Part shown: piece after piece, positions 1 to 64,000 of the stretch
Position numbering within the stretch: the first letter of the stretch is position 1
Layout: the number at the start of each line of letters is the position of its first letter
Made by a program: the position numbers and the translations under genes
The notes under the pieces: generated by a model
Told to the model about the DNA's origin: nothing
Seen by the model: the letters and a program-made list of their open reading frames with translations, nothing else
Databases searched by the model: none
Source: Lysobacter sp. HDW10
Lineage (GTDB): Bacteria > Pseudomonadota > Gammaproteobacteria > Xanthomonadales > Xanthomonadaceae
DNA length: 64,000 bases
Direction of reading: 5' to 3'
Assembly (NCBI RefSeq): GCF_011300685.1
Contig: NZ_CP049864.1
Location: 310,001 to 374,000 of the forward strand

Positions 1-2548
1 CTTCATACACTTGCGCCAGAATGGATCCGCCCAAGCGACGTTGTCCGGCGCCCAGGCCAATCAACCAAAGTTCGGTATCCGGCGCTTTCGCAAGCAACGG
101 GGTCAATTGCGCATGGACGTCTTCGACCGGCGCAAACGCGGTGACAATCAATGACACAGGCGACACCACCGTGTGAGCCCCTGCTTCATCACGCCACTGC
201 GCTTGCATCGACAAGGAATCTTTACCGACCGGAATACTCAATTCGAGTTCCGGGCAGAGTTCCATGCCGATCGCGTGAACGGCGTCGTACAGCAAGGCAT
301 CTTCGCCGGGGTGGCCTGCGGCGGCCATCCAGTTCGCAGACAGCTTGACGCGGTTCAATGCAGACACCGGTGCTGCGCATAAATTGGTGATGGCTTCACC
401 CACCGCCATGCGCGCCGCTGCTGCGGAATTGATCAGTGCCAAAGGCGTGCGTTCGCCGATGGCCATCACCTCACCTGCGTTGCCTTCATAACCGGCAAAT
501 GTGATGGCGCAGTCGGCGACGGGCATTTGCCACGGGCCGACCATTTGATCGCGTGCGGTCAAGCCACCGACAGAGCGATCACCAATCGTGATCAAGAAAG
601 ACTTCGAAGCCACCGTCGGATGCGACAACACGCGCAAGGCCGTTTCGCGTAGATCCAACTTATCGGTATCAAGCACGGGCCATGCATTTTCTGCCGGCCA
701 TTGCGTATCGCGATGCATCTTGGGTGCCTTGCCGAACAGCACATCCATCGGCAAATCAATGGCCCAACCCGTCTTGCCTTCGCCATACACCGCGTCGATA
801 TTGGCGCCGTAACCGACGACCAAGCGTTCTTCTTGCGTCGCATGACCCACAACACCGAACGGACAGCGTTCGCGGTGACACATCGCGGCAAACTCAGCCA
901 CGCGATCCGCCGGAATCCCCATCACATAGCGTTCTTGCGATTCGTTGCACCACAACTGCATCGGCGAGAGTGACGGGTCATCACTCGGCACGTGATCGAG
1001 ATCGATGACACCACCGACGCCAGAGTCATGTAGCAATTCCGGAATGGCATTCGACAAACCGCCCGCGCCGACATCGTGCACCGAACGAATCGGATTGCGC
1101 GCACCCAAGGCCACGCATGCGTCGATCACCTCTTGCGCGCGGCGCTCCATTTCTGCGTTGTCGCGTTGCACTGAAGCAAAGTCCAACGCCTCGTTACTTT
1201 CACCCGACGTCACCGAGCTCGCCGCGCCACCGCCAAGACCAATCAACATCGCGGGACCACCGAGCACGATCACGGCATCGCCCGGTGCGAGCCTGCGCTT
1301 TTCAACCAGCGCGCGATCAATGCTGCCCAAACCACCGGCCAGCATGATGGGCTTGTCATAGGCGCGAATCAGTCCGGGTTTTTCAACCACTTCGAATGCG
1401 CGGAAGTAGCCGGTCAGATTGGGGCGACCAAATTCGTTGTTGAACGCAGCGGCGCCAATCGGACCATCGCGCATGATTTCGAACGCCGACGCCATGCGCG
1501 GATTCAAAGCGCGCTCGCCTTCCCAATCGCGTTGCAAGCCGGGGATCCGCAAATTGGAAACGGAGAATCCGGCAAGGCCACCCTTTGGTTTGCCACCGCG
1601 ACCCGTTGCGCCTTCATCGCGAATTTCACCGCCCGCACCGGTTGCTGCGCCCGCAAAGGGTGAAATCGCTGTAGGGTGATTGTGCGTTTCTACCTTGATG
1701 GCAAACGCCGAAGGCAGTGATTCGGTGAAGTGATACACGCCACTGCCCGCGTCGACGCGCAGATAGCGTGTGTCATACCCTTCAACCACAGCCGCGTTGT
1801 CGCTGTACGCAGACAAGGTGTATTCCGGTGTTTTCGCGTGCGTGTTTTTGATCATGCGGAACAGCGATTGCGGCTGCTCTCGTCCATCAATCGACCACGT
1901 CGCGTTAAAGATTTTGTGTCGGCAATGCTCGGAGTTCGCCTGCGCGAACATCATCAACTCAACATCGTGCGGATCGCGACCCAAGGCCTCGAAGCGCGTT
2001 TTCAAGTAGTCGATTTCATCGTCGGCCAAGGCAAGCCCGAGTCGTTCGTTCGCAGCTTCGATCGCAGCGACGGGCACCACTTCCAAAACTTGACGCGCCG
2101 GTGATTCGAACAGACGTGCCGCCAACTCAGCATTGGCGTGCACGGATTGGGTCATTGGATCGTGCAGTACGTTTTGCAATGCACGTTGCGTGTCGGCATC
2201 TGTCGGCCAATTGTGCAAATCGATTCGGGTGCCGCGCTCGACGCGTTGCACACCCAAGTTCGCACCTTGCAACAACTCCGTGGCTTTGCTCGACCACGGC
2301 GAGATCGTACCTACGCGCGAGGTCACAAAGACCGAGCTTGCGCGTGCTGCGAGCGGTTCCGATGCGGCCTTTGTTTGAAGAATGCGAGACAACGCCGCTT
2401 GCGAGACTTCAGCGGCGCCCTTACGCAGTACCCAATAGGTGTGCCAGGCGCCGAGGACTCGGACTTCGGGATGGATGGTTTGCAGGCGGGCCTGCAGTCT
2501 CTCAAGCCGGAACGGCGACAGGGCCGATTGGCCCTCGAGCACGATCAT
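1..2548 (-). CDS. purL: Phosphoribosylformylglycinamidine synthase, 3' end off the window
   Basis: This is the large single-chain enzyme that converts FGAR, glutamine and ATP to FGAM in cytoplasmic purine synthesis. Only about 849 N-terminal codons are visible. The frame is open through base 1, so roughly the last third of a family that usually has about 1,290 residues is missing, including the C-terminal glutaminase domain. The protein begins [15 protein letters not shown]. Visible family landmarks are [16 protein letters not shown] near residue 200, [13 protein letters not shown] near 285 and [16 protein letters not shown] near 485. The ATG at 2548 gives the expected N-terminus. It lies 52 bases downstream of the dsbC-like gene on the same strand, so co-transcription is possible. 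The identification is firm. Confidence 0.97.
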
Positions 2549-2600
2549 GTGGGCAAAAACCCTTGCGGAATCGGGCCTGCCATTGTACCCGTTTGCGCCC

Positions 2601-3401
2601 TTACTTAGAGACGGCGTTCAACCATTGCAGGAGGTCGCTGGGGCTCAAATAACCCGGGGCGGCCGCACCATTCGCGGCAATAATCATCGGCGTGCCCTTC
2701 AGACCGGCACGTTGCCCCATCGCATAGTGTTTGGCGACGGGTGACGTACAGCGAGAATTCGGCGGCAACTTACCGTTTTTGGCATCCGTAAGCGCTTTCT
2801 TGCGGTCTGCGGAACACCAAATGTTGGCCATCACCGTCGCGTCTTCGGACGCCATGCCCATGCGCGGGAAGGCCAGATATTCGACCGCGATCCCGGCTTT
2901 GTTGTAAGCCGCGATGTCGCTATGCAGTTTGCGGCAATAGCCGCACTCGTAATCGGTGAACACGCTCACGGTGTATTTCGGATTCGCCGGCGCAAACACA
3001 ATGCGTTCAGCCTGCGGCGCAGTCGCGAGCAGCGCCTTACGGAAGGTGTTCATGCTTGCTTCGCTGAGGTCCGCTTTCTTCGTCATGTCGAAGACAGACC
3101 CTTGCAGCAAGTACTTGCCATCATCCGAGACGTAAGCCGTCGTGCCCGCAACAATCACTTCACGGAAGCCAGGCATGGGTGCAGGGCCCACACGGTCGAC
3201 CACCAACTGAGGATTGATCTTCTTAATCGCTTCAACCGCGCGTGCATCCGCGCTGCCTGCCGCCGGTTCGGCAGATTTCAGGGCCGCAGTCACAGGCGCC
3301 TGTTGCGCTTGCGGGGCTGCTGCCTCGCTCGATGCAGCGGGTTTGGCGCAGGCACTGAGGGACAGAGAGGCCAAGGCGAATAGGGTCAAAACACTGCGCA
3401 T
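2601..3401 (-). CDS. DsbC/DsbG-family thiol:disulfide interchange lipoprotein
   Basis: Predicted periplasmic disulfide isomerase of 266 residues. The N-terminus is a lipoprotein signal with lipobox LSAC, Cys18 being the lipidated residue, followed by an Ala/Pro/Gln-rich linker to about residue 45. A DsbC-type dimerisation segment follows, then a thioredoxin fold with active site CGYC at 153-156 and the cis-Pro loop GTPM near 236-239. Cys196 and Cys218 match the second, structural disulfide of DsbC. Being a lipoprotein is a variation on soluble E. coli DsbC, which suggests tethering to the outer or inner membrane (inference). It sits between xerD and purL on the same strand; in many gammaproteobacteria xerD and dsbC are neighbours, which supports the DsbC assignment. 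Confidence 0.9.
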
Positions 3402-3459
3402 CTAAGCAAATCCGTTCGGGGACACCGAATTGTCTCACGCCGGCGCTGAGCCGCGGCCG

Positions 3460-4413
3460 TCAGCCGCGTGGGTGGTGACGTGCGTGCAGGTTTTTAAGCT
3501 TTTCTCGCGCTACCAGCGTGTAGATCTGAGTGGTCGACAGCGCGCTGTGGCCGAGCAGCATCTGCAATGCACGCAAGTCGGCGCCGTGGTTGAGCAAATG
3601 CGTGGCAAAGCTGTGCCGCAACACATGCGGGCTGATGCGTTCAGGATCGAGTCCGGCGCGCAGGGCATATTTCTTCACCGCCCCCCAAAAGGCTTGGCGC
3701 GTGGGTGTTTCTGCGCGTTTGTCGACAAACAATGCGCGCACCTGCCGCTTGCCGAGCAGCGTGGGTCGTGCGTCTGCCAAGTAACGCTCAAGCCAATGCT
3801 GCGCTTCTGCGCCGATCGGAACCAAGCGCTCTTTGCCGCCCTTACCCGTCACGCGCACCACGCCTTGGCGCAAATTCACGCCCATGGCGTCAATATTCAC
3901 CAACTCACTGACACGTAAACCACTGGCATACATCAACTCCAGCATGGCTTTGTCACGCAGCCCTTCGGGCGTTGCCACATCCGGGGCATTCAGCAGTGCT
4001 TCGATGTGTCCTTCACTCAAAGCTTTCGGCAAGCTGCGCGACAGTTTGGGTGACTCAAGTAAGGCGGCCGGATCATCCGCACGTCGACCGCTGCGAACTT
4101 GCCATGCGAAGAATGCGCGCAAGGTCGAAATCAATCTTGAGGTGCTGCGCGCAGAATATTTCTCGCTCGAACGCCATGCCAAGAGTTCAGACAGCTCTGC
4201 GCGTTGCGCAGTGATCAATGCCAGTTGCTTTGAGGCCAACCATCGCGCCGCGCCTTCCATATCGCGCCGATAACTCGCCAAGGTCGTGCGTGCCAAGCCG
4301 TTCTCGGCCCACACAGCGTCCAGAAAACGCATGATGCAATCCATATCTTCCGCACGCGCCTCCGGCAACTGTAAAGTCTGTGCTCGGAGTGCAGCGGCGC
4401 GATTGGGCTTCAT
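3460..4413 (-). CDS. xerD: Site-specific tyrosine recombinase XerD
   Basis: Chromosome dimer resolution recombinase that acts with XerC at dif in an FtsK-dependent reaction. The 317-residue protein has an N-terminal SAM-like core-binding domain (about 28-110) and a C-terminal catalytic domain. The full tyrosine-recombinase set is visible: Arg167 (SGLRVSEL), Lys191 (TGKGGKERLVP), His263 and Arg266 (HVLRHSFATH), His289 (LLGHSALSTTQIY) and the nucleophile Tyr298. XerD is favoured over XerC because of the adjacent dsbC-like gene and the C-terminal sequence. The first 20 or so residues are longer than usual, and Met24 is a possible alternative start. It is divergent from the RDD gene, with only 42 bases between them. 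Confidence 0.93.
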   Translation of the reverse strand: MKPNRAAALRAQTLQLPEARAEDMDCIMRFLDAVWAENGLARTTLASYRRDMEGAARWLASKQLALITAQRAELSELLAWRSSEKYSARSTSRLISTLRAFFAWQVRSGRRADDPAALLESPKLSRSLPKALSEGHIEALLNAPDVATPEGLRDKAMLELMYASGLRVSELVNIDAMGVNLRQGVVRVTGKGGKERLVPIGAEAQHWLERYLADARPTLLGKRQVRALFVDKRAETPTRQAFWGAVKKYALRAGLDPERISPHVLRHSFATHLLNHGADLRALQMLLGHSALSTTQIYTLVAREKLKNLHARHHPRG

Positions 4414-4455
4414 CCCTTTAGCTTAAACAATACGCAGTCCGCTATTCTTGCGCTC

Positions 4456-4917
4456 ATGCACACGCCTGAAACCAAACGCCCTGCCACACACCCGCCGCTG
4501 CTAGGTTGGCGCGCACTTGCACTGGTGTACGACTTTTTCCCGGCATTGGCGCTGTGGTTTGTTGTGGCGGTGATTTTTACGAGCCTGCATGGCGATAGCG
4601 TGCGTGGTGGCGGCCTCGGCTTACTGGAGTTTGCCTGCTTGTATGGACTGACCGGCATTTACGCCACGGCAAGTTGGCGACGCGGCGGACAGACCATCGG
4701 CATGAAGCCCTGGCATTTGTATGTCGACGATCAAGCAGGCGGCCCCGCCTCACTGAAGCAGTTGTGGCTGCGATTCATCGTGGGCAGTCTTTCGCTGCTG
4801 TGTTTGGGCGCGGGCTTCTGGTGGGCGCTGTTCGATCGCGATCAACTCACGTGGCACGACCGTTTGAGCAAGACGCGATTAACACGCGACAAGAATCGCG
4901 ACGGCGCGCTGGATTGA
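4456..4917 (+). CDS. RDD-family membrane protein
   Basis: Small inner-membrane protein of 153 residues. It carries the RDD domain signature: an Arg-containing first helix start (GWRALALVYDFFPALAL), then further helices near 55-72 and 105-130, and the closing charged segment DRDQLTWHDRLSKTRL. RDD proteins are widespread and most have no proven function; some have been linked to ion or osmotic homeostasis, but nothing here shows which applies. It is transcribed away from xerD and converges with lptG, whose stop codon lies directly next to its own (4917/4918). The family assignment is firm and the function unknown. Confidence 0.85.
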   Translation: MHTPETKRPATHPPLLGWRALALVYDFFPALALWFVVAVIFTSLHGDSVRGGGLGLLEFACLYGLTGIYATASWRRGGQTIGMKPWHLYVDDQAGGPASLKQLWLRFIVGSLSLLCLGAGFWWALFDRDQLTWHDRLSKTRLTRDKNRDGALD

Positions 4918-6024
4918 TCAGCTCGCCGGTTTTCGCTTGAACAAGATCCAAGAGATCAGCAACATCAGGATCAACGGCAATAAATAGGCTAAGCGGAAGT
5001 CCACATGGAACACGCTGGCCAATTTCACCGACTGCGTTTGCAACATCCAGAAACCCAAGGCAAAGATGATGCCGAGGAACAGGCGCTTGCCGAAGCCGCC
5101 ACTGCGCAAGGTGCCAAACGCAAACGGGATCGCGGCCAAACACAACGCAAGCACGTTCAACGGATAAAACCAACGCGACCAGTAGGTGTCCTCGAACTCA
5201 GCGGTCTCAAGGCTATTGCGCTTGCGGTACTCAATATTCTTCGACAGGTCTCGCGCGGTGAGTGCGTCAGCGCGCACGATGCTGCTGGCCAAGGCCGCTT
5301 CATCCAAAGTGGATTTCCAAGAATGCGTCGCTGCCGTGGTGCGCACGACTTTGTCTTGGCTGAAGTCGATGCGAACCGTGTCTTGCATCGTCCAGGTATC
5401 GCCTTCGTGCTGCGCGCGCGCGGCATAGGTGATTGACTTCAATCGACCGTTCACCTCAAATTCGTACAGCCGCATATTGGTCAATTCCAACCACTTGCGT
5501 CCGCCTTCCGCGCGCGATTCACCCGCGGTGGCGCTCACGACCGTAGTGCCTTCAATGGCCCACAAACCATGTTGCTTCGCCAGCACCTGGTTGTCGTACT
5601 TCTTGGAAGATTTGTAGTTGTCGGATGCCAGCTTGCCCCAGGGCGCGAGCGTTTCACCGTTCACCACCATCAGCGCCGTAAATACCAACAAGGTACCTGC
5701 AACTGCCACACTGATCCGACGACGCGACAGCCCCACTGCGCGCATGACTGTCAATTCGGAACTGGCCGCCAACTGGCCCAAGCCCATCAACGAACCAATC
5801 ACAGCCGCTGTCGGAAAAAGTAAGTACGCACGCGAAGGCAAGGTATAGAGCACGGTGACAAATGCATCGGCCGCGGTGTACTTGCCCTGCCCGACTTGCT
5901 GCATTTCTTTGACCAAGCCACCGACCATGAAGTCCATGCCGAGCAGCACCAACCAAGTCAGCATCACAGCACCCAAAATGGAGCGCGCGATGTAGATGTC
6001 ATGAATTTTCGGGAACGGCGTCAT
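4918..6024 (-). CDS. lptG: LPS export permease LptG
   Basis: One of the two inner-membrane permease subunits of the LptB2FG ABC machine, which extracts LPS and hands it to the LptC-LptA bridge. The 368-residue protein has the YjgP/YjgQ architecture: three N-terminal helices, a periplasmic beta-jellyroll of about 150 residues (roughly 110-270) and three C-terminal helices. It ends with a short cytoplasmic basic tail (LFKRKPAS). The N-terminal segment IYIARSILGAVMLTWLVL is typical. Its ATG at 6024 overlaps the lptF stop by four bases (ATGA), so the two subunits are translationally coupled. It is ordered after lptF as in other gammaproteobacteria. Confidence 0.95.
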   Translation of the reverse strand: MTPFPKIHDIYIARSILGAVMLTWLVLLGMDFMVGGLVKEMQQVGQGKYTAADAFVTVLYTLPSRAYLLFPTAAVIGSLMGLGQLAASSELTVMRAVGLSRRRISVAVAGTLLVFTALMVVNGETLAPWGKLASDNYKSSKKYDNQVLAKQHGLWAIEGTTVVSATAGESRAEGGRKWLELTNMRLYEFEVNGRLKSITYAARAQHEGDTWTMQDTVRIDFSQDKVVRTTAATHSWKSTLDEAALASSIVRADALTARDLSKNIEYRKRNSLETAEFEDTYWSRWFYPLNVLALCLAAIPFAFGTLRSGGFGKRLFLGIIFALGFWMLQTQSVKLASVFHVDFRLAYLLPLILMLLISWILFKRKPAS

Positions 6025-7100
6025 GCGCGCACCTTACCCAACTGTCCGTCACGCATATACATCCATACAGCCAAAGCAAGGAGCGGCAGCGTTAACCACC
6101 ACAAGCCCACGACCATCGGCAGCTTTCCGCGACTCAACCATTGCGTACCCAAAATCATCAAATCGGTGGCGATGAAATAGCCAAGGAATCCCACGACAAC
6201 GCGGCCGTAGCGTTGCTGTCTCGGGGGGCTTCGTGACAAGGGCACGGCGAGCAAAGCCAAGGCCAATGCTAAAAATGCCGGCGCCAAGCGCCAATGCAAT
6301 TGTGCGTTCGATTCCTTGCCTGGAATCTTGAGCAAGGCCATCGTGGGTTTGCGACGCAAGTCGGCGTCTGCCTTGCCATCATCGCGATCCGGCATGCGCA
6401 CGTCGTTGGTTTCGTACTGCAGCAATCGATAGTTCAATTGCGTGTTGTTCAACGGCCCTTCGACTTCGAAGCCATCTTTCAGGCTCAAGAAGCGCGAATT
6501 GGGGCCTTCTACGCGCAATGTGCCTTTGGGCGCGGTGGTGACGTGGATGCGATCTTTCTTTTCGCGATAAATGAAAATATGGTCGAACTCGCTGCCGCCG
6601 CTCGACATACCGGCCACATAGACCACCCCGTCATTGCCGGGCATCGACACAAACTTGCCGGGCTCAAGCCCCGTAATCAGCAGATTGCGGTTGGCCTCTT
6701 GAATCATGCCGCGCGAATAGCGCTCCGCCCAAGGGCCAAGCCACAGCGCGCACAGCGCCACGATCACCACGCAGGGCGCCACCACAATCATCAAAGGGCG
6801 CAGCAAGCGTTTGGGGCCAACGCCTATCGAGGCGAGCACGGGCATCTCGGCATCCCGGTAGAGACGGCTCATGCCGAGCAAAATGCCGATCATGAGCGCG
6901 AGCGGGAGGATCAGTGGCAGCCAGGTCAGCATGACCAAGCCCAACTGCGCCAGCATCATCCCGGCCGGCATGGTGCCCTTGGTGACGTCCTTCAGGACAT
7001 CCATGAACGCACCGCCCACCATCACCATGGTCAAGATGATGAGCGCAGCAAAGATCGACTGCAGAAGTTCACTGGCGATGTAGCGGTCGAGCTTCAGCAT
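6021..7100 (-). CDS. lptF: LPS export permease LptF
   Basis: Partner permease of LptG in the LptB2FG lipopolysaccharide transporter. The start is taken at the ATG at 7100, giving 359 residues that open with MLKLDRYIASELLQSIFAA, the classic LptF N-terminus. A longer in-frame extension to 7334 is judged spurious because it would run through the promoter region and into pepA on the other strand. Three helices lie before and three after a periplasmic domain (about 110-260). The gene is divergent from pepA, as in E. coli. A TACAAT -10-like element on the minus strand (7183-7178) is a candidate lptFG promoter. Confidence 0.95.
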   Translation of the reverse strand: MLKLDRYIASELLQSIFAALIILTMVMVGGAFMDVLKDVTKGTMPAGMMLAQLGLVMLTWLPLILPLALMIGILLGMSRLYRDAEMPVLASIGVGPKRLLRPLMIVVAPCVVIVALCALWLGPWAERYSRGMIQEANRNLLITGLEPGKFVSMPGNDGVVYVAGMSSGGSEFDHIFIYREKKDRIHVTTAPKGTLRVEGPNSRFLSLKDGFEVEGPLNNTQLNYRLLQYETNDVRMPDRDDGKADADLRRKPTMALLKIPGKESNAQLHWRLAPAFLALALALLAVPLSRSPPRQQRYGRVVVGFLGYFIATDLMILGTQWLSRGKLPMVVGLWWLTLPLLALAVWMYMRDGQLGKVRA

Positions 7101-7208
7101 GAGGGTACGGTGCCCGTATGAATTAAACTGGCAGACCCGTTTGGCCATCTGTGGCCCTGCGTCCCTGCGTTCGCGCAATTGTACGAAATCGAACATGGAA
7201 TCTTGCTG

Positions 7209-8696
7209 ATGGCGCTTGAATTTGCCTTGAACACCCTCCCCGCCACTGAAACGGACGTCGATTGTCTGATTCTCGGTGTCTTTTCCGATAAAACCTTCAC
7301 CGCAAGTGGTCAAGCGGTCGACAAGGCCTCGCAAGGCAAGCTTTCAGCCTTGACTGAGCGCGGTGATATCAAGGGCAGCACAGGCAGCACCGCGATGCTG
7401 TTCGACGTCGAAGGCGTCAAAGCAACGCGCGTTTTGGTCGTGGGCCTCGGCGATGCCGACAACTACGGCACACCGCAATATTTGAAAGCCGTGGGCGATG
7501 CCGCACGTCACTTGCGCAATGGCGCGGTCAAGACGGCCTTGTTCACCTTGAGTGAAGCCGCACCGAAAGGACGCGACACCGCGTGGACCGTTCAGCAAGC
7601 TGTGATTGCTGCAGACCATGCGTGCTATCGCTATCTCGCCACGCTCGGCGCGAAGAATAAGAAGCGCGACGAAACCGGTCTTGAGAAGCTCTCGATCCAA
7701 GGTGATGATCGCCTCGCATTGGCACGTGGTATCGCCATTGCAGGTGGTGTGGCCTTCACGCGTGAGTTGGGCAATTTGCCGCCAAACATTTGCAATCCGT
7801 CGTACTTGGCAGAACAAGCGCGCAGCTACGCCGACAAAATTGAAGGCGTCAGTTGCGAAGTGCTTGACGACACGGACATGGAGGCGCTCGGCATGGGCTC
7901 CTTGCTGGCCGTGGCACGCGGCTCACGCAATCGCCCCAAGCTGATTGTGTTGAAGTGGAACGGTGGTGGCGAAGCCAAACCTTACGTCATGGTTGGCAAG
8001 GGCATTACCTTCGATACCGGCGGTATCAATTTGAAGACGCAAGGTGGCATCGAAGAAATGAAGTACGACATGTGTGGCGCCGCCACCGTGCTCGGCACCT
8101 TTGTTTCGGCAGTCGGCATGCAATTGCCGGTGAATGTGATCACCGTCGTTGCGGCTGTTGAAAACATGCCTGATGGAAATGCCTATCGCCCGTCGGACGT
8201 GCTGACGTCCATGTCAGGTAAGACAATCGAAGTCGGCAATACCGATGCCGAAGGTCGACTGATTCTGTGTGATGCGCTCACCTATGCAACGCGTTTCGAA
8301 CCCAAGGCATTGATCGACGTCGCCACATTGACCGGCGCCATGGTTGTTGCGCTCGGTAAATTTGCCACCGGCCTCATGACCAAGAAAGACGATGATCTCG
8401 TGCGTGAAATCATCGATGCCGGTGAAACCACATTCGATCGCGGCTGGCAATTGCCTTTGTGGGATGAATACCAAGGCTCGCTCGATTCTGCGTTTGCTGA
8501 CATCTACAACATCGGTGGCCGTTGGGCGGGTGCAATCACCGCAGGCTGCTTCCTGTCGCGCTTTACCGAAGGTCAACGTTGGGCGCACTTGGATATCGCA
8601 GGCGTGTCGAATGGCGACGGCAAGCTCGGTATGGCCACGGGCCGTCCGGTCGGCATGCTGAGCCAATGGCTATTGAACGAATCCGGTAAAGCTTGA
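7209..8696 (+). CDS. pepA: Leucyl aminopeptidase (M17), PepA
   Basis: Cytoplasmic dinuclear-metal aminopeptidase that releases N-terminal residues from peptides. In E. coli the homologue also binds DNA, in Xer recombination at plasmid sites and in carAB control. With the ATG at 7209 the protein has 495 residues (E. coli 503); an upstream in-frame start at 7179 would add ten residues with no family support. Metal and catalytic residues are present: Lys264 and Asp269 in [11 protein letters not shown], Lys276, Asp287 in KYDMCG, and Asp346, Glu348 and Arg350 in the M17 signature NTDAEGR. It leads the plus-strand run pepA-holC-valS, with three bases to holC, the same order as in E. coli. Confidence 0.97.
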
Positions 8697-8699
8697 TCT

Positions 8700-9131
8700 A
8701 TGTCGCGCGCGGACTTCTATCTGATTGGCAAGCCGCGCTTCATGGCGCAGCCCTTATTGCTTGTCTGCGAACTGGCGCGTAAGGCGTTCGACGCCAACAT
8801 GCATGTCCTAATTTTGGCCAACGACATGTCACAAGCCGAAGCATTGGATGACCTTTTGTGGTCATTCGATCCCGATGCATTTCTTCCGCATGAAATCTTC
8901 AATGCGGAAGAAAACGAAGACGATGAAATTGTGCCGATCTTGATTGCGACGCCGGACATGGATCCACCGGCACGCGCCTTGGTGATCAACTTGCGTGAAG
9001 TCTGCGCAGCCGGCCCCTTTGATCGCGTGCTTGAAGTCGTTCCAGCGGATCCGAATTTGCGCGCACCTTTGCGTGAGCGCTGGACCGAATACAAAGCGCG
9101 CGGCTACACCCTCAACTCATACGAAATGTAA
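8700..9131 (+). CDS. holC: DNA polymerase III chi subunit
   Basis: Clamp-loader accessory protein that bridges SSB and, through psi, the DnaX complex. The 143-residue protein begins [12 protein letters not shown] and ends with the family-typical segment [17 protein letters not shown]. An acidic patch around residues 70-80 (NAEENEDDE) follows the conserved [14 protein letters not shown]. It sits between pepA and valS, three bases after the former and 11 bases before the latter, the standard gammaproteobacterial arrangement. A candidate gene for its partner psi is found about 4 kb away at 13009-13332. Confidence 0.93.
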
Positions 9132-9142
9132 TTCGAGTGTTC

Positions 9143-12097
9143 ATGAAAACCCTGGCCCAAAGTTACGACCCCGCATCGATCGAAACGCCCATTTATCAGC
9201 AATGGGAGGCCAGTGGTGCGTTCGCTCCGCAAGGTGACGGTCCTGCCTATACGATTCTGCTGCCGCCGCCGAATGTCACCGGCACGCTGCACATGGGTCA
9301 CGCTTTCCAACACACTCTGCAAGATGCGTTGATTCGCTATCACCGCATGCGTGGCTATCGCACCTTGTGGCAACTCGGTACGGACCACGCAGGGATCGCG
9401 ACCGAAATGGTCGTGAGCCGCAACCTTGCAATTGAGGGCAAGGGTGAGACGCGCGACAGTTTGGGCCGCGAGAAATTTATCGAGAAAGTGTGGGCGTGGA
9501 AAGCGCAGTCGGGCGATACCATTGAACGTCAAATGCGTCGCTTGGGCGCCAGCGGCGATTGGTCGCGCAGCGTGTTCACCATGGACCCCATGGCGGTGGA
9601 CGCAGTGGCTGAAGCCTTTGTGCGTTTGCATGAAAAAGGTTTGATCTATCGCGGCAAGCGGTTGGTGAACTGGGATCCGGTTCTGAAAACCGCGATCTCC
9701 GATTTGGAAGTTGAGAACCGCGAAGTGCCGGGCCATATGTGGCACTTCAAGTATCCGCTCGCCGGTGGTGAGACTTACGAATACGTCGAGCGCGATGCCG
9801 AAGGTCAGGTGACACTGCGCGAAACGCGCGACTACATTTCGATTGCCACCACGCGTCCGGAAACAATGCTGGGCGACGGTGCCGTCGCAGTGCATCCAGA
9901 CGATGCGCGTTATGCACCCATCGTTGGCAAGCTGTGCGAAATCCCTGTCGGTCCGAAGGCGCATCGGCGTCTCATCCCCATCATTGCCGATCCGTATCCG
10001 GATCCGGAATTCGGTTCGGGTGCGGTCAAGATCACCGGTGCGCATGACTTCAACGATTACCAAGTCGCTAAGCGCCACAACATTCCGATGTATGCGCTGC
10101 TAGACGATGCGGCAGCTTTGCGTACCGACGGCCTGCCCTATGCCGAGAGCTCGGCCATTGCCATTCGCGCGGCACACGGCGAAGCCATTGACGATGTGTC
10201 GCAAGTCAACTTGGTGCCGGACGAACTGCGTGGCTTGGATCGTTACGACGCACGCAAACGCGTCATCGAAGCCGTCACTGCAGAAGGCTTGGCTGTCACC
10301 GATGCAGACGGACAACCGCTTGTCGATTCAAAACAGATCATGCAACCGTTTGGTGATCGCAGCGGCCAAGTGATTGAGCCCTATCTGACAGACCAATGGT
10401 TTGTGAAGATGGACGACTTGGGTCGTCGCGGCATGGCCTTGGTTGAATCCGGCGAGATCAAATTCGTACCTGCCAACTGGATCAATACCTATCGCCATTG
10501 GATGGAAAACATCCAAGACTGGACGATCTCGCGTCAACTTTGGTGGGGCCATCGCATTCCTGCTTGGTTCGACGATGCGGGCAATGTGTTTGTCGCGCGC
10601 AGTGAAGCTGAAGCGTATGCACAAGCGGGCTTGGTGCGCGGCGAAGGTCCGCAACTGCGTCAAGATCCGGATGTGCTGGAAACTTGGTTCTCCTCCGCGA
10701 TGTTCCCGTTCAGCACGATGGGTTGGCCGAATCCGGAACTGCAAGCGACGCGCGGCTATGACACCTTCTTGCCGACCTCCGCCTTGGTGACGGGCTTCGA
10801 CATCATCTTCTTCTGGGTGGCGCGGATGATCATGATGACCGACGCACTCACAGGTCAGGTGCCCTTCCGCGATGTCTATATCACCGGTTTGGTCCGTGAT
10901 AAAGAAGGACAGAAGATGTCGAAGTCGAAAGGCAACATCATCGACCCGCTCGACATCATCGATGGCATCACTGCCGACGCCTTGGTGCGCAAGCGCACGA
11001 CAGGCCTCATGAAACCCACTGACGCGCCGAAGATTGAAAAGGCTACGCGCAAGGAGTTCCCGGAAGGCATCGCTACGTATGGCGCCGACGCGCTGCGTTT
11101 CACCATGACTGCATTGGCGGGCCAAGGCCGCGACATCAAGTTCGATATGGCGCGTGCGGAAGGCTACAAGAACTTCTGCAACAAGCTGTGGAACGCGACC
11201 AAGTTCGTGCTGATGAATACGGAAAATGTCGTCTTCAGCGGCACACCTGAGCCGGTGACAGACGCAGAAAAGTGGATCTTGTCTGAGCTTGCGAAGACGA
11301 GCTCTGAAGCTGCGGAACATCTCGCCAACTATCGTTTCGACTTGCTTGCACAAACATTGCATGAGTTTGCATGGAACGACTTGTGTGATTGGTTCCTGGA
11401 GTTGGCGAAGCCAGCGCTTTCAGGAGACGATGCGGCCGCCGCACAAAGCACGCGACACACCCTGTTGTTTGTGGTCGAGTCCGTGTTGCGACTGCTGCAT
11501 CCAATCATCCCGTTTGTGACAGAAGCGCTGTGGCAAGCGGTGGCACCTCGCCTCAGCGTGACAGGCGACACCATCATGACGCAGCCTTATCCGCAAGCCG
11601 CGGAGATCGATGCAGCACGTTATGCGCAAGCAGGTCATGACATCGAATGGCTCAAGCAAATGGTCGTTGCGATTCGTCGCATTCGCAGCGAACTGGGCGT
11701 GCCGCCTTCGAAGCACGTGACCTTGCTCGCGCGCGACGGCAGTGCAGAAACCGTGGCTCGCCTGCAGCGCTTTGACTCCCAACTTCGTTTCTTGACGCGC
11801 CTCGAATCGATTGAAGTGATCCAAAGCGAACCGCCTGCCGCTGCTGCTGCGCGCGTGGGTGACCTCAATGTGTTCGTGCCGCTGGAAGGTCTCGTCGACT
11901 TGGACGCAGAGCGCTCACGCCTTGAAAAAGAGCTGAAAAAAGTCGCCGCCGAACGCGCCAAATCTGAGAGCAAGTTGGCCAGCGAGACATTCGTCGCCAA
12001 TGCGCCCGCTGCTGTGGTTGAACAAGAACGCGCGCGACTGGTCGAGTGGAATGCTCAGTTTGAAGCCTTGAGCGCACAGCGCGCACGCCTAGGCTAA
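9143..12097 (+). CDS. valS: Valyl-tRNA synthetase
   Basis: Class I aminoacyl-tRNA synthetase that charges tRNA-Val and edits mischarged threonine. From the ATG at 9143 it has 984 residues (E. coli 951). The class I signatures are HMGH at 50-53 and KMSKS at 591-595. The CP1 editing domain lies between them, with [14 protein letters not shown] and the [16 protein letters not shown] stretch. The C-terminal anticodon-binding region is followed by the usual coiled-coil arm ([15 protein letters not shown]). A GTG six bases upstream (9137) is an alternative start; the ATG is preferred because of its position relative to the short GAG at 9135-9137. It is the last gene of pepA-holC-valS. Confidence 0.97.
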
Positions 12098-12106
12098 AAC
12101 CGCGAT

Positions 12107-12112
12107 TACAAT
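12107..12112 (+). promoter_or_regulatory. Candidate -10 element (TACAAT) upstream of the amidohydrolase remnant
   Basis: The context GATTACAATTGGG, ten bases after the valS stop, matches the -10 context seen upstream of etf-QO (20765) and purC (60856) in this window. No good -35 hexamer is visible. If real, it may be the surviving promoter of the amidohydrolase gene whose 5' part is gone. Confidence 0.35.
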
Positions 12113-12121
12113 TGGGCGTAT

Positions 12122-12144
12122 TCTCTCTGAGACATCCAGAGAGA
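12122..12144. repeat. 8-bp inverted repeat downstream of valS
   Basis: TCTCTCTG (12122-12129) and CAGAGAGA (12137-12144) form a perfect 8-bp stem with a 7-base loop, 25 bases after the valS stop. No run of T follows on either strand, so it is a poor intrinsic terminator. It may be a weak terminator, a site or chance. It lies directly at the truncated end of the amidohydrolase remnant. Confidence 0.45.
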
Positions 12145-12529
12145 TTCGCCCCTGCGCCGTCTGTCCGTCTGTCCGTCTGTTTGGCCTTGGCCGCTCGCGG
12201 ATGCACTGAACGCCGGTATCCCGCTCGCATTGGGCAGTGACGGACCACTGAATCCGTGGTTGAACATGATGTTTGCCGTTGCACCTGCCGCGCGACCCGA
12301 TCAAGCACTGAGCCGTGAAGCTGTGCTGCGCGCCTATACCGCGGGCAGTGCGTACGCGGAATTCCACGAACACGACAAAGGCAAGATTGCCTCGGGCTAT
12401 CTGGCCGACATCGCAGTGTTATCGCAAGACGTCTTGGATGGGACATTGCCCTTGGGCGCATTGCCGGCAACCACCAGTGTGATGACACTGATCAATGGTG
12501 AGATCGCTTGGCAAGACCCAACCTTCTAG
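12131..12529 (+). pseudogene. 3' remnant of an amidohydrolase gene (C-terminal ~115 residues)
   Basis: From a stop at 12128-12130 to the TAG at 12527-12529 one frame encodes the C-terminal part of a metal-dependent amidohydrolase. Visible are AGIPLALGSDGPLNPWLNMMF (the strand and loop carrying the metal-ligand Asp of the barrel), then SREAVLRAYTAGSAYAEF and KGKIASGYLADIAVLS, the typical end of the barrel and closing beta-domain. The HxH motif, the carboxylated Lys region and the other His ligands of a roughly 450-550 residue enzyme are absent. The first 30 or so codons translate to unrelated residues across the tandem repeat. A 5' deletion is inferred. A short protein could start at TTG 12230, but it would have no active site. 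Confidence 0.8.
12157..12180. repeat. Three perfect tandem copies of an 8-bp unit (CCGTCTGT)
   Basis: Bases 12157-12164, 12165-12172 and 12173-12180 are identical copies of CCGTCTGT, followed by TTGG. The array lies exactly where homology to an amidohydrolase fades out. This fits a deletion or slippage scar at the truncated end of the gene. An 8-bp unit is not a multiple of three, so copy-number change would shift any frame read across it. Confidence 0.9.
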
Positions 12530-13012
12530 TTAGAGCGTGGTCACCGAGAGTTCGATCGCCATCACGATGGCGTCTTCGCGCGTGCCGTTGGCCGCAGGGT
12601 AGTAACGCGGTCGACGTCCGATTTCGTTGAACGATTCCGAGTTGTATAAAGCAACGGCCGCAGTATTCGAAGGCCGCACCTCCAACAACATTTGATCTAC
12701 GTTGCGAAGCTTGGCCATGCGCATCATGGCGCGTAGCATCTTGCGTCCCAAGCCCTTGGATTGCACGTCTGGGTCAACACACAGATTCAATAGATGCACT
12801 TCACCCGGGCCGAAGCTCAACACGGCATAGGCAACGATGTCGTGGCCGTGTTCCATCACCCAAGCCGAATAACCGGCGTGCAAACAGTCCCGCATGGTGC
12901 CGCGCGACCACGGATGCGGATAGCTGCGGTTCTCCACCTTCATCACCGCGTCTAAATCCGCCTCGCGCATGGGCCGAAGACCTGCGTCGAAAGGCAGCCG
13001 TTCCGTACTCAC
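12530..13012 (-). CDS. rimI: Ribosomal protein S18 alanine N-acetyltransferase RimI
   Basis: GNAT-fold enzyme that acetylates the N-terminal alanine of ribosomal protein S18. The start is GTG at 13012, whose last two bases overlap the TGA of the upstream gene (13011-13009); this gives 160 residues, close to the family norm. The acetyl-CoA binding motif is VQSKGLGRKML (from residue 83). The conserved EVRPSNTAAVALY follows, with Glu111 and Tyr123 as expected catalytic residues. A longer in-frame start at 13042 would overlap the upstream gene by 34 bases. It follows a holD-like gene, as rimI follows holD in E. coli, which supports both calls. Confidence 0.92.
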   Translation of the reverse strand: MSTERLPFDAGLRPMREADLDAVMKVENRSYPHPWSRGTMRDCLHAGYSAWVMEHGHDIVAYAVLSFGPGEVHLLNLCVDPDVQSKGLGRKMLRAMMRMAKLRNVDQMLLEVRPSNTAAVALYNSESFNEIGRRPRYYPAANGTREDAIVMAIELSVTTL

Positions 13013-13332
13013 GCGCCGCGCAGGCCTTTCAATACATGCCAAAACGCACGTTTGGCATGGGGGTTGGTCGCGAGATCCGGTGGCAAGTAAACACGTTGGA
13101 CTAAATCATCAAACGTGAGATTCGCGGCACGCGACACATACTTTTGCAATTGCACACTCAACACAGCATTGCCGGTCGAAGCTGGGCGCGTAGCAGGTAC
13201 AGGTGCTGCCTCTACTGACGTTCGAGCAACAGGCATCTCAGGCACCACCGGCGCTGATTCGCGCCCAATGTCCCACAGCTGGAAGCCCATGGCCTCCAAA
13301 TACTGCCGTTGGCTTGCACTCCAAGCGTTCAT
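13009..13332 (-). CDS. Candidate DNA polymerase III psi subunit (HolD-like)
   Basis: A 107-residue protein starting MNAWSASQRQYLEAMGFQLW at the ATG 13332, which overlaps the pssA stop by four bases (ATGA). The N-terminus resembles the short conserved N-terminal segment of HolD psi proteins: a helix, then L/M-G-(I/F)-x-x-W. In psi this segment contacts the DnaX clamp-loader proteins. A Pro/Ala-rich linker (about 27-55) separates it from a C-terminal alpha/beta part (QLQKYVSRAANLTFDDLVQ). In E. coli holD directly precedes and overlaps rimI, exactly as here. HolD is poorly conserved and often missed in annotation, so the call rests on synteny plus the N-terminal pattern. Confidence 0.6.
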   Translation of the reverse strand: MNAWSASQRQYLEAMGFQLWDIGRESAPVVPEMPVARTSVEAAPVPATRPASTGNAVLSVQLQKYVSRAANLTFDDLVQRVYLPPDLATNPHAKRAFWHVLKGLRGA

Positions 13333-14090
13333 TTCTTGCTGATGCCGACCTTCTTCAACACCCAAATCGCTGGGCCCGACAAGGCATACAGACCAAATAC
13401 GAACAACAAGGTGTTCGGCTGGTTGATGACCAAGGCAATGATGGCAAGGATCAACAAGATCGGCATGTAGACCGGCACGCGATCAGACTGCGGCCCTTTG
13501 CCAGAGCCTTTGAAGCTTGAGTACCGAATATTACTGACCATCAACAGGCCAACGACCGCCGTCAATCCCAGCGCGACGTAGCGGATATCCGCACCCGGCC
13601 AACCGGCATCGAAACACACCCAAACAAAACTGCTGATCACCGCAGCCGCCGCCGGGCTCGCCAAACCAATAAACCAGCGTTTGTCGACCACGGCCACTTG
13701 GCTATTGAAACGCGCTAAACGCAAAGCGGCGCAAGCTGCGTACAAGAATGCAATGGACCAGCCCAGTTTGCCGAAGCTCTTGCCGTCCAGCTGCATATGC
13801 ACCAGTGACCAGTGATATATAAGCAAGGCGGGCGCCATGCCAAAGCTGACAAGGTCGGCCAGAGAGTCGTACTGAACGCCGAATTCGCTTTGCGTATTGG
13901 TCAGGCGCGCAACCCGTCCGTCCAAGCCATCGAGGATGGCGGCGATGAAGATCGCGACGCAGGCGTGCTCGAATTTGTGCTGGGACGCAGCGATGATGGC
14001 GTAAAAACCCGCAAACATGCCCCCCGTGGTGAACAGGTTCGGTAGCAGATAAACGGCGCGACGGCGCTTGATGGGTTCGATTTCAGACAT
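13329..14090 (-). CDS. pssA: CDP-diacylglycerol-serine O-phosphatidyltransferase
   Basis: Integral membrane enzyme that makes phosphatidylserine, the precursor of phosphatidylethanolamine. The 253-residue protein carries the complete CDP-alcohol phosphotransferase motif DGxxARx8GxxxDxxxD, running from Asp54-Asp57 through Ala61-Arg62 and Gly71 to Asp75 and Asp79. About seven to eight hydrophobic helices surround it. It is the membrane-bound type, unlike the E. coli PLD-type PssA. It is the first gene of pssA-holD-rimI (minus), joined by an ATGA overlap, and divergent from proS with 69 bases between. Confidence 0.94.
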   Translation of the reverse strand: MSEIEPIKRRRAVYLLPNLFTTGGMFAGFYAIIAASQHKFEHACVAIFIAAILDGLDGRVARLTNTQSEFGVQYDSLADLVSFGMAPALLIYHWSLVHMQLDGKSFGKLGWSIAFLYAACAALRLARFNSQVAVVDKRWFIGLASPAAAAVISSFVWVCFDAGWPGADIRYVALGLTAVVGLLMVSNIRYSSFKGSGKGPQSDRVPVYMPILLILAIIALVINQPNTLLFVFGLYALSGPAIWVLKKVGISKK

Positions 14091-14159
14091 GCCGCCAGTG
14101 TATCGCCCGATGTGAGAGACATGGCAGAATAAACCGTTTCCCGTTCAAGAAATCGCTAG

Positions 14160-15920
14160 ATGCGCCTGTCCAAGTTCCATATTCGCACCGAAAAAGAGAC
14201 CCCTGCGGAAGCCGAACTGGCCAGCCACAAGCTGATGCTGCGTGCCGGCATGATCCGCAAGCTGGCCGCTGGTCTCTACACCTGGAGCCCACTGGGTCTG
14301 CGCGTACTGCGTAAGGTCGAGCGTATTGTCCGCGAAGAAATGAACGCCGCAGGCGCTGTTGAGATGTCGATGCCGACCATCCAGCCGCGTGAGCTATGGG
14401 ACGAAACCGGGCGCTGGGAAAAATTCGGCGGTCAGTTGCTGAAGATCAAAGACCGCAAGGAAGCTGAGTACTGCTACAGCCCTACGGCCGAAGAAGCTGT
14501 GACAGATTTTGCGCGCGTTGAGCTGAGCAGCTACAAGCAATTGCCGGTCAATTTCTATCAAATTCAAACGAAATTCCGTGACGAGATTCGTCCGCGCTTT
14601 GGCGTCATGCGTGCGCGCGAATTCATGATGAAAGACGCGTATTCGTTTCACGTCGATTCGGATTCATTGCACGCTGAATATCGCAACATGTACGACACCT
14701 ATGTGCGCATCTTTACGCGCCTTGGTTTGAAGTTTCGTGCAGTCTCTGCCGACACCGGCGCGATTGGTGGTACGGCATCGCATGAATTCCAAGTCTTGGC
14801 TGACTCGGGCGAAGACGCGATTGCCTTCTCTGATGGCTCTGACTACGCCGCGAATACAGAACTCGCAGAAGCGATTGCGCCGCATGCGCGTGGCGAAGCG
14901 AGCGAAGCGCTGCGCGAGATCAATACACCCACACAAAAGACTTGCGAAGACGTCGCCGCATTGATGGGGATTCCTTTGCAGCGCACGGCGAAGTCGGTGG
15001 CACTCATGACCACTGGAGACGCACCCGCATTTGTACTCGCGCTGGTACGCGGCGACCACATGGTCAATGAAATCAAATTGAGCAAGCAACCCGGTTTGCT
15101 CGACTACCGTTTGGCGACAGAAGCGGAAATCTTGGAATACCTCGGTGCCGCGCCTGGCTTCTTGGGCCCCTTGAACACCGCCAAGCCGATTCGCGTCATT
15201 GCGGACCGTGCAGTCGCCTGCTTGAACGATTTCGTGGTCGGCGCCAATGTCGACGGCAAACATATTGCGGGCGTGAATTGGGTGCGTGATTTGCCGGAAC
15301 CCGAAGTGGCAGACATTCGCAACGTGGTCGAAGGCGACGCATCGCCGGATGGTGTTGGCACCTTGCGCATTGCACGCGGCATTGAAGTGGGTCACGTGTT
15401 TGCATTGGGCAATAAGTATTCCGAAGCCATGGGCTGCACGGTGCTTGACGCGCAAGGCAAAGCGATCCATCCCGACATGGGCTGCTATGGCGTCGGTATT
15501 TCACGCATCGTGGCCGCTGCGATTGAACAAGGACACGACGAGGCCGGCATCATTTGGCCGGAACCGATGGCGCCTTGGACGGCCGTTGTGTGCGTCATCA
15601 ATCCGAAAAACGATGCCGTCATCAATGACGCAGCGCAGGCGCTTTATGCGGATCTCAGCAAGGCAGGCGTCGACGTCGCACTCGATGATCGTGGCTTGCG
15701 CCCCGGCGCCATGTTCGCGGACATGGAACTCATCGGCGTCACGCATCGCATTGTCGTTTCCGGACGCGGCTTAGAATCCGGCACGTTTGAATACCGTCAT
15801 CGCGCGTCTGCCGAGTCTGAAAACCTCGACCGTGAAGCGTTGTTTGACCGCATTCAATCGCGCAGCGATTTCGCCCGCGGCGATCGCAACAAGCGCGATT
15901 TTATTGCCGACCTCTCATAA
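14160..15920 (+). CDS. proS: Prolyl-tRNA synthetase (bacterial type with editing domain)
   Basis: Class II synthetase that charges tRNA-Pro. It has 586 residues, slightly longer than E. coli ProS (572). Motif 1 lies in [28 protein letters not shown] split across residues 38-65; motif 2 contains [27 protein letters not shown] read in two halves near 140-165; motif 3 is the GYGVGISR-like [13 protein letters not shown] near 440. The insertion (editing) domain lies between motifs 2 and 3, about 225-405, and includes [17 protein letters not shown]. The ATG at 14160 gives the canonical [19 protein letters not shown] start. It converges with the ThrE-like gene, the two stops overlapping by six bases. 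Confidence 0.96.
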
Positions 15921-17162
15921 GCTTCGCCGCGAACTGAGCATCAGATTGCCGAGCAAGATGCCGGCAATCAACGCCAGCAACACATTCAAAACGTCGACCA
16001 AGATACTGGTGCCGGCCTCGGTCGATTGCTGTTGCAAAAGATTGATAACGCTGCGAAAACTCAAGCTTCCGGGCACGAGCATGATGATGCCCGGCAAGCG
16101 CACCAAGGCACCGGGTCGCTTGAACGCGCGCGCATAGTAGTTGCCAAGCAAAGTCATGCAAAATGCCGCTGCGAATACACCGGCCACATTGCCTAAGGAC
16201 ATCGCCACCAAGCGCGACACCAAGTACCCCGTGATCGCCGCCATCATCACCAGCGCATAGTCACGCGCACCTGCCCTAAACAAGATGGCAAACGAATACG
16301 CCGCAGTGATCATGCCGAGGCCTTCCACCCACAGCGGCTGCGGTCGGTCCATGCGCACTTGTGGATGCATGCCCAACACCTTGGCCAAGGTCGTGATGAT
16401 CATCATGCCGATCGCGAGCTTCAGCACAACGGTCAGTGCACCCGCAAGTCTTGAAGTACCGGAAACCAGATGCTGACTGGTCAGTTCATTGACTGCGTTG
16501 GTGATGCCCATACCAGGCAACAAGACTATGACCGCTGCGATGATCACGGTATTGAAATTCAGCGGTTCTATCCAAGTACTCACCACCACCGTAATCAAAG
16601 TGGCAATGGCCGCCGCGATAACTTCCTCTGCATCCTTTAAGCCATCGAGCTTCAGGTTGACGATATTCAACACCAAGCCGATTGAAAGCCCCGCAACAGC
16701 AGCGGTGGCGACGTCTAGCCACGGCAACCGCAACAGGCAGGCCACGCCAAAGGCTGCCAAGCCAAACCCCAAGACTTGCGCCCAACGCGCCATACGCGAC
16801 ATGGGCCGGTCCAAGGCTTGAAGTTGCGCATGGCCGTGCGCAACATCCAATTTGCCGGATAACACTTCTTCAGCGATGCGATCCGTCTCTGCCAACTTGT
16901 GCAGTGCGTTTTCACCCAGCGGCAGGCGAATCAAACGGGTTGTTTCAGGATCTTTGGCCTTGCCGCCAATCGGGCGGAAAGAGAGAATCATGCCGGTGGG
17001 GTTGGACCACGGGTCGCATTCGATCTCCAACTGGCGCGCGACTGCAATCAGCGCACTTTCCAGACGTTGCGCAGTGGTGCCATAGCTGTGCAAGCGCTCA
17101 GCCAGTTCGCAAATGAAATCTATCCGAGTATCGATGGGCGCGGAGGCCGGATTGTTCAGCAT
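15915..17162 (-). CDS. ThrE-family threonine/serine exporter-like membrane protein
   Basis: Inner-membrane protein of the ThrE (DUF1212 plus DUF3815) family. The best-known member exports threonine and serine in Corynebacterium; substrate here is unknown. With the ATG at 17162 it has 415 residues. A cytoplasmic N-terminal domain (about 10-150) contains [20 protein letters not shown], followed by about ten hydrophobic segments to the C-terminus, including [19 protein letters not shown]. The start is uncertain: an ATG at 17219 extends the frame 19 codons, and no clear Shine-Dalgarno marks either. A frame open to 17699 overlaps the mla operon and is not accepted. It converges with proS and is divergent from the Mla permease gene. 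Confidence 0.85.
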
Positions 17163-17238
17163 GGGGAAAGGATCGCATGACAGTGTTTCAATTGCATCGT
17201 CCACTGCGCCATGACACATACAAGGTAGGCTTGTGCCA

Positions 17239-18381
17239 ATGACTTCGCAGCCCTCGCAGGAACGCAACTCGGAACACCCACAGCCGCCCCGCCTCGAACC
17301 GATCGATGGCGGCCAAGGTCGTGTGCGTTTAATCGGGCTTTGGGACCTCGCACATTCGGCCGAGATCGTGCGTGCATTGAATGGTGTGCGCGGCAAGCTG
17401 AGCCACGTCGACGCAAGCGGCATCGATTCGCTCGACACGCTGGGCGTGATGCAGCTGATGCGCTTTCTGGGTAAACAAGGCATTGCAGCCGACGCGGTGC
17501 AGTGGCGTGAGCAGCATCTGCCCTTGGTGGAGTCGGTGGCCGATGTCTGCGGAGACCCACCGCCACCGAAGCGCAATTTCGGTTTTATAGAGGCGCTCGA
17601 CCGACTTGGCCGCGGCGTGCTCGACAACGCACATGAAGTGCTCGCCCTCATCAGCTTCCTTGGCGAGGTGCTGATTAAATCTTGGCGAACCGTTCTCAAT
17701 CCAAAGCGCTTTCGAACGACCTCTGCGGTTTATCACATGGAGCAAGTCGGCCTGGACGCCGTGCCCTTGGTGATGGTGTTGAACTTCTTAGTGGGTGCCG
17801 TGATCGCGTTCTTGGGCGCGAATGTCCTGCGCGATTTCGGCGCCACGATTTTTGTGGTCGAGCTGGTCAGTATTTCGTTCTTGAGAGAGTTCGGCGTACT
17901 CCTCACCGCAATCGTGCTGGCAGGCCGGACCGCGAGTGCGTTCACTGCACAGATCGGCGCCATGAAAAGCCGCGAAGAAGTCGATGCCATGCAGACGATC
18001 GGTTTGGATCCCGTCGATGTGCTGGTGATACCGCGTGTCGCTGCTTTGCTGGTGATGTTGCCGCTGCTCACCTTCCTCGCCATGGTGGCGGGCTTGTTGG
18101 GTGGCTTGATGGTGGGCGTTGTCAGTCTGGACATCCCGGCCGCGGGCTACATGGCGCGCATGGAACAAACGATGGAGGTACGTCATTTCTTTGTCGGCAT
18201 GAGTAAAGCGCCGCTGTTTGCGATCGTGATTGCACTGATCGGTTGTTTGGAAGGCCTTCAAGTCAAAGGCACCGCGCAATCTGTCGGTGAGCGCACGACT
18301 TCAGCGGTCGTGCAGTGTATTGCATTGGTGATCGTGCTCGATGCGCTGGCCGCCATGTGGTTCATGTACATGGATATCTGA
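17239..18381 (+). CDS. MlaE-type ABC permease with fused N-terminal STAS domain
   Basis: Permease of an MCE-type lipid transporter acting between inner and outer membrane. The 380-residue protein has an N-terminal STAS-like domain (about 15-105, with VRLIGLWDLAHSAEIV and HVDASGIDSLDTLGVMQLMRF), the fold of MlaB, fused to a MlaE/YrbE permease (about 125-380). Permease features include LREFGVLLTAIVLAGRTASAF in two parts, the charged coupling segment GAMKSREEVDAMQTIGLDP and five to six helices. The ATG at 17239 follows AAGGTAGG at a good distance; a GTG at 17233 is less likely. It overlaps the ATPase gene by one base. The fused STAS domain probably replaces a separate mlaB. Confidence 0.9.
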   Translation: MTSQPSQERNSEHPQPPRLEPIDGGQGRVRLIGLWDLAHSAEIVRALNGVRGKLSHVDASGIDSLDTLGVMQLMRFLGKQGIAADAVQWREQHLPLVESVADVCGDPPPPKRNFGFIEALDRLGRGVLDNAHEVLALISFLGEVLIKSWRTVLNPKRFRTTSAVYHMEQVGLDAVPLVMVLNFLVGAVIAFLGANVLRDFGATIFVVELVSISFLREFGVLLTAIVLAGRTASAFTAQIGAMKSREEVDAMQTIGLDPVDVLVIPRVAALLVMLPLLTFLAMVAGLLGGLMVGVVSLDIPAAGYMARMEQTMEVRHFFVGMSKAPLFAIVIALIGCLEGLQVKGTAQSVGERTTSAVVQCIALVIVLDALAAMWFMYMDI

Positions 18382-19178
18382 TGCAGACGCCCGACGACAC
18401 CCTCATCAAAGTCACCGGCTTGGTCAATCGTTTTGGCGAACAAGTCGTGCACGACCATCTTGATCTCGACGTTCGGCGTGGCGAGATTCAAGGGATTGTC
18501 GGCGGATCAGGCACGGGCAAATCTGTCCTGATGCGTTCGATCCTGGGCCTACAAACGCCTCAGGAAGGCGAAATTCGTGTGCTGGGCTTTGATCCGCGTA
18601 GCGGACGCGACGCGGATCGTCGTGGTATCGAAACGCACACCGGCGTGTTGTTCCAAGACGGTGCCCTGTTCTCCTCGCTCACCGTCGGCGAAAACGTTGA
18701 AGTGCCCTTGAAAGAACACCATCCGGAAATCCCGCAACGACTGCGCGAGGAGCTTGCACTTCTAAAGGTCAAGCTTTCGGGGCTCGCGGCTGAGTCGGTC
18801 GCCAAGTTGCCTTCTCAACTGTCGGGCGGCATGCGCAAGCGCGCAGGATTGGCGCGCGCTTTGGCACTTGATCCGCCCCTGCTTTTTTTGGATGAGCCTA
18901 CGGCGGGTTTGGATCCTATCGGAGCATCGGCGTTCGACGAATTGATCCAAACCTTGCAAGAATCGCTTGGCTTGACCGTCTTTCTGATCACACATGACCT
19001 CGACACGCTCTATCGCATTTGTGATCGCGTCGCCGTTCTCGCGGAAAAACGCGTGTTGATTAACGCCCCGATCGAAGAGGTTGAACGCTGCGATCATCCC
19101 TGGGTGCAAGAATACTTTCATGGCCCTCGGGCACGCGCGGCACAACGCATGGCGCGCAACGTACACAAGAAGGATTGA
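18381..19178 (+). CDS. MlaF-type ABC transporter ATPase
   Basis: ATP-binding subunit of the MCE-linked lipid transporter, 265 residues. Walker A is GGSGTGKS at 41-48, the signature is LSGGM at 147-151, and Walker B with catalytic Glu is LLFLDEP at 167-173. The switch His lies in LITHDLDT. The true start is the ATG at 18381, which shares one base with the permease stop codon (TGATG). An upstream in-frame start at 18315 would sit inside the permease gene. It belongs to the four-gene run permease-ATPase-MCE protein-lipoprotein. The complex should drive phospholipid movement through the substrate-binding MCE protein; direction cannot be told from sequence. Confidence 0.93.
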   Translation: MQTPDDTLIKVTGLVNRFGEQVVHDHLDLDVRRGEIQGIVGGSGTGKSVLMRSILGLQTPQEGEIRVLGFDPRSGRDADRRGIETHTGVLFQDGALFSSLTVGENVEVPLKEHHPEIPQRLREELALLKVKLSGLAAESVAKLPSQLSGGMRKRAGLARALALDPPLLFLDEPTAGLDPIGASAFDELIQTLQESLGLTVFLITHDLDTLYRICDRVAVLAEKRVLINAPIEEVERCDHPWVQEYFHGPRARAAQRMARNVHKKD

Positions 19179-19180
19179 AG

Positions 19181-20110
19181 ATGGAAACCAAGGCCAATTA
19201 CGTATTGATCGGGGCTTTCACGCTAGGCATATCGATCTTCCTGCTCTTGTTTGCCCTATGGGCGGCAAAGTTTGCATCCGATCGCACGTGGCAACGCTAT
19301 GACGTGATTTTTACTGAGCCCGTGACCGGTCTATCAGAGGGCAGCTCGGTGCAATACAACGGCATTTCCGTGGGCACGGTGGAGAAGCTCAAACTCGATG
19401 CGAAAGATCCGCGCCGTGTGATCGCGCGCTTGAAGCTCTACGCGGATGCGCCGGTAAAAAGCGATACCAAGGCCAAGATGTCGCAAGCCGGCCTCACCGG
19501 CAGCCCGTTCATTCAGTTGACCGGCGGCATGCCGAGCAGCCCGATGCTCGCGTCAGTCGACCAGCGCGAGGTGCCGGTGATTCAAACCGAGCCTTCCGCC
19601 CTTCAAAACATTGCGGACACCGCCAACAAATTGGTGGCGCGCATGGACAAGCTTTTGAGCGAAGAAAATATCAAGCGCATCGAAGACACGCTGGAAAATC
19701 TGCGTGCCGCCACCGGTGCGATCGGCGATCAGAAAGAAGACATTCGCGCACTGTTGATCAATGCACGGCAAGCCAGTGAGCAGCTGAAAGGAACGTTGAC
19801 GACCGTCGATGGCGCCGTCGTGCGTCTTGACCGTGAGGTCATCGGGAAATTGCCGGCAACGCTCGATAAGTTGGATCACGCCATTGCCGAGTTCGACAAG
19901 GCCGGCACGAATGCCAATGCTTTGATCGAAGAAAACCGAGGCCCGATCAAACAGTTCACAGGCGATGGTCTGCAGCAAATCAGTCCAGCGATTTCGGAGC
20001 TGCGCGTACTCATTCGTGACTTGCGCCGAATCTCGTTCGGGCTCGATCGCAATCCCGCCGGCTACATCTTGGGTCGTCAGCAACAAGCTAAGGAGTTCAC
20101 CCCGAAATGA
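19181..20110 (+). CDS. MlaD/MCE-domain substrate-binding protein
   Basis: Inner-membrane-anchored MCE protein of 309 residues from the ATG at 19181, preceded by AAGGA at a good distance; a TTG at 19175 overlapping the ATPase stop is less likely. One N-terminal transmembrane helix (about 8-28) is followed by an MCE beta-barrel domain (about 38-118, with VTGLSEGSSVQYNGISVGTV). A long helical region (about 140-280) ends the protein. That extension is longer than in E. coli MlaD and resembles YebT/PqiB- and LetB-type or Xanthomonas MCE proteins. It probably forms a periplasmic lipid-binding ring or needle. It overlaps the lipoprotein gene by four bases. Confidence 0.9.
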   Translation: METKANYVLIGAFTLGISIFLLLFALWAAKFASDRTWQRYDVIFTEPVTGLSEGSSVQYNGISVGTVEKLKLDAKDPRRVIARLKLYADAPVKSDTKAKMSQAGLTGSPFIQLTGGMPSSPMLASVDQREVPVIQTEPSALQNIADTANKLVARMDKLLSEENIKRIEDTLENLRAATGAIGDQKEDIRALLINARQASEQLKGTLTTVDGAVVRLDREVIGKLPATLDKLDHAIAEFDKAGTNANALIEENRGPIKQFTGDGLQQISPAISELRVLIRDLRRISFGLDRNPAGYILGRQQQAKEFTPK

Positions 20111-20709
20111 TTACGCTCAGAACCCTCGGCATGATGGCGGCAGCGTTGATGGTCTCCGCGTGCGGCATTCTGCCTGCCAAGCAAGACATCACCTTGTATG
20201 ACCTGCCGACGAATGTGACACCCGACGCGTCGTGGTCCCACACCGATGCCCAGATCACCGTGCGACGTCCAAGTGGTTTAGGCCTGATCGACAGCTCGCG
20301 CATTCTGGTTCGTCCAACCCCAAATGAGCTGCAGGTGTATGCGGGCGCCGCATGGGTGGATTCCGCGCCTGAAGTGATTCAGTCCGCCGTGGTTCAACTC
20401 TTGGAGGACAGTGACGCCACGCGCACGACGCTTCGTAGAGGCGGCGGCGTGAAGGGCGAATTCGAATTGTTGATGGACATCCGTCATTTCGAGGCGGATT
20501 ACTCGGGTGCGAGCACACCGACGGTTGTCGTGGAGATCTCTGCCAAATTGGTGAACAACGCAGCACGTGGCGTCGTCGAGAACCGCGTGTTCAGAGCGAC
20601 CGCACCTGCGGCGGGGACGGATGTGGCGCAAGTCGTTGCCGCGTTTGATAGGGCCCTGTCGAAGGCCTCTTTTGACATCGCAGGCTGGACCTTGCAGAAC
20701 GCACGCTAA
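20107..20709 (+). CDS. PqiC-like ABC transport auxiliary lipoprotein
   Basis: Outer-membrane lipoprotein of 200 residues belonging to the ABC-type transport auxiliary component family that includes PqiC. The lipobox VSAC ends at Cys19. The mature domain has the family pattern YDL near residue 36, the RILVRPTPNELQVYAGAAWV segment around 61-80 split here, and FELLMDIRHFEADYSG near 117. The start ATGA overlaps the MCE protein stop, so the protein is made with its partner. It probably docks the MCE tunnel to the outer membrane, as PqiC does for PqiB. It is the last gene of the operon; no clear intrinsic terminator follows. Confidence 0.87.
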   Translation: MITLRTLGMMAAALMVSACGILPAKQDITLYDLPTNVTPDASWSHTDAQITVRRPSGLGLIDSSRILVRPTPNELQVYAGAAWVDSAPEVIQSAVVQLLEDSDATRTTLRRGGGVKGEFELLMDIRHFEADYSGASTPTVVVEISAKLVNNAARGVVENRVFRATAPAAGTDVAQVVAAFDRALSKASFDIAGWTLQNAR

Positions 20710-20764
20710 GTCTTGCGCCACTGCACCCGATTGGATGCAGGGTGAGCCGTGATTGCCGAGCCAT

Positions 20765-20770
20765 TACAAT
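20765..20770 (+). promoter_or_regulatory. Candidate -10 element (TACAAT) for ETF-QO gene
   Basis: CATTACAATG lies 31 bases before the ETF-QO ATG, in the 91-base gap after the Mla operon. Transcription from about 20777 would leave a short leader with GAGGTGG at 20787-20793 as Shine-Dalgarno. No strong -35 hexamer is visible. Confidence 0.5.
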
Positions 20771-20800
20771 GTTGGGCATGAACATTGAGGTGGATGCGCC

Positions 20801-22417
20801 ATGGAATCGATAGAACGCGACGTAATGGAATTTGATGTCGTTGTCGTGGGCGCAGGCCCCGCCGGCCTCTCTTTCGCCATTCACCTCAAACAGCTGAAAC
20901 CTGAGATTTCGGTGTGCGTCTTGGAAAAAGGCGCCACTGTAGGCGCGCACATCCTCTCCGGTGCTGTGATCGAGCCGGGCCCGTTGGACGCCCTCCTCCC
21001 GGGTTGGCGCGACAATCCGCCGCCAGTCTGCGTGCCTGCTAAAGAAGATGAGTTCTGGCTGCTCAGCAAGGAAGGTCAGCGCAAGCTACCCTTGCCGCCG
21101 GGCATGCACAACGCCGGCAATTTCATTGTCAGTTTAGGTGCGATGTGCGCTTGGCTTGCACCGCAGGCAGAGGCGCTTGGCGTGGAAGTGTTTGCCGGCT
21201 TCGCAGCGTCTGAAGCCTTGGTGGATGACAGCGGTCGCGTCATCGGTGTGCGCATTGGTGATATGGGCATTGCCAAAGACGGCACACACAAGCCCAGTTT
21301 CACCGCCGGCATTGATATCCACGCCAAAGTCACCGTGCTTGCCGAAGGCGCGCGAGGCAGCATCAGCAAACAGTTGGTCAAGCAATTCAAGCTGGACGCC
21401 GACTGTGATGCGCAAAGTTATTCAATCGGCATCAAAGAGCTTTGGCAAGTTGATGCGTCACGTGTCTCGCCAGGCAAGATCGTTCACACCTTGGGTTGGC
21501 CTGCCGACAATGCAACGTATGCCGGCAGCTTCATTTATCACTTGGAAGGCGGACGCGTTGCACTCGGTTACGTGAGTGGCCTTGATTACAAAGATCCGGA
21601 ATACAAGCCTTGGGAAGCCTTCCAGCAGTGGAAAGCGCACCCCTTGGTGGCGTCGTTACTTGAAGGCGGCAGTATCGTTTCAGCAGGTGCGCGCGCGATT
21701 GTCACGGGCGGGTATCAATCCTTGCCGAAGACAGAATTGCCGGGCGCACTTTTCATCGGCGACTGCGCCGGTTTGTTGAACGTGCCGAAAGTGAAAGGCA
21801 CGCACCAAGCGATTCGTAGCGGCATGCTCGCTGCGAAACATTTGGCGGAATCCAATGGCGAGAATGCATTGGGTTTTGATGCCAAGCTGCGTGATTCAGA
21901 AATTTATGCCGAGCTGCGCAAAGTCCGCAACATCAAGCCCGGCTTTAAGAAAGGGTTTTGGTTTGGCATGTTCAATGCCGCGTGGGAAACCGCAACAGCA
22001 GGTTTGTCGCCTTGGACACTCAAACAAAAAGCCGACTGGGATTCGCTGGATCGCTTAGGCACGGCTGAACCCGAGCGCGACTACGTGACGCGCACGCTTG
22101 CGCCACGTGATCGATTGCAAGGTGTGTACTTCGCCGCCACCTCGCACGATGAAGACCAACCGATCCATTTGAAGGTGGCCGACACCGATATCTGTGCAAC
22201 GCGTTGTGTCGAAGAGTACGACAACCCGTGTACGCGCTTCTGCCCTGCAGCGGTGTACGAAATGGTCGCCGATGAATCAATGCCGCATGGCAAACGTCTA
22301 CAAATCAATGCTGCGAATTGCGTGCATTGCAAAACATGTGACATCAAAGATCCCTACGAGATCATCACTTGGACGACGCCGGAAGGCGGTTCCGGACCCA
22401 ACTACCAGAATCTTTGA
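20801..22417 (+). CDS. Electron transfer flavoprotein-ubiquinone oxidoreductase
   Basis: Membrane-associated flavo-iron-sulfur enzyme that passes electrons from ETF to ubiquinone. The 538-residue protein has a FAD Rossmann motif GAGPAG at 17-22, a central ubiquinone-binding region (GYVSGLDYKDPEY) and a C-terminal 4Fe-4S domain. That domain has cysteines at CATRCVEEYDNPCTRFCP and CVHCKTCDIKDP. The ATG at 20801 is preceded by GAGGTGG. The electron donor EtfBA is encoded about 5 kb away on the same strand (27280-28973). It converges with the mutarotase gene, nine bases apart, without a visible terminator. Confidence 0.95.
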   Translation: MESIERDVMEFDVVVVGAGPAGLSFAIHLKQLKPEISVCVLEKGATVGAHILSGAVIEPGPLDALLPGWRDNPPPVCVPAKEDEFWLLSKEGQRKLPLPPGMHNAGNFIVSLGAMCAWLAPQAEALGVEVFAGFAASEALVDDSGRVIGVRIGDMGIAKDGTHKPSFTAGIDIHAKVTVLAEGARGSISKQLVKQFKLDADCDAQSYSIGIKELWQVDASRVSPGKIVHTLGWPADNATYAGSFIYHLEGGRVALGYVSGLDYKDPEYKPWEAFQQWKAHPLVASLLEGGSIVSAGARAIVTGGYQSLPKTELPGALFIGDCAGLLNVPKVKGTHQAIRSGMLAAKHLAESNGENALGFDAKLRDSEIYAELRKVRNIKPGFKKGFWFGMFNAAWETATAGLSPWTLKQKADWDSLDRLGTAEPERDYVTRTLAPRDRLQGVYFAATSHDEDQPIHLKVADTDICATRCVEEYDNPCTRFCPAAVYEMVADESMPHGKRLQINAANCVHCKTCDIKDPYEIITWTTPEGGSGPNYQNL

Positions 22418-22426
22418 TCGTGTGAC

Positions 22427-23227
22427 CTAAGCGTCTTCCACGTGAAGGCGCTGATGTCCATACCAAGTATCCCAAGCCGGCAGTTCGACCGGCGGCATGA
22501 TTTGCGCAGCTTCCAGGCATAGGAAGTTGCGCCATTCGTCGCCGCTGAGATCCTTCAAATCGCGCGCCAAGTCTGGCCCCGGATTCCAAACGACCGTATC
22601 TGAAAAGCCCTGCTGTTCGATGATCGTTCTTGTTGCGCCATCGACGAGCGTGAGTTGATTCGGTGCATTGGCATACACGCGGTCGACGTTGACCGGCCCG
22701 GACAATACTTCGTGAGAAGGTCCTTGGCGAGCGAGCCCCTGCAAGGCGTCATACCACACGCCGCGTTCGAGCCCCAAAAGTTGCGCGTTGGCGACATCAT
22801 CAACGCGCAAGTACGTGTGTAGACCGCAGGTGAACTGCATCAGCTCGGAACTCGAATTGATCACAGAGAAGTAGATGCCAATTGCATTGCTCTCAAGCTG
22901 GACACGCAATCGCACATCTGCAGCGGGTATGACCTCGTCCTGTTCCAAGGCGAGGCAAAACAACACAAAATCGTCGCCCCGCTCGTCCAACACCCAATCA
23001 AGATGACGAACCACGCCATGCTTGGGTCCGTCGCCGAACAGTCCGAACTGCGGGAATAGAACGGGAATGCCGCCATGCGGCGCATTGCGTTCATTGGCGA
23101 CCGCGCTGGCAGGCATAAACAATCGCGCCTTGCCATTGCAAATCCAACTCAGCACGCGCGCACCGAACGGCGAAACGGCCGCAGTGCTGCGGCCGTCTCT
23201 AGACATCAATTCGATGACTTCGTTCAC
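22427..23227 (-). CDS. D-hexose-6-phosphate mutarotase (YeaD family)
   Basis: Aldose 1-epimerase-fold enzyme predicted to interconvert alpha and beta anomers of hexose 6-phosphates. The 266-residue protein has the YeaD-type motifs FGARVLSW near 21, [16 protein letters not shown] near 46, the catalytic His region (CGLHTYLRV, about 134-142) and the Glu general base region ([16 protein letters not shown]) near the C-terminus. Its start ATGA overlaps the scoB stop, so it ends the scoA-scoB-mutarotase operon; a link between ketone-body CoA transfer and hexose anomers is not obvious. Confidence 0.85.
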
Positions 23228-23853
23228 GCGACGAAAGGAACGCCCGTCTTTTCTTGCGCTTCGTCTCGGCTCACGCCTTCTGCAAGCTCTGCGACCGACA
23301 AACCTTTCGGTGTCACGTCAAACACGCCAAGCTCAGTGATGATGCGATTCACCACGCCAACACCGGTCAAAGGCAAGGTGCATTCCGGCAGAATTTTTGA
23401 AGAACCTGATTTGGTGGTGTGCTCCATCAAGACGACGACCCGCTTGACGCCGGCCACCAAATCCATCGCACCGCCCATGCCCTTCACCATTTTTCCGGGC
23501 ACCATCCAGTTCGCCAAGTCACCTTTATCGGTGACTTCCATAGCGCCCAAGATGGCGAGGTCAATGTGGCCGCCGCGAATCATTGCAAACGAATCATGGC
23601 TGCCGAAGAAACTCGCGCCTGGCATCGCTGTGACGGTTTGTTTGCCTGCATTGATCAGGTCTGCGTCTAGTTCGGCTTCTGTCGGAAACGGGCCAATACC
23701 GAGCAAGCCATTTTCACTTTGCAGCCAAACATTCATGCCATCGGGAATGTAGTTCGCGACCATGGTCGGCAAGCCGATGCCGAGGTTGACGTAGGCGCCG
23801 TCGGTCAGTTCTTTCGAGGCGCGTTGCGCCATCTCTTCACGGGTCCAGGCCAT
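23224..23853 (-). CDS. scoB: 3-oxoacid CoA-transferase subunit B
   Basis: Beta subunit of succinyl-CoA:3-ketoacid CoA transferase, which activates acetoacetate with succinyl-CoA. The 209-residue protein begins with [26 protein letters not shown] in parts and contains [14 protein letters not shown] near 65, where Glu67 is the expected catalytic glutamate forming the CoA thioester. The conserved [15 protein letters not shown] follows. Its start shares the base 23853 with the end of scoA, giving tight coupling. The substrate is assigned by family; other short 3-oxoacids are possible. Confidence 0.92.
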
Positions 23854-24566
23854 TACTTGCTCTCCTCGGCACGCAAGGTGCGTTGCTCGATACGCTTTTC
23901 CGGATGTGCATTTACGACAATGCGATCGACGAAGATTCCGGGTAAATGCACTTGATCCGGATCGAGCGCGCCGACTTCAACCAACTCTTCCACTTCAACA
24001 ATGCAGAGGTTGCCAGCCATCGCGCAAGCGGGATTGAAGTTACGCGCTGTCTTACGGAACACGAGATTGCCGGCCTTGTCGGCTTTCCATGCTTTCACCA
24101 AAGAAACGTCTGCCTTCAGTGCGGTTTCCAACACGTACCAGCGCCCGTCAATTTCGCGCGTTTCCTTGCCTTCTGCCACGATGGTGCCGTAGCCAGTTGC
24201 AGTAAAGAACGCGGGGATTCCGGCGCCACCGGCACGCAGACGTTCTGCCAAGGTGCCTTGCGGATTGAATTCCAGTTCGAGCTCGCCACCCAAATATTGA
24301 CGCTCGAACTCTTTGTTCTCACCCACATAGGACGAGATCATTTTCTTGATTTGGCGCGTTGCCAAGAGTTGGCCCAGACCAAAGCCGTCGACACCGGCAT
24401 TATTCGAAATGGCGGTCAGCCCTGTGACACCTGAGTCACGCAGCGCGGCAATCAGCGCTTCCGGAATACCGCAGAGACCGAAACCACCGACGGCGAGCGT
24501 CTGTCCGTCGGCGACTGCGCCCTTGAGTGCCGCATCGGCACTCTCATAGACCTTCGAAGCTTGCAT
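23853..24566 (-). CDS. scoA: 3-oxoacid CoA-transferase subunit A
   Basis: Alpha subunit of the same CoA transferase, 237 residues. It shows the CoA-binding pattern [13 protein letters not shown] near 27-39, [12 protein letters not shown] near 54 and the [11 protein letters not shown] segment near 117. It opens the scoA-scoB-mutarotase operon on the minus strand. The 87 bases between it and rfbC hold no gene that I can see. Confidence 0.93.
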
Positions 24567-24653
24567 TTCCTTCCTTCAGGGCTGGATGAATCCTTCGATT
24601 CTACCAGCCAGAGGTCAAGCAACCCTCGTACCTTGGTCCACTGATCGCAGAGA

Positions 24654-25217
24654 TCAAGGCTGATAAATGGGCAAGCGTTCCTGCGGGATATCTCGCAACA
24701 AAGGTGCAATCGTGTCCTTGCCCGACAGCGACGGCGCGCGCCCATCCAACGGCCAAGCGATGTTCAAGTCCGGGTCATTCCATGCGATGTTGGCATCCGC
24801 CTGCGCGTCGTATGTCTCGGTGCAGAGATAGCTGAAGATGGCGGATTTACTCAATACAACAAACCCGTGCGCAAACCCTTCTGGAATCCAAAAGTGCCTT
24901 TTGTTGTCGGCACTCAAATGCATTCCGGTCCACTGACCAAACGTGGGCGAACCTCGACGAATATCGACGGCAACATCCCACACCTCGCCTTCGATGACCG
25001 AAACAAATTTGCCTTGCGGCTTTGGCCATTGGTAGTGAAGCCCTCTCAGAACGCCTTGTGCGGAAGACGAGACATTGCCCTGCTTCCAGACCAAGTCCAA
25101 GCCAAGCGGGCGAAGCTTATCGGCATTAAATGATTCGTAGAAGTAGCCTCGATCATCACCGAATACCTTCGGCTCAAAGATCAAACACCCCGGCAATTCA
25201 GATTCGATCACGTTCAT
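24654..25217 (-). CDS. rfbC: dTDP-4-dehydrorhamnose 3,5-epimerase
   Basis: Cupin-fold epimerase that converts dTDP-4-keto-6-deoxyglucose to dTDP-4-keto-L-rhamnose. The 187-residue protein has typical motifs: [17 protein letters not shown] (15-31), VLRGLHYQ with the catalytic His near 63, and the [18 protein letters not shown] stretch near 105-125. Its start overlaps the rfbA stop (ATGA). The expected next gene, rfbD (dTDP-4-dehydrorhamnose reductase), is absent; scoA follows instead. L-rhamnose synthesis would therefore need an rfbD elsewhere. Confidence 0.95.
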
Positions 25218-26098
25218 GGCACATAGCCCCGCTTCGGCAATTGCATCAAGTATTGACCGTAACCGTTTTTGGCCAAGGGCTTCGCCAAATCCATGAGCTG
25301 GGATTCCGTAATCCAGCCGTTATTGAATGCAATCTCTTCCGGACAGCACACGCGCAAACCTTGTCGCGCTTCAATTGTCTCAATGTAGTTGGCGGCTTCC
25401 AGCAGCGACCGATGGGTGCCGGTATCCAACCACGCGTAGCCCCGCCCCAATTGCTCAAGGTGCAGCGCGTTCTCTTCGAGGTACACCTTATTCAAATCGG
25501 TAATTTCCAATTCGCCACGCGGTGAAGGCTTGAGTGCTTTGGCGAATTCCGGTGCGCGTCCGTCGTAGAAATACAAACCCGTCACGGCATAGTTGGAACG
25601 TGGCGCGGTCGGCTTTTCCTCTAGTCCGATCACTTTGCCCGCTGCATCGAATTCGGCGACACCGTAGCGCTCGGGATCTTGCACCCAATAACCGAACACG
25701 GTGGCACCTTCGGGACGCGCATCTGAGCGCTTCAACATCGCCGTCAAACCCGGACCGTGGAAAATGTTGTCGCCCAAGACCAAACAACTCGGTGCGCCCG
25801 CTAAGAACGATTCGCCTAAGACGAAGGCCTGCGCCAATCCATCGGGACTGGGTTGCGCAACATATTCAAAGCGCATGCCCCACTGGCTTCCGTCGCCCAT
25901 CAAAGTCTTAAACAAGGCTTGTTCGTGCGGCGTATTGATGATCAGCACTTCACGAATACCTGCCAGCATCAACACGCTGAGCGGGTAATAGATCATCGGC
26001 TTGTCGTATACCGGCAATAGCTGTTTGCTGATGCCTTGGGTGATCGGATAGAGGCGCGTGCCTGAGCCGCCCGCGAGAATGATGCCCTTGCGATCCAT
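25214..26098 (-). CDS. rfbA: Glucose-1-phosphate thymidylyltransferase
   Basis: Makes dTDP-glucose from glucose 1-phosphate and dTTP. From the ATG at 26098, preceded by AAGGAG, it has 294 residues. The nucleotide-binding signature GGSGTRLYP lies at about 10-18, then [16 protein letters not shown], with VLGDNIFHG near 105 and [15 protein letters not shown] near 162. A frame opening at 26146 is longer but lacks family support. It lies in rfbB-rfbA-rfbC (ten bases after rfbB, four-base overlap with rfbC). It should feed both dTDP-rhamnose and, through the WecE-like enzyme at 35844, a dTDP-amino-dideoxyhexose. Confidence 0.96.
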
Positions 26099-26108
26099 GT
26101 GCGTCTCC

Positions 26109-27161
26109 TTAGGCCTGGCCGATGCGTTCAAGACGATAGCTACCATCGAGCACGCGACTCACCCATGCTTGGTTGTCGAGATACCAATCGACCGTGGCTG
26201 CGATGCCTTGTTCGAATGTGTGCGCCGGCTCCCAGCCCAGTTCACGCTTCAGTTTTGATGCGTCAATCGCGTACCGACGATCATGACCGGGACGATCTTT
26301 CACATACGTGATTTGCGAAACGTAATTTGTACCGTCTGCTTTGGGTCGGCGTTGATCGAGTAGCGCGCAGATCACATGCACAACTTCAATGTTCTGCTTT
26401 TCGGCATTACCACCCACGTTGTAGGTTTCTCCCACTTTGCCGCCTTCCAACACACGACGAATGGCACTGCAGTGATCGCCGACGTACAACCAATCGCGAA
26501 CGTTCTTTCCATCCCCGTAAATGGGCAGTGGCGCACCGGCCAAAGCCTTGGCGATGATCAAAGGAATCAATTTCTCGGGGAACTGATACTCACCGTAATT
26601 GTTGGAGCAATTGGTGGTGAGGACGGGCAAGCCATACGTATGGTGAAAGGCACGCACCAAGTGATCGGACGCTGCCTTCGATGCCGAGTACGGTGAGTTC
26701 GGGGCATACGGCGTGGTTTCGGTAAAGAGGCCGGTATCGCCCAACGAGCCATACACCTCGTCCGTCGAAACGTGGAGGAAACGGAACGCGTCTGCTGCGG
26801 CACCTTCCAAAGTCTTCCAGTAGTCGCGCGTCGCTTCGAGGAGCCCGAGGGTGCCGACCACATTGGTTTGGATGAATTCCGCAGGGCCGTCAATCGAGCG
26901 ATCGACATGGCTCTCAGCCGCGAAGTTCACCACTGCATTCGGCGTGTGCTCGGCGAGCAGACGAGACACCAAAGCGCGATCTCCAATATCGCCTTCAACG
27001 AAGACGTGGTTCGCGTTGCCTTCCAACGAGGCCAGCGTGTCTTTGTTCCCCGCGTAGGTGAGCGCATCAAGATTGATGACTTTGACGCCCTGCCGGACAG
27101 CCTCCAAGACAAAATTGCCGCCGATGAAGCCGGCACCGCCGGTAACGAGCCAAGTTGACAT
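26109..27161 (-). CDS. rfbB: dTDP-glucose 4,6-dehydratase
   Basis: Extended SDR that converts dTDP-glucose to dTDP-4-keto-6-deoxyglucose. The 350-residue protein has the NAD motif [11 protein letters not shown] (about 7-17), [12 protein letters not shown] (about 130) with the Asp-Glu pair, and the [15 protein letters not shown] active-site Tyr-Lys near 165. It opens the minus-strand operon rfbB-rfbA-rfbC and is divergent from etfB. Its keto product is the branch point between the RfbC epimerase and the WecE-like aminotransferase in the O-antigen locus. Confidence 0.96.
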
Positions 27162-27247
27162 GCAGTTTCCTTACGAAATGGGGGATTTCTGATCGGCCAA
27201 TGATACTTGAGACCGCGTTCACACTGCCCGAATTCAGCCCCGTTCGC

Positions 27248-27253
27248 TACAAT
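27248..27253 (+). promoter_or_regulatory. Candidate -10 element (TACAAT) for etfBA and the genes behind it
   Basis: CGCTACAATAGCGGG lies 26 bases before the etfB ATG in the rfbB/etfB divergent region. A start near 27260 gives a short leader with AAAGGA as Shine-Dalgarno at about 27268-27273. No good -35 at the normal spacing is seen. Because the following genes overlap end to start, this promoter could drive everything up to about 35753. Confidence 0.5.
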
Positions 27254-27279
27254 AGCGGGCTGATTTGAAAGGATTGACC

Positions 27280-28026
27280 ATGAAGATTCTTGTGGGCTAC
27301 AAGCGGGTTGTGGACGCGAACGTACGGGTGCAGGTAAAGCCCGATGGGTCTGGGGTTGTCACTGAAGGCGTGAAGCTTTCGGCGAACCCGTTTGACGATA
27401 TCGCCCTTGAGGAGGCCTTGCGCCTTCGCGACTCTGGCAAAGCCACTGAAGTGATCGTCGCCACGCTTGCACCGGCCGACGCACAACCGCATCTTCGCAA
27501 CGGGCTCGCCATGGGCGCAAACCGCGCCATCCACGTGGTGACAGACGGCCCCGTTCAAGCATTAACGGCCGCACGCGCGTTGCTCAAGCTGATTGAAAAG
27601 GAACAGCCCGACCTCGTCTTGCTGGGTAAGCAGGCCATCGATGATGACGCAAGCCAAACCGGTCAAATGCTCGCGACCTTATGGGGTCGCCCGCAAGCAA
27701 CGTTCGCCAGCAAATTGGTCGTCGACGCTGGCAAGGCCACGGTCACCCGCGAAGTGGATGCGGGGCTGGAAACCCTTGAAATCGATCTGCCGGGCGTGGT
27801 CACGACTGACCTTCGCTTGAACGAACCGCGCTTTATCAAATTGCCCGACATCATGAAGGCCAAGAGCAAACCGCTCGAAACGATTCCGTTGGCAGACCTG
27901 GGCGTCGACGCGCATGAAGGTCTGAAGACCACGCATTTTGCCGCACCTGCGCAACGTGGCCGTGGCGTCATGGTGAAAGACGCGGCTGAACTGGTCGCAA
28001 AGCTCAAAGAGAAGGGGTTGCTCTAA
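27280..28026 (+). CDS. etfB: Electron transfer flavoprotein beta subunit
   Basis: Small subunit of the soluble heterodimeric ETF, which carries electrons from acyl-CoA and other dehydrogenases to ETF-QO. The ATG at 27280 is used (248 residues), since the upstream TTG at 27265 overlaps the Shine-Dalgarno. Typical motifs are MKILVGYKRVVDANVRV, NPFDDIALEEALRLR, and the AMP-binding region GKQAIDDDASQTGQM near 115. The stop shares a base with the etfA start. etfBA forms the conserved left border of the xanthomonad LPS locus. Confidence 0.97.
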   Translation: MKILVGYKRVVDANVRVQVKPDGSGVVTEGVKLSANPFDDIALEEALRLRDSGKATEVIVATLAPADAQPHLRNGLAMGANRAIHVVTDGPVQALTAARALLKLIEKEQPDLVLLGKQAIDDDASQTGQMLATLWGRPQATFASKLVVDAGKATVTREVDAGLETLEIDLPGVVTTDLRLNEPRFIKLPDIMKAKSKPLETIPLADLGVDAHEGLKTTHFAAPAQRGRGVMVKDAAELVAKLKEKGLL

Positions 28027-28973
28027 TGTCCAAGGTGTTAATCGTTGCAGAACATCTCGATGGCAAATTGAATGCTGCTACTGCGAAATGCGTGTCTGCG
28101 GCAAAGGCACTGAACCCAGATGGCATTGATGTCGTCGTTTTGTCCGGGGATGCCTCTGGGGTTGCCGAACAAGCTGCAAAACTTGAAGGCGTGACCAAGG
28201 TGCTCGCGGTGAGCAACTCAGCAAATGCGCATGCATTGGCACAAGTACAAGCCCCGCAAATTGCGAAGCTCGCCGCTGGCTACACACATGTCTTTGGCCC
28301 GAGCACAACCTTCGGCAAAGATTTGATGCCTTGTGTGGCCGCGCTGTTAGGTGTTGGACAAGTGTCTGACCTGATGTCAGTTGAAGGCGCCAACACGTTC
28401 AAACGCCCCATCTACGCGGGCAACGCGATTGTGACGGTTGAAACGCCGACCAACGCCACGGTCGTCGCAACAGTACGCACTGCCTCTTGGCCGCAAGCCG
28501 CCAATGGCGGTAATGCCGCCGTTGAAGAAACGACTGTTGAAGCCGAATTGCCGACGCATACTCGCTTCTTACACCTAGCCGCCGCATCGAGTGATCGCCC
28601 TGACCTACAAAGTGCCCGTCGCGTTGTCTCCGGTGGACGTGGTGTCGGCAGCGCCGAGAACTTTAAGATTATTTACGACCTGGCCGACAAGCTGGGCGCA
28701 GGTGTTGGCGCATCACGCGCAGCTGTTGATGCAGGCTATGTACCGAATGACATGCAGGTAGGTCAAACGGGCAAGATCATTGCACCTGAGCTCTACATTG
28801 CGATTGGGATTTCGGGTGCGATTCAACATTTGACCGGTATTAAAGATGCGGGAACCATTGTCGCAATCAATAAAGATGCGGACGCGGCAATTTTTGAAAT
28901 TGCAGATATCGGATTGGTCGGTGACCTGTTCGCTATCTTGCCGGAGCTGGAACAAGCTTTAGGCAGCGCATGA
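28026..28973 (+). CDS. etfA: Electron transfer flavoprotein alpha subunit
   Basis: Large FAD-binding subunit of ETF, 315 residues. The N-terminal domain (about 1-185) precedes the C-terminal FAD domain with SGGRGVGSAENF, GASRAAVDAGYVPND, VGQTGKIIAPELYIA and GISGAIQHLTGI, the classic ETF-alpha signature. The ATG overlaps the etfB stop. The TGA at 28971-28973 overlaps the ATG of the following glycosyltransferase (ATGA), which fuses the housekeeping operon to the O-antigen locus. Confidence 0.97.
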   Translation: MSKVLIVAEHLDGKLNAATAKCVSAAKALNPDGIDVVVLSGDASGVAEQAAKLEGVTKVLAVSNSANAHALAQVQAPQIAKLAAGYTHVFGPSTTFGKDLMPCVAALLGVGQVSDLMSVEGANTFKRPIYAGNAIVTVETPTNATVVATVRTASWPQAANGGNAAVEETTVEAELPTHTRFLHLAAASSDRPDLQSARRVVSGGRGVGSAENFKIIYDLADKLGAGVGASRAAVDAGYVPNDMQVGQTGKIIAPELYIAIGISGAIQHLTGIKDAGTIVAINKDADAAIFEIADIGLVGDLFAILPELEQALGSA

Positions 28974-29962
28974 TTTCCAGGTCGCGATCAGAGCGCAGGG
29001 CGGTACCCGTAGAGGTTTCCGTGGTTTCACCCATTTATGGGTGCGCGGGCTGTCTGGAAGAACTGGTGCATTCGATAAAGGCGGCCCTTGGGTCGTTAGG
29101 CGTTTCGTACGAAGTCATTCTTGTGGATGACGCGAGTCCAGACGGATCGTGGTCGCGTATCGAGGAAATTACGCGAGTTGAATCGAATGTTAAAGGCATT
29201 CGACTCTCTCGCAATTTCGGACAGCATGCAGCAATTTCCGCAGGGCTTGAAGCAACTCAGGGGCGCTGGGTCGTCGTCATGGACTGTGACTTGCAAGACC
29301 CGCCCGCTTCTATCCCCGATCTCTATCGAGCCGCGATCGCGTCTGACTCAGAAGTCATATTTGCGCGCCGAATGAACCGTAAGGACTCGACGGCCAAGCG
29401 ACTCTCGTCATGGGGCTTCTTCCGCCTGCTCACTTGGTTAACGGGCATGCCGCAAGATGCGCGCGAAGCGAATTTCGGCATTTTCAAACGCAATGCAATC
29501 GATGCGGTTGTGTCGATGCCTGAGCGCGAACGCTCGTTTCCGTTATTGATCAAGTGGTCGGGTTTTCGCCGAACCTCGATTGATATTGAACACGCTCAAC
29601 GCGCTGATGGTAAGAGCAGCTACACCCTAAAGAAATTACTGAAGCTGGCCACAGGTATCGCGTTAGGCTATTCAGAGAAGCCGCTGAAGATTGTTGCGCT
29701 CTGCGGCATCTTGTGCTCAGTGGTCGCCTTGGCTTTTGTCACTTTTGCCGTTATTCGATGGTTTGAGGGCGATGTCCAGGTTGCGGGCTTCACAACGATC
29801 ATTGCTTCAATCTGGTTAATCGGTGGCCTAACTTTGTTTAGCCTTGGCGTCGTGGGTCTCTATATCGGCCAAGTATTTAGAAACGTACAGGGACGGCCCT
29901 CTTTCATCGTCGCTGAAAGCATTGCGCACAGCGACACAGACGTAGATCGTACTGATGCTTGA
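28970..29962 (+). CDS. ArnC/GtrB-like polyisoprenyl-phosphate glycosyltransferase (GT2)
   Basis: Predicted inner-membrane GT2 enzyme that transfers a sugar from a nucleotide donor to undecaprenyl phosphate, like ArnC, GtrB and DPM1. The 330-residue protein has a GT-A domain with VDDASPDGS at 52-60, LSRNFGQHAAISAG at 79-92 and the metal-binding D105-C-D107 (MDCDLQDPP). Two C-terminal transmembrane helices follow (about 238-262 and 275-300), then the family tail YIGQVFRNVQGRPSFIV. Its ATG overlaps the etfA stop by four bases and its end overlaps the GNAT gene by eight. It is the likely first step of a lipid-linked sugar decoration route using the modified amino sugar made by its neighbours. Confidence 0.88.
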   Translation: MISRSRSERRAVPVEVSVVSPIYGCAGCLEELVHSIKAALGSLGVSYEVILVDDASPDGSWSRIEEITRVESNVKGIRLSRNFGQHAAISAGLEATQGRWVVVMDCDLQDPPASIPDLYRAAIASDSEVIFARRMNRKDSTAKRLSSWGFFRLLTWLTGMPQDAREANFGIFKRNAIDAVVSMPERERSFPLLIKWSGFRRTSIDIEHAQRADGKSSYTLKKLLKLATGIALGYSEKPLKIVALCGILCSVVALAFVTFAVIRWFEGDVQVAGFTTIIASIWLIGGLTLFSLGVVGLYIGQVFRNVQGRPSFIVAESIAHSDTDVDRTDA

Positions 29963-30689
29963 AAGCACGCGCTTCCAGTCGCGCCTCACACCCTGGGACG
30001 AGCGCGTGCTGGGCGTCAAGAGCGGCGAGTTTCTATTTCTGGACACACTGGATCCCCAAAGCGCAATTTCTGAGCTGGAAGCTTGGGCCATTGCTCATAA
30101 CGTCAAGTATTTGTGTGGCAGAGTGGATTCCAACGAACGCGTTGTCCGAGAAGCACTTAGGGCACGTGGATACGAGTTTATTGAGACGTCTACGACCCTC
30201 TCGCGCGCTGGTTTCGGTGAACTACCCAAAATGCCACGCGGAATGACCGTCGATCTCAGAATGCCTGAACAACACGATATCCAATGGCTTGAAGCACTCG
30301 CACAAAACGCTTTCCATCATGGCCGACTCATTGAAGACTTGTCTGTTGCAGAGTCCGCTTCACGACAGAGAACTGCCAATTGGGTTCATGACTTGATTGA
30401 AAGAAAGCAACTCAGCGTCGCCGAGGCGCGCGGGAAAACGGTTGGTTTCCACGCAGAATCTATTCGTTCGTGCGGAAAAGTGGCGGATTTAATTTTGACG
30501 GGTGCGGATCAACGCTACGCAATGTTTGCGCTACCCATCTGGATCGCAGCGCTCCAACGACTGTCCGAAGCGGGCATTGAACGCTGCGAAACACTGATTT
30601 CATCGAGCAACGTGGGCGTTACAAACTTGTATGCTCAACTCGGTTTTAAATTTGAGAAATCCTTAGCGGGATACAGGAGATATTTATGA
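29955..30689 (+). CDS. WecD-like GNAT acyltransferase, probably N-acylating a dTDP-4-amino sugar
   Basis: A 244-residue two-part protein. The N-terminal part (about 1-100) resembles the GNAT-like half of WecD (dTDP-fucosamine acetyltransferase), with WDERVLGVKSGEFLFLD. The C-terminal GNAT domain (about 105-244) ends in SSNVGVTNLYAQLGFKFEKSLAGYRRYL split across its last 28 residues, the usual 'N..a.nLY..lGF' ending. The QxxGxG/A pyrophosphate loop is weak: the expected site reads TGADQRYAMFALP, so CoA binding may be altered. It overlaps the acyl carrier protein gene by four bases. Use of acyl-ACP instead of acetyl-CoA is therefore worth considering (inference). With the WecE-like aminotransferase at 35844, a role in acylating dTDP-Fuc4N or a similar sugar is likely. 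Confidence 0.72.
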   Translation: MLESTRFQSRLTPWDERVLGVKSGEFLFLDTLDPQSAISELEAWAIAHNVKYLCGRVDSNERVVREALRARGYEFIETSTTLSRAGFGELPKMPRGMTVDLRMPEQHDIQWLEALAQNAFHHGRLIEDLSVAESASRQRTANWVHDLIERKQLSVAEARGKTVGFHAESIRSCGKVADLILTGADQRYAMFALPIWIAALQRLSEAGIERCETLISSSNVGVTNLYAQLGFKFEKSLAGYRRYL

Positions 30690-30925
30690 GTTCGAACGAT
30701 AGAATTGTGGCCGTGTTCGCCAAAGTGCTTGGATTACCTGAAAGCGAGATCGTCGACGATTTGCGCTACTCAAGTATTCCGCAATGGGACTCCATTGCCC
30801 ACATGTCCGTGATTGCAGATCTGGAAGATGCTTACGACATCATGATCGACATGGATGACGTCGTGGACATGAATACCGTCGGGAAAGCGCGCGAAATCAT
30901 CGCGAAGTACACCCAGTCTGCGTGA
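30686..30925 (+). CDS. Dedicated acyl carrier protein
   Basis: A 79-residue ACP-fold protein. The phosphopantetheine attachment serine is Ser36 in QWDSIAHM; housekeeping ACPs have DSLD(T/M)VE at this place, so this is a specialised ACP. Acidic helix II and III features follow (DLEDAYDIMIDMDDV). It overlaps both neighbours by four bases (GNAT upstream, SDR downstream). An ACP with its own SDR and AMP-ligase, away from fatty acid synthesis genes, fits making or holding an unusual acyl group for glycan modification, as in some flagellin glycosylation islands. Which acid it carries cannot be read from the sequence. Confidence 0.9.
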   Translation: MSSNDRIVAVFAKVLGLPESEIVDDLRYSSIPQWDSIAHMSVIADLEDAYDIMIDMDDVVDMNTVGKAREIIAKYTQSA

Positions 30926-31665
30926 GCGAGATCATGCGCGTTGTCATCGTAACTGGCGCAAGTCGCGGCATTGGAAAATCCATCGCGCTGCAGCTGGCAT
31001 CGCGTGGATATCAACTTGTTCTCGTTGGACGCGAACGGGAAGCCTTGGCTTTAGTGGCGGCTGAAATCACGGAGGCATGCGATTTAACGCCCGATGTTCA
31101 CGAATTGGATTTGCAGAATGTCGAGAATATTTCGACATTGTTTTCTGATGTCCACCGACGCTATAAGCGATTGGACGGTTTAGTGAACAACGCAGGCATC
31201 ATGCATGAAGGCATGCTGGGCATGATCCGTTCAACAGATATGGATCGCGTGTACGAAATCAATGTGCGCGCACCGCTAATGGCAATGCAGTTTGCCGCTA
31301 AATTGATGTCTAGGCATGGCGGCGGAAGCATTGTAAATATTTCGTCGATCATGGGCACGAAGGGTGCGTCTGGCCTCACAGTGTATGCAGCCAGTAAGGC
31401 AGCGCTCGTCGGCGCAACACTTTCCGCTGCCAAGGAACTTGCAGTCAAGAACATTCGAGTCAATGCCATCGCGCCTGGATTCGTAGAAACGGACATGACG
31501 CGAACACTTTCACCGGAGATGCACCAGCGTCGGCTGGAACAAATTGGCATGAGGCGGCCTGCCGCTCCGGAAGAAGTCGCAGAACTTGTCTCTTTCTTAC
31601 TCTCTGATGCGTCCTCGTATGTCACTGGACAAGTCATTGGTATCGATGGGCAAATGACACTATGA
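30922..31665 (+). CDS. SDR-family oxidoreductase, FabG-like
   Basis: Short-chain dehydrogenase of 247 residues, resembling 3-oxoacyl-ACP reductase. It has the cofactor motif TGASRGIG at 11-18, NNAG near 89, Ser141/142 (NISSIM), Tyr155 and Lys159 (VYAASKAA) and the C-terminal LLSDASSYVTGQVIGIDGQM. All catalytic residues are intact. It starts at a GTG overlapping the ACP stop (GTGA); the ATG at 30934, four codons in, is an alternative. Lying directly after an ACP gene, it probably reduces a 3-oxoacyl-ACP or oxidises a hydroxyacyl group on that ACP. A 3-hydroxyacyl decoration of an amino sugar would be a simple outcome. Confidence 0.85.
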   Translation: MSEIMRVVIVTGASRGIGKSIALQLASRGYQLVLVGREREALALVAAEITEACDLTPDVHELDLQNVENISTLFSDVHRRYKRLDGLVNNAGIMHEGMLGMIRSTDMDRVYEINVRAPLMAMQFAAKLMSRHGGGSIVNISSIMGTKGASGLTVYAASKAALVGATLSAAKELAVKNIRVNAIAPGFVETDMTRTLSPEMHQRRLEQIGMRRPAAPEEVAELVSFLLSDASSYVTGQVIGIDGQMTL

Positions 31666-33083
31666 GCTTGCCGTTTTGGTCGCTGTCGAACACAGATTCA
31701 AGTGCACCGGCACTTATAGAAGATGACGTATCCATTGATTATGAGGAGCTCTCAGCACGTGTGCAAGAATGGGTTGCACGGTTAGACGCGATTAAATCCG
31801 GCAAGTCATTTGGGTTCTTGGTGTTTCCTAGTTCGACGGCAGCTATTGCGTGCTACTTGGCCTGCCTGAATTCGAAGCGCCATGCCCCTTTGCTCATACA
31901 GCCCACTTTGTCAGATGCGCTGCTGATCGACCTTATTCAGCACTTTTCGCCTGATTGGATCGTTTTACCCGAAGATAAGCGCGCTGTCATTCAAGGCTTT
32001 GGCGAGGAAATCGATGCGCGTGACGGTTTGACACTTTGGAGGCTGCAAGGAAGTGAACTAGAAGTCCATTCTGACTTGGCGCTCTTGCTCAATACATCGG
32101 GCTCTACTGGTTCATCAAAACTCGTTCGAATTTCTTATTCGGCGATCGACGCAAATGCGCGGTCGATTGCTGAGTATCTGTCCTTGCAAAGCACGGATCG
32201 CGCAATAACGACTTTACCTCTGGCCTATTCATTCGGTCTCTCCATTTTGAATTCGCATCTTTTTGTAGGAGGTGCGCTAGTCCTGACCGATAAAACTTGG
32301 CTAGACAGAACATTCTGGGTCTTGGCAAAAGAGCACCTCGTAACGTCTCTATCCGGCGTTCCCGCCTCTTTCGAGATCTTATATAGATTGGGCTTGAAGC
32401 GAATCGCGTGGCCAGCGCTTAGGATGTTGACGCAGGCAGGCGGCCGCCTACGCGAGAAGCTTGTTGTTCACTTTGCCGAAGCGGCGCGCGAAGCCAGCAT
32501 GGAATTCTTTGTGATGTATGGGCAGACAGAGGCATCCCCGCGGATTAGTTATCTGCCGCCCAATCGACTCGCTGAGAAGCCAAATTCGATTGGTATTGCG
32601 GTCCCCGGTGGCACTTTGCAAGTGGATCCCACTACGGGAGAACTGATCTATTCCGGCCCAAACGTAATGATGGGCTATGCAGAGAATCGCCAAGATCTTG
32701 CCAAAGGCGACGAAATGAGGGGCACCCTCAATACGGGTGATCTGGCGGCCATAGACGAGGATGGCTTTTTTACAATTACCGGCAGACTCAAGCGTTTCGT
32801 GAAGCTGTCCGGAAATCGATTCAATCTGGACGATATCGAGCGTCTATTATGCAATTCACTAAAGATGCAGGTTGCTTGCACGGGCGCGGACGACGCACTT
32901 CGCGTTGTCATCGTCAGTGAAGAAGAGAACGTGCCCAGTGTCGTAAAGGTATTGCAAGACGAACTTCGCATCTTTAACGGATTTGTCGAGACACGTCAGG
33001 TGAACTCATTGCCTTTGATGGCGTCTGGAAAAGTGAACTACAGTGCCCTAGATGCCTTGTTTCGAAATGAGGACTCCAAGTGA
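31662..33083 (+). CDS. AMP-dependent acid ligase (ANL superfamily)
   Basis: Predicted to activate a carboxylic acid as acyl-AMP and pass it to a thiol, most simply the adjacent ACP. The 473-residue protein has the P-loop TSGSTGSSKLVR (145-156), the aromatic YGQTEASPR motif near 286, the hinge TGDLAAIDEDGFFTITGRLKR split near 358-378, and the C-terminal lysine region LMASGKVNYSALD near 455. It is short for the superfamily; the N-terminal subdomain looks compact. ATGA overlap with the SDR gene and GTGA overlap with the LuxE-like gene. It looks closer to freestanding adenylation domains that load carrier proteins than to long-chain acyl-CoA synthetases, but the substrate is unknown. Confidence 0.82.
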   Translation: MSLPFWSLSNTDSSAPALIEDDVSIDYEELSARVQEWVARLDAIKSGKSFGFLVFPSSTAAIACYLACLNSKRHAPLLIQPTLSDALLIDLIQHFSPDWIVLPEDKRAVIQGFGEEIDARDGLTLWRLQGSELEVHSDLALLLNTSGSTGSSKLVRISYSAIDANARSIAEYLSLQSTDRAITTLPLAYSFGLSILNSHLFVGGALVLTDKTWLDRTFWVLAKEHLVTSLSGVPASFEILYRLGLKRIAWPALRMLTQAGGRLREKLVVHFAEAAREASMEFFVMYGQTEASPRISYLPPNRLAEKPNSIGIAVPGGTLQVDPTTGELIYSGPNVMMGYAENRQDLAKGDEMRGTLNTGDLAAIDEDGFFTITGRLKRFVKLSGNRFNLDDIERLLCNSLKMQVACTGADDALRVVIVSEEENVPSVVKVLQDELRIFNGFVETRQVNSLPLMASGKVNYSALDALFRNEDSK

Positions 33084-34156
33084 GCGCAACTAAGCAAGGT
33101 GTGTTCGACGAACCGCGCACAACTAAACAGAATAGGCTAAATGTGACGCTGCTTGAGCTGACGCGCCACCATGCCGATAACTGCTCGGAATATGGCCGGA
33201 TACTCAACTCGCTTTGGCCGCATTGGGCAAAGAGCACGTGTGTTGAAGATTTACCTTGGATTCCGGTTCGACTCTTCAAGCAACTTTCTTTGATGAGCGT
33301 TCAGCCGACCGAGATTGTTAAAACACTAAGATCAAGTGGAACGACGGGTCAAGCGGTATCGCGCATTTTTTTAGATGCTGAAACGGCGCGCGCTCAAACC
33401 GTGGCGTTGTCAAAGATTTTTGGTGAGTTTGTTGGCAACAAACGAATGCCAATGCTCATTTTAGACAACGATGGATTCTTGAATGATCGAACCAAGTTCA
33501 ATGCGCGCGCCGCTGCAATACTGGGATTCTCTATCTTTGGGCGTGATGCAAAATATGCGCTTGATGAAAACTTGCAGCCGCGTTGGGACGAGATCAACGA
33601 ATGGCTAAACAAGTACAAGGACACGCCCATCTTCGTATTTGGTTTTACGTTCATCGTTTGGAAGCACTTTATCCAAGCACTTAGTGCAAAGGGCCTTCAA
33701 CTGAATCTGGCAAAAGACAGCGTACTTCTGCATGGAGGTGGTTGGAAGCGAATGATTGAAGAAAGTGTAAACAACGCGGAGTTCAAGCGGATGATCGCGG
33801 CGACAACGGGTATTGAGCGCGTTCACAACTACTACGGCATGGTCGAACAAGTCGGCTCGATCTTTTTCGAATGCAGCTGTGGCTTTCTGCACGCACCCAG
33901 CTACGCAGACGTGGTCATTCGTGATGAGCTAACTTTAGGCGCACTACCCATAGGTGCGCAAGGCGTCATTCAAGTAGTGAGCACGTTGCCTAGAAGTTAT
34001 CCTGGCCACAGTCTACTCACAGAGGATGTAGGCACCTTGTTGGGTGAGGATGACTGCAATTGCGGTCGCAAGGGGAAATATTTCGAAGTGCGCGGCCGCC
34101 TCAAAAATGTAGAGGTGAGAGGCTGCAGTGATACTCGACCGATGGTGACGACGTGA
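33080..34156 (+). CDS. LuxE-like acyl-protein synthetase
   Basis: Member of the LuxE acyl-protein synthetase family. In luminous bacteria LuxE activates a fatty acid with ATP and hands the acyl group to LuxC. The 358-residue protein has SSGTTGQ at 85-91, HGGGWK at 218-223, NYYGMVEQVGSIFFEC at 250-265, SYPGHSLLTEDVGTL near 306-320 and the Cys/Gly-rich end CNCGRKGKYFEVRGRLKN with RGCSDT. These are the motifs of the family over its full length, so it looks functional. It is flanked by the AMP ligase (GTGA overlap) and the LuxC-like gene (GTGA overlap). No luciferase or LuxD thioesterase is present, so light emission is not suggested. Its acyl donor may be a free acid or one borne on the ACP. Confidence 0.88.
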   Translation: MSATKQGVFDEPRTTKQNRLNVTLLELTRHHADNCSEYGRILNSLWPHWAKSTCVEDLPWIPVRLFKQLSLMSVQPTEIVKTLRSSGTTGQAVSRIFLDAETARAQTVALSKIFGEFVGNKRMPMLILDNDGFLNDRTKFNARAAAILGFSIFGRDAKYALDENLQPRWDEINEWLNKYKDTPIFVFGFTFIVWKHFIQALSAKGLQLNLAKDSVLLHGGGWKRMIEESVNNAEFKRMIAATTGIERVHNYYGMVEQVGSIFFECSCGFLHAPSYADVVIRDELTLGALPIGAQGVIQVVSTLPRSYPGHSLLTEDVGTLLGEDDCNCGRKGKYFEVRGRLKNVEVRGCSDTRPMVTT

Positions 34157-35385
34157 GACAGGCATTTAGTGGGTTTAGCGAAGGCGAGTCTTTCGAAGAC
34201 GCACTGGGTCGTCTCAGCAAGATGCCGGCCATGCCGCCTTTTGACCCGGCACTCGTGGCGTTTGTCTCTGCTTTTTCAGATCGGGTCCGCGCTCTACCTG
34301 GCCTTCGCAGTCACCCCGAACTCGCAACCCTTGCGCATTGGTTTAGGGGTTCAGCCTTGCGAAACATGGCGCGGCTTGTTGAAGGGGATAGTCGCTACGT
34401 CACGCGCCCTAGAGGGCTGGTTTTCCATATTGCGCCATCGAACGTTGACGCCCTCTTTGCGTATGGTTGGTTGATGTCCCTTTTATGCGGCAATACCAAT
34501 ATTGCGCGACTGTCTCAGAAGTCATCAGACTCGAAGGACTGGTTGGTGGGTATTGTCCGGGACCTCACGTCTGATCCAATGCATGCAAACGTGGCCAGAC
34601 GTTCTCTATTGTTGACTTATGATCATTCGGATAGCGCCACCGCGGATATTTCAAGTGTTTGCCACGCGCGCTTAATTTGGGGAGGCGATTCAACTGTGCA
34701 ACTGTTGCGTACAGTTTCGCTCTCACCACTTGCAGTGGAAATGGCATTTCCAGACCGCTTTGGTGTGGCCGTTATCAAATCTTCGGCGTTGCTTCATTTG
34801 AGCGACGAAGATCTCTCTCAACTGGCGCAACGCTTTTGTAACGACATGTTGTGGTTTGGACAACAGGCCTGCTCGTCGCCGCGCACGGTGTATTGGGTAG
34901 GCCAGTCCTCGGAGACTCGTGCAGCAAAAGCCAGGTTTTGGTCAGCAGTGTCGGCCCGCGCGGCATTTGTTCAAGAAGATGATGCCGCCTCCAGAATGGC
35001 CCGAATTTCAGATGCGTTTCTGATCGCAGCCAAGCAAGGGAATATTTCTCTTAAAGAAGAGACATCGCTTGCCACTTACCCTCTCCATTTGGAGGCAGAA
35101 GGGCCAGATGCAAGCTCGCGCGAACTTCAATCCGGTTACGGCATGGTTCTAGAGTCATCAATCTCAGATCTTTCCACGCTCTCAGCATTTTTAGATGACC
35201 GAGACCAAACCCTCATTGAATTTGGTTTTGATGATGAAGAGATACGTGAACTCGTGGGAAGTCTCACCAACCGCGCCATAGATCGTATTGTTCCGATGGG
35301 TCGTGCGTTGGATTTCAGTTCGACATGGGATGGAATGGATCTCTTCAGTATTCTCTGTCGCCGCATCAATCTGAGGGCTTCATGA
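34153..35385 (+). CDS. LuxC-like acyl-CoA / acyl-enzyme reductase
   Basis: Aldehyde-dehydrogenase-fold reductase of the LuxC family (410 residues), which reduces an acyl thioester to an aldehyde with NADPH. Visible are VFHIAPSNVDALFAYGW (about 90-106) with the nucleotide-binding part and SLLCGNTNIARLSQKSS following, ARLIWGGDS near 172-180, and the catalytic cysteine candidate Cys240 in WFGQQACSSPRTVYW. The start GTG overlaps the LuxE-like stop. LuxC and LuxE work as a complex in bioluminescence; adjacency here implies the same partnership. In this setting the aldehyde might be part of the sugar modification or a step to an alcohol or amine. Which one is unknown. Confidence 0.86.
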   Translation: MRQAFSGFSEGESFEDALGRLSKMPAMPPFDPALVAFVSAFSDRVRALPGLRSHPELATLAHWFRGSALRNMARLVEGDSRYVTRPRGLVFHIAPSNVDALFAYGWLMSLLCGNTNIARLSQKSSDSKDWLVGIVRDLTSDPMHANVARRSLLLTYDHSDSATADISSVCHARLIWGGDSTVQLLRTVSLSPLAVEMAFPDRFGVAVIKSSALLHLSDEDLSQLAQRFCNDMLWFGQQACSSPRTVYWVGQSSETRAAKARFWSAVSARAAFVQEDDAASRMARISDAFLIAAKQGNISLKEETSLATYPLHLEAEGPDASSRELQSGYGMVLESSISDLSTLSAFLDDRDQTLIEFGFDDEEIRELVGSLTNRAIDRIVPMGRALDFSSTWDGMDLFSILCRRINLRAS

Positions 35386-35753
35386 ATCTTTCCTATTTCT
35401 ACTTAGCGGGCACGATCGGCTTTACCGTGCTTGGCCAAATGATCCTAAAGTGGCAAGTGAGTGAAAATGCTCATCTGCTCGTTAAGCCCTTTTCAATACG
35501 TGCACTCGCCGGCTTTATTTTGTCGCCGTGGGTGATGTTCGCATTTGCGTCGGCTTTTGCAGCCTCTTTGTGCTGGATGATGGCCATTAGCCGGATGCCA
35601 ATCAGTAAGGCATATCCATTTATGGCCATTAACTTTCCGTTGGTTGCCGTTGCCGCCGTACTCTTTTTTAAAGAACAGATGGATTTCGCTCGTGTCGCGG
35701 GAACGGTCTTGATCATGATCGGGGTGCTGGTCCTCTCACGCTCTACCGTTTAA
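35382..35753 (+). CDS. ArnE-like small membrane flippase subunit (EamA/SMR fold)
   Basis: A 123-residue, four-helix membrane protein. The segment ISKAYPFMAINFPLVAVAA with FFKE and the end GVLVLSRSTV closely follow ArnE, half of the ArnE/ArnF flippase that moves undecaprenyl-phosphate-aminoarabinose across the inner membrane. The start is the ATG at 35382, overlapping the LuxC-like stop by four bases; a frame from 35325 lies inside that gene. With the ArnC/GtrB-like GT2 it would supply a lipid-linked sugar to the periplasm. Only one such gene is present, so it may act as a homodimer. The 90 bases after it are the first real gap in the run. Confidence 0.82.
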   Translation: MNLSYFYLAGTIGFTVLGQMILKWQVSENAHLLVKPFSIRALAGFILSPWVMFAFASAFAASLCWMMAISRMPISKAYPFMAINFPLVAVAAVLFFKEQMDFARVAGTVLIMIGVLVLSRSTV

Positions 35754-35843
35754 GCACCGACTAAATGTGTCCTCTATAGTCCACCTTGTGCCACACCCTC
35801 AATCACATTTTCCGGCTCATCTAACTGCACTGAGATTATCGCC

Positions 35844-36971
35844 ATGATCCCATTCAACAAGCCGTACCTCACCGGGCTCGAGTTGTCTAACATTCAAGAA
35901 GCCCATGCCAACGGCCACCTATCGGGTGATGGTCCATTTACAAAAAAGTGTCATGCTTGGCTACGGGAGAATACTGGCGCGGCACGTGCGCTCCTGACGC
36001 ACAGCTGCACTGCGGCGTTAGAGATGTCGGCTATGTTGCTGAATCTTGCGCCGGGTGACGAAGTGATCATGCCGTCGTTCACTTTCGTTTCGACCGCGAA
36101 CGCTTTCGTACTGAGGGGAGCGATCCCCGTGTTCGTTGATATTCGAACCGATACCCTGAATATTGACGAACGACTGATCGAAGCTGCGATTACACCTAAG
36201 ACGAAGGCTATTTGTGTCGTTCACTATGCCGGTGTTTCTTGCGAAATGGATCAGATCATGGCCATTGCACGCCGCCATGGCTTGGCCATTGTTGAGGATG
36301 CAGCACAAGGCATCATGTCCAAGTATCGAGGCAAGCCACTGGGCACGATCGGTGACCTAGGTGCACTCAGCTTCCACGAAACGAAGAACATCATTTCGGG
36401 CGAAGGGGGTGCACTGCTTTGTCGTGATGATGAATTTTCAGAGCGTGCCGAAATCTTGCGCGAAAAAGGCACGAATAGAAGCCGCTTTTTTCGTGGACAG
36501 GTCGACAAGTACACTTGGGTCGATCTTGGCTCATCATTCTTGCCAGGCGAAGTCACCGCTGCATTTCTTGCTGCGCAAATGGAACGTGCAGATGACATCA
36601 CGGCAAAGCGACTGTCAATTTGGTCGACTTACCACGACTGGGCTGCCGAACACGAAGCAGCAGGACGCGTGCGTCGCCCTATTATTCCCGAGCATTGCGA
36701 TCACAACGCGCACATGTATTACTTACTTATGCCGAGCCCCGAAGTGCGTACGCATTTCATCGAAGGCATGAAGGCAAAGGGCATAGGCTGTGTTTTCCAC
36801 TATATTCCGTTGCATTCGTCACCCGGCGGCATCCAATACGGTCGTGCGCATGGTGTACTCAATACGACGGACGATGTCAGTGATCGCCTTGTTCGGTTGC
36901 CGCTTTGGATTGGCATAGAACCATACATGGATAATATTATCCACGCCGCTGATAGCCTGCTACGCAGTTGA
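35844..36971 (+). CDS. wecE: WecE/RffA-like dTDP-4-amino-4,6-dideoxygalactose transaminase
   Basis: PLP-dependent sugar aminotransferase (DegT/DnrJ/EryC1 family). The 375-residue protein follows E. coli WecE over its whole length: MIPFNKPYLTGLEL at the start, SGDGPFTKKCHAWL, PGDEVIMPSFTFVSTANAF, VEDAAQGIMSKYRG with Asp152, SFHETKNIISGEGGA with PLP-Lys181, REKGTNRSRFFRGQVDKYTW in parts, and VFHYIPLHSSPGG. It should convert dTDP-4-keto-6-deoxyglucose, the RfbB product, to dTDP-Fuc4N. That is the natural substrate for the WecD-like GNAT at 29955. It overlaps the following membrane protein gene if that gene starts at TTG 36968. Confidence 0.93.
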   Translation: MIPFNKPYLTGLELSNIQEAHANGHLSGDGPFTKKCHAWLRENTGAARALLTHSCTAALEMSAMLLNLAPGDEVIMPSFTFVSTANAFVLRGAIPVFVDIRTDTLNIDERLIEAAITPKTKAICVVHYAGVSCEMDQIMAIARRHGLAIVEDAAQGIMSKYRGKPLGTIGDLGALSFHETKNIISGEGGALLCRDDEFSERAEILREKGTNRSRFFRGQVDKYTWVDLGSSFLPGEVTAAFLAAQMERADDITAKRLSIWSTYHDWAAEHEAAGRVRRPIIPEHCDHNAHMYYLLMPSPEVRTHFIEGMKAKGIGCVFHYIPLHSSPGGIQYGRAHGVLNTTDDVSDRLVRLPLWIGIEPYMDNIIHAADSLLRS

Positions 36972-36976
36972 CTGAA

Positions 36977-38485
36977 ATGGACACGTTTAAGAGCTTGACG
37001 CGCGAGAATCCAAACCTCTTGTCTAGATTGTTGGCTAGACCTCTCGCACTGATCCTAGTTGCATTTGCATGCGGTAATGCTTTGTACTTTAGTGCATCGG
37101 CGGCTACACCGCTAATTCAAGCTGATGCTTGGTACTTTCTTGAACATTTCATTTACAAGTACATAGATGGAACACTTGGATTTCTAGACCTTTTCATACA
37201 GCGAGGCGGTGGCGACCATGCTCAACCGCTGCAAAAGCTCGTGTTGCTCTGGCACACCCGCTACTTTGGAATGGATTTTAGGATAGAAGGCATCGTTGGC
37301 ACATTTGCGGCGATCGCATGCTTCGCTTTAGTCGCCTTCGTCCTCATGAAAAACGAGTCCTTAGATGATCGCGCGCGATTGGTGCAGGCGCTAGCGCTCG
37401 GAATGGTATTTGTCTGCGGACTTTCCTTGAACTCAATCAATATTTATACGTGGCCGTTGGTCACACTGGGCTTCATAATTCTCTTTGTTGCGCTATTGTT
37501 TGCGGTCCTCATTGCAAGTACGTCACTGGGCAAACGGCCAATTGCTTCGATGTTTCTAGCATTTTGCGTTGGCATGCTTTGTGATGAGCAGAGCGTCGTA
37601 TTCGCGTTCTCTTTGATCGTCGGATTGGCTCTATTCGGACGTGGAGATCGGCCTCAGTTTTTGAAAACTGCCGCGTCAATCTGTATGGGAATTATCATTT
37701 CACGGATGGCCCTTTGGTGGATTTCCTCCCAAGCGTCCGTGAGTTCTTCCGCCTTTGAAGTCGGCGTTGACACTTCAAAGCTACTCAGTTGGCCCGACAT
37801 CCTGAATGCAGTGATCATTCCCGCATCAGATGGAGTAGTTCATCAAGAACATTTTGCGAAGCTGGGTGCCCACGCGAGTGCCTTTAAATGGCTTGTCGCC
37901 ATTTCGGGGATAGTACTCAATAGTTGGCTAGTGTGGACGCTTTTTATATTGAGACGAAGGGGCAGCAAGGATGTTCGACTGGTCCTCGCGACGTTCCTGT
38001 TACTAACCTGTTACGTTGTAACTTTTGGCCTTGTGATCAATCGCGTCGGAACATTCGGCTGGGAATACCTGCACCAACCAAGATACGTTTTCTACTACCA
38101 GCTACCGTTCGTTTCAATGTTCATCATTCTTCATTACACCCAAGGAGAGCGAGCAAAAGAGTCCCGTTCAATTCTTGGACGAGCATTTCCAATTGCAGTC
38201 ATTTTGGGAGTCGGAGCATTACAGGTCGCGCTAAGCCGCGAGGCTTGGAAAATGCCACCTTACCTTGTCGCGTATTGGGTCGGTGCTGCATCGAAGATGG
38301 AAGAGATCCGCACCAATCCTGATGCCGATGTATCGAAGTGCCCAGACATAATTGATCCGTGCGCCTACTCGCGAGAACACAGAACTGAAACGATGGAGTA
38401 TCTTCATGATCATCGTCTTAACCTGTACTCAGAAAGCTTTCAGCGAAGGGTAGGCTTGCGGCCGATTAGTTCGCACCAACGATGA
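36977..38485 (+). CDS. Polytopic membrane protein, candidate GT-C glycosyltransferase
   Basis: I recognise no named family. From the ATG at 36977 the protein has 502 residues with about ten to twelve hydrophobic segments. The first large loop is polar and periplasmic by prediction, holding QADAWYFLEHF near 40 and RGGGDHAQPLQKLVLLWHTRYFG near 72-94 in two parts. Acidic residues after the first helix and such a loop are typical of GT-C enzymes using lipid-linked sugars, like ArnT or Gtr transferases. A TTG at 36968 overlapping the wecE stop is an alternative start. The position after a GT2, a flippase and an aminotransferase suggests it attaches the modified sugar to O-antigen in the periplasm, or serves as another O-antigen assembly protein. 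Confidence 0.6.
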   Translation: MDTFKSLTRENPNLLSRLLARPLALILVAFACGNALYFSASAATPLIQADAWYFLEHFIYKYIDGTLGFLDLFIQRGGGDHAQPLQKLVLLWHTRYFGMDFRIEGIVGTFAAIACFALVAFVLMKNESLDDRARLVQALALGMVFVCGLSLNSINIYTWPLVTLGFIILFVALLFAVLIASTSLGKRPIASMFLAFCVGMLCDEQSVVFAFSLIVGLALFGRGDRPQFLKTAASICMGIIISRMALWWISSQASVSSSAFEVGVDTSKLLSWPDILNAVIIPASDGVVHQEHFAKLGAHASAFKWLVAISGIVLNSWLVWTLFILRRRGSKDVRLVLATFLLLTCYVVTFGLVINRVGTFGWEYLHQPRYVFYYQLPFVSMFIILHYTQGERAKESRSILGRAFPIAVILGVGALQVALSREAWKMPPYLVAYWVGAASKMEEIRTNPDADVSKCPDIIDPCAYSREHRTETMEYLHDHRLNLYSESFQRRVGLRPISSHQR

Positions 38486-38525
38486 CTGGGACACATTTTC
38501 TTTTGCTCAAGGAAGATATCTCGAT

Positions 38526-38966
38526 ATGAGAAGTTTCATAGCGAAAACTATAGCTTTGTCCAGCGTTTTCCTACTCATTTCGTGTGAGCCTGAGATTACC
38601 GCAGGTAGTTCTGGAACAGCCTCAAGTGAAGATAAATTATCGTCGCCCGTCGAATCTTTTGATCCCGTTCTAGTATCCGAAAACGGGATGTTGACGGTTC
38701 GAAACGGGCGGATTGATCTCTGTACCAACCCAGAAGGGATTGTCAGTAGCGACGTAGATTGGAATGCCACTGAGGCAAGGACCGAAGGAACGCAAGTTTG
38801 GTTGAAAGAAGCGAACAAAGCGGCGGTGCTATGGTCAGCAGCTGGTGCAATTTCAAGTTCGCACACGGGAGTCTGGCTGCGTGACGGTACCGAGATAATT
38901 CTCAAAGATGCAGAGAATATGTCCGAATTGGCTCGCGTCAAGGTAACTTCAATTGCCTGCAACTAG
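38526..38966 (+). CDS. Small lipoprotein with a C-terminal beta-sandwich-like domain
   Basis: A 146-residue protein with a lipoprotein signal: basic start MRSFIAK, hydrophobic core and lipobox LISC ending at Cys20. A Ser/Thr-rich linker (about 25-48) leads to a domain of about 95 residues. It begins near RIDLCTNPEG and ends VTSIACN, so one Cys at each end may form a disulfide. The pattern GxW-x-x-DGTEIILKDA near the end recalls small secreted beta-sandwich domains in other proteobacterial polysaccharide loci, but I cannot name the family. It lies 40 bases after the membrane protein gene and is the last gene of the plus half. A periplasmic or outer-membrane role with that protein is a guess. 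Confidence 0.55.
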   Translation: MRSFIAKTIALSSVFLLISCEPEITAGSSGTASSEDKLSSPVESFDPVLVSENGMLTVRNGRIDLCTNPEGIVSSDVDWNATEARTEGTQVWLKEANKAAVLWSAAGAISSSHTGVWLRDGTEIILKDAENMSELARVKVTSIACN

Positions 38967-38978
38967 CGCGATTTGCAA

Positions 38979-39722
38979 TCATGCCTCGTAAATTAGGTAC
39001 TGCGACCAGCCCGCCCAAGACCAGAATGCCGCTTGCGCTGGAAATCGGTCTTCAGCATCTCGATAGTTCGCCATCAACTCATCCTCCAACCAAGGCACTC
39101 TCGCAACACCTTCTGCGACGAGATGAAGCCCCATACTCTTTGCGTAGGACTTGATAAAGTCCCGGTCTGGAAGGTCCTGGTGTGTATTGTCATCATCAAA
39201 CCGAGAAATTACGAGATTGACGTCAGCCTTCACCAGATCGGATATGGACGGCATGGACGCTTCATTAGATGCCTCAGATGGCCATTCGAGATACAGGCGT
39301 CCACCTGGCTTTAGTTTTCGTACACACCAATCAATGAAAGATGCAGGCGATTTGATGTGCTCTATAAAATGCGCCGAAAGAACTGCATCAAATGTCTGCC
39401 CATTGAACTCAGGCGGTTGCGCGTTCCAGTCACTCAGTTCGTACGCATCAAAGTCGTCAAATCTCGACCCCTTCTCTATTGAGTACGCATACATTCGAAT
39501 GTCCTGCCTAACAGGGTCCGGCCAATTCCGAAAGATCGACAAAGACCCGTCACCTGCTCCAATGTCTACCAACGTTGAATTCTGAGGCAGCGTCTTGACA
39601 AAAGCAGTTCTAGGATGAAACTGAAAATACAACTCAATCGCTCTCTCCGCGCTCAAGACAGGGGTTCGGGATTTTCGGTACCAGTTGAGAACGCTTTCAT
39701 AGTTCATGTCACTGCTCACCAA
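38979..39722 (-). CDS. Class I SAM-dependent methyltransferase
   Basis: A 247-residue methyltransferase of the Methyltransf_11/23 type. Motif I is LVDIGAGDGSLSIF (about 51-64), followed by FDAVLSAHFIEHIKSPASF (about 110-128) and LKPGGRLYLEWPSE near 137-150. The short N-terminal helix (YESVLNWYRKSRT) and C-terminal WSWAGWSQYLIYEA may recognise the acceptor. It is the last gene of the minus-strand O-antigen run, 20 bases after gmhB. A natural role is methylating a sugar of the O-chain. In Wzm/Wzt systems terminal methylation can stop chain growth and mark the chain for export. A nucleotide-sugar substrate is also possible. Confidence 0.78.
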   Translation of the reverse strand: MVSSDMNYESVLNWYRKSRTPVLSAERAIELYFQFHPRTAFVKTLPQNSTLVDIGAGDGSLSIFRNWPDPVRQDIRMYAYSIEKGSRFDDFDAYELSDWNAQPPEFNGQTFDAVLSAHFIEHIKSPASFIDWCVRKLKPGGRLYLEWPSEASNEASMPSISDLVKADVNLVISRFDDDNTHQDLPDRDFIKSYAKSMGLHLVAEGVARVPWLEDELMANYRDAEDRFPAQAAFWSWAGWSQYLIYEA

Positions 39723-39742
39723 ATTAAGAGTGCTGTCGCCAC

Positions 39743-40318
39743 TTAGAGATTCGATAGAATATCTAGGCGGCTAATGTCGTCGCTCGAAGTAAAGAGTGCC
39801 GCGTTATAGATTCCGGCTGCATGCGCTGCTTCAATATCGCTTTGCTTGTCACCGATAAGCACACTTGTTTCGGCGTTTATGTTCCACCTGCTCATTGCTT
39901 GCCTGAGCATCCCTGGTTGAGGCTTCCTACAATCGCATTCAACACGATACCGCCCTTCGCCAGCAGTTGGGTGATGCGGGCACCAGAACGTCGCTGCCAG
40001 TGGCGCATTTCGCTCGGTGAATACCTTGTGCACCCATCGTGTGTACTTGATAAAATCCAGCTCACTGTAATACCCTCGCCCAATACCAGCTTGATTCGTC
40101 ACGACAACTGGCAGGAAACCCTTCTCGTGCGCTCTGGCTACAAATTCGAATATTCCATCGACCCAATCGGTTTGTTTGGGTGAGTGAACGTAGCCATGAT
40201 TTACGTTGATGACACCGTCTCTATCTAAAAAAAGCGCGCGTCTCGGCGCCGAGAGCTGCGCCAACTGTTCCGAGAGCGTAGGGTCAAGAAATGGCTGCCG
40301 GATCTCGATCTGGCTCAT
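39743..40318 (-). CDS. gmhB: D-glycero-D-manno-heptose 1,7-bisphosphate phosphatase (GmhB type)
   Basis: HAD-superfamily phosphatase of 191 residues that removes the C7 phosphate from heptose 1,7-bisphosphate. HAD motif I is FLDRDGVINVN with Asp32 and Asp34. The GmhB zinc-loop cysteine pattern appears in FWCPHHPTAGEGRYRVECDCRKPQPGM read in parts (Cys and His ligands near 115-135). The C-terminal IGDKQSDIEAAHAAG holds the Mg-binding Asp. It overlaps hddC by four bases and stands third in the reaction order after GmhA and HddA. The alpha anomer is expected because the guanylyltransferase next to it is HddC type. Confidence 0.9.
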   Translation of the reverse strand: MSQIEIRQPFLDPTLSEQLAQLSAPRRALFLDRDGVINVNHGYVHSPKQTDWVDGIFEFVARAHEKGFLPVVVTNQAGIGRGYYSELDFIKYTRWVHKVFTERNAPLAATFWCPHHPTAGEGRYRVECDCRKPQPGMLRQAMSRWNINAETSVLIGDKQSDIEAAHAAGIYNAALFTSSDDISRLDILSNL

Positions 40319-41016
40319 GCGGGCACAAAAATTGATTGGGCGCGTGCATAGTCTTCCGGTACACCAATATCGATGAATTTCTCTGCGCCGTCTATCACAG
40401 CAATATCTGACTTTTCCACTGCAGGCACCAATACGTCTTGCTCGAAAGAAAATCTGGACGTCGCAGGCATTGAATTGATCGCCCTCTCGGTCAATAGATA
40501 GCAGCCGCCATTGATCAGTCCTGGACCTTGCTGACCTTTCTCACTAAATCCAACTGCACGCTGATTTGAAACAACGACAGCACCATAGCGGGACACATCG
40601 TCGACCGGGGCTAGGACCATGCCCATCGAAGCGTTCATCTCTTCAACAACATGTTCAAGCGGACGCAAAGAGTACTCCAAATAGGTGTCGCCATTGACTA
40701 CATGGCAGCTGGGTTCATTCAAGTGCTTGCATGCTAAACGTATAGCTCCACCGGTACCCAGTGGTGCCCGCTCACATGAGTACGAAATTGCCATGCCATT
40801 CCAGCGCTGTCCAACGGCTAGTTCGACTTGCTCTGCCAGATAGCCGGTTGCCAGAATTGTGTGGCGGATTCCCTGCCTAGCCAAACGATCAAGTAACCAC
40901 GCGATAAAAGGACGACCGGCAACAGGTGCCAGAGGTTTTGGCACGTCGCTGACTACGCTACGTAGTCTGGTACCCTTGCCGCCGGCAAGAACAATGCATT
41001 CTTCAACTGGCTTCAC
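40315..41016 (-). CDS. hddC: D-glycero-alpha-D-manno-heptose 1-phosphate guanylyltransferase (HddC-like)
   Basis: Nucleotidyltransferase that should activate heptose 1-phosphate with GTP to give GDP-heptose. The signature GGKGTRLRSVVSDVPKPLAP starts at about residue 12, then RPFIAWLLDRLARQG, VVNGDTYLEY near 105 and GLINGGCYLL near 162. The start is taken at GTG 41016 (233 residues), which overlaps gmhA by 14 bases; a TTG at 41037 would overlap by 35. It belongs to the gene run hddA-gmhA-hddC-gmhB. GTP as donor is inferred from the company of HddA and GmhB rather than from residues I can read. Confidence 0.86.
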   Translation of the reverse strand: MKPVEECIVLAGGKGTRLRSVVSDVPKPLAPVAGRPFIAWLLDRLARQGIRHTILATGYLAEQVELAVGQRWNGMAISYSCERAPLGTGGAIRLACKHLNEPSCHVVNGDTYLEYSLRPLEHVVEEMNASMGMVLAPVDDVSRYGAVVVSNQRAVGFSEKGQQGPGLINGGCYLLTERAINSMPATSRFSFEQDVLVPAVEKSDIAVIDGAEKFIDIGVPEDYARAQSIFVPA

Positions 41017-41590
41017 GTGGGTGCATCTCAGCTTCAATTAAGGCGCAAAGCATATGACCGAGAAACTCGTGACCTTCCTGAATTCGTGGAGTTTCATTTG
41101 AAGGCACTTGGAAGCATAAGTCTGACTGTTGTGCCAATGTCCCACCATGGCTACCCGTGAACCCAATCGTCAAAATGCCGCGCGCCTTTGCCGCTTCCAC
41201 TGCACGAATGATATTCGGTGAATTCCCTGAAGTTGAAATCGCCACAAACACGTCACCGGCTCGTCCGATTGCTTCAATTTGACGCGCGAATACATAGTCG
41301 TATCCGTAATCGTTTCCTATTGCTGTCAAAATGCTTGAATCAGTGGTGAGTGCAACGGATGCGAGCCCAGGTCTGTCGTAGTAAAAGCGGCTAACGAGCT
41401 CACCCGACCAATGTTGGGCATCGGCCGCGCTACCGCCATTGCCTGCAAACATGATCTTTCCACCGGCACGCAAGGCATTCGTACTTAGGTTAGTTGCCTC
41501 AATGAGCTGATCCGAGAATTTTTGTGATTCTGCCATCCGCTTAAAGTTCTCTTGAACTTTGTCGAACTCAGATTTGATAAATACTTTCAT
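41003..41590 (-). CDS. gmhA: Sedoheptulose-7-phosphate isomerase (GmhA)
   Basis: SIS-domain isomerase that converts sedoheptulose 7-phosphate to D-glycero-D-manno-heptose 7-phosphate, the entry to heptose synthesis. With the ATG at 41590, overlapping the hddA stop by four bases, it has 195 residues. Motifs include MFAGNGGSAADAQHWSGEL near 47-65, TTDSSILTAIGNDYGYDYVF and ISTSGNSPNIIRAVEAA, with EGHEFLGHMLCALIE near the end carrying the catalytic His. It may be a second copy besides one for LPS core heptose elsewhere in the genome. Confidence 0.93.
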   Translation of the reverse strand: MKVFIKSEFDKVQENFKRMAESQKFSDQLIEATNLSTNALRAGGKIMFAGNGGSAADAQHWSGELVSRFYYDRPGLASVALTTDSSILTAIGNDYGYDYVFARQIEAIGRAGDVFVAISTSGNSPNIIRAVEAAKARGILTIGFTGSHGGTLAQQSDLCFQVPSNETPRIQEGHEFLGHMLCALIEAEMHPREAS

Positions 41591-42615
41591 TGGTGCAATG
41601 TCCATGACGTCGCCCCCTGTGAATTAAAGTGAAAGTCAAGCACGCTACCGCCTTGCTCCAAAAGCGCTCGACAAAGTGAAATGCGATCAACCGGGTCGCA
41701 GACAAACATCATGAATCCGCCGCCACCCGCACCGGAAACCTTGACTGCTTTGGCGCCAGCCCTTGCACCAATGCGCTCCAATGAGTCAATCATTGGGTTG
41801 CTAACACTGCTTGCCATACGCTTCTTTGCAAGCCAACCTCGCTGCAAGGTCTTAGCAAACCCGTCAATATCGCCTCGAAGAAGATCCTGTTTCATTTGAA
41901 CCGCTTCTTGCTTGAGTTCGTGCATGGCCTCAAGCGGATCTTTTATGCCCTCTCTAGCATTCATAACTTGCTCGTCGATGATGCGTGCGGACTCACGTGA
42001 TACACCCGTGAAGTAGAGCACGATGGATGACTCCAATTCACTCACGATCCAATCTTTAATTCGAAGCGGATTGACCACCACGCGATCTTCCGCGCCAAAC
42101 TCCATGAAATTGAACCCACCAAACGTCGCCGCGTACTGGTCTTGCTTCCCGCCCGTCAGACCAAGGTCTTTTCGTTCGACTTCATACGCCAATCGCGCAA
42201 TTTCGTACTCACCGAGTGGCAGGCGAAAGTACTCCGCCATTGCAGTCACGATTGCCACCACCATGGTAGAAGAAGATCCCAATCCGGAACCCGGCGGCGC
42301 ATCTGAGTATGTTTTGATTGAGATTGCAGGTGCATCGTCCAGAAAATCGCGACGAATTCTATCGTAGACACCATGGATGAGTTGCAGCTCGGGGGCTTTG
42401 CAATCTATCGTTCCGACGGGCCATGTGTCTTGCGCATTTCGGTCTATTGCATTGAAGCTCACTGTATTGCCTTCGCTCGCAGTGATCGTTGCATAAGCAA
42501 ACTTATCAATACTTGCATTCATTACAGCACCGCCGTAGTTGTCACAGAACGGAGAAACATCTGTGCCACCTCCAGCTAAACCAAGACGCAATGGTGCACG
42601 TGCTCTTACGATCAC
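41587..42615 (-). CDS. hddA: D-glycero-alpha-D-manno-heptose 7-phosphate kinase (HddA-like)
   Basis: GHMP-family kinase that phosphorylates heptose 7-phosphate at C1 in the alpha configuration. The start is GTG 42615, preceded by AGGAG and overlapping the glycosyltransferase stop (GTGA); the protein then has 342 residues. The substrate motif [14 protein letters not shown] lies near 9-22, the GHMP ATP loop [11 protein letters not shown] at about 107-117, and the third motif [13 protein letters not shown] near 295. A longer open frame to 42732 lies inside the neighbour and is rejected. It differs from bifunctional HldE, which makes the beta-ADP heptose for LPS core. Confidence 0.92.
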
Positions 42616-45600
42616 TTTGACATCTCCTTTCCGCCCTCGATCTCCAGGGCACCTAAGAGTGTGTTGCGCATAGTCGCGGCGGAGAAATTTGCCTCTGCGT
42701 AATGTGCGCCGGCACGTGAAAGCACAGTCCATCGCTCGTTGTCAGTGAGCAAGCTGACAATTGCGTGCGCAATCTCAACAGGTGAATCCGAAACGAGGGT
42801 ACAACGTTCGATGTCGGGCAAGCCTTGTGCACCCACCGCCGTTGTCACCAATGGAACGCCTTGCTGCAAAGATTCGGTTACTTTGCTCTTAACGCCTGCA
42901 CCGAAACGAAGCGGTACAACAGCAACGCGAGCCAATGCATAGCGCCTTTGCAACTCGGTGTCACTCACATAGCCCGTTACTTCGACCAATGTGCTACTCA
43001 GCGCCTTAACCGCTTCAGTTGGATTAGACCCGACCAATGAAACCTTAACTGTGGGTTCTACTTTCCACACCAGCGGCATGATCTCTTCGACGAGCCACGT
43101 TGCCGCATCTACATTGGGTGGATGGCCAAAGCCCGCCACAAAGAGAATCCCTTCGCGACCCCTCGGGGACGCCGCGCGCTCGAAGCTGTCGTAGCAATAC
43201 GGTGTTATCGCTCTTGCATCAACACTCGGCGCCAGCGCGCGGACCGCCTCAGCTTCCTCTTGAGAAGGGTAAAGGACCACGTCAGATCTTACCCATACAG
43301 ATCTTTCCAAGCGCTCCATCTCGTCCGCATCAGAATCGCTGGTATTTGTTGCTTTCAATGCGGACTCTGCCCTCATGCGAACATGATGAAGATCATGTCC
43401 GTAGTACACAATTCGCGCCTTGCAGTTTTCTCGAATAGCATCAATGTACTTTGAAGCTTCAGAAGGGCGTGAAAGTAGTACAGCATCATATTCGCGACCG
43501 TTGTGACGCATATACGCTTCAAATCCACCCAACCATCGCAACCCGGTAAAAACTTCAATTCCCATCGCTTCGAGCGCGGGCACGTACAAGGGGTCTTTGT
43601 ACAAACTGTCCGGCCAAAACTTCACTACGCATCCGGCTTCGACAAGGGTCTTTAAGAAAGCAACCATCGTGCGTGAACCCGCGTCGCGATCCGGCTGCGG
43701 CGCATAGTGATCGACGACCAGAACCAGTGGTCGGTCCCACGCTCTATCCCTGGCGCGGATAACACTTTCACCATTTGGATAGTGCTTCTTAAGCTGAGAT
43801 TTCCACCTTTCCTTGAACTTTTCTTGATTGACTACTTGATAGGCCTTGATACCGCTTCCCGTGTCCGTACCGTGAGAAATGCCTTCATGGTGAATGACAA
43901 CCGAGAAAGGCGTGTAGAACACTTCATAGCCGGCCTCACGCACTTGGAAAGCCAAGTCCGAGTCCTCACAATATGCCGGCACATATCGTTCGTCGAAACC
44001 ACCAAGTTGTTTGAAAAGATTCGTTGGAATCATCAACGAGGCGCCGGAACAATAGTCAGCCTTTCGAACATAGTTGAATTCTTGATCGTCCGGGTTGGAC
44101 ATACGCCCATAGTTCCATGCAGACGAATCTCTCCAAAGGATGCCGCCGGCTTCTTGCAAGGTTCCGTCGGGATAGACCAGCTTGGAACCCGCCATTCCCG
44201 CGTTCGTATGTTGCTCAAAAACGGCGACCAAGCCATCGAGCCAACCCGGCTGGACCTCAGTATCATTGTTCAAGAAGCATATGTACTGGCCGCGCGCCAG
44301 CGACAACGCTTGATTGCACGATCTAAGAAATCCTAAGTTCGCCACGTTCTCGTGAAAGCGCAGCCCAGGGATCGACTTTAGATGTTCAATGTCCGGATCA
44401 CCCGACGCATCTTCCAGAACAATGACTTCAAACGTTGTTCGTTCGCGCAGCGAATGTATGGAGCGAAGGCATTGCGCCGTGTAACGCAAGTTCCCATAGG
44501 TTGGAATGACGACCGAAACAACCGGGCTTTGATGTTCTAAGAAATGCAATCCGCTCAGATCTTCAACATGATCCTTGCCATCACTCAGCTGACCACGTGG
44601 ATCGAGCATTTTCGAATGCACTCTTCCATTGCTGTTCTCAGTGAGCACAGCATTGAAATCGTGTTCTGACTTCCTTCCTGAAAGCAAAGCAATGAGTGTC
44701 CTGAGTGGCCGCGTGATCTTCCACGAGCGAGACCCAAGGATCAATCCAAGCGCACTATGCAGGTTTTGTGCGCGCAGTTGAGCGTCATGGGCTTTGTCTC
44801 GATATGAAGCCGTTTGAGCCTCTTCGTACGCTAATTGGTGTTGAAGACTTTGAAGCTGAACTTCTTTTTCAGAATGGAGCTTTTCCAAAGCCTCTAAGCC
44901 TGAACGGGTCTCCTCGACTTCTTTGCTCAGTGCTTGAGCCCACGTTGCAACGTTCTCGTGTTCAATCGAAAGATTGGAGACGACCGCACGTGCTTTTGAT
45001 ATTTCTGCATCTTGTGACTTTGCCCAATCAATCGTCGACAAATGTTTCAGGTAGAGATCTTCATCCTTCGACATCAGAACGGAACGCAAATCCAAAGCCG
45101 CTATGTCCTGCCGCTTTGAGGCAATCGCAACAAAATAGACAGCATCACTTAGGGGCGCAAGACCAGCTTCGACCTCTCGATCCACTTCAGTAAAGGCACG
45201 AACCTCACCTGCACCACGTGTCTCAGTGATTGGCACAATTGCAGAAACCACTGAAAACCGCTGTCCAAAATACTTGATGTTCTGAAACTCGACACGAAGC
45301 GCACTGTCAAACTCGTAAAAATCGAGCTCTTTGACATGAAACTCGTTTCGATCTCCATGCCGCGCGTTGTACACCGGCTTGTTTGGAGATGAAATGATGA
45401 GAATCCCGTCCTCTCTAAGCACCCTGGAGATTTCGCGTAGCATTTGCGCTTGCTCTGCCAGATGCTCAATTGTTTCAAAGGAAACGACAACATCAACCGA
45501 CGCGCTCGGCAGTGGAATGTCCGTTGCAGATCCGCGCTTGAATTCGAGGTTCTTGTGCAATGACCCATAGCTAGTTGTTGCGTGTGATACGGCTTCTTCA

Positions 45601-45788
45601 GAGATGTCAACGCCGAACACTTTGAGCGCGACGCTTGAGATCATTGCTGATCCGTAGCCCTCGCCACTTGCAATATCCAGTACGGTCTTACCTTCGCACA
45701 GAGACTTGACGCATGCGTAGCGATGAAGATGCTCTTGACGAATCTCACCAGCCTCCGATGGCGTATATCGCTCGCCCGTAAACTGCAT
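42612..45788 (-). CDS. Three-domain methyltransferase-GT2-GT4 glycosyltransferase (WsaE-like)
   Basis: A 1,058-residue cytoplasmic fusion. Residues about 1-225 are a SAM methyltransferase ([14 protein letters not shown] at 37-50; [10 protein letters not shown] at 101-110). Residues about 255-345 are predicted coiled coil, followed by [11 protein letters not shown] at 353-363. Residues about 422-675 are a GT2 domain with [16 protein letters not shown], the metal-binding LNND at 506-509 and [16 protein letters not shown]. Residues about 685-1058 are a GT4-like domain with [30 protein letters not shown] and [16 protein letters not shown]. The order matches WsaE of Geobacillus S-layer glycans, in which one protein extends the repeat and methylates the chain end. 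As the only backbone glycosyltransferase in the minus half, it may make the repeat by itself. Confidence 0.88.
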
Positions 45789-47140
45789 TACAACGTCTCC
45801 ACTAAGAGTTTAATGTCGGCCATCGGCAAACCAACAATTCCACGGATTGAACTTTCCGAACCATGTATCACCAGCGCATCGTGCAGCCATGCTTGCTGCG
45901 TATGCTCATCTTGCGTTCCGGTGGCGATAGCCACGTCGAATGTGTAACTCCCTTGCTGCAGCAGTGGCATTCGAAAGCTGAACTCAGCACAGGCGATCTC
46001 ACCTTGATTCACGTTCACGGGTGAATTGAGCTGCGTCAAATAAGTGTTGTCACCGAAAATACGTTGGCCAAGCCTGTCTTTAAGATAGAAGCCGACAATG
46101 ACGTCTTTTAAGTTTTGCACGGCCTCGGCGCGGATACGAAGTGTGACATTCTCGCCACCAAGCAAGAGTGTCAAGTGATGTCCCTGCTCGTTCAAGAGCG
46201 CAACTTCTGCAATGCGTGCACCGCCGGTGCCGAAGCCGCCGCTTTGCTCTTCAAACTCGAAAACCTCGATCAAAGATCGCCTTGAAGATGCGTCGATTAG
46301 ATCCTGTCGGTAGTCACGCACGTACTCGGCCGGCGCGCGCTTACTTGAAGTACGTGCGTTGTCCTGCAAGCTCTTTACGGACTCGCCGAAATCTGCGCGA
46401 TCCTTTGCGTGCTGTTCAGCCAGGTACGCCTCTACAACGTCCTTCGCAGCACCATCAGCTCTGAGATTTCCGTTGTCCAGCCAAATTGCCCGATCGCACA
46501 GGCTTGTCACTGCGCCCGAGTCATGACTCACGAACAGTAAGGTTCCGCGCTCGCGAAATGCGCGCATAAATCGCATGCATTTCTGGGCGAATCGCACGTC
46601 TCCCACGCTCAGTGCTTCGTCGATGACCAACGTATCGGCATCGACATGTGCGGCAATCGCAAAAGCCAGCCTCACGTACATCCCGCTCGAATAGGTCTTA
46701 ACGGGCATATCGATGTGCTCACCGATATCTGCGAAATCTGCAATTGACGAAAAGCGCTCTTCGATTTGCTTCTTCTTCAACCCCATCAACGAACCGTTTA
46801 GAAAAACGTTCTCTCGCCCGGTAAATTCCGGGTTGAATCCTGCGCCAAGCTCTAACAACGCGGCTACGCGGCCTTTCACAACGGCCGTGCCGGTGGTTGG
46901 CGTTAAGGTGCCACAAATGATGTGGAGGAGCGTGGACTTTCCTGATCCATTTGTGCCGATGATGCCGACGCTCTCCCCCTTTCGAAGTTCGAAAGAGATG
47001 TCGCGCAGCGCATCAAACTGATTCTTTCGCGCGTAGGTTTTCCCCGTGAGCGCAGACATGAGTCTTTGCGCAGGCCGCTCAAAAATCGGGAATCGTTTCC
47101 CGACCTCTTTGCACTGGATCACAATCGAATCAGAGGACAT
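45788..47140 (-). CDS. wzt: O-antigen ABC export ATPase with C-terminal carbohydrate-binding domain
   Basis: Nucleotide-binding subunit of a Wzm/Wzt O-polysaccharide exporter, 450 residues. Walker A is GTNGSGKS at 62-69, Walker B lies in [11 protein letters not shown] near 171-181, and the switch His in [10 protein letters not shown]. After a linker (about 245-290) comes a Wzt_C-type beta-sandwich (about 295-450) that in related systems recognises the modified non-reducing end of the chain. It overlaps wzm by 11 bases and shares one base with the fused transferase gene. A Wzt_C domain fits with methyltransferases in the cluster, whose product could be the export signal. Confidence 0.93.
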
Positions 47141-47948
47141 CAGAGAATCCAGTACTGGCTTTTCTAAAGAGTGAGTGCGCTAGATACATGAGAGCGAGTG
47201 AACACACCGTTGCAATAGCCAGGGCATTGAAGTTCGGCAATTGATTCCAAAGCGCGACGTTTCGCGTTTGGTCGATAAAGAATGTCAATGGATTCAGGTA
47301 GAAGATGAGTTTGTACTTCTCATCCAAGGTGTCTACAGGAATAATCGCCGACGAAAGAAAGAACATCGCGGTCGAGACGATTGGCATGACCTGACCCAAG
47401 TCCTTGAAGTAAGGACCAAGCGCCGAAAGAAACCATGACGCAGCCACGCACAACAAGACCAGTGGAAGTAGCACTACCGGAAGCCAGACAACGGTAGCGG
47501 CCAAGTCGTGGTAGTAAGCGCCGGCAATCAGAATGAATACGATCAGATTCATCGCCACATGAAAGAGCGCCGACAAGATGGACACCCAAGACAGAATCGG
47601 CAATGGAAACACAACGCGTTTTACGTACGAAGCATTTTCCTGCATCAGCTTCGGCGCGCGCGAAATGCATTCTGCGAAAAGTCCGTGAACAATGATTCCG
47701 AGAAACAAGATGGGCGTGAAGTCTGCCATTTCACCCTGGGATGAAACCCACCTCGACTTCATGATGCTGCCGAATGCAATTGAATAAATGATCAGCGTAA
47801 AGAGCGGACCCAGAAGGGACCACAGCAAACCGAAATGGGCGCCGCGATAGCGCCCCAACACGTCGCGTTTCGCGAGCTCCCAAGTAAGTGAGCGAAATCG
47901 TCCCAATGCGTGAAATGGGGACGTCAGAGCGAGGGGGAAGTTGAGCAT
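47130..47948 (-). CDS. wzm: O-antigen ABC export permease
   Basis: ABC-2 type permease of 272 residues with six hydrophobic helices. It opens with a cytoplasmic amphipathic part (FRSLTWELAKRDVLGRYRGAHFG split across 18-40) characteristic of Wzm and TagG-type exporters. The conserved end PLTFFIDQTRNVALWNQLPN leads into the last helix. It is the first gene of the minus O-antigen run, 56 bases from metB, which is transcribed the same way, so read-through from metB is possible. It moves the finished lipid-linked polysaccharide to the periplasmic face. Confidence 0.92.
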   Translation of the reverse strand: MLNFPLALTSPFHALGRFRSLTWELAKRDVLGRYRGAHFGLLWSLLGPLFTLIIYSIAFGSIMKSRWVSSQGEMADFTPILFLGIIVHGLFAECISRAPKLMQENASYVKRVVFPLPILSWVSILSALFHVAMNLIVFILIAGAYYHDLAATVVWLPVVLLPLVLLCVAASWFLSALGPYFKDLGQVMPIVSTAMFFLSSAIIPVDTLDEKYKLIFYLNPLTFFIDQTRNVALWNQLPNFNALAIATVCSLALMYLAHSLFRKASTGFSDVL

Positions 47949-48004
47949 GCTCGGTAGGTACCAGTGAACAGAGGGAAACGCTTGCGTTCTAAAAGGCTCC
48001 GAAT

Positions 48005-49186
48005 TCAGTCGAGCGCGTGATTCAAATCTTCAAAGAGGTCAACCGCGCTTTCAATCCCCACACTCAACCGCACCAGATTGTCCGTAATGCCCAACGCAGC
48101 GCGGCGCTCCACCGGCACACTCGCATGCGTCATCACCGCCGGGTGATTCACCAAACTTTCCACACCGCCGAGCGATTCGGCCAACGTAAACAGTTCAAGA
48201 CGCTCACAGAAACGTGCGGCTTCTTGCATGCCGCCTTTCAGATACACAGTCACGATGCCGCCAAAACCGTCCATCTGACGTTTGGCGAGTTCATGCTGCG
48301 GGTGGCTTGCCAGACCTGGATACAACACTTTCTCGACGCTCGGATGCTTTTCCAGCATTTGCGCAATGGCGAGCGCGTTCTCGCAATGCGCCTTCATACG
48401 CAAGTGCAAGGTCTTCAGGCCACGCAACGCAAGGAAGCTATCGAACGGCCCTTGCACGCCACCAATGGAGTTTTGCAAGAAGGCCAGTTGGTCAGCGAGT
48501 TCCGAATTGTCGCCCACCACCAACATGCCACCGACCATATCGGAGTGACCATTGAGATACTTCGTGGCCGAATGCATGACAACATCCGCGCCCAAGCTCA
48601 GCGGACGTTGCACCATTGGCGACGCAAAGGTGTTGTCCACCACCACGATCAAGCCATGCTTTTTCGCAACGGCAGCTACAGCCGCGATATCGATAATCTT
48701 CAACAGCGGGTTGGTGGGTGTTTCAATCCACAGCAATTTTGTTTTTGGCGTGATCGCAGCTTCAAACGCAGCCAAGTCCGTCAGGTCAACGAAACTGAAG
48801 TCCAAGCCGGCGCTACGACGACGCACGCGCTCAAACAAACGGTAGGTGCCGCCGTAGAGATCATCGACCGCAACAACGTGATCACCACTGTCCAACATTT
48901 CCAGCAAGGTCGAGGTGGCCGCCATGCCGGATGCAAAGGCAAACCCGCGGGTACCCCCTTCCAACGAGGCCACGCAACGCTCATAGGCAAAACGGGTCGG
49001 GTTATGTGTGCGCGAGTATTCGAAACCCTGATGCACGCCCGGGCTGGATTGCGCGTACGTGCTGGTGGCGTAAATGGGCGGCATGACCGCGCCTGTGCTC
49101 GGATCGACCGATTGTCCGCCGTGGATGGCAAGCGTGCCTAAGGCATGCGCTGCGGATGAACGTGCGTCCTTCGATTCTTGGGTCAT
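48005..49186 (-). CDS. metB: Cystathionine gamma-synthase / gamma-lyase family enzyme
   Basis: PLP enzyme of the Cys/Met metabolism family, 393 residues from the ATG at 49186. PLP-Lys209 lies in MHSATKYLNGHSDM; other motifs are PPIYATSTYAQ, YSRTHNPTRFAYE and AFASGMAATSTLL. In xanthomonads the homologue here is called metB and marks the right border of the LPS locus. Sequence alone does not separate cystathionine gamma-synthase from gamma-lyase. The neighbouring cystathionine beta-synthase favours reverse trans-sulfuration (gamma-lyase activity). The start TTG at 49198 is less likely than the ATG. Confidence 0.9.
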   Translation of the reverse strand: MTQESKDARSSAAHALGTLAIHGGQSVDPSTGAVMPPIYATSTYAQSSPGVHQGFEYSRTHNPTRFAYERCVASLEGGTRGFAFASGMAATSTLLEMLDSGDHVVAVDDLYGGTYRLFERVRRRSAGLDFSFVDLTDLAAFEAAITPKTKLLWIETPTNPLLKIIDIAAVAAVAKKHGLIVVVDNTFASPMVQRPLSLGADVVMHSATKYLNGHSDMVGGMLVVGDNSELADQLAFLQNSIGGVQGPFDSFLALRGLKTLHLRMKAHCENALAIAQMLEKHPSVEKVLYPGLASHPQHELAKRQMDGFGGIVTVYLKGGMQEAARFCERLELFTLAESLGGVESLVNHPAVMTHASVPVERRAALGITDNLVRLSVGIESAVDLFEDLNHALD

Positions 49187-49276
49187 GAGTTCATCCAATT
49201 AGGTAGGTGCATAACCCCTAATTTTAACATCCCTGTATGGGGCGGACTCCATCAAATCTTGAACGCCGCCCGCTAT

Positions 49277-50653
49277 TCAGGCAACCCGTCTACGGAGGTA
49301 ATTGAGCAAATCAATGCGCGTGATCAATCCCAAGAATTTGTCGCCGTCCATCACGATCGCGACATGACCGCGGTTGAACACGGGCAGCAGCTCTTCCATG
49401 GGGGCCGTCACGTTGACGCGGTCCAAATTCGACACCATGGCCGTAGAGACCGGGTCGCGGAAGCGCGTTTCGTCGCCATACACGTGGAGCAGCATATCGC
49501 TTTCGTCCAAAATGCCGACCAGCGCATCGCCTTCCATCACCGGCAATTGCGACACGTCATAGAGCTTCATGCGTTGATACGCGGTCAGCAATAGATCATT
49601 CGGACCTACGACCACCGTGTCCCGAAGCGAATACGGGCGCAAAATCAAATCGCGCAAATCACCGTGCTGCTCGCGCTCGATGAAGCCGTTGTCCAACATC
49701 CAATAATCGTTGTACATCTTCGACAAATATTTGTTGCCCGTGTCCGGCACCAAGACCAACACATTCTTGGTTTCGGTTTGCTCTTGGCAATATTTCAGTG
49801 CGGCAGCCAACAAGGTGCCGGTTGAGGATCCGCCCAATACACCTTCTTTTGCCAGCAAATTGCGGGCCGCGGTAAAGCTTTCTTTATCGCTAATCGCATA
49901 CGCTTTCTTGACGCGCGTGAAGTCCGAGATCGACGGCAAGAAATCTTCACCGATACCCTCGACCAACCAGCTCCCCGACTTGGTGCTCAAGGTGCCTTCA
50001 TTGATGTATTGCGTGAGAATCGAGCCGACCGGGTCAGCAAGAATCATGTCTGTGTGCGGCGATTGCTTCGCCAAACAACGCGACAAGCCTGTCATGGTGC
50101 CCGAGCTGCCACAGCCAAACACGATGGCATCGACACCACCGGCAACAGCCATCTGCTGCAGCAGTTCCGGCCCGGTGCCGAACTCATGCGCAGCCGGATT
50201 GTCCGGATTCCCGAATTGATTAATGAAATAGGCACCGGGTGTTTCATTGGCGATGCGCTCGGCCAGGTCTTGGTAGTAGTCCGGATGTCCTTTCGCGACG
50301 TCTGAGCGCGTCAACACCACTTCGGCGCCCATGGCCTTCAAGTTAAAGATTTTTTCGCGGCTCATCTTGTCGGGCACAACCAAGATCAAGCGATAGCCTT
50401 TTTGCTGTGCGACGAGCGCCAAGCCGATGCCGGTGTTGCCTGCCGTGCCTTCGACCAAAGTTGCGCCAGGCTTGATGTCGCCGCGCTTCTCAGCCGCTTC
50501 GATCATCGCGAGACCGATTCTGTCCTTGATCGAACCCCCGGGGTTTTGGCTTTCAAGCTTGAGAAAGACGCGGCATGTGCCGGTATCCAAGTGTCGGGCT
50601 TCTACGATCGGCGTGCCGCCGATGAGGTCAAGGACAGAGGTGTGTAGGGTCAT
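49277..50653 (-). CDS. Cystathionine beta-synthase with C-terminal CBS pair
   Basis: PLP enzyme that condenses serine and homocysteine to cystathionine. The 458-residue protein has PLP-Lys43 in NPGGSIKDRIG, the substrate loop EGTAGNTGIGLA near 68-79, VFGCGSSGTMTG near 173-184 for phosphate binding, and GGSSTGTLLAAA. Two CBS domains follow at about 335-458 (VVVGPNDLLLTAYQRM; STAMVSNLDRV). The 90-base gap before metB and the shared strand suggest a trans-sulfuration pair. No N-terminal heme domain is present, as usual in bacteria. Confidence 0.93.
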   Translation of the reverse strand: MTLHTSVLDLIGGTPIVEARHLDTGTCRVFLKLESQNPGGSIKDRIGLAMIEAAEKRGDIKPGATLVEGTAGNTGIGLALVAQQKGYRLILVVPDKMSREKIFNLKAMGAEVVLTRSDVAKGHPDYYQDLAERIANETPGAYFINQFGNPDNPAAHEFGTGPELLQQMAVAGGVDAIVFGCGSSGTMTGLSRCLAKQSPHTDMILADPVGSILTQYINEGTLSTKSGSWLVEGIGEDFLPSISDFTRVKKAYAISDKESFTAARNLLAKEGVLGGSSTGTLLAAALKYCQEQTETKNVLVLVPDTGNKYLSKMYNDYWMLDNGFIEREQHGDLRDLILRPYSLRDTVVVGPNDLLLTAYQRMKLYDVSQLPVMEGDALVGILDESDMLLHVYGDETRFRDPVSTAMVSNLDRVNVTAPMEELLPVFNRGHVAIVMDGDKFLGLITRIDLLNYLRRRVA

Positions 50654-50736
50654 GCGGATCCGAGGGCCTGATGGCGGCTAGGGGTAATCTGCATGATAAC
50701 TCGCGGGTGATGCGCGCCCCACCCAGTTTTTAAGGT

Positions 50737-50763
50737 GCCCTCTCCATGTCAGATGGAGAGGGC
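50737..50763. repeat. Perfect 11-bp inverted repeat between cbs and the DUF465 gene
   Basis: GCCCTCTCCAT (50737-50747) and ATGGAGAGGGC (50753-50763) pair over 11 bases with a five-base loop. It lies in the 169-base gap downstream of the DUF465 gene and upstream of cbs. No T-run follows on either strand. The CCCTCTCC core resembles REP-like palindromes that are scattered between genes in many xanthomonad genomes, though only one copy is seen in this window. Confidence 0.6.
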
Positions 50764-50822
50764 GTTCGCTGTGCTGTTCCCTCGCATGGAGAACGGCGGC
50801 GCGATGCGCCGAGAGGCGCGGT

Positions 50823-51041
50823 TTAGTTGGTAATACGCTCGTACATCGTTTGTAGTTGTGACTTCAACGCAAGCTTTTGTCGCTTCATGTCCGCGAGGGT
50901 CTGGTCGTCTAGGGGGAGTACGCCAAGAGATGCATCCGCGGCTTTCTTGTCGAGTTCGCGGTGGCGGTAATAAAGCTGCCGGAATTCCGGGTTCGCCTTC
51001 ATCATGGATTCCAGCGAGTCTTGCGATTGGCCTTCAAACAT
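50823..51041 (-). CDS. DUF465 (YdcH-family) small protein
   Basis: A 72-residue helical protein. It has the family pattern SLESMMKANPEFRQLYYRHRELDKK and a C-terminal MKRQKLALKSQLQTMYERI helix, each read in parts; it probably forms a coiled-coil hairpin. Function is not established for the family. Of two adjacent ATG codons, the second (51041) is better spaced from GGAGG; the first would add one Met. It is divergent from pilU, with over 200 bases between. Confidence 0.82.
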   Translation of the reverse strand: MFEGQSQDSLESMMKANPEFRQLYYRHRELDKKAADASLGVLPLDDQTLADMKRQKLALKSQLQTMYERITN

Positions 51042-51259
51042 CATTGCCTCCTATCAGCAATTGCGCGGTGCTGCGCGCGGGAACAATGCAATGTCGACAC
51101 CTTGACCCTACTCCCTTCAATCAGCGGAAGCAACGCGCCTCGCACATTCAGGTTGCGATCTTGGGTATTTGGTCGTGTGGGCGTTCATTCGCCTGCAAAA
51201 GCCCTTGCGCAAGTGACCATTTCCTGTTGCCATAGGGGGTTGAAGCTTGGGGAAATTCG

Positions 51260-52447
51260 ATGGATATCGGTCACTTTCTGAAACTCATGATGCAAAAGCG
51301 CGGGTCGGACATGTTCCTGACCACCGGTGCGCCGATTCACGTCAAGATTGAAGGCAAGATGCATCCCTTGGGCACCACGGCATTGCCGCCGGGCTTGGTG
51401 CGCAGAATCGCCAATTCGTTGATGGATGAAGATCAACGCGCCACGTTCGAACGTGAGTTGGAACTCAACATGGGCTTGATGGTCGAAGACATCGGCCGCT
51501 TCCGTGTCAACGTGTTTAAGCAACGCGGCGAAGTGGGCATGGTGATTCGTGCGATTCGCACAGAGATCCCAACGATCAACGAACTGCAATTGCCCGACAC
51601 ACTGAAAACGTTGATTTCCGCACCACGCGGTTTGATTTTGGTGGTGGGTTCAACCGGTTCGGGTAAGTCCACCACCTTGGCTTCGATGATCGATCATCGC
51701 AATAGCCATATGAGTGGCCACATTTTGACGATCGAAGATCCGATCGAATACTTGCATCGCCACAAACGTTCTTTGGTGAACCAGCGCGAAGTCGGGATTG
51801 ATACGCATGGGTTCCATAACGCGCTGAAGAACGCGATGCGTGAAACACCCGATGTCATCTTGATCGGTGAAATCTTGGATGCACACACGATGGAATCCGC
51901 CATTGCGTTCGCAGAAACCGGGCATTTGTGCCTGGCGACATTGCACGCAAACAACGCTGACCAAGCCATCGAACGCATTCTGAACTTCTTCCCGGAATCA
52001 GCGCATAAGAACGTGCTGATGAATCTTTCGCTGAACTTGCACGCTGTGGTCGCACTTCGATTGATTAGCGGTAGTGACGGCAAGCGTTTGCCGGCGTCGG
52101 AAGTGTTGATCAATACGCAGTTGATTCGCGACTTGATGCGTCGGGGTCAAGTGCATGCCATCAAACAAGCGATGGAAGAATCACTTCAAGACGGCATGCA
52201 TACCTTCGATCAGTCTTTGTTCCGACTCACGAAGGCGGGTCGTATCAGCGAGGAAGATGCGCTGCGTGCCGCCGATTCGAGAGATGGTCTGGCCGTGAAG
52301 TTCCGTTTGTCCGATGGTGCGGGCGAAGAGCACGATGCCTACGCAGAAATCTTTGCGACCCAAGCCGCGGATGCCATCAAAGAAGACGACGACGCAGGTA
52401 TTCCGAAGGCGACGGAATTCAGCAACAACTTCGAAGAATTTCAGTAA
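51260..52447 (+). CDS. pilU: Type IV pilus retraction ATPase PilU
   Basis: Hexameric GspE/PilT-family ATPase that supports pilus retraction and twitching with PilT. The 395-residue protein begins MDIGHFLKLMMQKRGSDMFL. Walker A is GSTGSGKS at 130-137, followed by the Asp box HILTIEDPIEYLH, Walker B region DVILIGEILDAHTMESA and the His box HLCLATLHANNADQAIERI in parts. The GEILD form, in place of GEIRD of PilT, and the longer acidic C-terminus mark it as PilU. The usual partner pilT is not adjacent. The 215-base upstream gap has a CTTGCGCAAG palindrome (51204-51213) but no clear promoter. Confidence 0.92.
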   Translation: MDIGHFLKLMMQKRGSDMFLTTGAPIHVKIEGKMHPLGTTALPPGLVRRIANSLMDEDQRATFERELELNMGLMVEDIGRFRVNVFKQRGEVGMVIRAIRTEIPTINELQLPDTLKTLISAPRGLILVVGSTGSGKSTTLASMIDHRNSHMSGHILTIEDPIEYLHRHKRSLVNQREVGIDTHGFHNALKNAMRETPDVILIGEILDAHTMESAIAFAETGHLCLATLHANNADQAIERILNFFPESAHKNVLMNLSLNLHAVVALRLISGSDGKRLPASEVLINTQLIRDLMRRGQVHAIKQAMEESLQDGMHTFDQSLFRLTKAGRISEEDALRAADSRDGLAVKFRLSDGAGEEHDAYAEIFATQAADAIKEDDDAGIPKATEFSNNFEEFQ

Positions 52448-52459
52448 TAACGCCGGTCC

Positions 52460-53128
52460 TTAGGCCGGTTGCGCGTCCACCTGCACAGACGGGTGGGCGG
52501 CCTTGAATGCGTCCAAGCCTTCGCAGGCCGCATCGATTCTTGAGATGTTCGGCCAACGCGCCATGTCCAAACCAAAGCGACGCGCGTTGTAGAGCTGCGG
52601 TATCAGGAAACACTCGGCCATGCCCGGTCGATCGCCGACACAAAATTCACTGCCCTCACCATGCTGGGTGAGGAGCACTTCAAACGCGTCCAAGCCATTG
52701 CCGATCCAATGCTTGGACCATTCATTGCGTTGATCTTCGCCCACATCCAAGGTGTTCGACAAATACTGCAAAACCCGCAAGTTACCGAGCGGATGAATGT
52801 CACACGCAACGACTTGTGACAGCGCACGTGCAAATGCACGTTCACGCGCCGTGGCCGGCAACAGCGACGGCGTGTCAGGAAAAATTTCGTCGACGTATTC
52901 GAGAATCGCGGCAGATTGCGTCAGCACACGATCGCCGTGCGCCAATACAGGGATCAATTCTTGCGGATTACGCTGCGCGTGCGCCGCGGAATGTTGCTCT
53001 CCCCCTTCTCGCACCAAATGCACTGGCACGATGTCGTATTCCAAACCTTTCAGATTGAGTCCGATCCGTACGCGGTAGGCCGCGCTGGAACGCCAATAGG
53101 AATACAGGACGAGGGCATTTCCGCTCAT
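52460..53128 (-). CDS. maiA: Maleylacetoacetate isomerase (zeta-class GST)
   Basis: Glutathione-dependent isomerase that converts maleylacetoacetate to fumarylacetoacetate in tyrosine breakdown. The 222-residue protein carries the zeta-class active-site motif SSAAYRVRIGL (14-24) and the N-terminal thioredoxin-like domain with SAAILEYVDEIFP. The C-terminal domain includes CVGDRPGMAECFLIPQLYNARRFG, split here. Its ATG overlaps the stop of the hydrolase gene (ATGA), giving a two-gene operon for consecutive steps. Homogentisate dioxygenase is not in the window. Confidence 0.9.
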   Translation of the reverse strand: MSGNALVLYSYWRSSAAYRVRIGLNLKGLEYDIVPVHLVREGGEQHSAAHAQRNPQELIPVLAHGDRVLTQSAAILEYVDEIFPDTPSLLPATARERAFARALSQVVACDIHPLGNLRVLQYLSNTLDVGEDQRNEWSKHWIGNGLDAFEVLLTQHGEGSEFCVGDRPGMAECFLIPQLYNARRFGLDMARWPNISRIDAACEGLDAFKAAHPSVQVDAQPA

Positions 53129-54108
53129 GGCTGACGATCTATCCTTTGTTCGATGGCACCGAAGACGGAGGCGCCGGACGCATCAAGCATTTCAATGCGA
53201 ACAGTGTCGCCGAACTTCATGAAGGGTGTGGACGGCTTGCCGTCCCGCAGCGTCTCCACTGTACGCTGTTCTGCAAAGCATGAAGCACCCCGTGTGGTGT
53301 CTTCATTGGCCACCGTGCCCGAGCCAACAATCGTCCCTGCTGACAGCGGTCGGGTCTTGGCGGCATGTGCCACCAATTGGCCGAAGTTGAATTGCATGTC
53401 GACACCCGCTTCGGGCGCACCAAACCATTGCCCATTGATATGGGTCAGCATGGCGAGGTGGACTTTCGAATCTTGCCACGCGTCACCCAGCTCATCGGGC
53501 GTCACGAACACGGGGGACAGCGCAGAGCGCGGCTTGGATTGGAGAAAGCCAAACCCTTTGGCCAATTCACCCGGAATCAGGCCGCGCAAGCTGACGTCGT
53601 TGACCAGGCCCACCAACTGGATATGGGTGGCGGCGGCTTCCGGTGACACACCTGCGGGGACGTCGTCGGTGATGACCACGACTTCCGCTTCCAAATCAAT
53701 CCCATAGTCTTCTGAGGCCACAAGCACGGCATCGCGCGGACCATAGAAACCGGCACTGACGGCTTGATACATCAATGGGTCAACGTAGAAGCTTTCCGGC
53801 ACTTCCGCACCGCGCGCACGACGCACGCGTTCGACATGCGGCAAGTAGGCGCTGCCGTCGACAAACTCATAGGCGCGCGGCATGGGTGCTGCCAAAGCTT
53901 GGAAGTCCACATCGAAAGCGCCTTCGGCATGACCTGCGTTCAATTGGTCCGAAAGCGCGTTCAAACGCGGGGCGATATTCGACCAGTCTTCCAGCGCACG
54001 TTGCAAAGTGTCGACGATGCCGGTGGCGCGCACCGCACGCTTCAAATCACGTGAAACGACGATCAAAGTGCCGTCGCGGCCGCCTTCTTTCAGAGAACCC
54101 AGTTTCAT
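53125..54108 (-). CDS. Fumarylacetoacetate hydrolase-family protein
   Basis: Predicted to cleave fumarylacetoacetate to fumarate and acetoacetate, the last step of tyrosine catabolism, given its coupling to maiA. The 327-residue protein has a FAH fold with YGPRDAVLVASEDYGIDLEAE in parts (metal-ligand acidic residues near 145-155), VVITDDVPAG, LVNDVSLRGL and the GTIVGSGTVANED segment near 255-270. It is the short bacterial form, not the longer eukaryotic type. Related hydrolases act on other beta-diketones, but context favours fumarylacetoacetate. The acetoacetate formed could be used by scoAB at 23224-24566. Confidence 0.88.
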   Translation of the reverse strand: MKLGSLKEGGRDGTLIVVSRDLKRAVRATGIVDTLQRALEDWSNIAPRLNALSDQLNAGHAEGAFDVDFQALAAPMPRAYEFVDGSAYLPHVERVRRARGAEVPESFYVDPLMYQAVSAGFYGPRDAVLVASEDYGIDLEAEVVVITDDVPAGVSPEAAATHIQLVGLVNDVSLRGLIPGELAKGFGFLQSKPRSALSPVFVTPDELGDAWQDSKVHLAMLTHINGQWFGAPEAGVDMQFNFGQLVAHAAKTRPLSAGTIVGSGTVANEDTTRGASCFAEQRTVETLRDGKPSTPFMKFGDTVRIEMLDASGASVFGAIEQRIDRQP

Positions 54109-54174
54109 TCAAACATCCAATTGGTCCGAAAGGCGTATTTTCGCACACGTGGAATGGGCTGGATGTCGCTCGTA

Positions 54175-54924
54175 TCAATCTTCGCCGATAAACGCATTGG
54201 CTCGGTATGTAAGCACCAAAGTGTCGCGGTGCCCCGCTCGATCTTCCACGGCGCGACGAATCGGTGTGCTCTCGTGAATCACCCGCGCATCTTCCATAAA
54301 AAGCAGGCTCCACGGCGCACGCAAAACAAATCGTTGACCGTTAGGCCCGTTGTAGTCGAACACCCGGGTTTCACCACCGGTGATATTGACGCGATCAACC
54401 AAAATGACGGCAACGAAGTCCACGCCATCGCGATGTGCGCCTTCGGGTGTGGGGCGACCGAGGCCGTCTCCCGTATCGATTCGAAATTGATGTGCCTCGA
54501 CGAACCATTTTGTGTCGACGCCCCGAATGAGGTTGCATGCGCGCGCCAACGCTAACACCGTCTCGCGCCATGCAGGATTCGACAGCGTGTCTTCCAGCAC
54601 CGGCGCAAACATGCGGTGCAATCCGCCATGAAGTGCGTTGTAGTCCACCGGCTGAAAATGCGCACGATGCGGTTGCAATGCGATTTCGTCGTTCTCAACC
54701 CACAAGCTCGCGTGCCGTCTAAAACGGTATTTACCGCCGTCGCGCAGCCATTCGTCAGGCGGCAAGTCATCCCATGTGGCTTTCAGCGATTCGAATGCCT
54801 GTGTAGGCATACCCGCCAGTCGCTCGAAATCCGGCGTTGCCAAGGCCGCGTAGCCATACAAACGCACATCCTGTTCGAAGTCGTTGAGTGCGCTGTAAGG
54901 CGGGGAAAAAGTCTCTTCGTTCAT
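54175..54924 (-). CDS. 2OG-Fe(II) oxygenase family protein
   Basis: A 249-residue protein of the 2OG-Fe dioxygenase family that includes amino acid hydroxylases such as B. thuringiensis isoleucine hydroxylase (PF10014-like). The iron-binding triad is His164-x-Asp166 in EGAHRDGVDFVAV and His217 in ARVIHEST. GHRDTLVLTYR near 231-241 may hold the 2-oxoglutarate-binding Arg. A free amino acid is a plausible substrate (inference). The start is the ATG at 54924; a frame to 55071 runs through the rpsI terminator and is rejected. It lies directly behind that terminator. Confidence 0.8.
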   Translation of the reverse strand: MNEETFSPPYSALNDFEQDVRLYGYAALATPDFERLAGMPTQAFESLKATWDDLPPDEWLRDGGKYRFRRHASLWVENDEIALQPHRAHFQPVDYNALHGGLHRMFAPVLEDTLSNPAWRETVLALARACNLIRGVDTKWFVEAHQFRIDTGDGLGRPTPEGAHRDGVDFVAVILVDRVNITGGETRVFDYNGPNGQRFVLRAPWSLLFMEDARVIHESTPIRRAVEDRAGHRDTLVLTYRANAFIGED

Positions 54925-54956
54925 GTCGACAAGATTACGGGATTTGAGGCACAAAA

Positions 54957-54980
54957 AAACCCGCATCGAGATGCGGGTTT
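54957..54980 (-). terminator. Intrinsic terminator of the rplM-rpsI operon
   Basis: AAACCCGCATC and GATGCGGGTTT form a perfect 11-bp stem around a two-base loop, 24 bases after the rpsI stop. On the minus strand it is followed by a T-run through 54953. It ends the ribosomal operon and separates it from the oxygenase gene. Confidence 0.93.
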
Positions 54981-55003
54981 CTTCGTTTGCAACAGCAGCT
55001 CGA

Positions 55004-55396
55004 TTAGCGCTTCGAGTACTGCGTTGCGCGGCGGGCTTTGTGCAAGCCGACCTTCTTACGTTCAACTTCACGCGCGTCGCGGGTCATGAAACCAGCCTTG
55101 CGCAATTCGCTCTTCAAGGTTTCGTCGTATTCGACCAAAGCGCGCGCGATGCCCAAACGGATGGCGCCGGCTTGGCCGGTGGTGCCACCGCCCGTTGCCG
55201 TGACAAACACGTCGAACTTATCGGTCGACTGGGTCAGTTCCAGCGGTTGGCGGACGATCATGCGAGCGGTTTCGCGGCCGAAGAAATCTTCAATGGCGCG
55301 ACCGTTGATGGTGATTTTGCCTTCACCCTTGCGCAGGAACACGCGGGCGGTGGAGGACTTGCGACGGCCGGTGCCGTAGTTTTGTTGAATTGCCAT
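55004..55396 (-). CDS. rpsI: 30S ribosomal protein S9
   Basis: Small-subunit protein of 130 residues; its C-terminal tail reaches the P-site tRNA. It starts [20 protein letters not shown] and ends with the conserved basic tail [11 protein letters not shown], whose terminal Lys-Arg contacts tRNA. The [15 protein letters not shown] segment near 75-90 is typical. It is 12 bases after rplM and shares its promoter and the terminator at 54957-54980. Confidence 0.98.
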
Positions 55397-55408
55397 GATC
55401 TACGGTCC

Positions 55409-55837
55409 TCAGAATTTCAGCGGCTGCGGTTGTTGGGCAGCATGCGGGTGGTTCGGACCTGCATACACTTTGAGCTTGCGATACATCGCACGGCCCAACG
55501 GATTCTTCGGCAGCATGCCCTTCACGCCGGTTTCGATGACGCGCTCCGGGTGACGGTCGAGCGCTTCGCCCAGGGTTTCGGTCTTCAAGTTACCGATGTA
55601 GCCGGTGAAGCGGTGATATTTCTTGTCTTTGAGTTTGTTGCCGGTGACGGCAATCTTCTCAGCATTGATCACAACGATGTAATCGCCGGTATCCATATGC
55701 GGGGTGTAGACAGGCTTGTGCTTGCCACGGAGGCGGTGTGCGATTTCGACACAGAGGCGGCCGAGGGTTTGGCCGTCGGCATCTACCACGTACCAATCTT
55801 GCTGCACGTTGTCAGCTTTGGCGGAAAAAGTCTTCAT
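55409..55837 (-). CDS. rplM: 50S ribosomal protein L13
   Basis: Early-assembly large-subunit protein of 142 residues from the ATG at 55837, beginning [20 protein letters not shown]. Typical segments are [18 protein letters not shown] and [22 protein letters not shown] longer open frame to 56284 runs across the promoter and is rejected. In E. coli this operon is autoregulated by L13 through the leader. The leader here, about 95 bases, contains a 6-bp hairpin at 55880-55893. Confidence 0.98.
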
Positions 55838-55879
55838 GAGCTTGCTCGTGTAAGTATCGGTACATGGTCGGGCGGATTG

Positions 55880-55893
55880 CGCTGATCTCAGCG
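55880..55893 (-). promoter_or_regulatory. Small hairpin in the rplM leader
   Basis: CGCTGA and TCAGCG pair around a two-base loop within the presumed rplM-rpsI leader, about 43 bases before the rplM start. The sequence shows only the short stem. A part in L13 autoregulation is a possibility from the E. coli precedent, not something the sequence proves. Confidence 0.35.
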
Positions 55894-55939
55894 GAACTTT
55901 GCCACGCGATGTTCTGATGGGTGGAACAAAAGAAGCGGA

Positions 55940-55968
55940 ATTATAGTCCGCTTTCCGAATGCGTGCAA
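55940..55968 (-). promoter_or_regulatory. Sigma-70 promoter of rplM-rpsI
   Basis: On the minus strand TTGCAC (55968-55963) and a perfect TATAAT (55945-55940) are separated by exactly 17 bases. The predicted start is near 55933, giving a leader of about 95 bases. It is the best promoter match in the window. Confidence 0.88.
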
Positions 55969-55993
55969 GGTGACCGGGGTCTGCTCCCCGAGA

Positions 55994-55999
55994 GATAAT
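55994..55999 (+). promoter_or_regulatory. Candidate -10 element (GATAAT) for coq7
   Basis: GAGATAATG ends seven bases before the coq7 ATG at 56006, so transcription from the normal distance would begin at or next to the start codon. The possible -35 (GTGACC at 55970-55975) is weak and lies just beside the rplM -35. Confidence 0.4.
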
Positions 56000-56005
56000 G
56001 TCGGG

Positions 56006-56674
56006 ATGAATGCTGCCCACCCGTCTGAACACACCTCCTTTCGCACCCTCGGGGCCCTGGATCGCTGGATCGACGACGCCCAAAACGGCCTTGTCACGGT
56101 CTTTGGACGCCCCCCGGCCGAGCGCCCCAACCCGGGTGACGCCGAGCCTGACGTGGTGCTCGACGAGGCGGGTCGCCGCCATGCGGCCGGTCTCATGCGC
56201 ATCAACCACGTGGGTGAAGTCTGCGCTCAGGCCCTGTATTTCGGCCAAGCTGCGGTCGCCCGCGACCCTGACACCCGCGCCCATCTGTTAGAGGCGGCAC
56301 AAGAAGAAACCGACCATTTGGCGTGGTGCGCGGACCGACTCGAGGAACTCGATAGCCGCCCTAGCCTGTTAAACCCGCTGTGGTACGCCGGCAGTCATGC
56401 CATTGGCGTGCTGGCTGGCCTGCGCGGTGACGGCTGGAATCTGGGGTTTGTTGTCGAAACCGAACGCCAAGTTGAGGCGCACCTGGAAGATCATCTGGAA
56501 ACCTTGCCTGCCGAAGATCTCCGCAGCCGAGCGATTCTCAAGGTGATGAAGGAAGACGAGGCCCGTCATGCCGACAATGCCGAAGCCGCCGGTGCCCGAC
56601 TATTGCCGAGACCGGTGGCCGGTGTCATGACCCTGGCCTCCAAGGTCATGAAGGCCGTCGCTTACCGCATTTGA
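56006..56674 (+). CDS. coq7: Demethoxyubiquinone hydroxylase Coq7
   Basis: Di-iron monooxygenase that adds a hydroxyl group in late ubiquinone synthesis. From the ATG at 56006 it has 222 residues. The carboxylate-bridged di-iron ligands are visible as Glu71 in [12 protein letters not shown], Glu101-x-x-His104 in QEETDHLAW and the second pair in DEARHAD near 184-190, with a further Glu in the [16 protein letters not shown] region. It supplies the quinone for, among others, ETF-QO. A start at 55970 would run into the rplM promoter. It converges with speD, seven bases apart. Confidence 0.94.
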
Positions 56675-56681
56675 GGCGCGC

Positions 56682-57473
56682 TTAGTCGACCAAGTTGCGG
56701 CCGTGATACAGCTCTTCAATCTCACGCTTCAGACGCGCTTCGATCTTCATGCGTTCTTTGAATGACAAGTTGCGTGACTTCTCTTCGAACAGATAGTTGT
56801 CGAGGTCGAACTCTTTCAAATGCATCTTCGTGTGGAAGGTATTTTCCTGATACACGTTGACGTCGATCATTTCGTAACGCGACTTCACATTCTTCGCCAA
56901 GTAGTCTTGGATCGAATTGATCTTGTGATCAATAAAGTGCTTTTTACCCTTGATATCACGGGTAAAACCGCGCACGCGATAGTCCATCACCACGATGTCG
57001 CTTTCCAGCGATTCGATCAAATAGTTCAGCGCCTTCAGCGGTGAAATCACGCCGCAAGTCGAGACATCGATGTCAGCACGGAAGGTGGCAATACCGTTAT
57101 CCGGGTGGGTTTCCGGATAGGTGTGCACCGTGATGTGCGACTTATCCAAATGGGCCACGACGGCATCTGAAATCACGCCTTTGGCATCGGCTTTATCAAT
57201 CACCGGTTGCTCGGAGATCAGGATCGTGACCGAAGCGCCCTGCGGGTCGTAATCCTGGCGCGCGATATTCAAAATATTCGCGCCGATGATTTCGGCCACG
57301 TCCGTCAAGATTTGGGTCAGACGATCTGCGTTGTATTCCTCATCGATGTATTCGATGTAACGCTGGCGCTCGTCCTCGGAAGAGGCGTAGCAAACGTCAT
57401 AAATATTGAAGCTCAGGGACTTCGTCAGGTTGTTGAAACCCTGCAGCTTCAGGCGCGGAAGTGGTTTGACCAA
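56682..57473 (-). CDS. speD: S-adenosylmethionine decarboxylase proenzyme
   Basis: Pyruvoyl-dependent enzyme that makes decarboxylated SAM for spermidine synthesis. The TTG at 57473 is chosen as start. It gives 263 residues and places the self-cleavage site at Lys111-Ser112 ([14 protein letters not shown]) and the catalytic Cys at 140 ([15 protein letters not shown]), the same numbers as in E. coli SpeD. GAGA lies seven bases before it. An upstream TTG at 57506 falls within the likely -10 (CATAAT, 57511-57506) and cannot be the start if that promoter is used. The ending [15 protein letters not shown] is typical. Confidence 0.95.
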
Positions 57474-57505
57474 AGTCGTGTCTCGAGAATCGGTTGGAGG
57501 CGACA

Positions 57506-57511
57506 ATTATG
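57506..57511 (-). promoter_or_regulatory. Candidate -10 element (CATAAT) for speD
   Basis: GCATAATTG on the minus strand puts the transcript start near 57499, about 26 bases before the TTG start at 57473. No convincing -35 at normal spacing is seen. It lies in the speD/clp divergent region. Confidence 0.45.
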
Positions 57512-57575
57512 CGGCATCCCTGCTGAAGGTGTGAGTCAAAAACCCCTTGCACTACTTATCCTAGCGCTGGGGTGC

Positions 57576-57581
57576 AATAAT
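57576..57581 (+). promoter_or_regulatory. Candidate extended -10 (TGC-AATAAT) for clp
   Basis: GGGTGCAATAATGCG contains a TGN extended -10. Transcription from about 57588 would leave a 25-base leader before the ATG at 57613, and argues against an upstream ATG at 57580. Confidence 0.45.
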
Positions 57582-57612
57582 GCGATGTAGAACACATTCG
57601 ATACGGTATCTC

Positions 57613-58302
57613 ATGATCTATCCGCTTTCTGCGGGTCACTTGGGCACCCGCCCTCCGACTGGCCCGCTTGTCCTGGATGCCCCGGCACTGGAGCGCCTGT
57701 TGGCAAAATGCCAACGCCATCGCTACCCGGCACGCGTCGATGTCTTCCGCCCGGGCGATCCGGCGTCGACGATGTACATCATCTTGAATGGTTCGGTCAG
57801 CATCCTGACCGAGGAAGAAGATGGTCGCGAGCTAATCCTCGGCTATTACGGCAAGGGTGAATTTGTGGGCGAAATGGGCCTGTATATCCAGTCGCCCCAA
57901 CGCGAAGTCACCTTGCGAACACGCGTGCAAACCGAACTCGCGGAGATCAGCTACGAAAACCTGCTGAATCTGCTGACTGGCGCGTTGGCGCCGGATGCGG
58001 CAAAAATCTTGTTCGCCATTGGCGCCCAGTTGACGCGCCGCCTGCGCGACACCGGTCGCAAGGCAGGCCGTCTGGCCTTCTTGGATGTCACTGACCGCAT
58101 CATCCGCACCCTGCACGATTTGGCCCTTGAGCCGGACGCAATGAGCCACCCGCAAGGCACGCAATTGCGCATTTCGCGCCAAGAAATTGCCCGCCTCGTC
58201 GGCTGTTCGCGTGAAATGGCAGGCCGCGTGTTGAAGAAGCTACAAGCCGACGGCGTCCTGCACGCTCGCGGCAAGACCATCGTGTTGTATTCCGCGCGTT
58301 GA
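57613..58302 (+). CDS. clp: CRP-family global regulator Clp
   Basis: Transcription factor of the CRP/FNR family closely similar to Xanthomonas Clp. In Xanthomonas, Clp controls extracellular enzymes, polysaccharide and motility genes and is inhibited by c-di-GMP rather than activated by cAMP. From the ATG at 57613 it has 229 residues: a cyclic-nucleotide-binding domain (about 25-140, with VFRPGDPASTMYIILNGSVSI and GEFVGEMGLYI) and a helix-turn-helix near 170-215 (LRISRQEIARLVGCSREMAGRVLKKL, in parts). Glu in the EFVGEMGL loop is kept, as in Clp. It is divergent from speD and one base before a GNAT gene. Whether the O-antigen locus is a target cannot be told here. Confidence 0.94.
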   Translation: MIYPLSAGHLGTRPPTGPLVLDAPALERLLAKCQRHRYPARVDVFRPGDPASTMYIILNGSVSILTEEEDGRELILGYYGKGEFVGEMGLYIQSPQREVTLRTRVQTELAEISYENLLNLLTGALAPDAAKILFAIGAQLTRRLRDTGRKAGRLAFLDVTDRIIRTLHDLALEPDAMSHPQGTQLRISRQEIARLVGCSREMAGRVLKKLQADGVLHARGKTIVLYSAR

Positions 58303-58303
58303 T

Positions 58304-58768
58304 ATGAGCGACTGGGCGTCGGCCGGTGCACTCCCCGATGCGGATGTTCGCGTCGCCACGCCCATGGATGCCGATGATGTCGCCGGCCTCCTTGAAACAC
58401 TTGGCTACCCCTGCTCACGCGAGGATGCCTCCAACCGCATCATGTCGATCACCGACAACCACCGCCAAGTCTTATTGGTGGCACGCTGCGGTGGTGTTGT
58501 GTGCGGTCTCCTCTCGCTCGACTTCATGTACTACCTACCGCTCGACACAACCACCTGCCGCATCACCGCTATGGTGGTGACACCAGACGCGCAAGGTCGT
58601 GGCTTGGGTAAACAACTTCTACGTGAGGCAGAGCGCCGTGGACGTGCAGGCGGTGCCGCTCGCATTGAAATCACCAGCGGTTCGCAACGCACCGATGCGC
58701 ACAAGTTTTATCGCGACAACGGTTATAGCGACGGCACGCTGCGGTTCGTCAAATACCTCACCGCTTAA
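58304..58768 (+). CDS. GNAT-family N-acetyltransferase
   Basis: A 154-residue acetyltransferase of unknown substrate. The acetyl-CoA motif is PDAQGRGLGKQLLREAE (94-110), followed by IEITSGSQRTDAHKFYRDNGY, the typical second half of small-molecule or protein GNATs such as aminoglycoside and spermidine-type enzymes. It begins one base after the clp stop, so it is probably made from the clp transcript. It meets the HAD gene end to end with no space (58768/58769). Confidence 0.85.
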   Translation: MSDWASAGALPDADVRVATPMDADDVAGLLETLGYPCSREDASNRIMSITDNHRQVLLVARCGGVVCGLLSLDFMYYLPLDTTTCRITAMVVTPDAQGRGLGKQLLREAERRGRAGGAARIEITSGSQRTDAHKFYRDNGYSDGTLRFVKYLTA

Positions 58769-59473
58769 CTAAGCGACCGGCGTTCCAGCACGGTCTTTGC
58801 ATCCCCAGTTCAAGATCGGCGTCTCTGCACCGAGCAGGCGTTTAAAGTCCGCCACGGCGCGCGTGTTCGGATTCACAACGACCGGTGACTTCGCGGCCAG
58901 CAGCAAGGGCAAATCGGCGCGACTGTCAGAATAGGCGCTGTCAATCTCTCGATTGAATCCCGCTGCACGCAACATCGTCATCTTGTTGTTGAAGTGACAA
59001 TGTTCACCCGCGACCATGCCACCCCAAAATGGCTTCATGACCGTGCCAATCACACGCACAGGCGTGTGCTCTACAAAACGGAAGATGGCACTGGCAAGTT
59101 CAGGCGGCGCACCCGTGGCAATCACAACTTCATCGCCTGCTTCAAGGTGTGTTTTAAGCACACGAAATGCGATTGGCAAGATGCGCTTATCGATGTCTGC
59201 CTTGTGTGCGAGCACATAGTCGTCGATGCGACGGTTGTACTGCTCAATCGAATGCAAGCCCAAACTTCCGACCCATACGAAGGCGGAAATACCCGCGCGC
59301 CGCGTCGGCATGAACGCAATCAAGGGCGCTGCGATCGGCAAGATCAGCAACGCAAGCAGACTGCGCCACACGCTGCGACGAATCAGCCAGAGATAAAGGT
59401 GCGACCCCGAGTCGCCGTCATACAAGGTGTGGTCGAAATCAAAAACGATGAACTTATTTGCAGCCGAAGACAT
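58769..59473 (-). CDS. HAD-IB family phosphatase, PgpC/SerB-like
   Basis: Predicted phosphatase of 234 residues. HAD motif I is FDFDHTLYDGDS with Asp12 and Asp14, motif II is IATGAPPEL near 119, and motif IV lies in YSDSRADLPLL near 180. A hydrophobic stretch in the cap (about 36-57, SLLALLILPIAAPLIAFM) suggests membrane contact, as in phosphatidylglycerophosphate phosphatases of the PgpC type. The substrate is not settled by sequence. It shares one base with the trpG start and so is downstream in a trpG-HAD operon. Confidence 0.8.
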   Translation of the reverse strand: MSSAANKFIVFDFDHTLYDGDSGSHLYLWLIRRSVWRSLLALLILPIAAPLIAFMPTRRAGISAFVWVGSLGLHSIEQYNRRIDDYVLAHKADIDKRILPIAFRVLKTHLEAGDEVVIATGAPPELASAIFRFVEHTPVRVIGTVMKPFWGGMVAGEHCHFNNKMTMLRAAGFNREIDSAYSDSRADLPLLLAAKSPVVVNPNTRAVADFKRLLGAETPILNWGCKDRAGTPVA

Positions 59474-60051
59474 CAGGCACCTGTGTCAAGAAAGTTGCGA
59501 AGTAAGGCGTGGCCGTGCTCGGTCAGAATCGCCTCAGGATGAAACTGCACACCGTGCACAGGATAGGTGCGATGTTGCATGCCCATGATGACACGCGCGT
59601 CGCCTTCTTCTGTCCAGGCGTTTACGCGAAGTTCGGCGGGCAGCGTTTCAGGTGCAACCACTAAAGAGTGATAGCGCGTTGCAGTAAAACTCGAAGGCAA
59701 GCCCTTAAAAACGCCTGTGCCGTCATGCGTGATCGAAGACGTTTTACCGTGCATGATGTGCTGCGCGCCAACGACATTCCCGCCATACACCTGGCCAATG
59801 GCCTGATGCCCTAAACACACACCGAGGATGGGCGTGGTTGGGCCGAATGCACGAATGACGTCCATCGATATCCCTGCTTCGTCGGGCGTACAGGGGCCCG
59901 GCGAAATCACAATATGCGAAGGCTGTTTCAACGCAATGTCAGCCACGCTGACAGCATCATTTCGGAACACTTCAGTGTGCGCACCCAGACCTTGCAGATA
60001 TTGCACAAGATTCCAAGTGAAACTGTCGTAGTTGTCGAGGACGAGGATCAT
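59473..60051 (-). CDS. trpG: Anthranilate / aminodeoxychorismate synthase glutaminase subunit
   Basis: Class I glutamine amidotransferase subunit that supplies ammonia to anthranilate synthase (TrpE) or aminodeoxychorismate synthase (PabB). The 192-residue protein has the nucleophile Cys79 in [11 protein letters not shown] and the His171-Glu173 pair in QFHPEAIL, with [11 protein letters not shown] near 50-60. Nothing in the sequence separates TrpG from PabA, and many bacteria use one protein for both. No trpE, trpD or trpC lies beside it in this window; the neighbours are rpe (53 bases upstream) and the HAD gene. Confidence 0.93.
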
Positions 60052-60104
60052 GCGTAGCTGACAGTGCGTCGACGCCCACGCACATGCGCGGGCTGTCCAA
60101 AGCC

Positions 60105-60785
60105 TTACTTGGCCGTTGCCGCCTGAATTTCGCTACGCATGCGTGCAATCACGTCGTTGTAATCGCTCGCTCCGAAGATGGCACTGCCTGCGACAAATGC
60201 ATCTGCACCCGCAGCGGCAATGGCGCCGATGTTGTCCACTTTCACGCCGCCATCGACTTCCAGGCGGATGTCACGTCCGCTGCGATCAATGCGCTCGCGC
60301 ACAGCGCGCAATTTCTGCAAGGTGCTCGTGATGAAGGACTGACCACCGAAGCCCGGATTGACGGACATCAGCAACACGTAGTCGACTTCGTCCAGCACGT
60401 AATCGAGTACTTCAACTGGGGTTGCGGGGTTTAAGACCACACCGGCTTTGCAGCCTTCGCTCTTAATCAATTGAATTGTGCGGTGCACATGTTTGCTGGC
60501 TTCAGGATGAAAGCTGATCCAACTGGCACCCGCGCGCGCAAAATCCGGAATGATCCTATCCACGGGCTCGACCATCAAGTGCACATCGATCGGGGCGGTG
60601 ACGCCATGCTTGCGCAAGGCTTCGCAGACCAACGGGCCAATGGTGAGGTTGGGCACGTAATGGTTGTCCATGACGTCGAAGTGCACCCAATCGGCGCCTG
60701 CTGCCAAGACGGCATCCACTTCCTCCCCAAGACGGGCGAAATTTGCCGACAAGATGGAAGGTGCGATCACTGCGTTCTGAGGCAT
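60105..60785 (-). CDS. rpe: Ribulose-phosphate 3-epimerase
   Basis: TIM-barrel, metal-dependent epimerase of the pentose phosphate pathway. From the ATG at 60785 it has 226 residues, the usual length; a GTG at 60797 adds four codons. Motifs are [16 protein letters not shown] near the start, [15 protein letters not shown] near 38-52, DVHLMVEP near 70, [12 protein letters not shown] near 140-151 and [11 protein letters not shown] near 175-185, holding the metal-binding His and Asp residues. It is divergent from purC. Confidence 0.95.
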
Positions 60786-60855
60786 GGCATCGGGCACGTC
60801 AAAGGTCAGCGCTCATTTTAGCCTTTCGCCGCTTCGGCCCGTGCTAACCCTGAAT

Positions 60856-60861
60856 TACAAT
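60856..60861 (+). promoter_or_regulatory. Candidate -10 element (TACAAT) for purC
   Basis: GAATTACAATGG lies 24 bases before the purC GTG. A start near 60868 gives a leader of about 17 bases that includes CGGAG (60871-60875). The hexamer 17 bases upstream (TTCGGC, 60833-60838) is a weak -35. Confidence 0.5.
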
Positions 60862-60884
60862 GGTGTTTTGCGGAGCTTTCGCCA

Positions 60885-61781
60885 GTGCCCACCACGCTTT
60901 CGCAGTCCGATCTGCCCGGCCTCGACCTCATGCACCGCGGCAAAGTGCGCGACGTGTACGACCTGCACGACGGGTGTCTATTGATGGTGGCCTCCGATCG
61001 TTTGTCGGCCTTTGATGTCGTGCTGCCAAAACCCATCCCGGGCAAGGGTGAAATGCTGTGTCAGATCAGCAATTTCTGGTTTGAGAAAACAGCACACATT
61101 CTGCCCAACCACCTCACGGGCCGCGATGTCGCGACCGTGTTGCCCGAAGGCACGGATCCTGCACTCTATGCGCAGCGGTCTGTAGTCACCAAAAAATTGA
61201 AGCCGCTGCCTGTTGAAGCCATTGCGCGCGGTTACTTGATTGGAAGCGGCTGGAAGGATTACCAAAACACCGGGCAAGTCAGTGGCATCACCTTGCCCAC
61301 CGGCCTGCGTCAAGCAGAAAAACTGCCCGAACCCATTTTCACGCCTTCTTCGAAAGCCGCCGTGGGCGACCATGACGAAAACATCAGTTTTGATGATGTC
61401 ATTGCTTTGATCGGTCAAGAGATGGCAGAACGTGTGCGCGACGCAACGCTGGCGCTGTATGTGTTTGCCCGCGATTTTGCCGCCGAGCGCGGCATCATTC
61501 TGGCGGACACCAAGTTCGAGTTTGGGCTGGACGACGCCGGCACGCTGTATGTCATGGATGAAATGCTGACGCCTGACTCATCGCGCTATTGGCCCGCGGC
61601 GGACTATGTGGTCGGCAGCAGTCCGCCAAGCTTCGACAAGCAGTTCGTGCGCGACTATTTGGAAACGCTGGACTGGAACAAAACCGCACCCGGCCCGGAA
61701 GTGCCGGATGATGTGATCGAACGCACCCGCGCCAAGTATGCTGAAGCCTTGGACCGAATCGCCGGCATCCGTCTCGACTGA
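60885..61781 (+). CDS. purC: Phosphoribosylaminoimidazole-succinocarboxamide synthase
   Basis: SAICAR synthetase, which joins aspartate to CAIR in purine synthesis. The 298-residue protein is the longer form found in xanthomonads and yeast rather than the 237-residue E. coli form. Motifs are [13 protein letters not shown] near 15-27, [13 protein letters not shown] near 36-48, [14 protein letters not shown] near 114-127, [20 protein letters not shown] (in parts) and TPDSSRYW near 230. Translation starts at GTG 60885, with CGGAG ten bases upstream. It and purL at the other end of the window act in the same pathway but are not linked. Confidence 0.96.
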
Positions 61782-61796
61782 CAAGGGAAGCGCACA

Positions 61797-62282
61797 GTGG
61801 AAATCGTAGATAACACCCTTCGACCCGTGGACCGTTGGTTTGCGAACTACGGCGCTGATCACGTCAATACAACGAATCAGTGGATCCATGTCTTCTGTGT
61901 GCCGCTGATCTTCTGGTCGATCATGGTGATGCTGTGGTGCGTGCCGGTGCCCGGCACTTGGTTTCGTGCGGGCACGTGGGCGGCGCTCAGCATGTTCGCT
62001 GTGTGGATGTTCTATTGGCGCTTGTCGAAACCTTTAGCGTTTGGCGCACTCGTCTTCTTCATGATCATTTCGTGGAGCTCGCGCTTCTTGTATCCGCAGA
62101 TGGGCGCGAAGAATTTCTTGCTGATGGGCATCTCGGTGTTTGTGGTGGCGTGGGTCGGTCAGTTTGTCGGCCACAAGATTGAAGGCCGTAAGCCCAGCTT
62201 TTTCACCGACCTCACCTATTTGCTGATTGGTCCAGCGTGGGTCTTGGCCAAGCTGTTCAAGAAGCTTGGCATTCCGTACTGA
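61797..62282 (+). CDS. DUF962 / Mpo1-like membrane protein
   Basis: A 161-residue protein with four hydrophobic helices and the DUF962 signature: Tyr-Gly-x-x-His near the N-terminus (RWFANYGADHVNTTNQWIH) and a conserved His in WVGQFVGHKIEGRKPSFF. The yeast homologue Mpo1 is an iron-dependent dioxygenase acting on 2-hydroxy fatty acids in phytosphingosine breakdown. Whether bacterial members share this is not established. It starts with GTG, 15 bases after purC, and may share its transcript. Confidence 0.82.
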   Translation: MEIVDNTLRPVDRWFANYGADHVNTTNQWIHVFCVPLIFWSIMVMLWCVPVPGTWFRAGTWAALSMFAVWMFYWRLSKPLAFGALVFFMIISWSSRFLYPQMGAKNFLLMGISVFVVAWVGQFVGHKIEGRKPSFFTDLTYLLIGPAWVLAKLFKKLGIPY

Positions 62283-62294
62283 TCAACACAGCGC

Positions 62295-63179
62295 ATGGAC
62301 AATCAAAAGCAATTGGGGCTGAGAGATATCGGCCTGCTCATGCTCGTTGTCGTGGCATGGGCATTCAACTTCCTGACCTCCGCTTGGGCGATGCGCGAAG
62401 CAGCGCCCTTCCTATTCACGGCGATGCGGTTTGGCCTGTTGTTGATTCCGATGCTGTTCTTGATGAAATTGCCGCCGAAGAATCAACGCACACGATTGAT
62501 CATCGTGAGCCTTCTGATCGGTGTGGCGCATTTCGGGTTGAGCTTTCTTGCTTTGCATTTGGCCGGTCAACTGACCTCGCCCGCCATCGTGACGCAGTCT
62601 TATGTGCCAATGACGGTGATCTTGGGACGCTTCTTTCTGGGTGAACAATTTGGTTGGCGCACGGGCTTGTCCATTGGCGTCGCGTTCTTGGGTGTGCTCG
62701 TTTTGGGTCTTGACCCGGAAGTTCTTGCGAATCCCGTCGCGCTCTACACCATGCTGGTTGCGGCATTTATGTTGGCGGTTGCCACCGTCTTGATGAAAGG
62801 TCTGCAGGGTATCGACGTGTGGACACAGCAAGGGTGGATGGCCGCTCTAAGCATCGTCCCCTTGCTGCTGATCAGTCACTTCTTTGAGTCGGGACAACTG
62901 GCGAAGTTGCCGGACTTCACATGGCGCGTTTGGGTGGGCGCGGCCTACTCCGCCTTCGTGTCTTCATTGCTTGGACACGGCTTGTATTTTGCGCTGGTCA
63001 AGCGCCATCCGGTTGCACAGCTGATGCCCTGGCTATTGTTGGTCCCCGTCATCACCGCATTGCTCGGTGTCTTCCTTTGGGGCGACCAACCGGGCGTTCG
63101 AGTTTGGCTAGGCGGCGCAATGATCCTGGGCGGCGTGTTCTACATTGCGCTGCGCCGACTAGCGCGCGAATCAAGCTGA
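62295..63179 (+). CDS. EamA-family (DMT) transporter
   Basis: Inner-membrane drug/metabolite transporter of 294 residues with ten predicted helices in two EamA repeats (about 10-140 and 150-290). Segments such as AWAFNFLTSAWAMREAAPFLFTAMRFG, read in parts, and the second-repeat AAYSAFVSSLLGHGLYFALVKRHP are typical of EamA (O-acetylserine/cysteine export) relatives. The substrate is unknown. It starts 12 bases after the DUF962 gene and converges with nhaA, overlapping its 3' end by nine bases. Confidence 0.85.
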   Translation: MDNQKQLGLRDIGLLMLVVVAWAFNFLTSAWAMREAAPFLFTAMRFGLLLIPMLFLMKLPPKNQRTRLIIVSLLIGVAHFGLSFLALHLAGQLTSPAIVTQSYVPMTVILGRFFLGEQFGWRTGLSIGVAFLGVLVLGLDPEVLANPVALYTMLVAAFMLAVATVLMKGLQGIDVWTQQGWMAALSIVPLLLISHFFESGQLAKLPDFTWRVWVGAAYSAFVSSLLGHGLYFALVKRHPVAQLMPWLLLVPVITALLGVFLWGDQPGVRVWLGGAMILGGVFYIALRRLARESS

Positions 63180-64000
63180 TTTTTTCGGCAAGGTCAGATA
63201 CAACCAGATATATCCCGAAATAGCTGCGATCGCCGATGCGGCCAAAATCGCCAAGACACTGTGGTCAAAATTCGCGCCGACTTCGCCAAATGCGAGCCCT
63301 GAAATAAACAGGCTCATGGTGAAACCAATCCCGCACAAGATGCCGAGACCCAAGAGTGCCGAGAAGTTCAGATCTTTGGGTAGCGGTATACGGCCCGTTG
63401 CATGACATAGCATCGCCACGGTGACGACACCGATTGGCTTACCCACGACCAAGCCCACCAGAATGCCGAGCGACAACGGCGTGGCCAAATCCGCCAAGCT
63501 GAAGTCCGCAATCATCAAACCGGCGTTGGCGAATGCAAAGACGGGCAAGATCAAATAGGCCACCCAAGGATGCAACACATGTTCTAGGGTTTCCAAAGGC
63601 GATTGCGCTTTGTGATCTGCTTCGCGCGTATGCGGAATGCAAAGGCCCGTGACCACACCCGCAAGCGTTGCGTGAACACCTGACTTCAGCACACACACCC
63701 AAACCACGCAGCCCAAGATCAGATACGGCGTGATCGCGCGCACCTTGCATCGGTTCAATATCACCATGACGGCAATGGCCACGGCTGCAAAGGTGAGCGC
63801 CACCCAAGACATTTCACTCGTGTAGAAGACGGCAATGATGACGATGGCGGCAAGGTCATCAATCACGGCAATGGCGGACAGCAAGATTTTCATGCTGCTG
63901 GGCACGCGAGATCCCAAGAGCGACAACACGCCCAAAGCAAACGCGATGTCTGTTGCCGTGGGAATCGCCCAACCGCGCATCAGCGCGTCGTTGCCTGTAT
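63171..64000 (-). CDS. nhaA: Na+/H+ antiporter NhaA, 5' end off the window
   Basis: Inner-membrane antiporter that expels sodium in exchange for protons. About 275 C-terminal residues are visible, and the frame is open at the right edge. The family motif GWAIPTATDIAFALGVL includes the Thr-Asp region of the unwound helix, followed by AIAVIDDLAAIVIIAVFY with the two adjacent aspartates of the ion-binding site. The downstream KSGVHATLAGVVTGL, VFAFANAGL and GIGFTMSLFISGLAF are also typical. Its last nine bases overlap the end of the EamA transporter gene on the other strand. Confidence 0.96.
   Translation of the reverse strand, partial: TGNDALMRGWAIPTATDIAFALGVLSLLGSRVPSSMKILLSAIAVIDDLAAIVIIAVFYTSEMSWVALTFAAVAIAVMVILNRCKVRAITPYLILGCVVWVCVLKSGVHATLAGVVTGLCIPHTREADHKAQSPLETLEHVLHPWVAYLILPVFAFANAGLMIADFSLADLATPLSLGILVGLVVGKPIGVVTVAMLCHATGRIPLPKDLNFSALLGLGILCGIGFTMSLFISGLAFGEVGANFDHSVLAILAASAIAAISGYIWLYLTLPKKSA

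Follow-up and report, generated by a model that had tools for sequence, protein, structure and literature searches.

A LuxE-LuxC gene set in a Lysobacter lipopolysaccharide locus as a candidate hydroxyacid-building module for an amino sugar

What are relatives of the light-pathway enzymes LuxC and LuxE doing among lipopolysaccharide (LPS) genes? The question is raised by a stretch of 64,000 nucleotides from Lysobacter sp. HDW10, called the window below. The source organism is a Xanthomonas relative, and the genes in question sit between metB and etfA, where xanthomonads have a variable LPS locus. A sequence-only reading had described five intact genes for an acyl carrier protein (ACP), a FabG-like SDR, an AMP-dependent ligase, LuxE and LuxC (Table 1), with 4-base overlaps and intact key residues. 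This description is borne out: the ORF coordinates give a 4-base overlap at every junction, and all five products score above curated Pfam cut-offs, the match of LuxC spanning only residues 84-249 of its 410. LuxE residues 17-350 align to the LuxE chain of 7xc6 (E 8.5e-14). Among aligned homologues, window included, invariance holds for Ser36 of the ACP (72/72), Ser142/Tyr155/Lys159 of the SDR (62/62), both SSGT and Cys349 of LuxE (83/83 each) and Cys240 of LuxC (81/81), so that none of the LuxC and LuxE residues whose loss would have spoken against the reading is lost. These LuxE and LuxC cysteines are the catalytic ones of their families. An Rfam scan of the window gave 0 families at gathering score.

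Table 1. Features of the window around the LuxE-LuxC gene set
Feature	Coordinates	Strand	Details
rmlA + rmlB	25214..27161	-	TIGR01207 492 bits, TIGR01181 506 bits, over cut-offs
ArnC/PgfS-like GT2, proposed undecaprenyl-phosphate Fuc4NAcyl synthase	28970..29962	+	below model cut-offs
WecD-like N-acyltransferase (GNAT), proposed dTDP-Fuc4N acyltransferase	29955..30689	+	family-level matches
Acyl carrier protein	30686..30925	+	79 aa; PP-binding 31.1 bits; Ser36
FabG-like SDR	30922..31665	+	247 aa; adh_short_C2 202.5 bits; proposed aldehyde-to-alcohol step
AMP-dependent ligase	31662..33083	+	473 aa; AMP-binding 120 bits; proposed hydroxyacid loading onto ACP
LuxE-type acyl-protein synthetase	33080..34156	+	358 aa; LuxE 181.7 bits; acylation Cys349
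LuxC-type reductase, divergent subfamily	34153..35385	+	410 aa; LuxC 79.7 bits; Cys240
ArnF-like SMR protein, proposed flippase	35382..35753	+	123 aa; 50.8 bits, below cut-off 99
WecE, dTDP-Fuc4N transaminase	35844..36971	+	TIGR02379 584.4 bits, above cut-off 434.85
505-aa polytopic protein, proposed periplasmic GT-C-like transferase	36968..38485	+	~8 membrane segments (hydropathy)
D,D-heptose genes, methyltransferase/GT protein, Wzt/Wzm	39743..47948	-	Wzt_C over cut-off; HddA, HddC best matches below cut-off

For comparison, a set of 82 loci was chosen via LuxE: out of 577 confirmed relatives it takes the best 80, to which L022 and L023 were added. L021 was removed as a copy of L028, and matches spanning less than half of the query were removed, the ACP being exempted. 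All counts over 82 loci below refer to these best 80 plus two; the Fisher tests on association counts take no account of relatedness. In one survey step ORF picking may overlook genes, as it did in another. The sample of congeners comprised 16 genomes, 4 of them at most 90% complete.

Do the genes serve light? Membership of the LuxC and LuxE families alone would suggest fatty aldehyde for luminescence, or a relic of such a pathway, but gene content refutes this reading, to which we give practically no credence. As the earlier reading had claimed, luxA, luxB and luxD were found neither in the window (E 1e-3) nor in the 82 loci, and the sole LuxA-like stretch in the genome, 31% over 91 aa, lies 0.74 Mb off. 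The NCBIfam models of the luminous proteins score far under their cut-offs (LuxC 27.7 vs 750, LuxE 63.2 vs 550). Of the 82 loci, 33 went into the trees, with 13 further rows for LuxE and 12 for LuxC, and the comparison with luminous homologues that had been proposed gives separate clades; window-type LuxC forms a clade apart from luminous LuxC, and the program flagged long branches meeting.

Then with what do these genes travel? It had been proposed to ask whether the five are conserved together in other genomes. They are: in the 82 loci picked by LuxE (best 80 of 577, plus two), the ligase occurs in 80, LuxC in 80, the ACP in 72 and the SDR in 61, and the co-occurrence spans several phyla. 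A chance neighbourhood is ruled out by the two counts of 80. In 21 loci no SDR was seen, some of them being on short contigs. By the criterion applied, none of nine loci with other kinds of LuxE (3 luminous, 6 others) has the ACP or ligase, a control that is suggestive only: one of the nine, L025, has a ligase-like ORF (23%) on the opposite strand, and L024, which was not among the nine, combines a 26% LuxE with a same-strand ligase-like ORF (23%).

The company of the five genes points to an amino sugar. In 5/5 Xanthomonadaceae loci of the best-matching set they form one nine-gene cassette with the ArnC-like GT2, the WecD-like acyltransferase, the ArnF-like flippase and WecE, and homologues of the 505-aa protein are found in 3 of these five. 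The suggested check on WecE- and ArnC-like company likewise gave enrichment of both beside WecD-like proteins: in the 82 loci (best 80 plus two), WecE at 49.5% identity or more (a threshold chosen after 50% was seen to exclude L042) occurs in 13/17 loci with a WecD-like protein vs 2/65 without, and the ArnC-like GT2 in 16/17 vs 3/65. In the window, the five genes had been placed between an amino-sugar acyltransferase and a flippase, which agrees with a WecD-like family member upstream and an ArnF-like protein, under its model cut-off, downstream. The WecD-like protein has no Pfam match of its own and no match to WecD models; it is its family that gives the kinship, since 15 of 18 members, the window member not among them, match NF008212 at E <=0.1 and 6 also match PseH, and the family profile has TDP-fucosamine acetyltransferase 2fs5 as third-best match (E 5.4e-08). 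The flippase start is better placed at 35382, with a 4-base overlap with LuxC. The GT2 has two C-terminal membrane segments by hydropathy, and the 505-aa protein matched nothing in Pfam, NCBIfam or solved structures. RmlA and RmlB would supply dTDP-4-keto-6-deoxyglucose, the substrate that WecE requires.

Because of the co-occurrence across phyla, the WecD-like and WecE neighbours and the lack of a luciferase gene nearby, it is supported that the five genes are a unit whose product is an acyl group, carried by the ACP and destined for an amino sugar. What could its chemistry be? We lean towards a hydroxyacid-building module, part of a cassette of nine or ten genes whose product would be a side sugar of LPS, Fuc4N in N-acylated form. 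The substrate of LuxE would be a small dicarboxylic acid, with malate as the likeliest candidate; LuxE would adenylate one of its carboxyls and hold it on Cys349; LuxC would reduce it via Cys240 to the semialdehyde; and the SDR would turn the aldehyde into an alcohol, most likely 2,4-dihydroxybutanoate. The AMP ligase would then load the remaining carboxyl onto the ACP. The two carboxyls of the acid would explain why there are two activating enzymes, since one carboxyl is to be reduced and the other to be made an amide. In a variant, the steps up to the alcohol might take place with the acid already ACP-bound. The WecD-like enzyme, as its kinship supports, would acylate dTDP-Fuc4N supplied by RmlA, RmlB and WecE. 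Through the ArnC-like GT2 the sugar may pass to undecaprenyl phosphate; the SMR protein may flip it in this lipid-linked form, and the 505-aa membrane protein may attach it to the O-antigen, which contains heptose, is exported by Wzm/Wzt and is probably the target decorated. Of the proteins proposed for these last steps, the GT2 and the SMR protein reach no model cut-off and the 505-aa protein matches no family.

The earlier reading had proposed an acyl chain built on the ACP and either transferred to a sugar amine or reduced to an aldehyde for the glycan. The acyl chain for a sugar amine is in line with the co-occurrence and the WecD-like and WecE neighbours, while the choice between transfer and aldehyde is probably false, the aldehyde being more likely an intermediate towards the acyl group. 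That the aldehyde is itself the final substituent, coupled to the glycan through reductive amination or an acetal link, say, has in its favour that the aldehyde is the last product of LuxC chemistry; it would leave the SDR, ligase, ACP and WecD-like acyltransferase without a task, and the SDR is present in 27/29 full-length loci of the survey (best 80 plus two) that lack a carboligase. We regard it as very improbable.

Another possibility is that the SDR makes 3-hydroxyacyl-ACP, a fatty or beta-hydroxyacyl group for the sugar amine, with LuxE and LuxC in a side or salvage role. The SDR does resemble 3-oxoacyl-ACP reductases (229.8 bits, below the cut-off of 297.75), 19 of the 82 loci (best 80 plus two) have FabZ-like proteins and 5 have a ketosynthase of FabH type, and excerpts of the flagellin papers PMC7874193 and PMC4875605 propose such a route. 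But no FabF-type ketosynthase matched in the 82 loci, and retained LuxC and LuxE with invariant cysteines would go unexplained. Fatty-chain building in the window appears unlikely from gene content, since no ketosynthase was found in its 64 kb or in the 22 surveyed loci with strict five-gene order, and we think this route improbable as a whole.

A further question of concern is which acid enters the hydroxyacid module. The same logic could work with another acid, such as succinate giving 4-hydroxybutanoyl, or with another short hydroxyacid, only malate and 2,4-dihydroxybutanoyl being wrong. No window gene fixes the diacid, no lactate/malate-family dehydrogenase is found in the window, and the LuxE pocket is not visible from sequence. 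Among the 82 loci (best 80 of 577, plus two), 8 have a dehydrogenase gene of that family next to LuxC, and in 6 it follows LuxC immediately. The specificity residue of lactate dehydrogenases is Gln, and its change to Arg gives the malate type; at this position Arg stands in 8/8 of these enzymes. They score best as L-lactate dehydrogenase, over cut-off in 4/8; the malate dehydrogenase score stays under its cut-off in 8/8. They raise the odds of malate slightly. Masses also speak against 4-hydroxybutanoyl. Flagellin units of Aeromonas AH-3 are given as 376.14 and 102 Da in excerpts of PMC7874193, with which calculated values of 376.148 and, for C4H6O3, 102.032 agree, while those for 4-hydroxybutanoyl (86.04 and 360.15) miss them; C4H6O3 also fits O-methylglyceryl. 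In addition, the sole pathway relative found with a known product yields 2,4-dihydroxybutyryl. Another acid is considered unlikely, though less so than the fatty route, and 2,4-dihydroxybutanoyl is the product that we infer.

Is the module of wider use? A transketolase or acetolactate-synthase-like enzyme is added in many relatives, which suggests that the aldehyde can also undergo chain extension. Tentatively, and with somewhat more doubt than belief, LuxE-LuxC of this clade may be a widespread aldehyde hub of bacterial glycan chemistry, where a small diacid (malate) would be reduced to its semialdehyde, and this either converted by an SDR to 2,4-dihydroxybutanoate or lengthened beforehand by a ThDP carboligase (a split transketolase or acetolactate-synthase-like). 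The outcome would be a family of polyhydroxyacyl groups, loaded on ACP for the 4-amino sugars and nonulosonic acids of O-antigens and flagellins. If so, the AH-3 units of 102 and 376 Da would be dihydroxybutanoyl and its pseudaminic acid amide. The flagellin of Treponema denticola reportedly has a longer acyl group, at 450.2 Da, which would be malate semialdehyde to which a ketol unit of two carbons has been added, and the transketolase-bearing relatives would indicate a little-noticed path to polyhydroxyacyl groups. Should the reading be right, gene sets labelled in papers as fatty-acid synthesis or liposugar would gain a chemical meaning, relatives of light-pathway enzymes in many non-luminous bacteria would be explained, and measurable substituents of LPS and flagellin glycans would be predicted in several phyla.

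How does the set compare with known systems? With the fatty-acid reductase of luxCDABE it shares the LuxC and LuxE families and their catalytic cysteines, but the window proteins are only 22-25% identical and come with their own ligase and ACP, without luxA, luxB or luxD. Another parallel is in Vibrio cholerae O1, whose gene order is RfbK-RfbL-RfbM-RfbN, with RfbM an Fe-ADH and RfbN a LuxE-LuxC fusion. The like locus L145 has consecutive genes for an ACP, a ligase, an Fe-ADH in the SDR slot and a LuxE-LuxC fusion, and its LuxE is 36.7% identical to that of the window over 357 aa. Its LuxC belongs to another clade than the window LuxC; the RfbN-like LuxC clusters with luminous LuxC, a placement flagged as unsure by the program. 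Fe-ADH as a general replacement of the SDR was rejected: it was found in only 1 of the 82 loci (L074, without SDR; best 80 plus two), and the idea suits L145 but does not account for the 20 further loci without SDR, some of which are short contigs. The earlier reading knew of no described LuxC-LuxE step in O-antigen decoration, and this was wrong. In V. cholerae O1 a LuxE domain is part of RfbN, which acts for the tetronate substituent of the O-antigen (parts of PMC4772473 and PMC12208996), and the RfbK-N pathway, with 3-deoxy-L-glycero-tetronate (2,4-dihydroxybutanoate) as its product, serves 2,4-dihydroxybutyryl-perosamine (parts of PMC6562859 and PMC12208996). The window likewise has ACP, ligase, LuxE and LuxC inside an O-antigen locus, so that, as far as those parts describe it, the RfbK-RfbL-RfbM-RfbN (WbeK-N) system has a carrier protein, ligase, LuxE domain and N-acylation of an O-antigen amino sugar in common with it; going by descriptions and L145, it differs in the fusion, the Fe-ADH and perosamine, where the window has separate genes, an SDR and Fuc4N. 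The same five functions were also already in print for flagellin glycosylation islands: in Aeromonas Group II, reported in 98 strains, as orf1-orf2-orf3-luxE-luxC for ACP, SDR of 3-oxoacyl-ACP reductase type, AMP synthetase, LuxE and LuxC (PMC7874193, in part), and in Enterobacteriaceae (PMC4875605, in part), with fatty-acid synthesis or liposugar as the interpretation in both excerpts. By its printed functions the Aeromonas set is alike, but it accompanies pseudaminic acid genes and has flagellin as target; the window set lies not with pseudaminic acid and flagellin genes but in the metB-etfA LPS locus, with WecE, a WecD-like enzyme, heptose and export genes. Enterobacterial common antigen shows the same order of events, dTDP-Fuc4N being formed by WecE and then N-acylated by WecD (RffC), whereas the acyl donor in the window is probably the ACP of the module and not acetyl-CoA, and the acyltransferase has diverged far from WecD. 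In three-component periplasmic glycosylation (GtrABC; pentofuranose systems, PMC11127046, in part) a lipid-phosphate-sugar synthase, a flippase and a polytopic transferase go together by an ABC-exported O-antigen; the putative window version, with GT2 and SMR protein under their cut-offs, would carry an acylated amino sugar and use an SMR/ArnF-like flippase and a polytopic 505-aa transferase matching no family. The window set thus seems a variation on what flagella and the cholera O-antigen already show.

The open reading frames of the window bear out the row of ACP, short-chain dehydrogenase (SDR), AMP ligase, LuxE and LuxC genes with 4-base overlaps described in the sequence-only reading, and their Pfam families are, in order, PP-binding, short-chain dehydrogenase, AMP-binding, LuxE and LuxC. 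The five-gene find is real, and the module looks functional from its sequence. The catalytic residues are kept in all aligned homologues, the window counted: ACP Ser36 in 72/72, the SDR triad in 62/62, LuxE SSGT and Cys349 in 83/83, and LuxC Cys240 in 81/81. The LuxC of the window is a distant member of its family (79.7 bits in Pfam, residues 84-249 aligned), and it scores 27.7 bits against the luminous LuxC model, which has a cut-off of 750. In LuxE, residues 17-350 of 358 can be aligned (8.5e-14) to the LuxE chain in the solved structure 7xc6. How do these proteins relate to their luminous homologues? The comparison that had been proposed sets them apart. The window LuxE groups with five Xanthomonadaceae rows (support 99/89) and lies outside the luminous LuxE clade (100/99), the deep split between them having a support of only 88/79; 37 five-gene rows make up a LuxC clade of their own (100/99), to which luminous, RfbN-like and other LuxC do not belong. 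The rows span Pseudomonadota, Bacillota, Bacteroidota, Spirochaetota and Thermodesulfobacteriota. An RfbN-like row on a long branch falls with the five-gene clade in LuxE (94/93) and with luminous LuxC in LuxC (82/40); since the two trees disagree and the branch is long, its placement is unsure.

When genome contigs were scanned with the LuxE alignment, at least 577 relatives were confirmed, and marker proteins were searched in each of 82 loci, namely the best 80 of these plus L022 and L023. Within this set (best 80 of at least 577, plus two) the gene set recurs with LuxE: the ligase and LuxC are each found in 80 loci, ACP in 72 and SDR in 61, all five genes lie on the plus strand in 58/82, and 22/82 keep the strict ACP-SDR-ligase-LuxE-LuxC order with no gap above 350 bp. 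LuxC comes directly after LuxE in 70/80 and the ligase directly before it in 57/80, and luxA, luxB and luxD, absent by the earlier reading, are found in 0/82. The nine-gene cassette, which is the module with an ArnC-like GT2, a WecD-like acyltransferase, an ArnF-like SMR protein and WecE, is present in 5/5 Xanthomonadaceae loci (L026-L030), and Pelomonas (L034) has the same nine genes in a different order. With kinship ignored, WecE of at least 49.5% identity occurs in 13/17 loci with the WecD-like protein versus 2/65 without it, and the ArnC-like GT2 in 16/17 versus 3/65 (best 80 of at least 577, plus two). LuxE at E < 1e-90 is found in 4/369 genomes of the class, own genome included, and therefore the module is patchy. 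None of 16 same-genus genomes has a match to the LuxC of the window, and none of 7 congeners, with about 20 kb examined in each, has the five genes beside etfA; in an eighth the stretch available there was shorter.

The surrounding locus (see table) is the xanthomonad LPS locus metB-etfA, which passages of PMC2238763 describe as very variable, with rml and CoA-transferase genes close by. The 505-aa protein after WecE has no match in Pfam, NCBIfam or solved structures and is a candidate new GT-C-like family, with homologues in 3/5 of the Xanthomonadaceae loci L026-L030. A 1058-aa protein joins methyltransferase, GT2 and GT1-type domains and is possibly a chain-building or capping enzyme. What would accept the acyl group? 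Among 18 aligned relatives of the 244-aa protein, 15 match the WecD model NF008212 and 14 match wecD_rffC (E up to 0.1 for both), PseH also being matched by 6; the window's own protein matches none of the three. The profile of this family matches the solved TDP-fucosamine acetyltransferase 2fs5 (5.4e-08, positions 50-242 of 245) in third place, after two other GNAT proteins matched in the C-terminal part only. As the cassette also includes WecE, dTDP-Fuc4N is the probable acceptor for the 244-aa protein.

Features of the window locus and of three other loci with LuxE relatives (L handles)
Feature	Position	Strand	Remark
ETF beta and alpha	27265-28973	+	upstream of module
ArnC/PgfS-like GT2		+	upstream of module
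244-aa protein		+	upstream of module; no Pfam match
ACP	30686-30925	+	module
SDR	30922-31665	+	module
AMP ligase	31662-33083	+	module
LuxE	33080-34156	+	module
LuxC	34153-35385	+	module
ArnF-like SMR protein	start 35382	+	downstream of module
WecE		+	downstream of module; 584 bits, cut-off 435
505-aa polytopic protein	36968-38485	+	after WecE; polytopic by hydropathy
rmlB, rmlA, rmlC, 3-oxoacid CoA-transferase pair		-	one side of module
Heptose genes, Wzt, Wzm		-	other side, reaching to metB and CBS-like gene
1058-aa protein	42612-45788		adjoins heptose and Wzt genes
metB, cystathionine gamma-synthase			536 bits, cut-off 513
Spirochaete locus	L169:7313-15296
Spirochaete locus	L170:7535-12918
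773-aa protein	L151:16597-18918

Carboligases accompany part of the relatives. Both halves of a split transketolase occur in 26/82 loci (distance between LuxE and the N half 2.4-9.3 kb, median 3.5 kb), acetolactate-synthase-like enzymes in 10/82 (1.7-6.4 kb from LuxE), and both types together in 1 of 82; among loci longer than 20 kb, SDR is present in 27/29 with no carboligase, 19/19 with transketolase and 2/6 with the acetolactate-synthase type (all within the best 80 of at least 577, plus two). The related spirochaete loci L169 and L170 have ACP, ligase, thioesterase, LuxE, LuxC and SDR in common, and L169 has an extra split transketolase pair and a second SDR. This insertion, together with the carboligases near LuxE, suggests that the LuxC aldehyde may also enter reactions that form carbon-carbon bonds. 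When it bears one acetyl and one 2-methoxy-trihydroxyhexanoyl group, pseudaminate has a computed mass of 450.185, which agrees with the 450.2 Da reported for the T. denticola flagellin glycan. Eight loci (L032, L038, L040, L043, L054, L080, L086, L100), mostly without SDR, carry, besides the module, an acetolactate-synthase-like enzyme and also a NeuB-family protein at least 45% identical to that of L040, and probably represent a different chemistry. FabH-type ketosynthases occur in 5/82 loci, none with the strict five-gene order, and the FabF type has no match in the 82 (best 80 of at least 577, plus two); because of the FabH-type enzymes, some relatives may have their acyl groups built another way. 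The 773-aa protein of L151 contains both LuxE and LuxC; next to it lie a split transketolase and a further, independent LuxE-LuxC pair. L025, L152 and L153 have a different pair of LuxE and a LuxC-type protein of 482-493 aa, followed in L025 and L152 by ABC-transporter-like and SDR genes, and would be another non-luminous LuxCE system.

Then what does the module make? Locus L145 has a run of four genes, for ACP, AMP ligase, Fe-ADH and a protein in which LuxE and LuxC are fused (595 and 429 bits), which we take to be the arrangement of RfbK-L-M-N in V. cholerae; such a fusion is found in 4/196 genomes of the genus of the luminous genome G450, at 76-98% identity. In the window these parts recur, except that an SDR stands where L145 has Fe-ADH. 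By this analogy, the simplest logic common to both would be that one end of a diacid is reduced by LuxE, LuxC and the dehydrogenase and the other end is loaded by the ligase on ACP. In V. cholerae O1, perosamine carries an (S)-2,4-dihydroxybutyryl group, according to passages of PMC6562859. A lactate/malate dehydrogenase-family gene stands beside LuxC in 8/82 loci of the best 80 of at least 577, plus two (L042, L043, L044, L065, L066, L097, L100, L104); it is the next gene after LuxC in 6 of them and the next but one in 2. L-lactate dehydrogenase gives the best score, above cut-off in 4/8, and malate dehydrogenase models are below cut-off in 8/8. All eight have Arg before a KPGE-like motif, a position at which lactate dehydrogenases have Gln and malate dehydrogenases Arg, and on this count malate would fit as the diacid. 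Passages of PMC7874193 report for AH-3 flagellin a 376.14 Da pseudaminic derivative and a 102 Da moiety. The computed masses of C4H6O3 (102.032) and of pseudaminate with one acetyl and C4H6O3 (376.148) agree with these and fit malate, although O-methylglyceryl has the same formula and the masses compared come from AH-3 only; loss of the 102 Da unit with the 376 Da unit kept in an fgi-1 mutant (PMC7874193, in part) is neutral to the C4H6O3 reading. For the malate-type scheme we infer the diacid, product, export, flipping and transfer steps of the cassette.

Comparable gene sets are known. Passages of PMC7874193 list ACP, 3-oxoacyl-ACP reductase, AMP synthetase, luxE and luxC in Group II flagellin islands of 98 Aeromonas strains, with a liposugar as the proposed product, and passages of PMC4875605 give the same functions for Enterobacteriaceae islands (ACP in 72 strains, LuxE in 73, LuxC in 80, FabG in 71). 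The earlier view that a LuxCE step in O-antigen decoration was undescribed does not stand: a LuxE domain is present in RfbN of the V. cholerae O1 tetronate pathway (PMC4772473, in part) and the O1 antigen is lost when wbeL, the ligase gene, is deleted in frame (PMC3441752, in part), so that LuxE/LuxC have a precedent in O-antigen decoration. Our literature search, mostly of passages, found neither a case in which the five genes accompany WecE and a WecD-like enzyme nor their reading as a diacid-reduction module. What appears new here, judged by gene content, is the combination of a putative LuxCE hydroxyacid module with a WecE/WecD-like pathway for Fuc4N and with a side-sugar system that would act in the periplasm.
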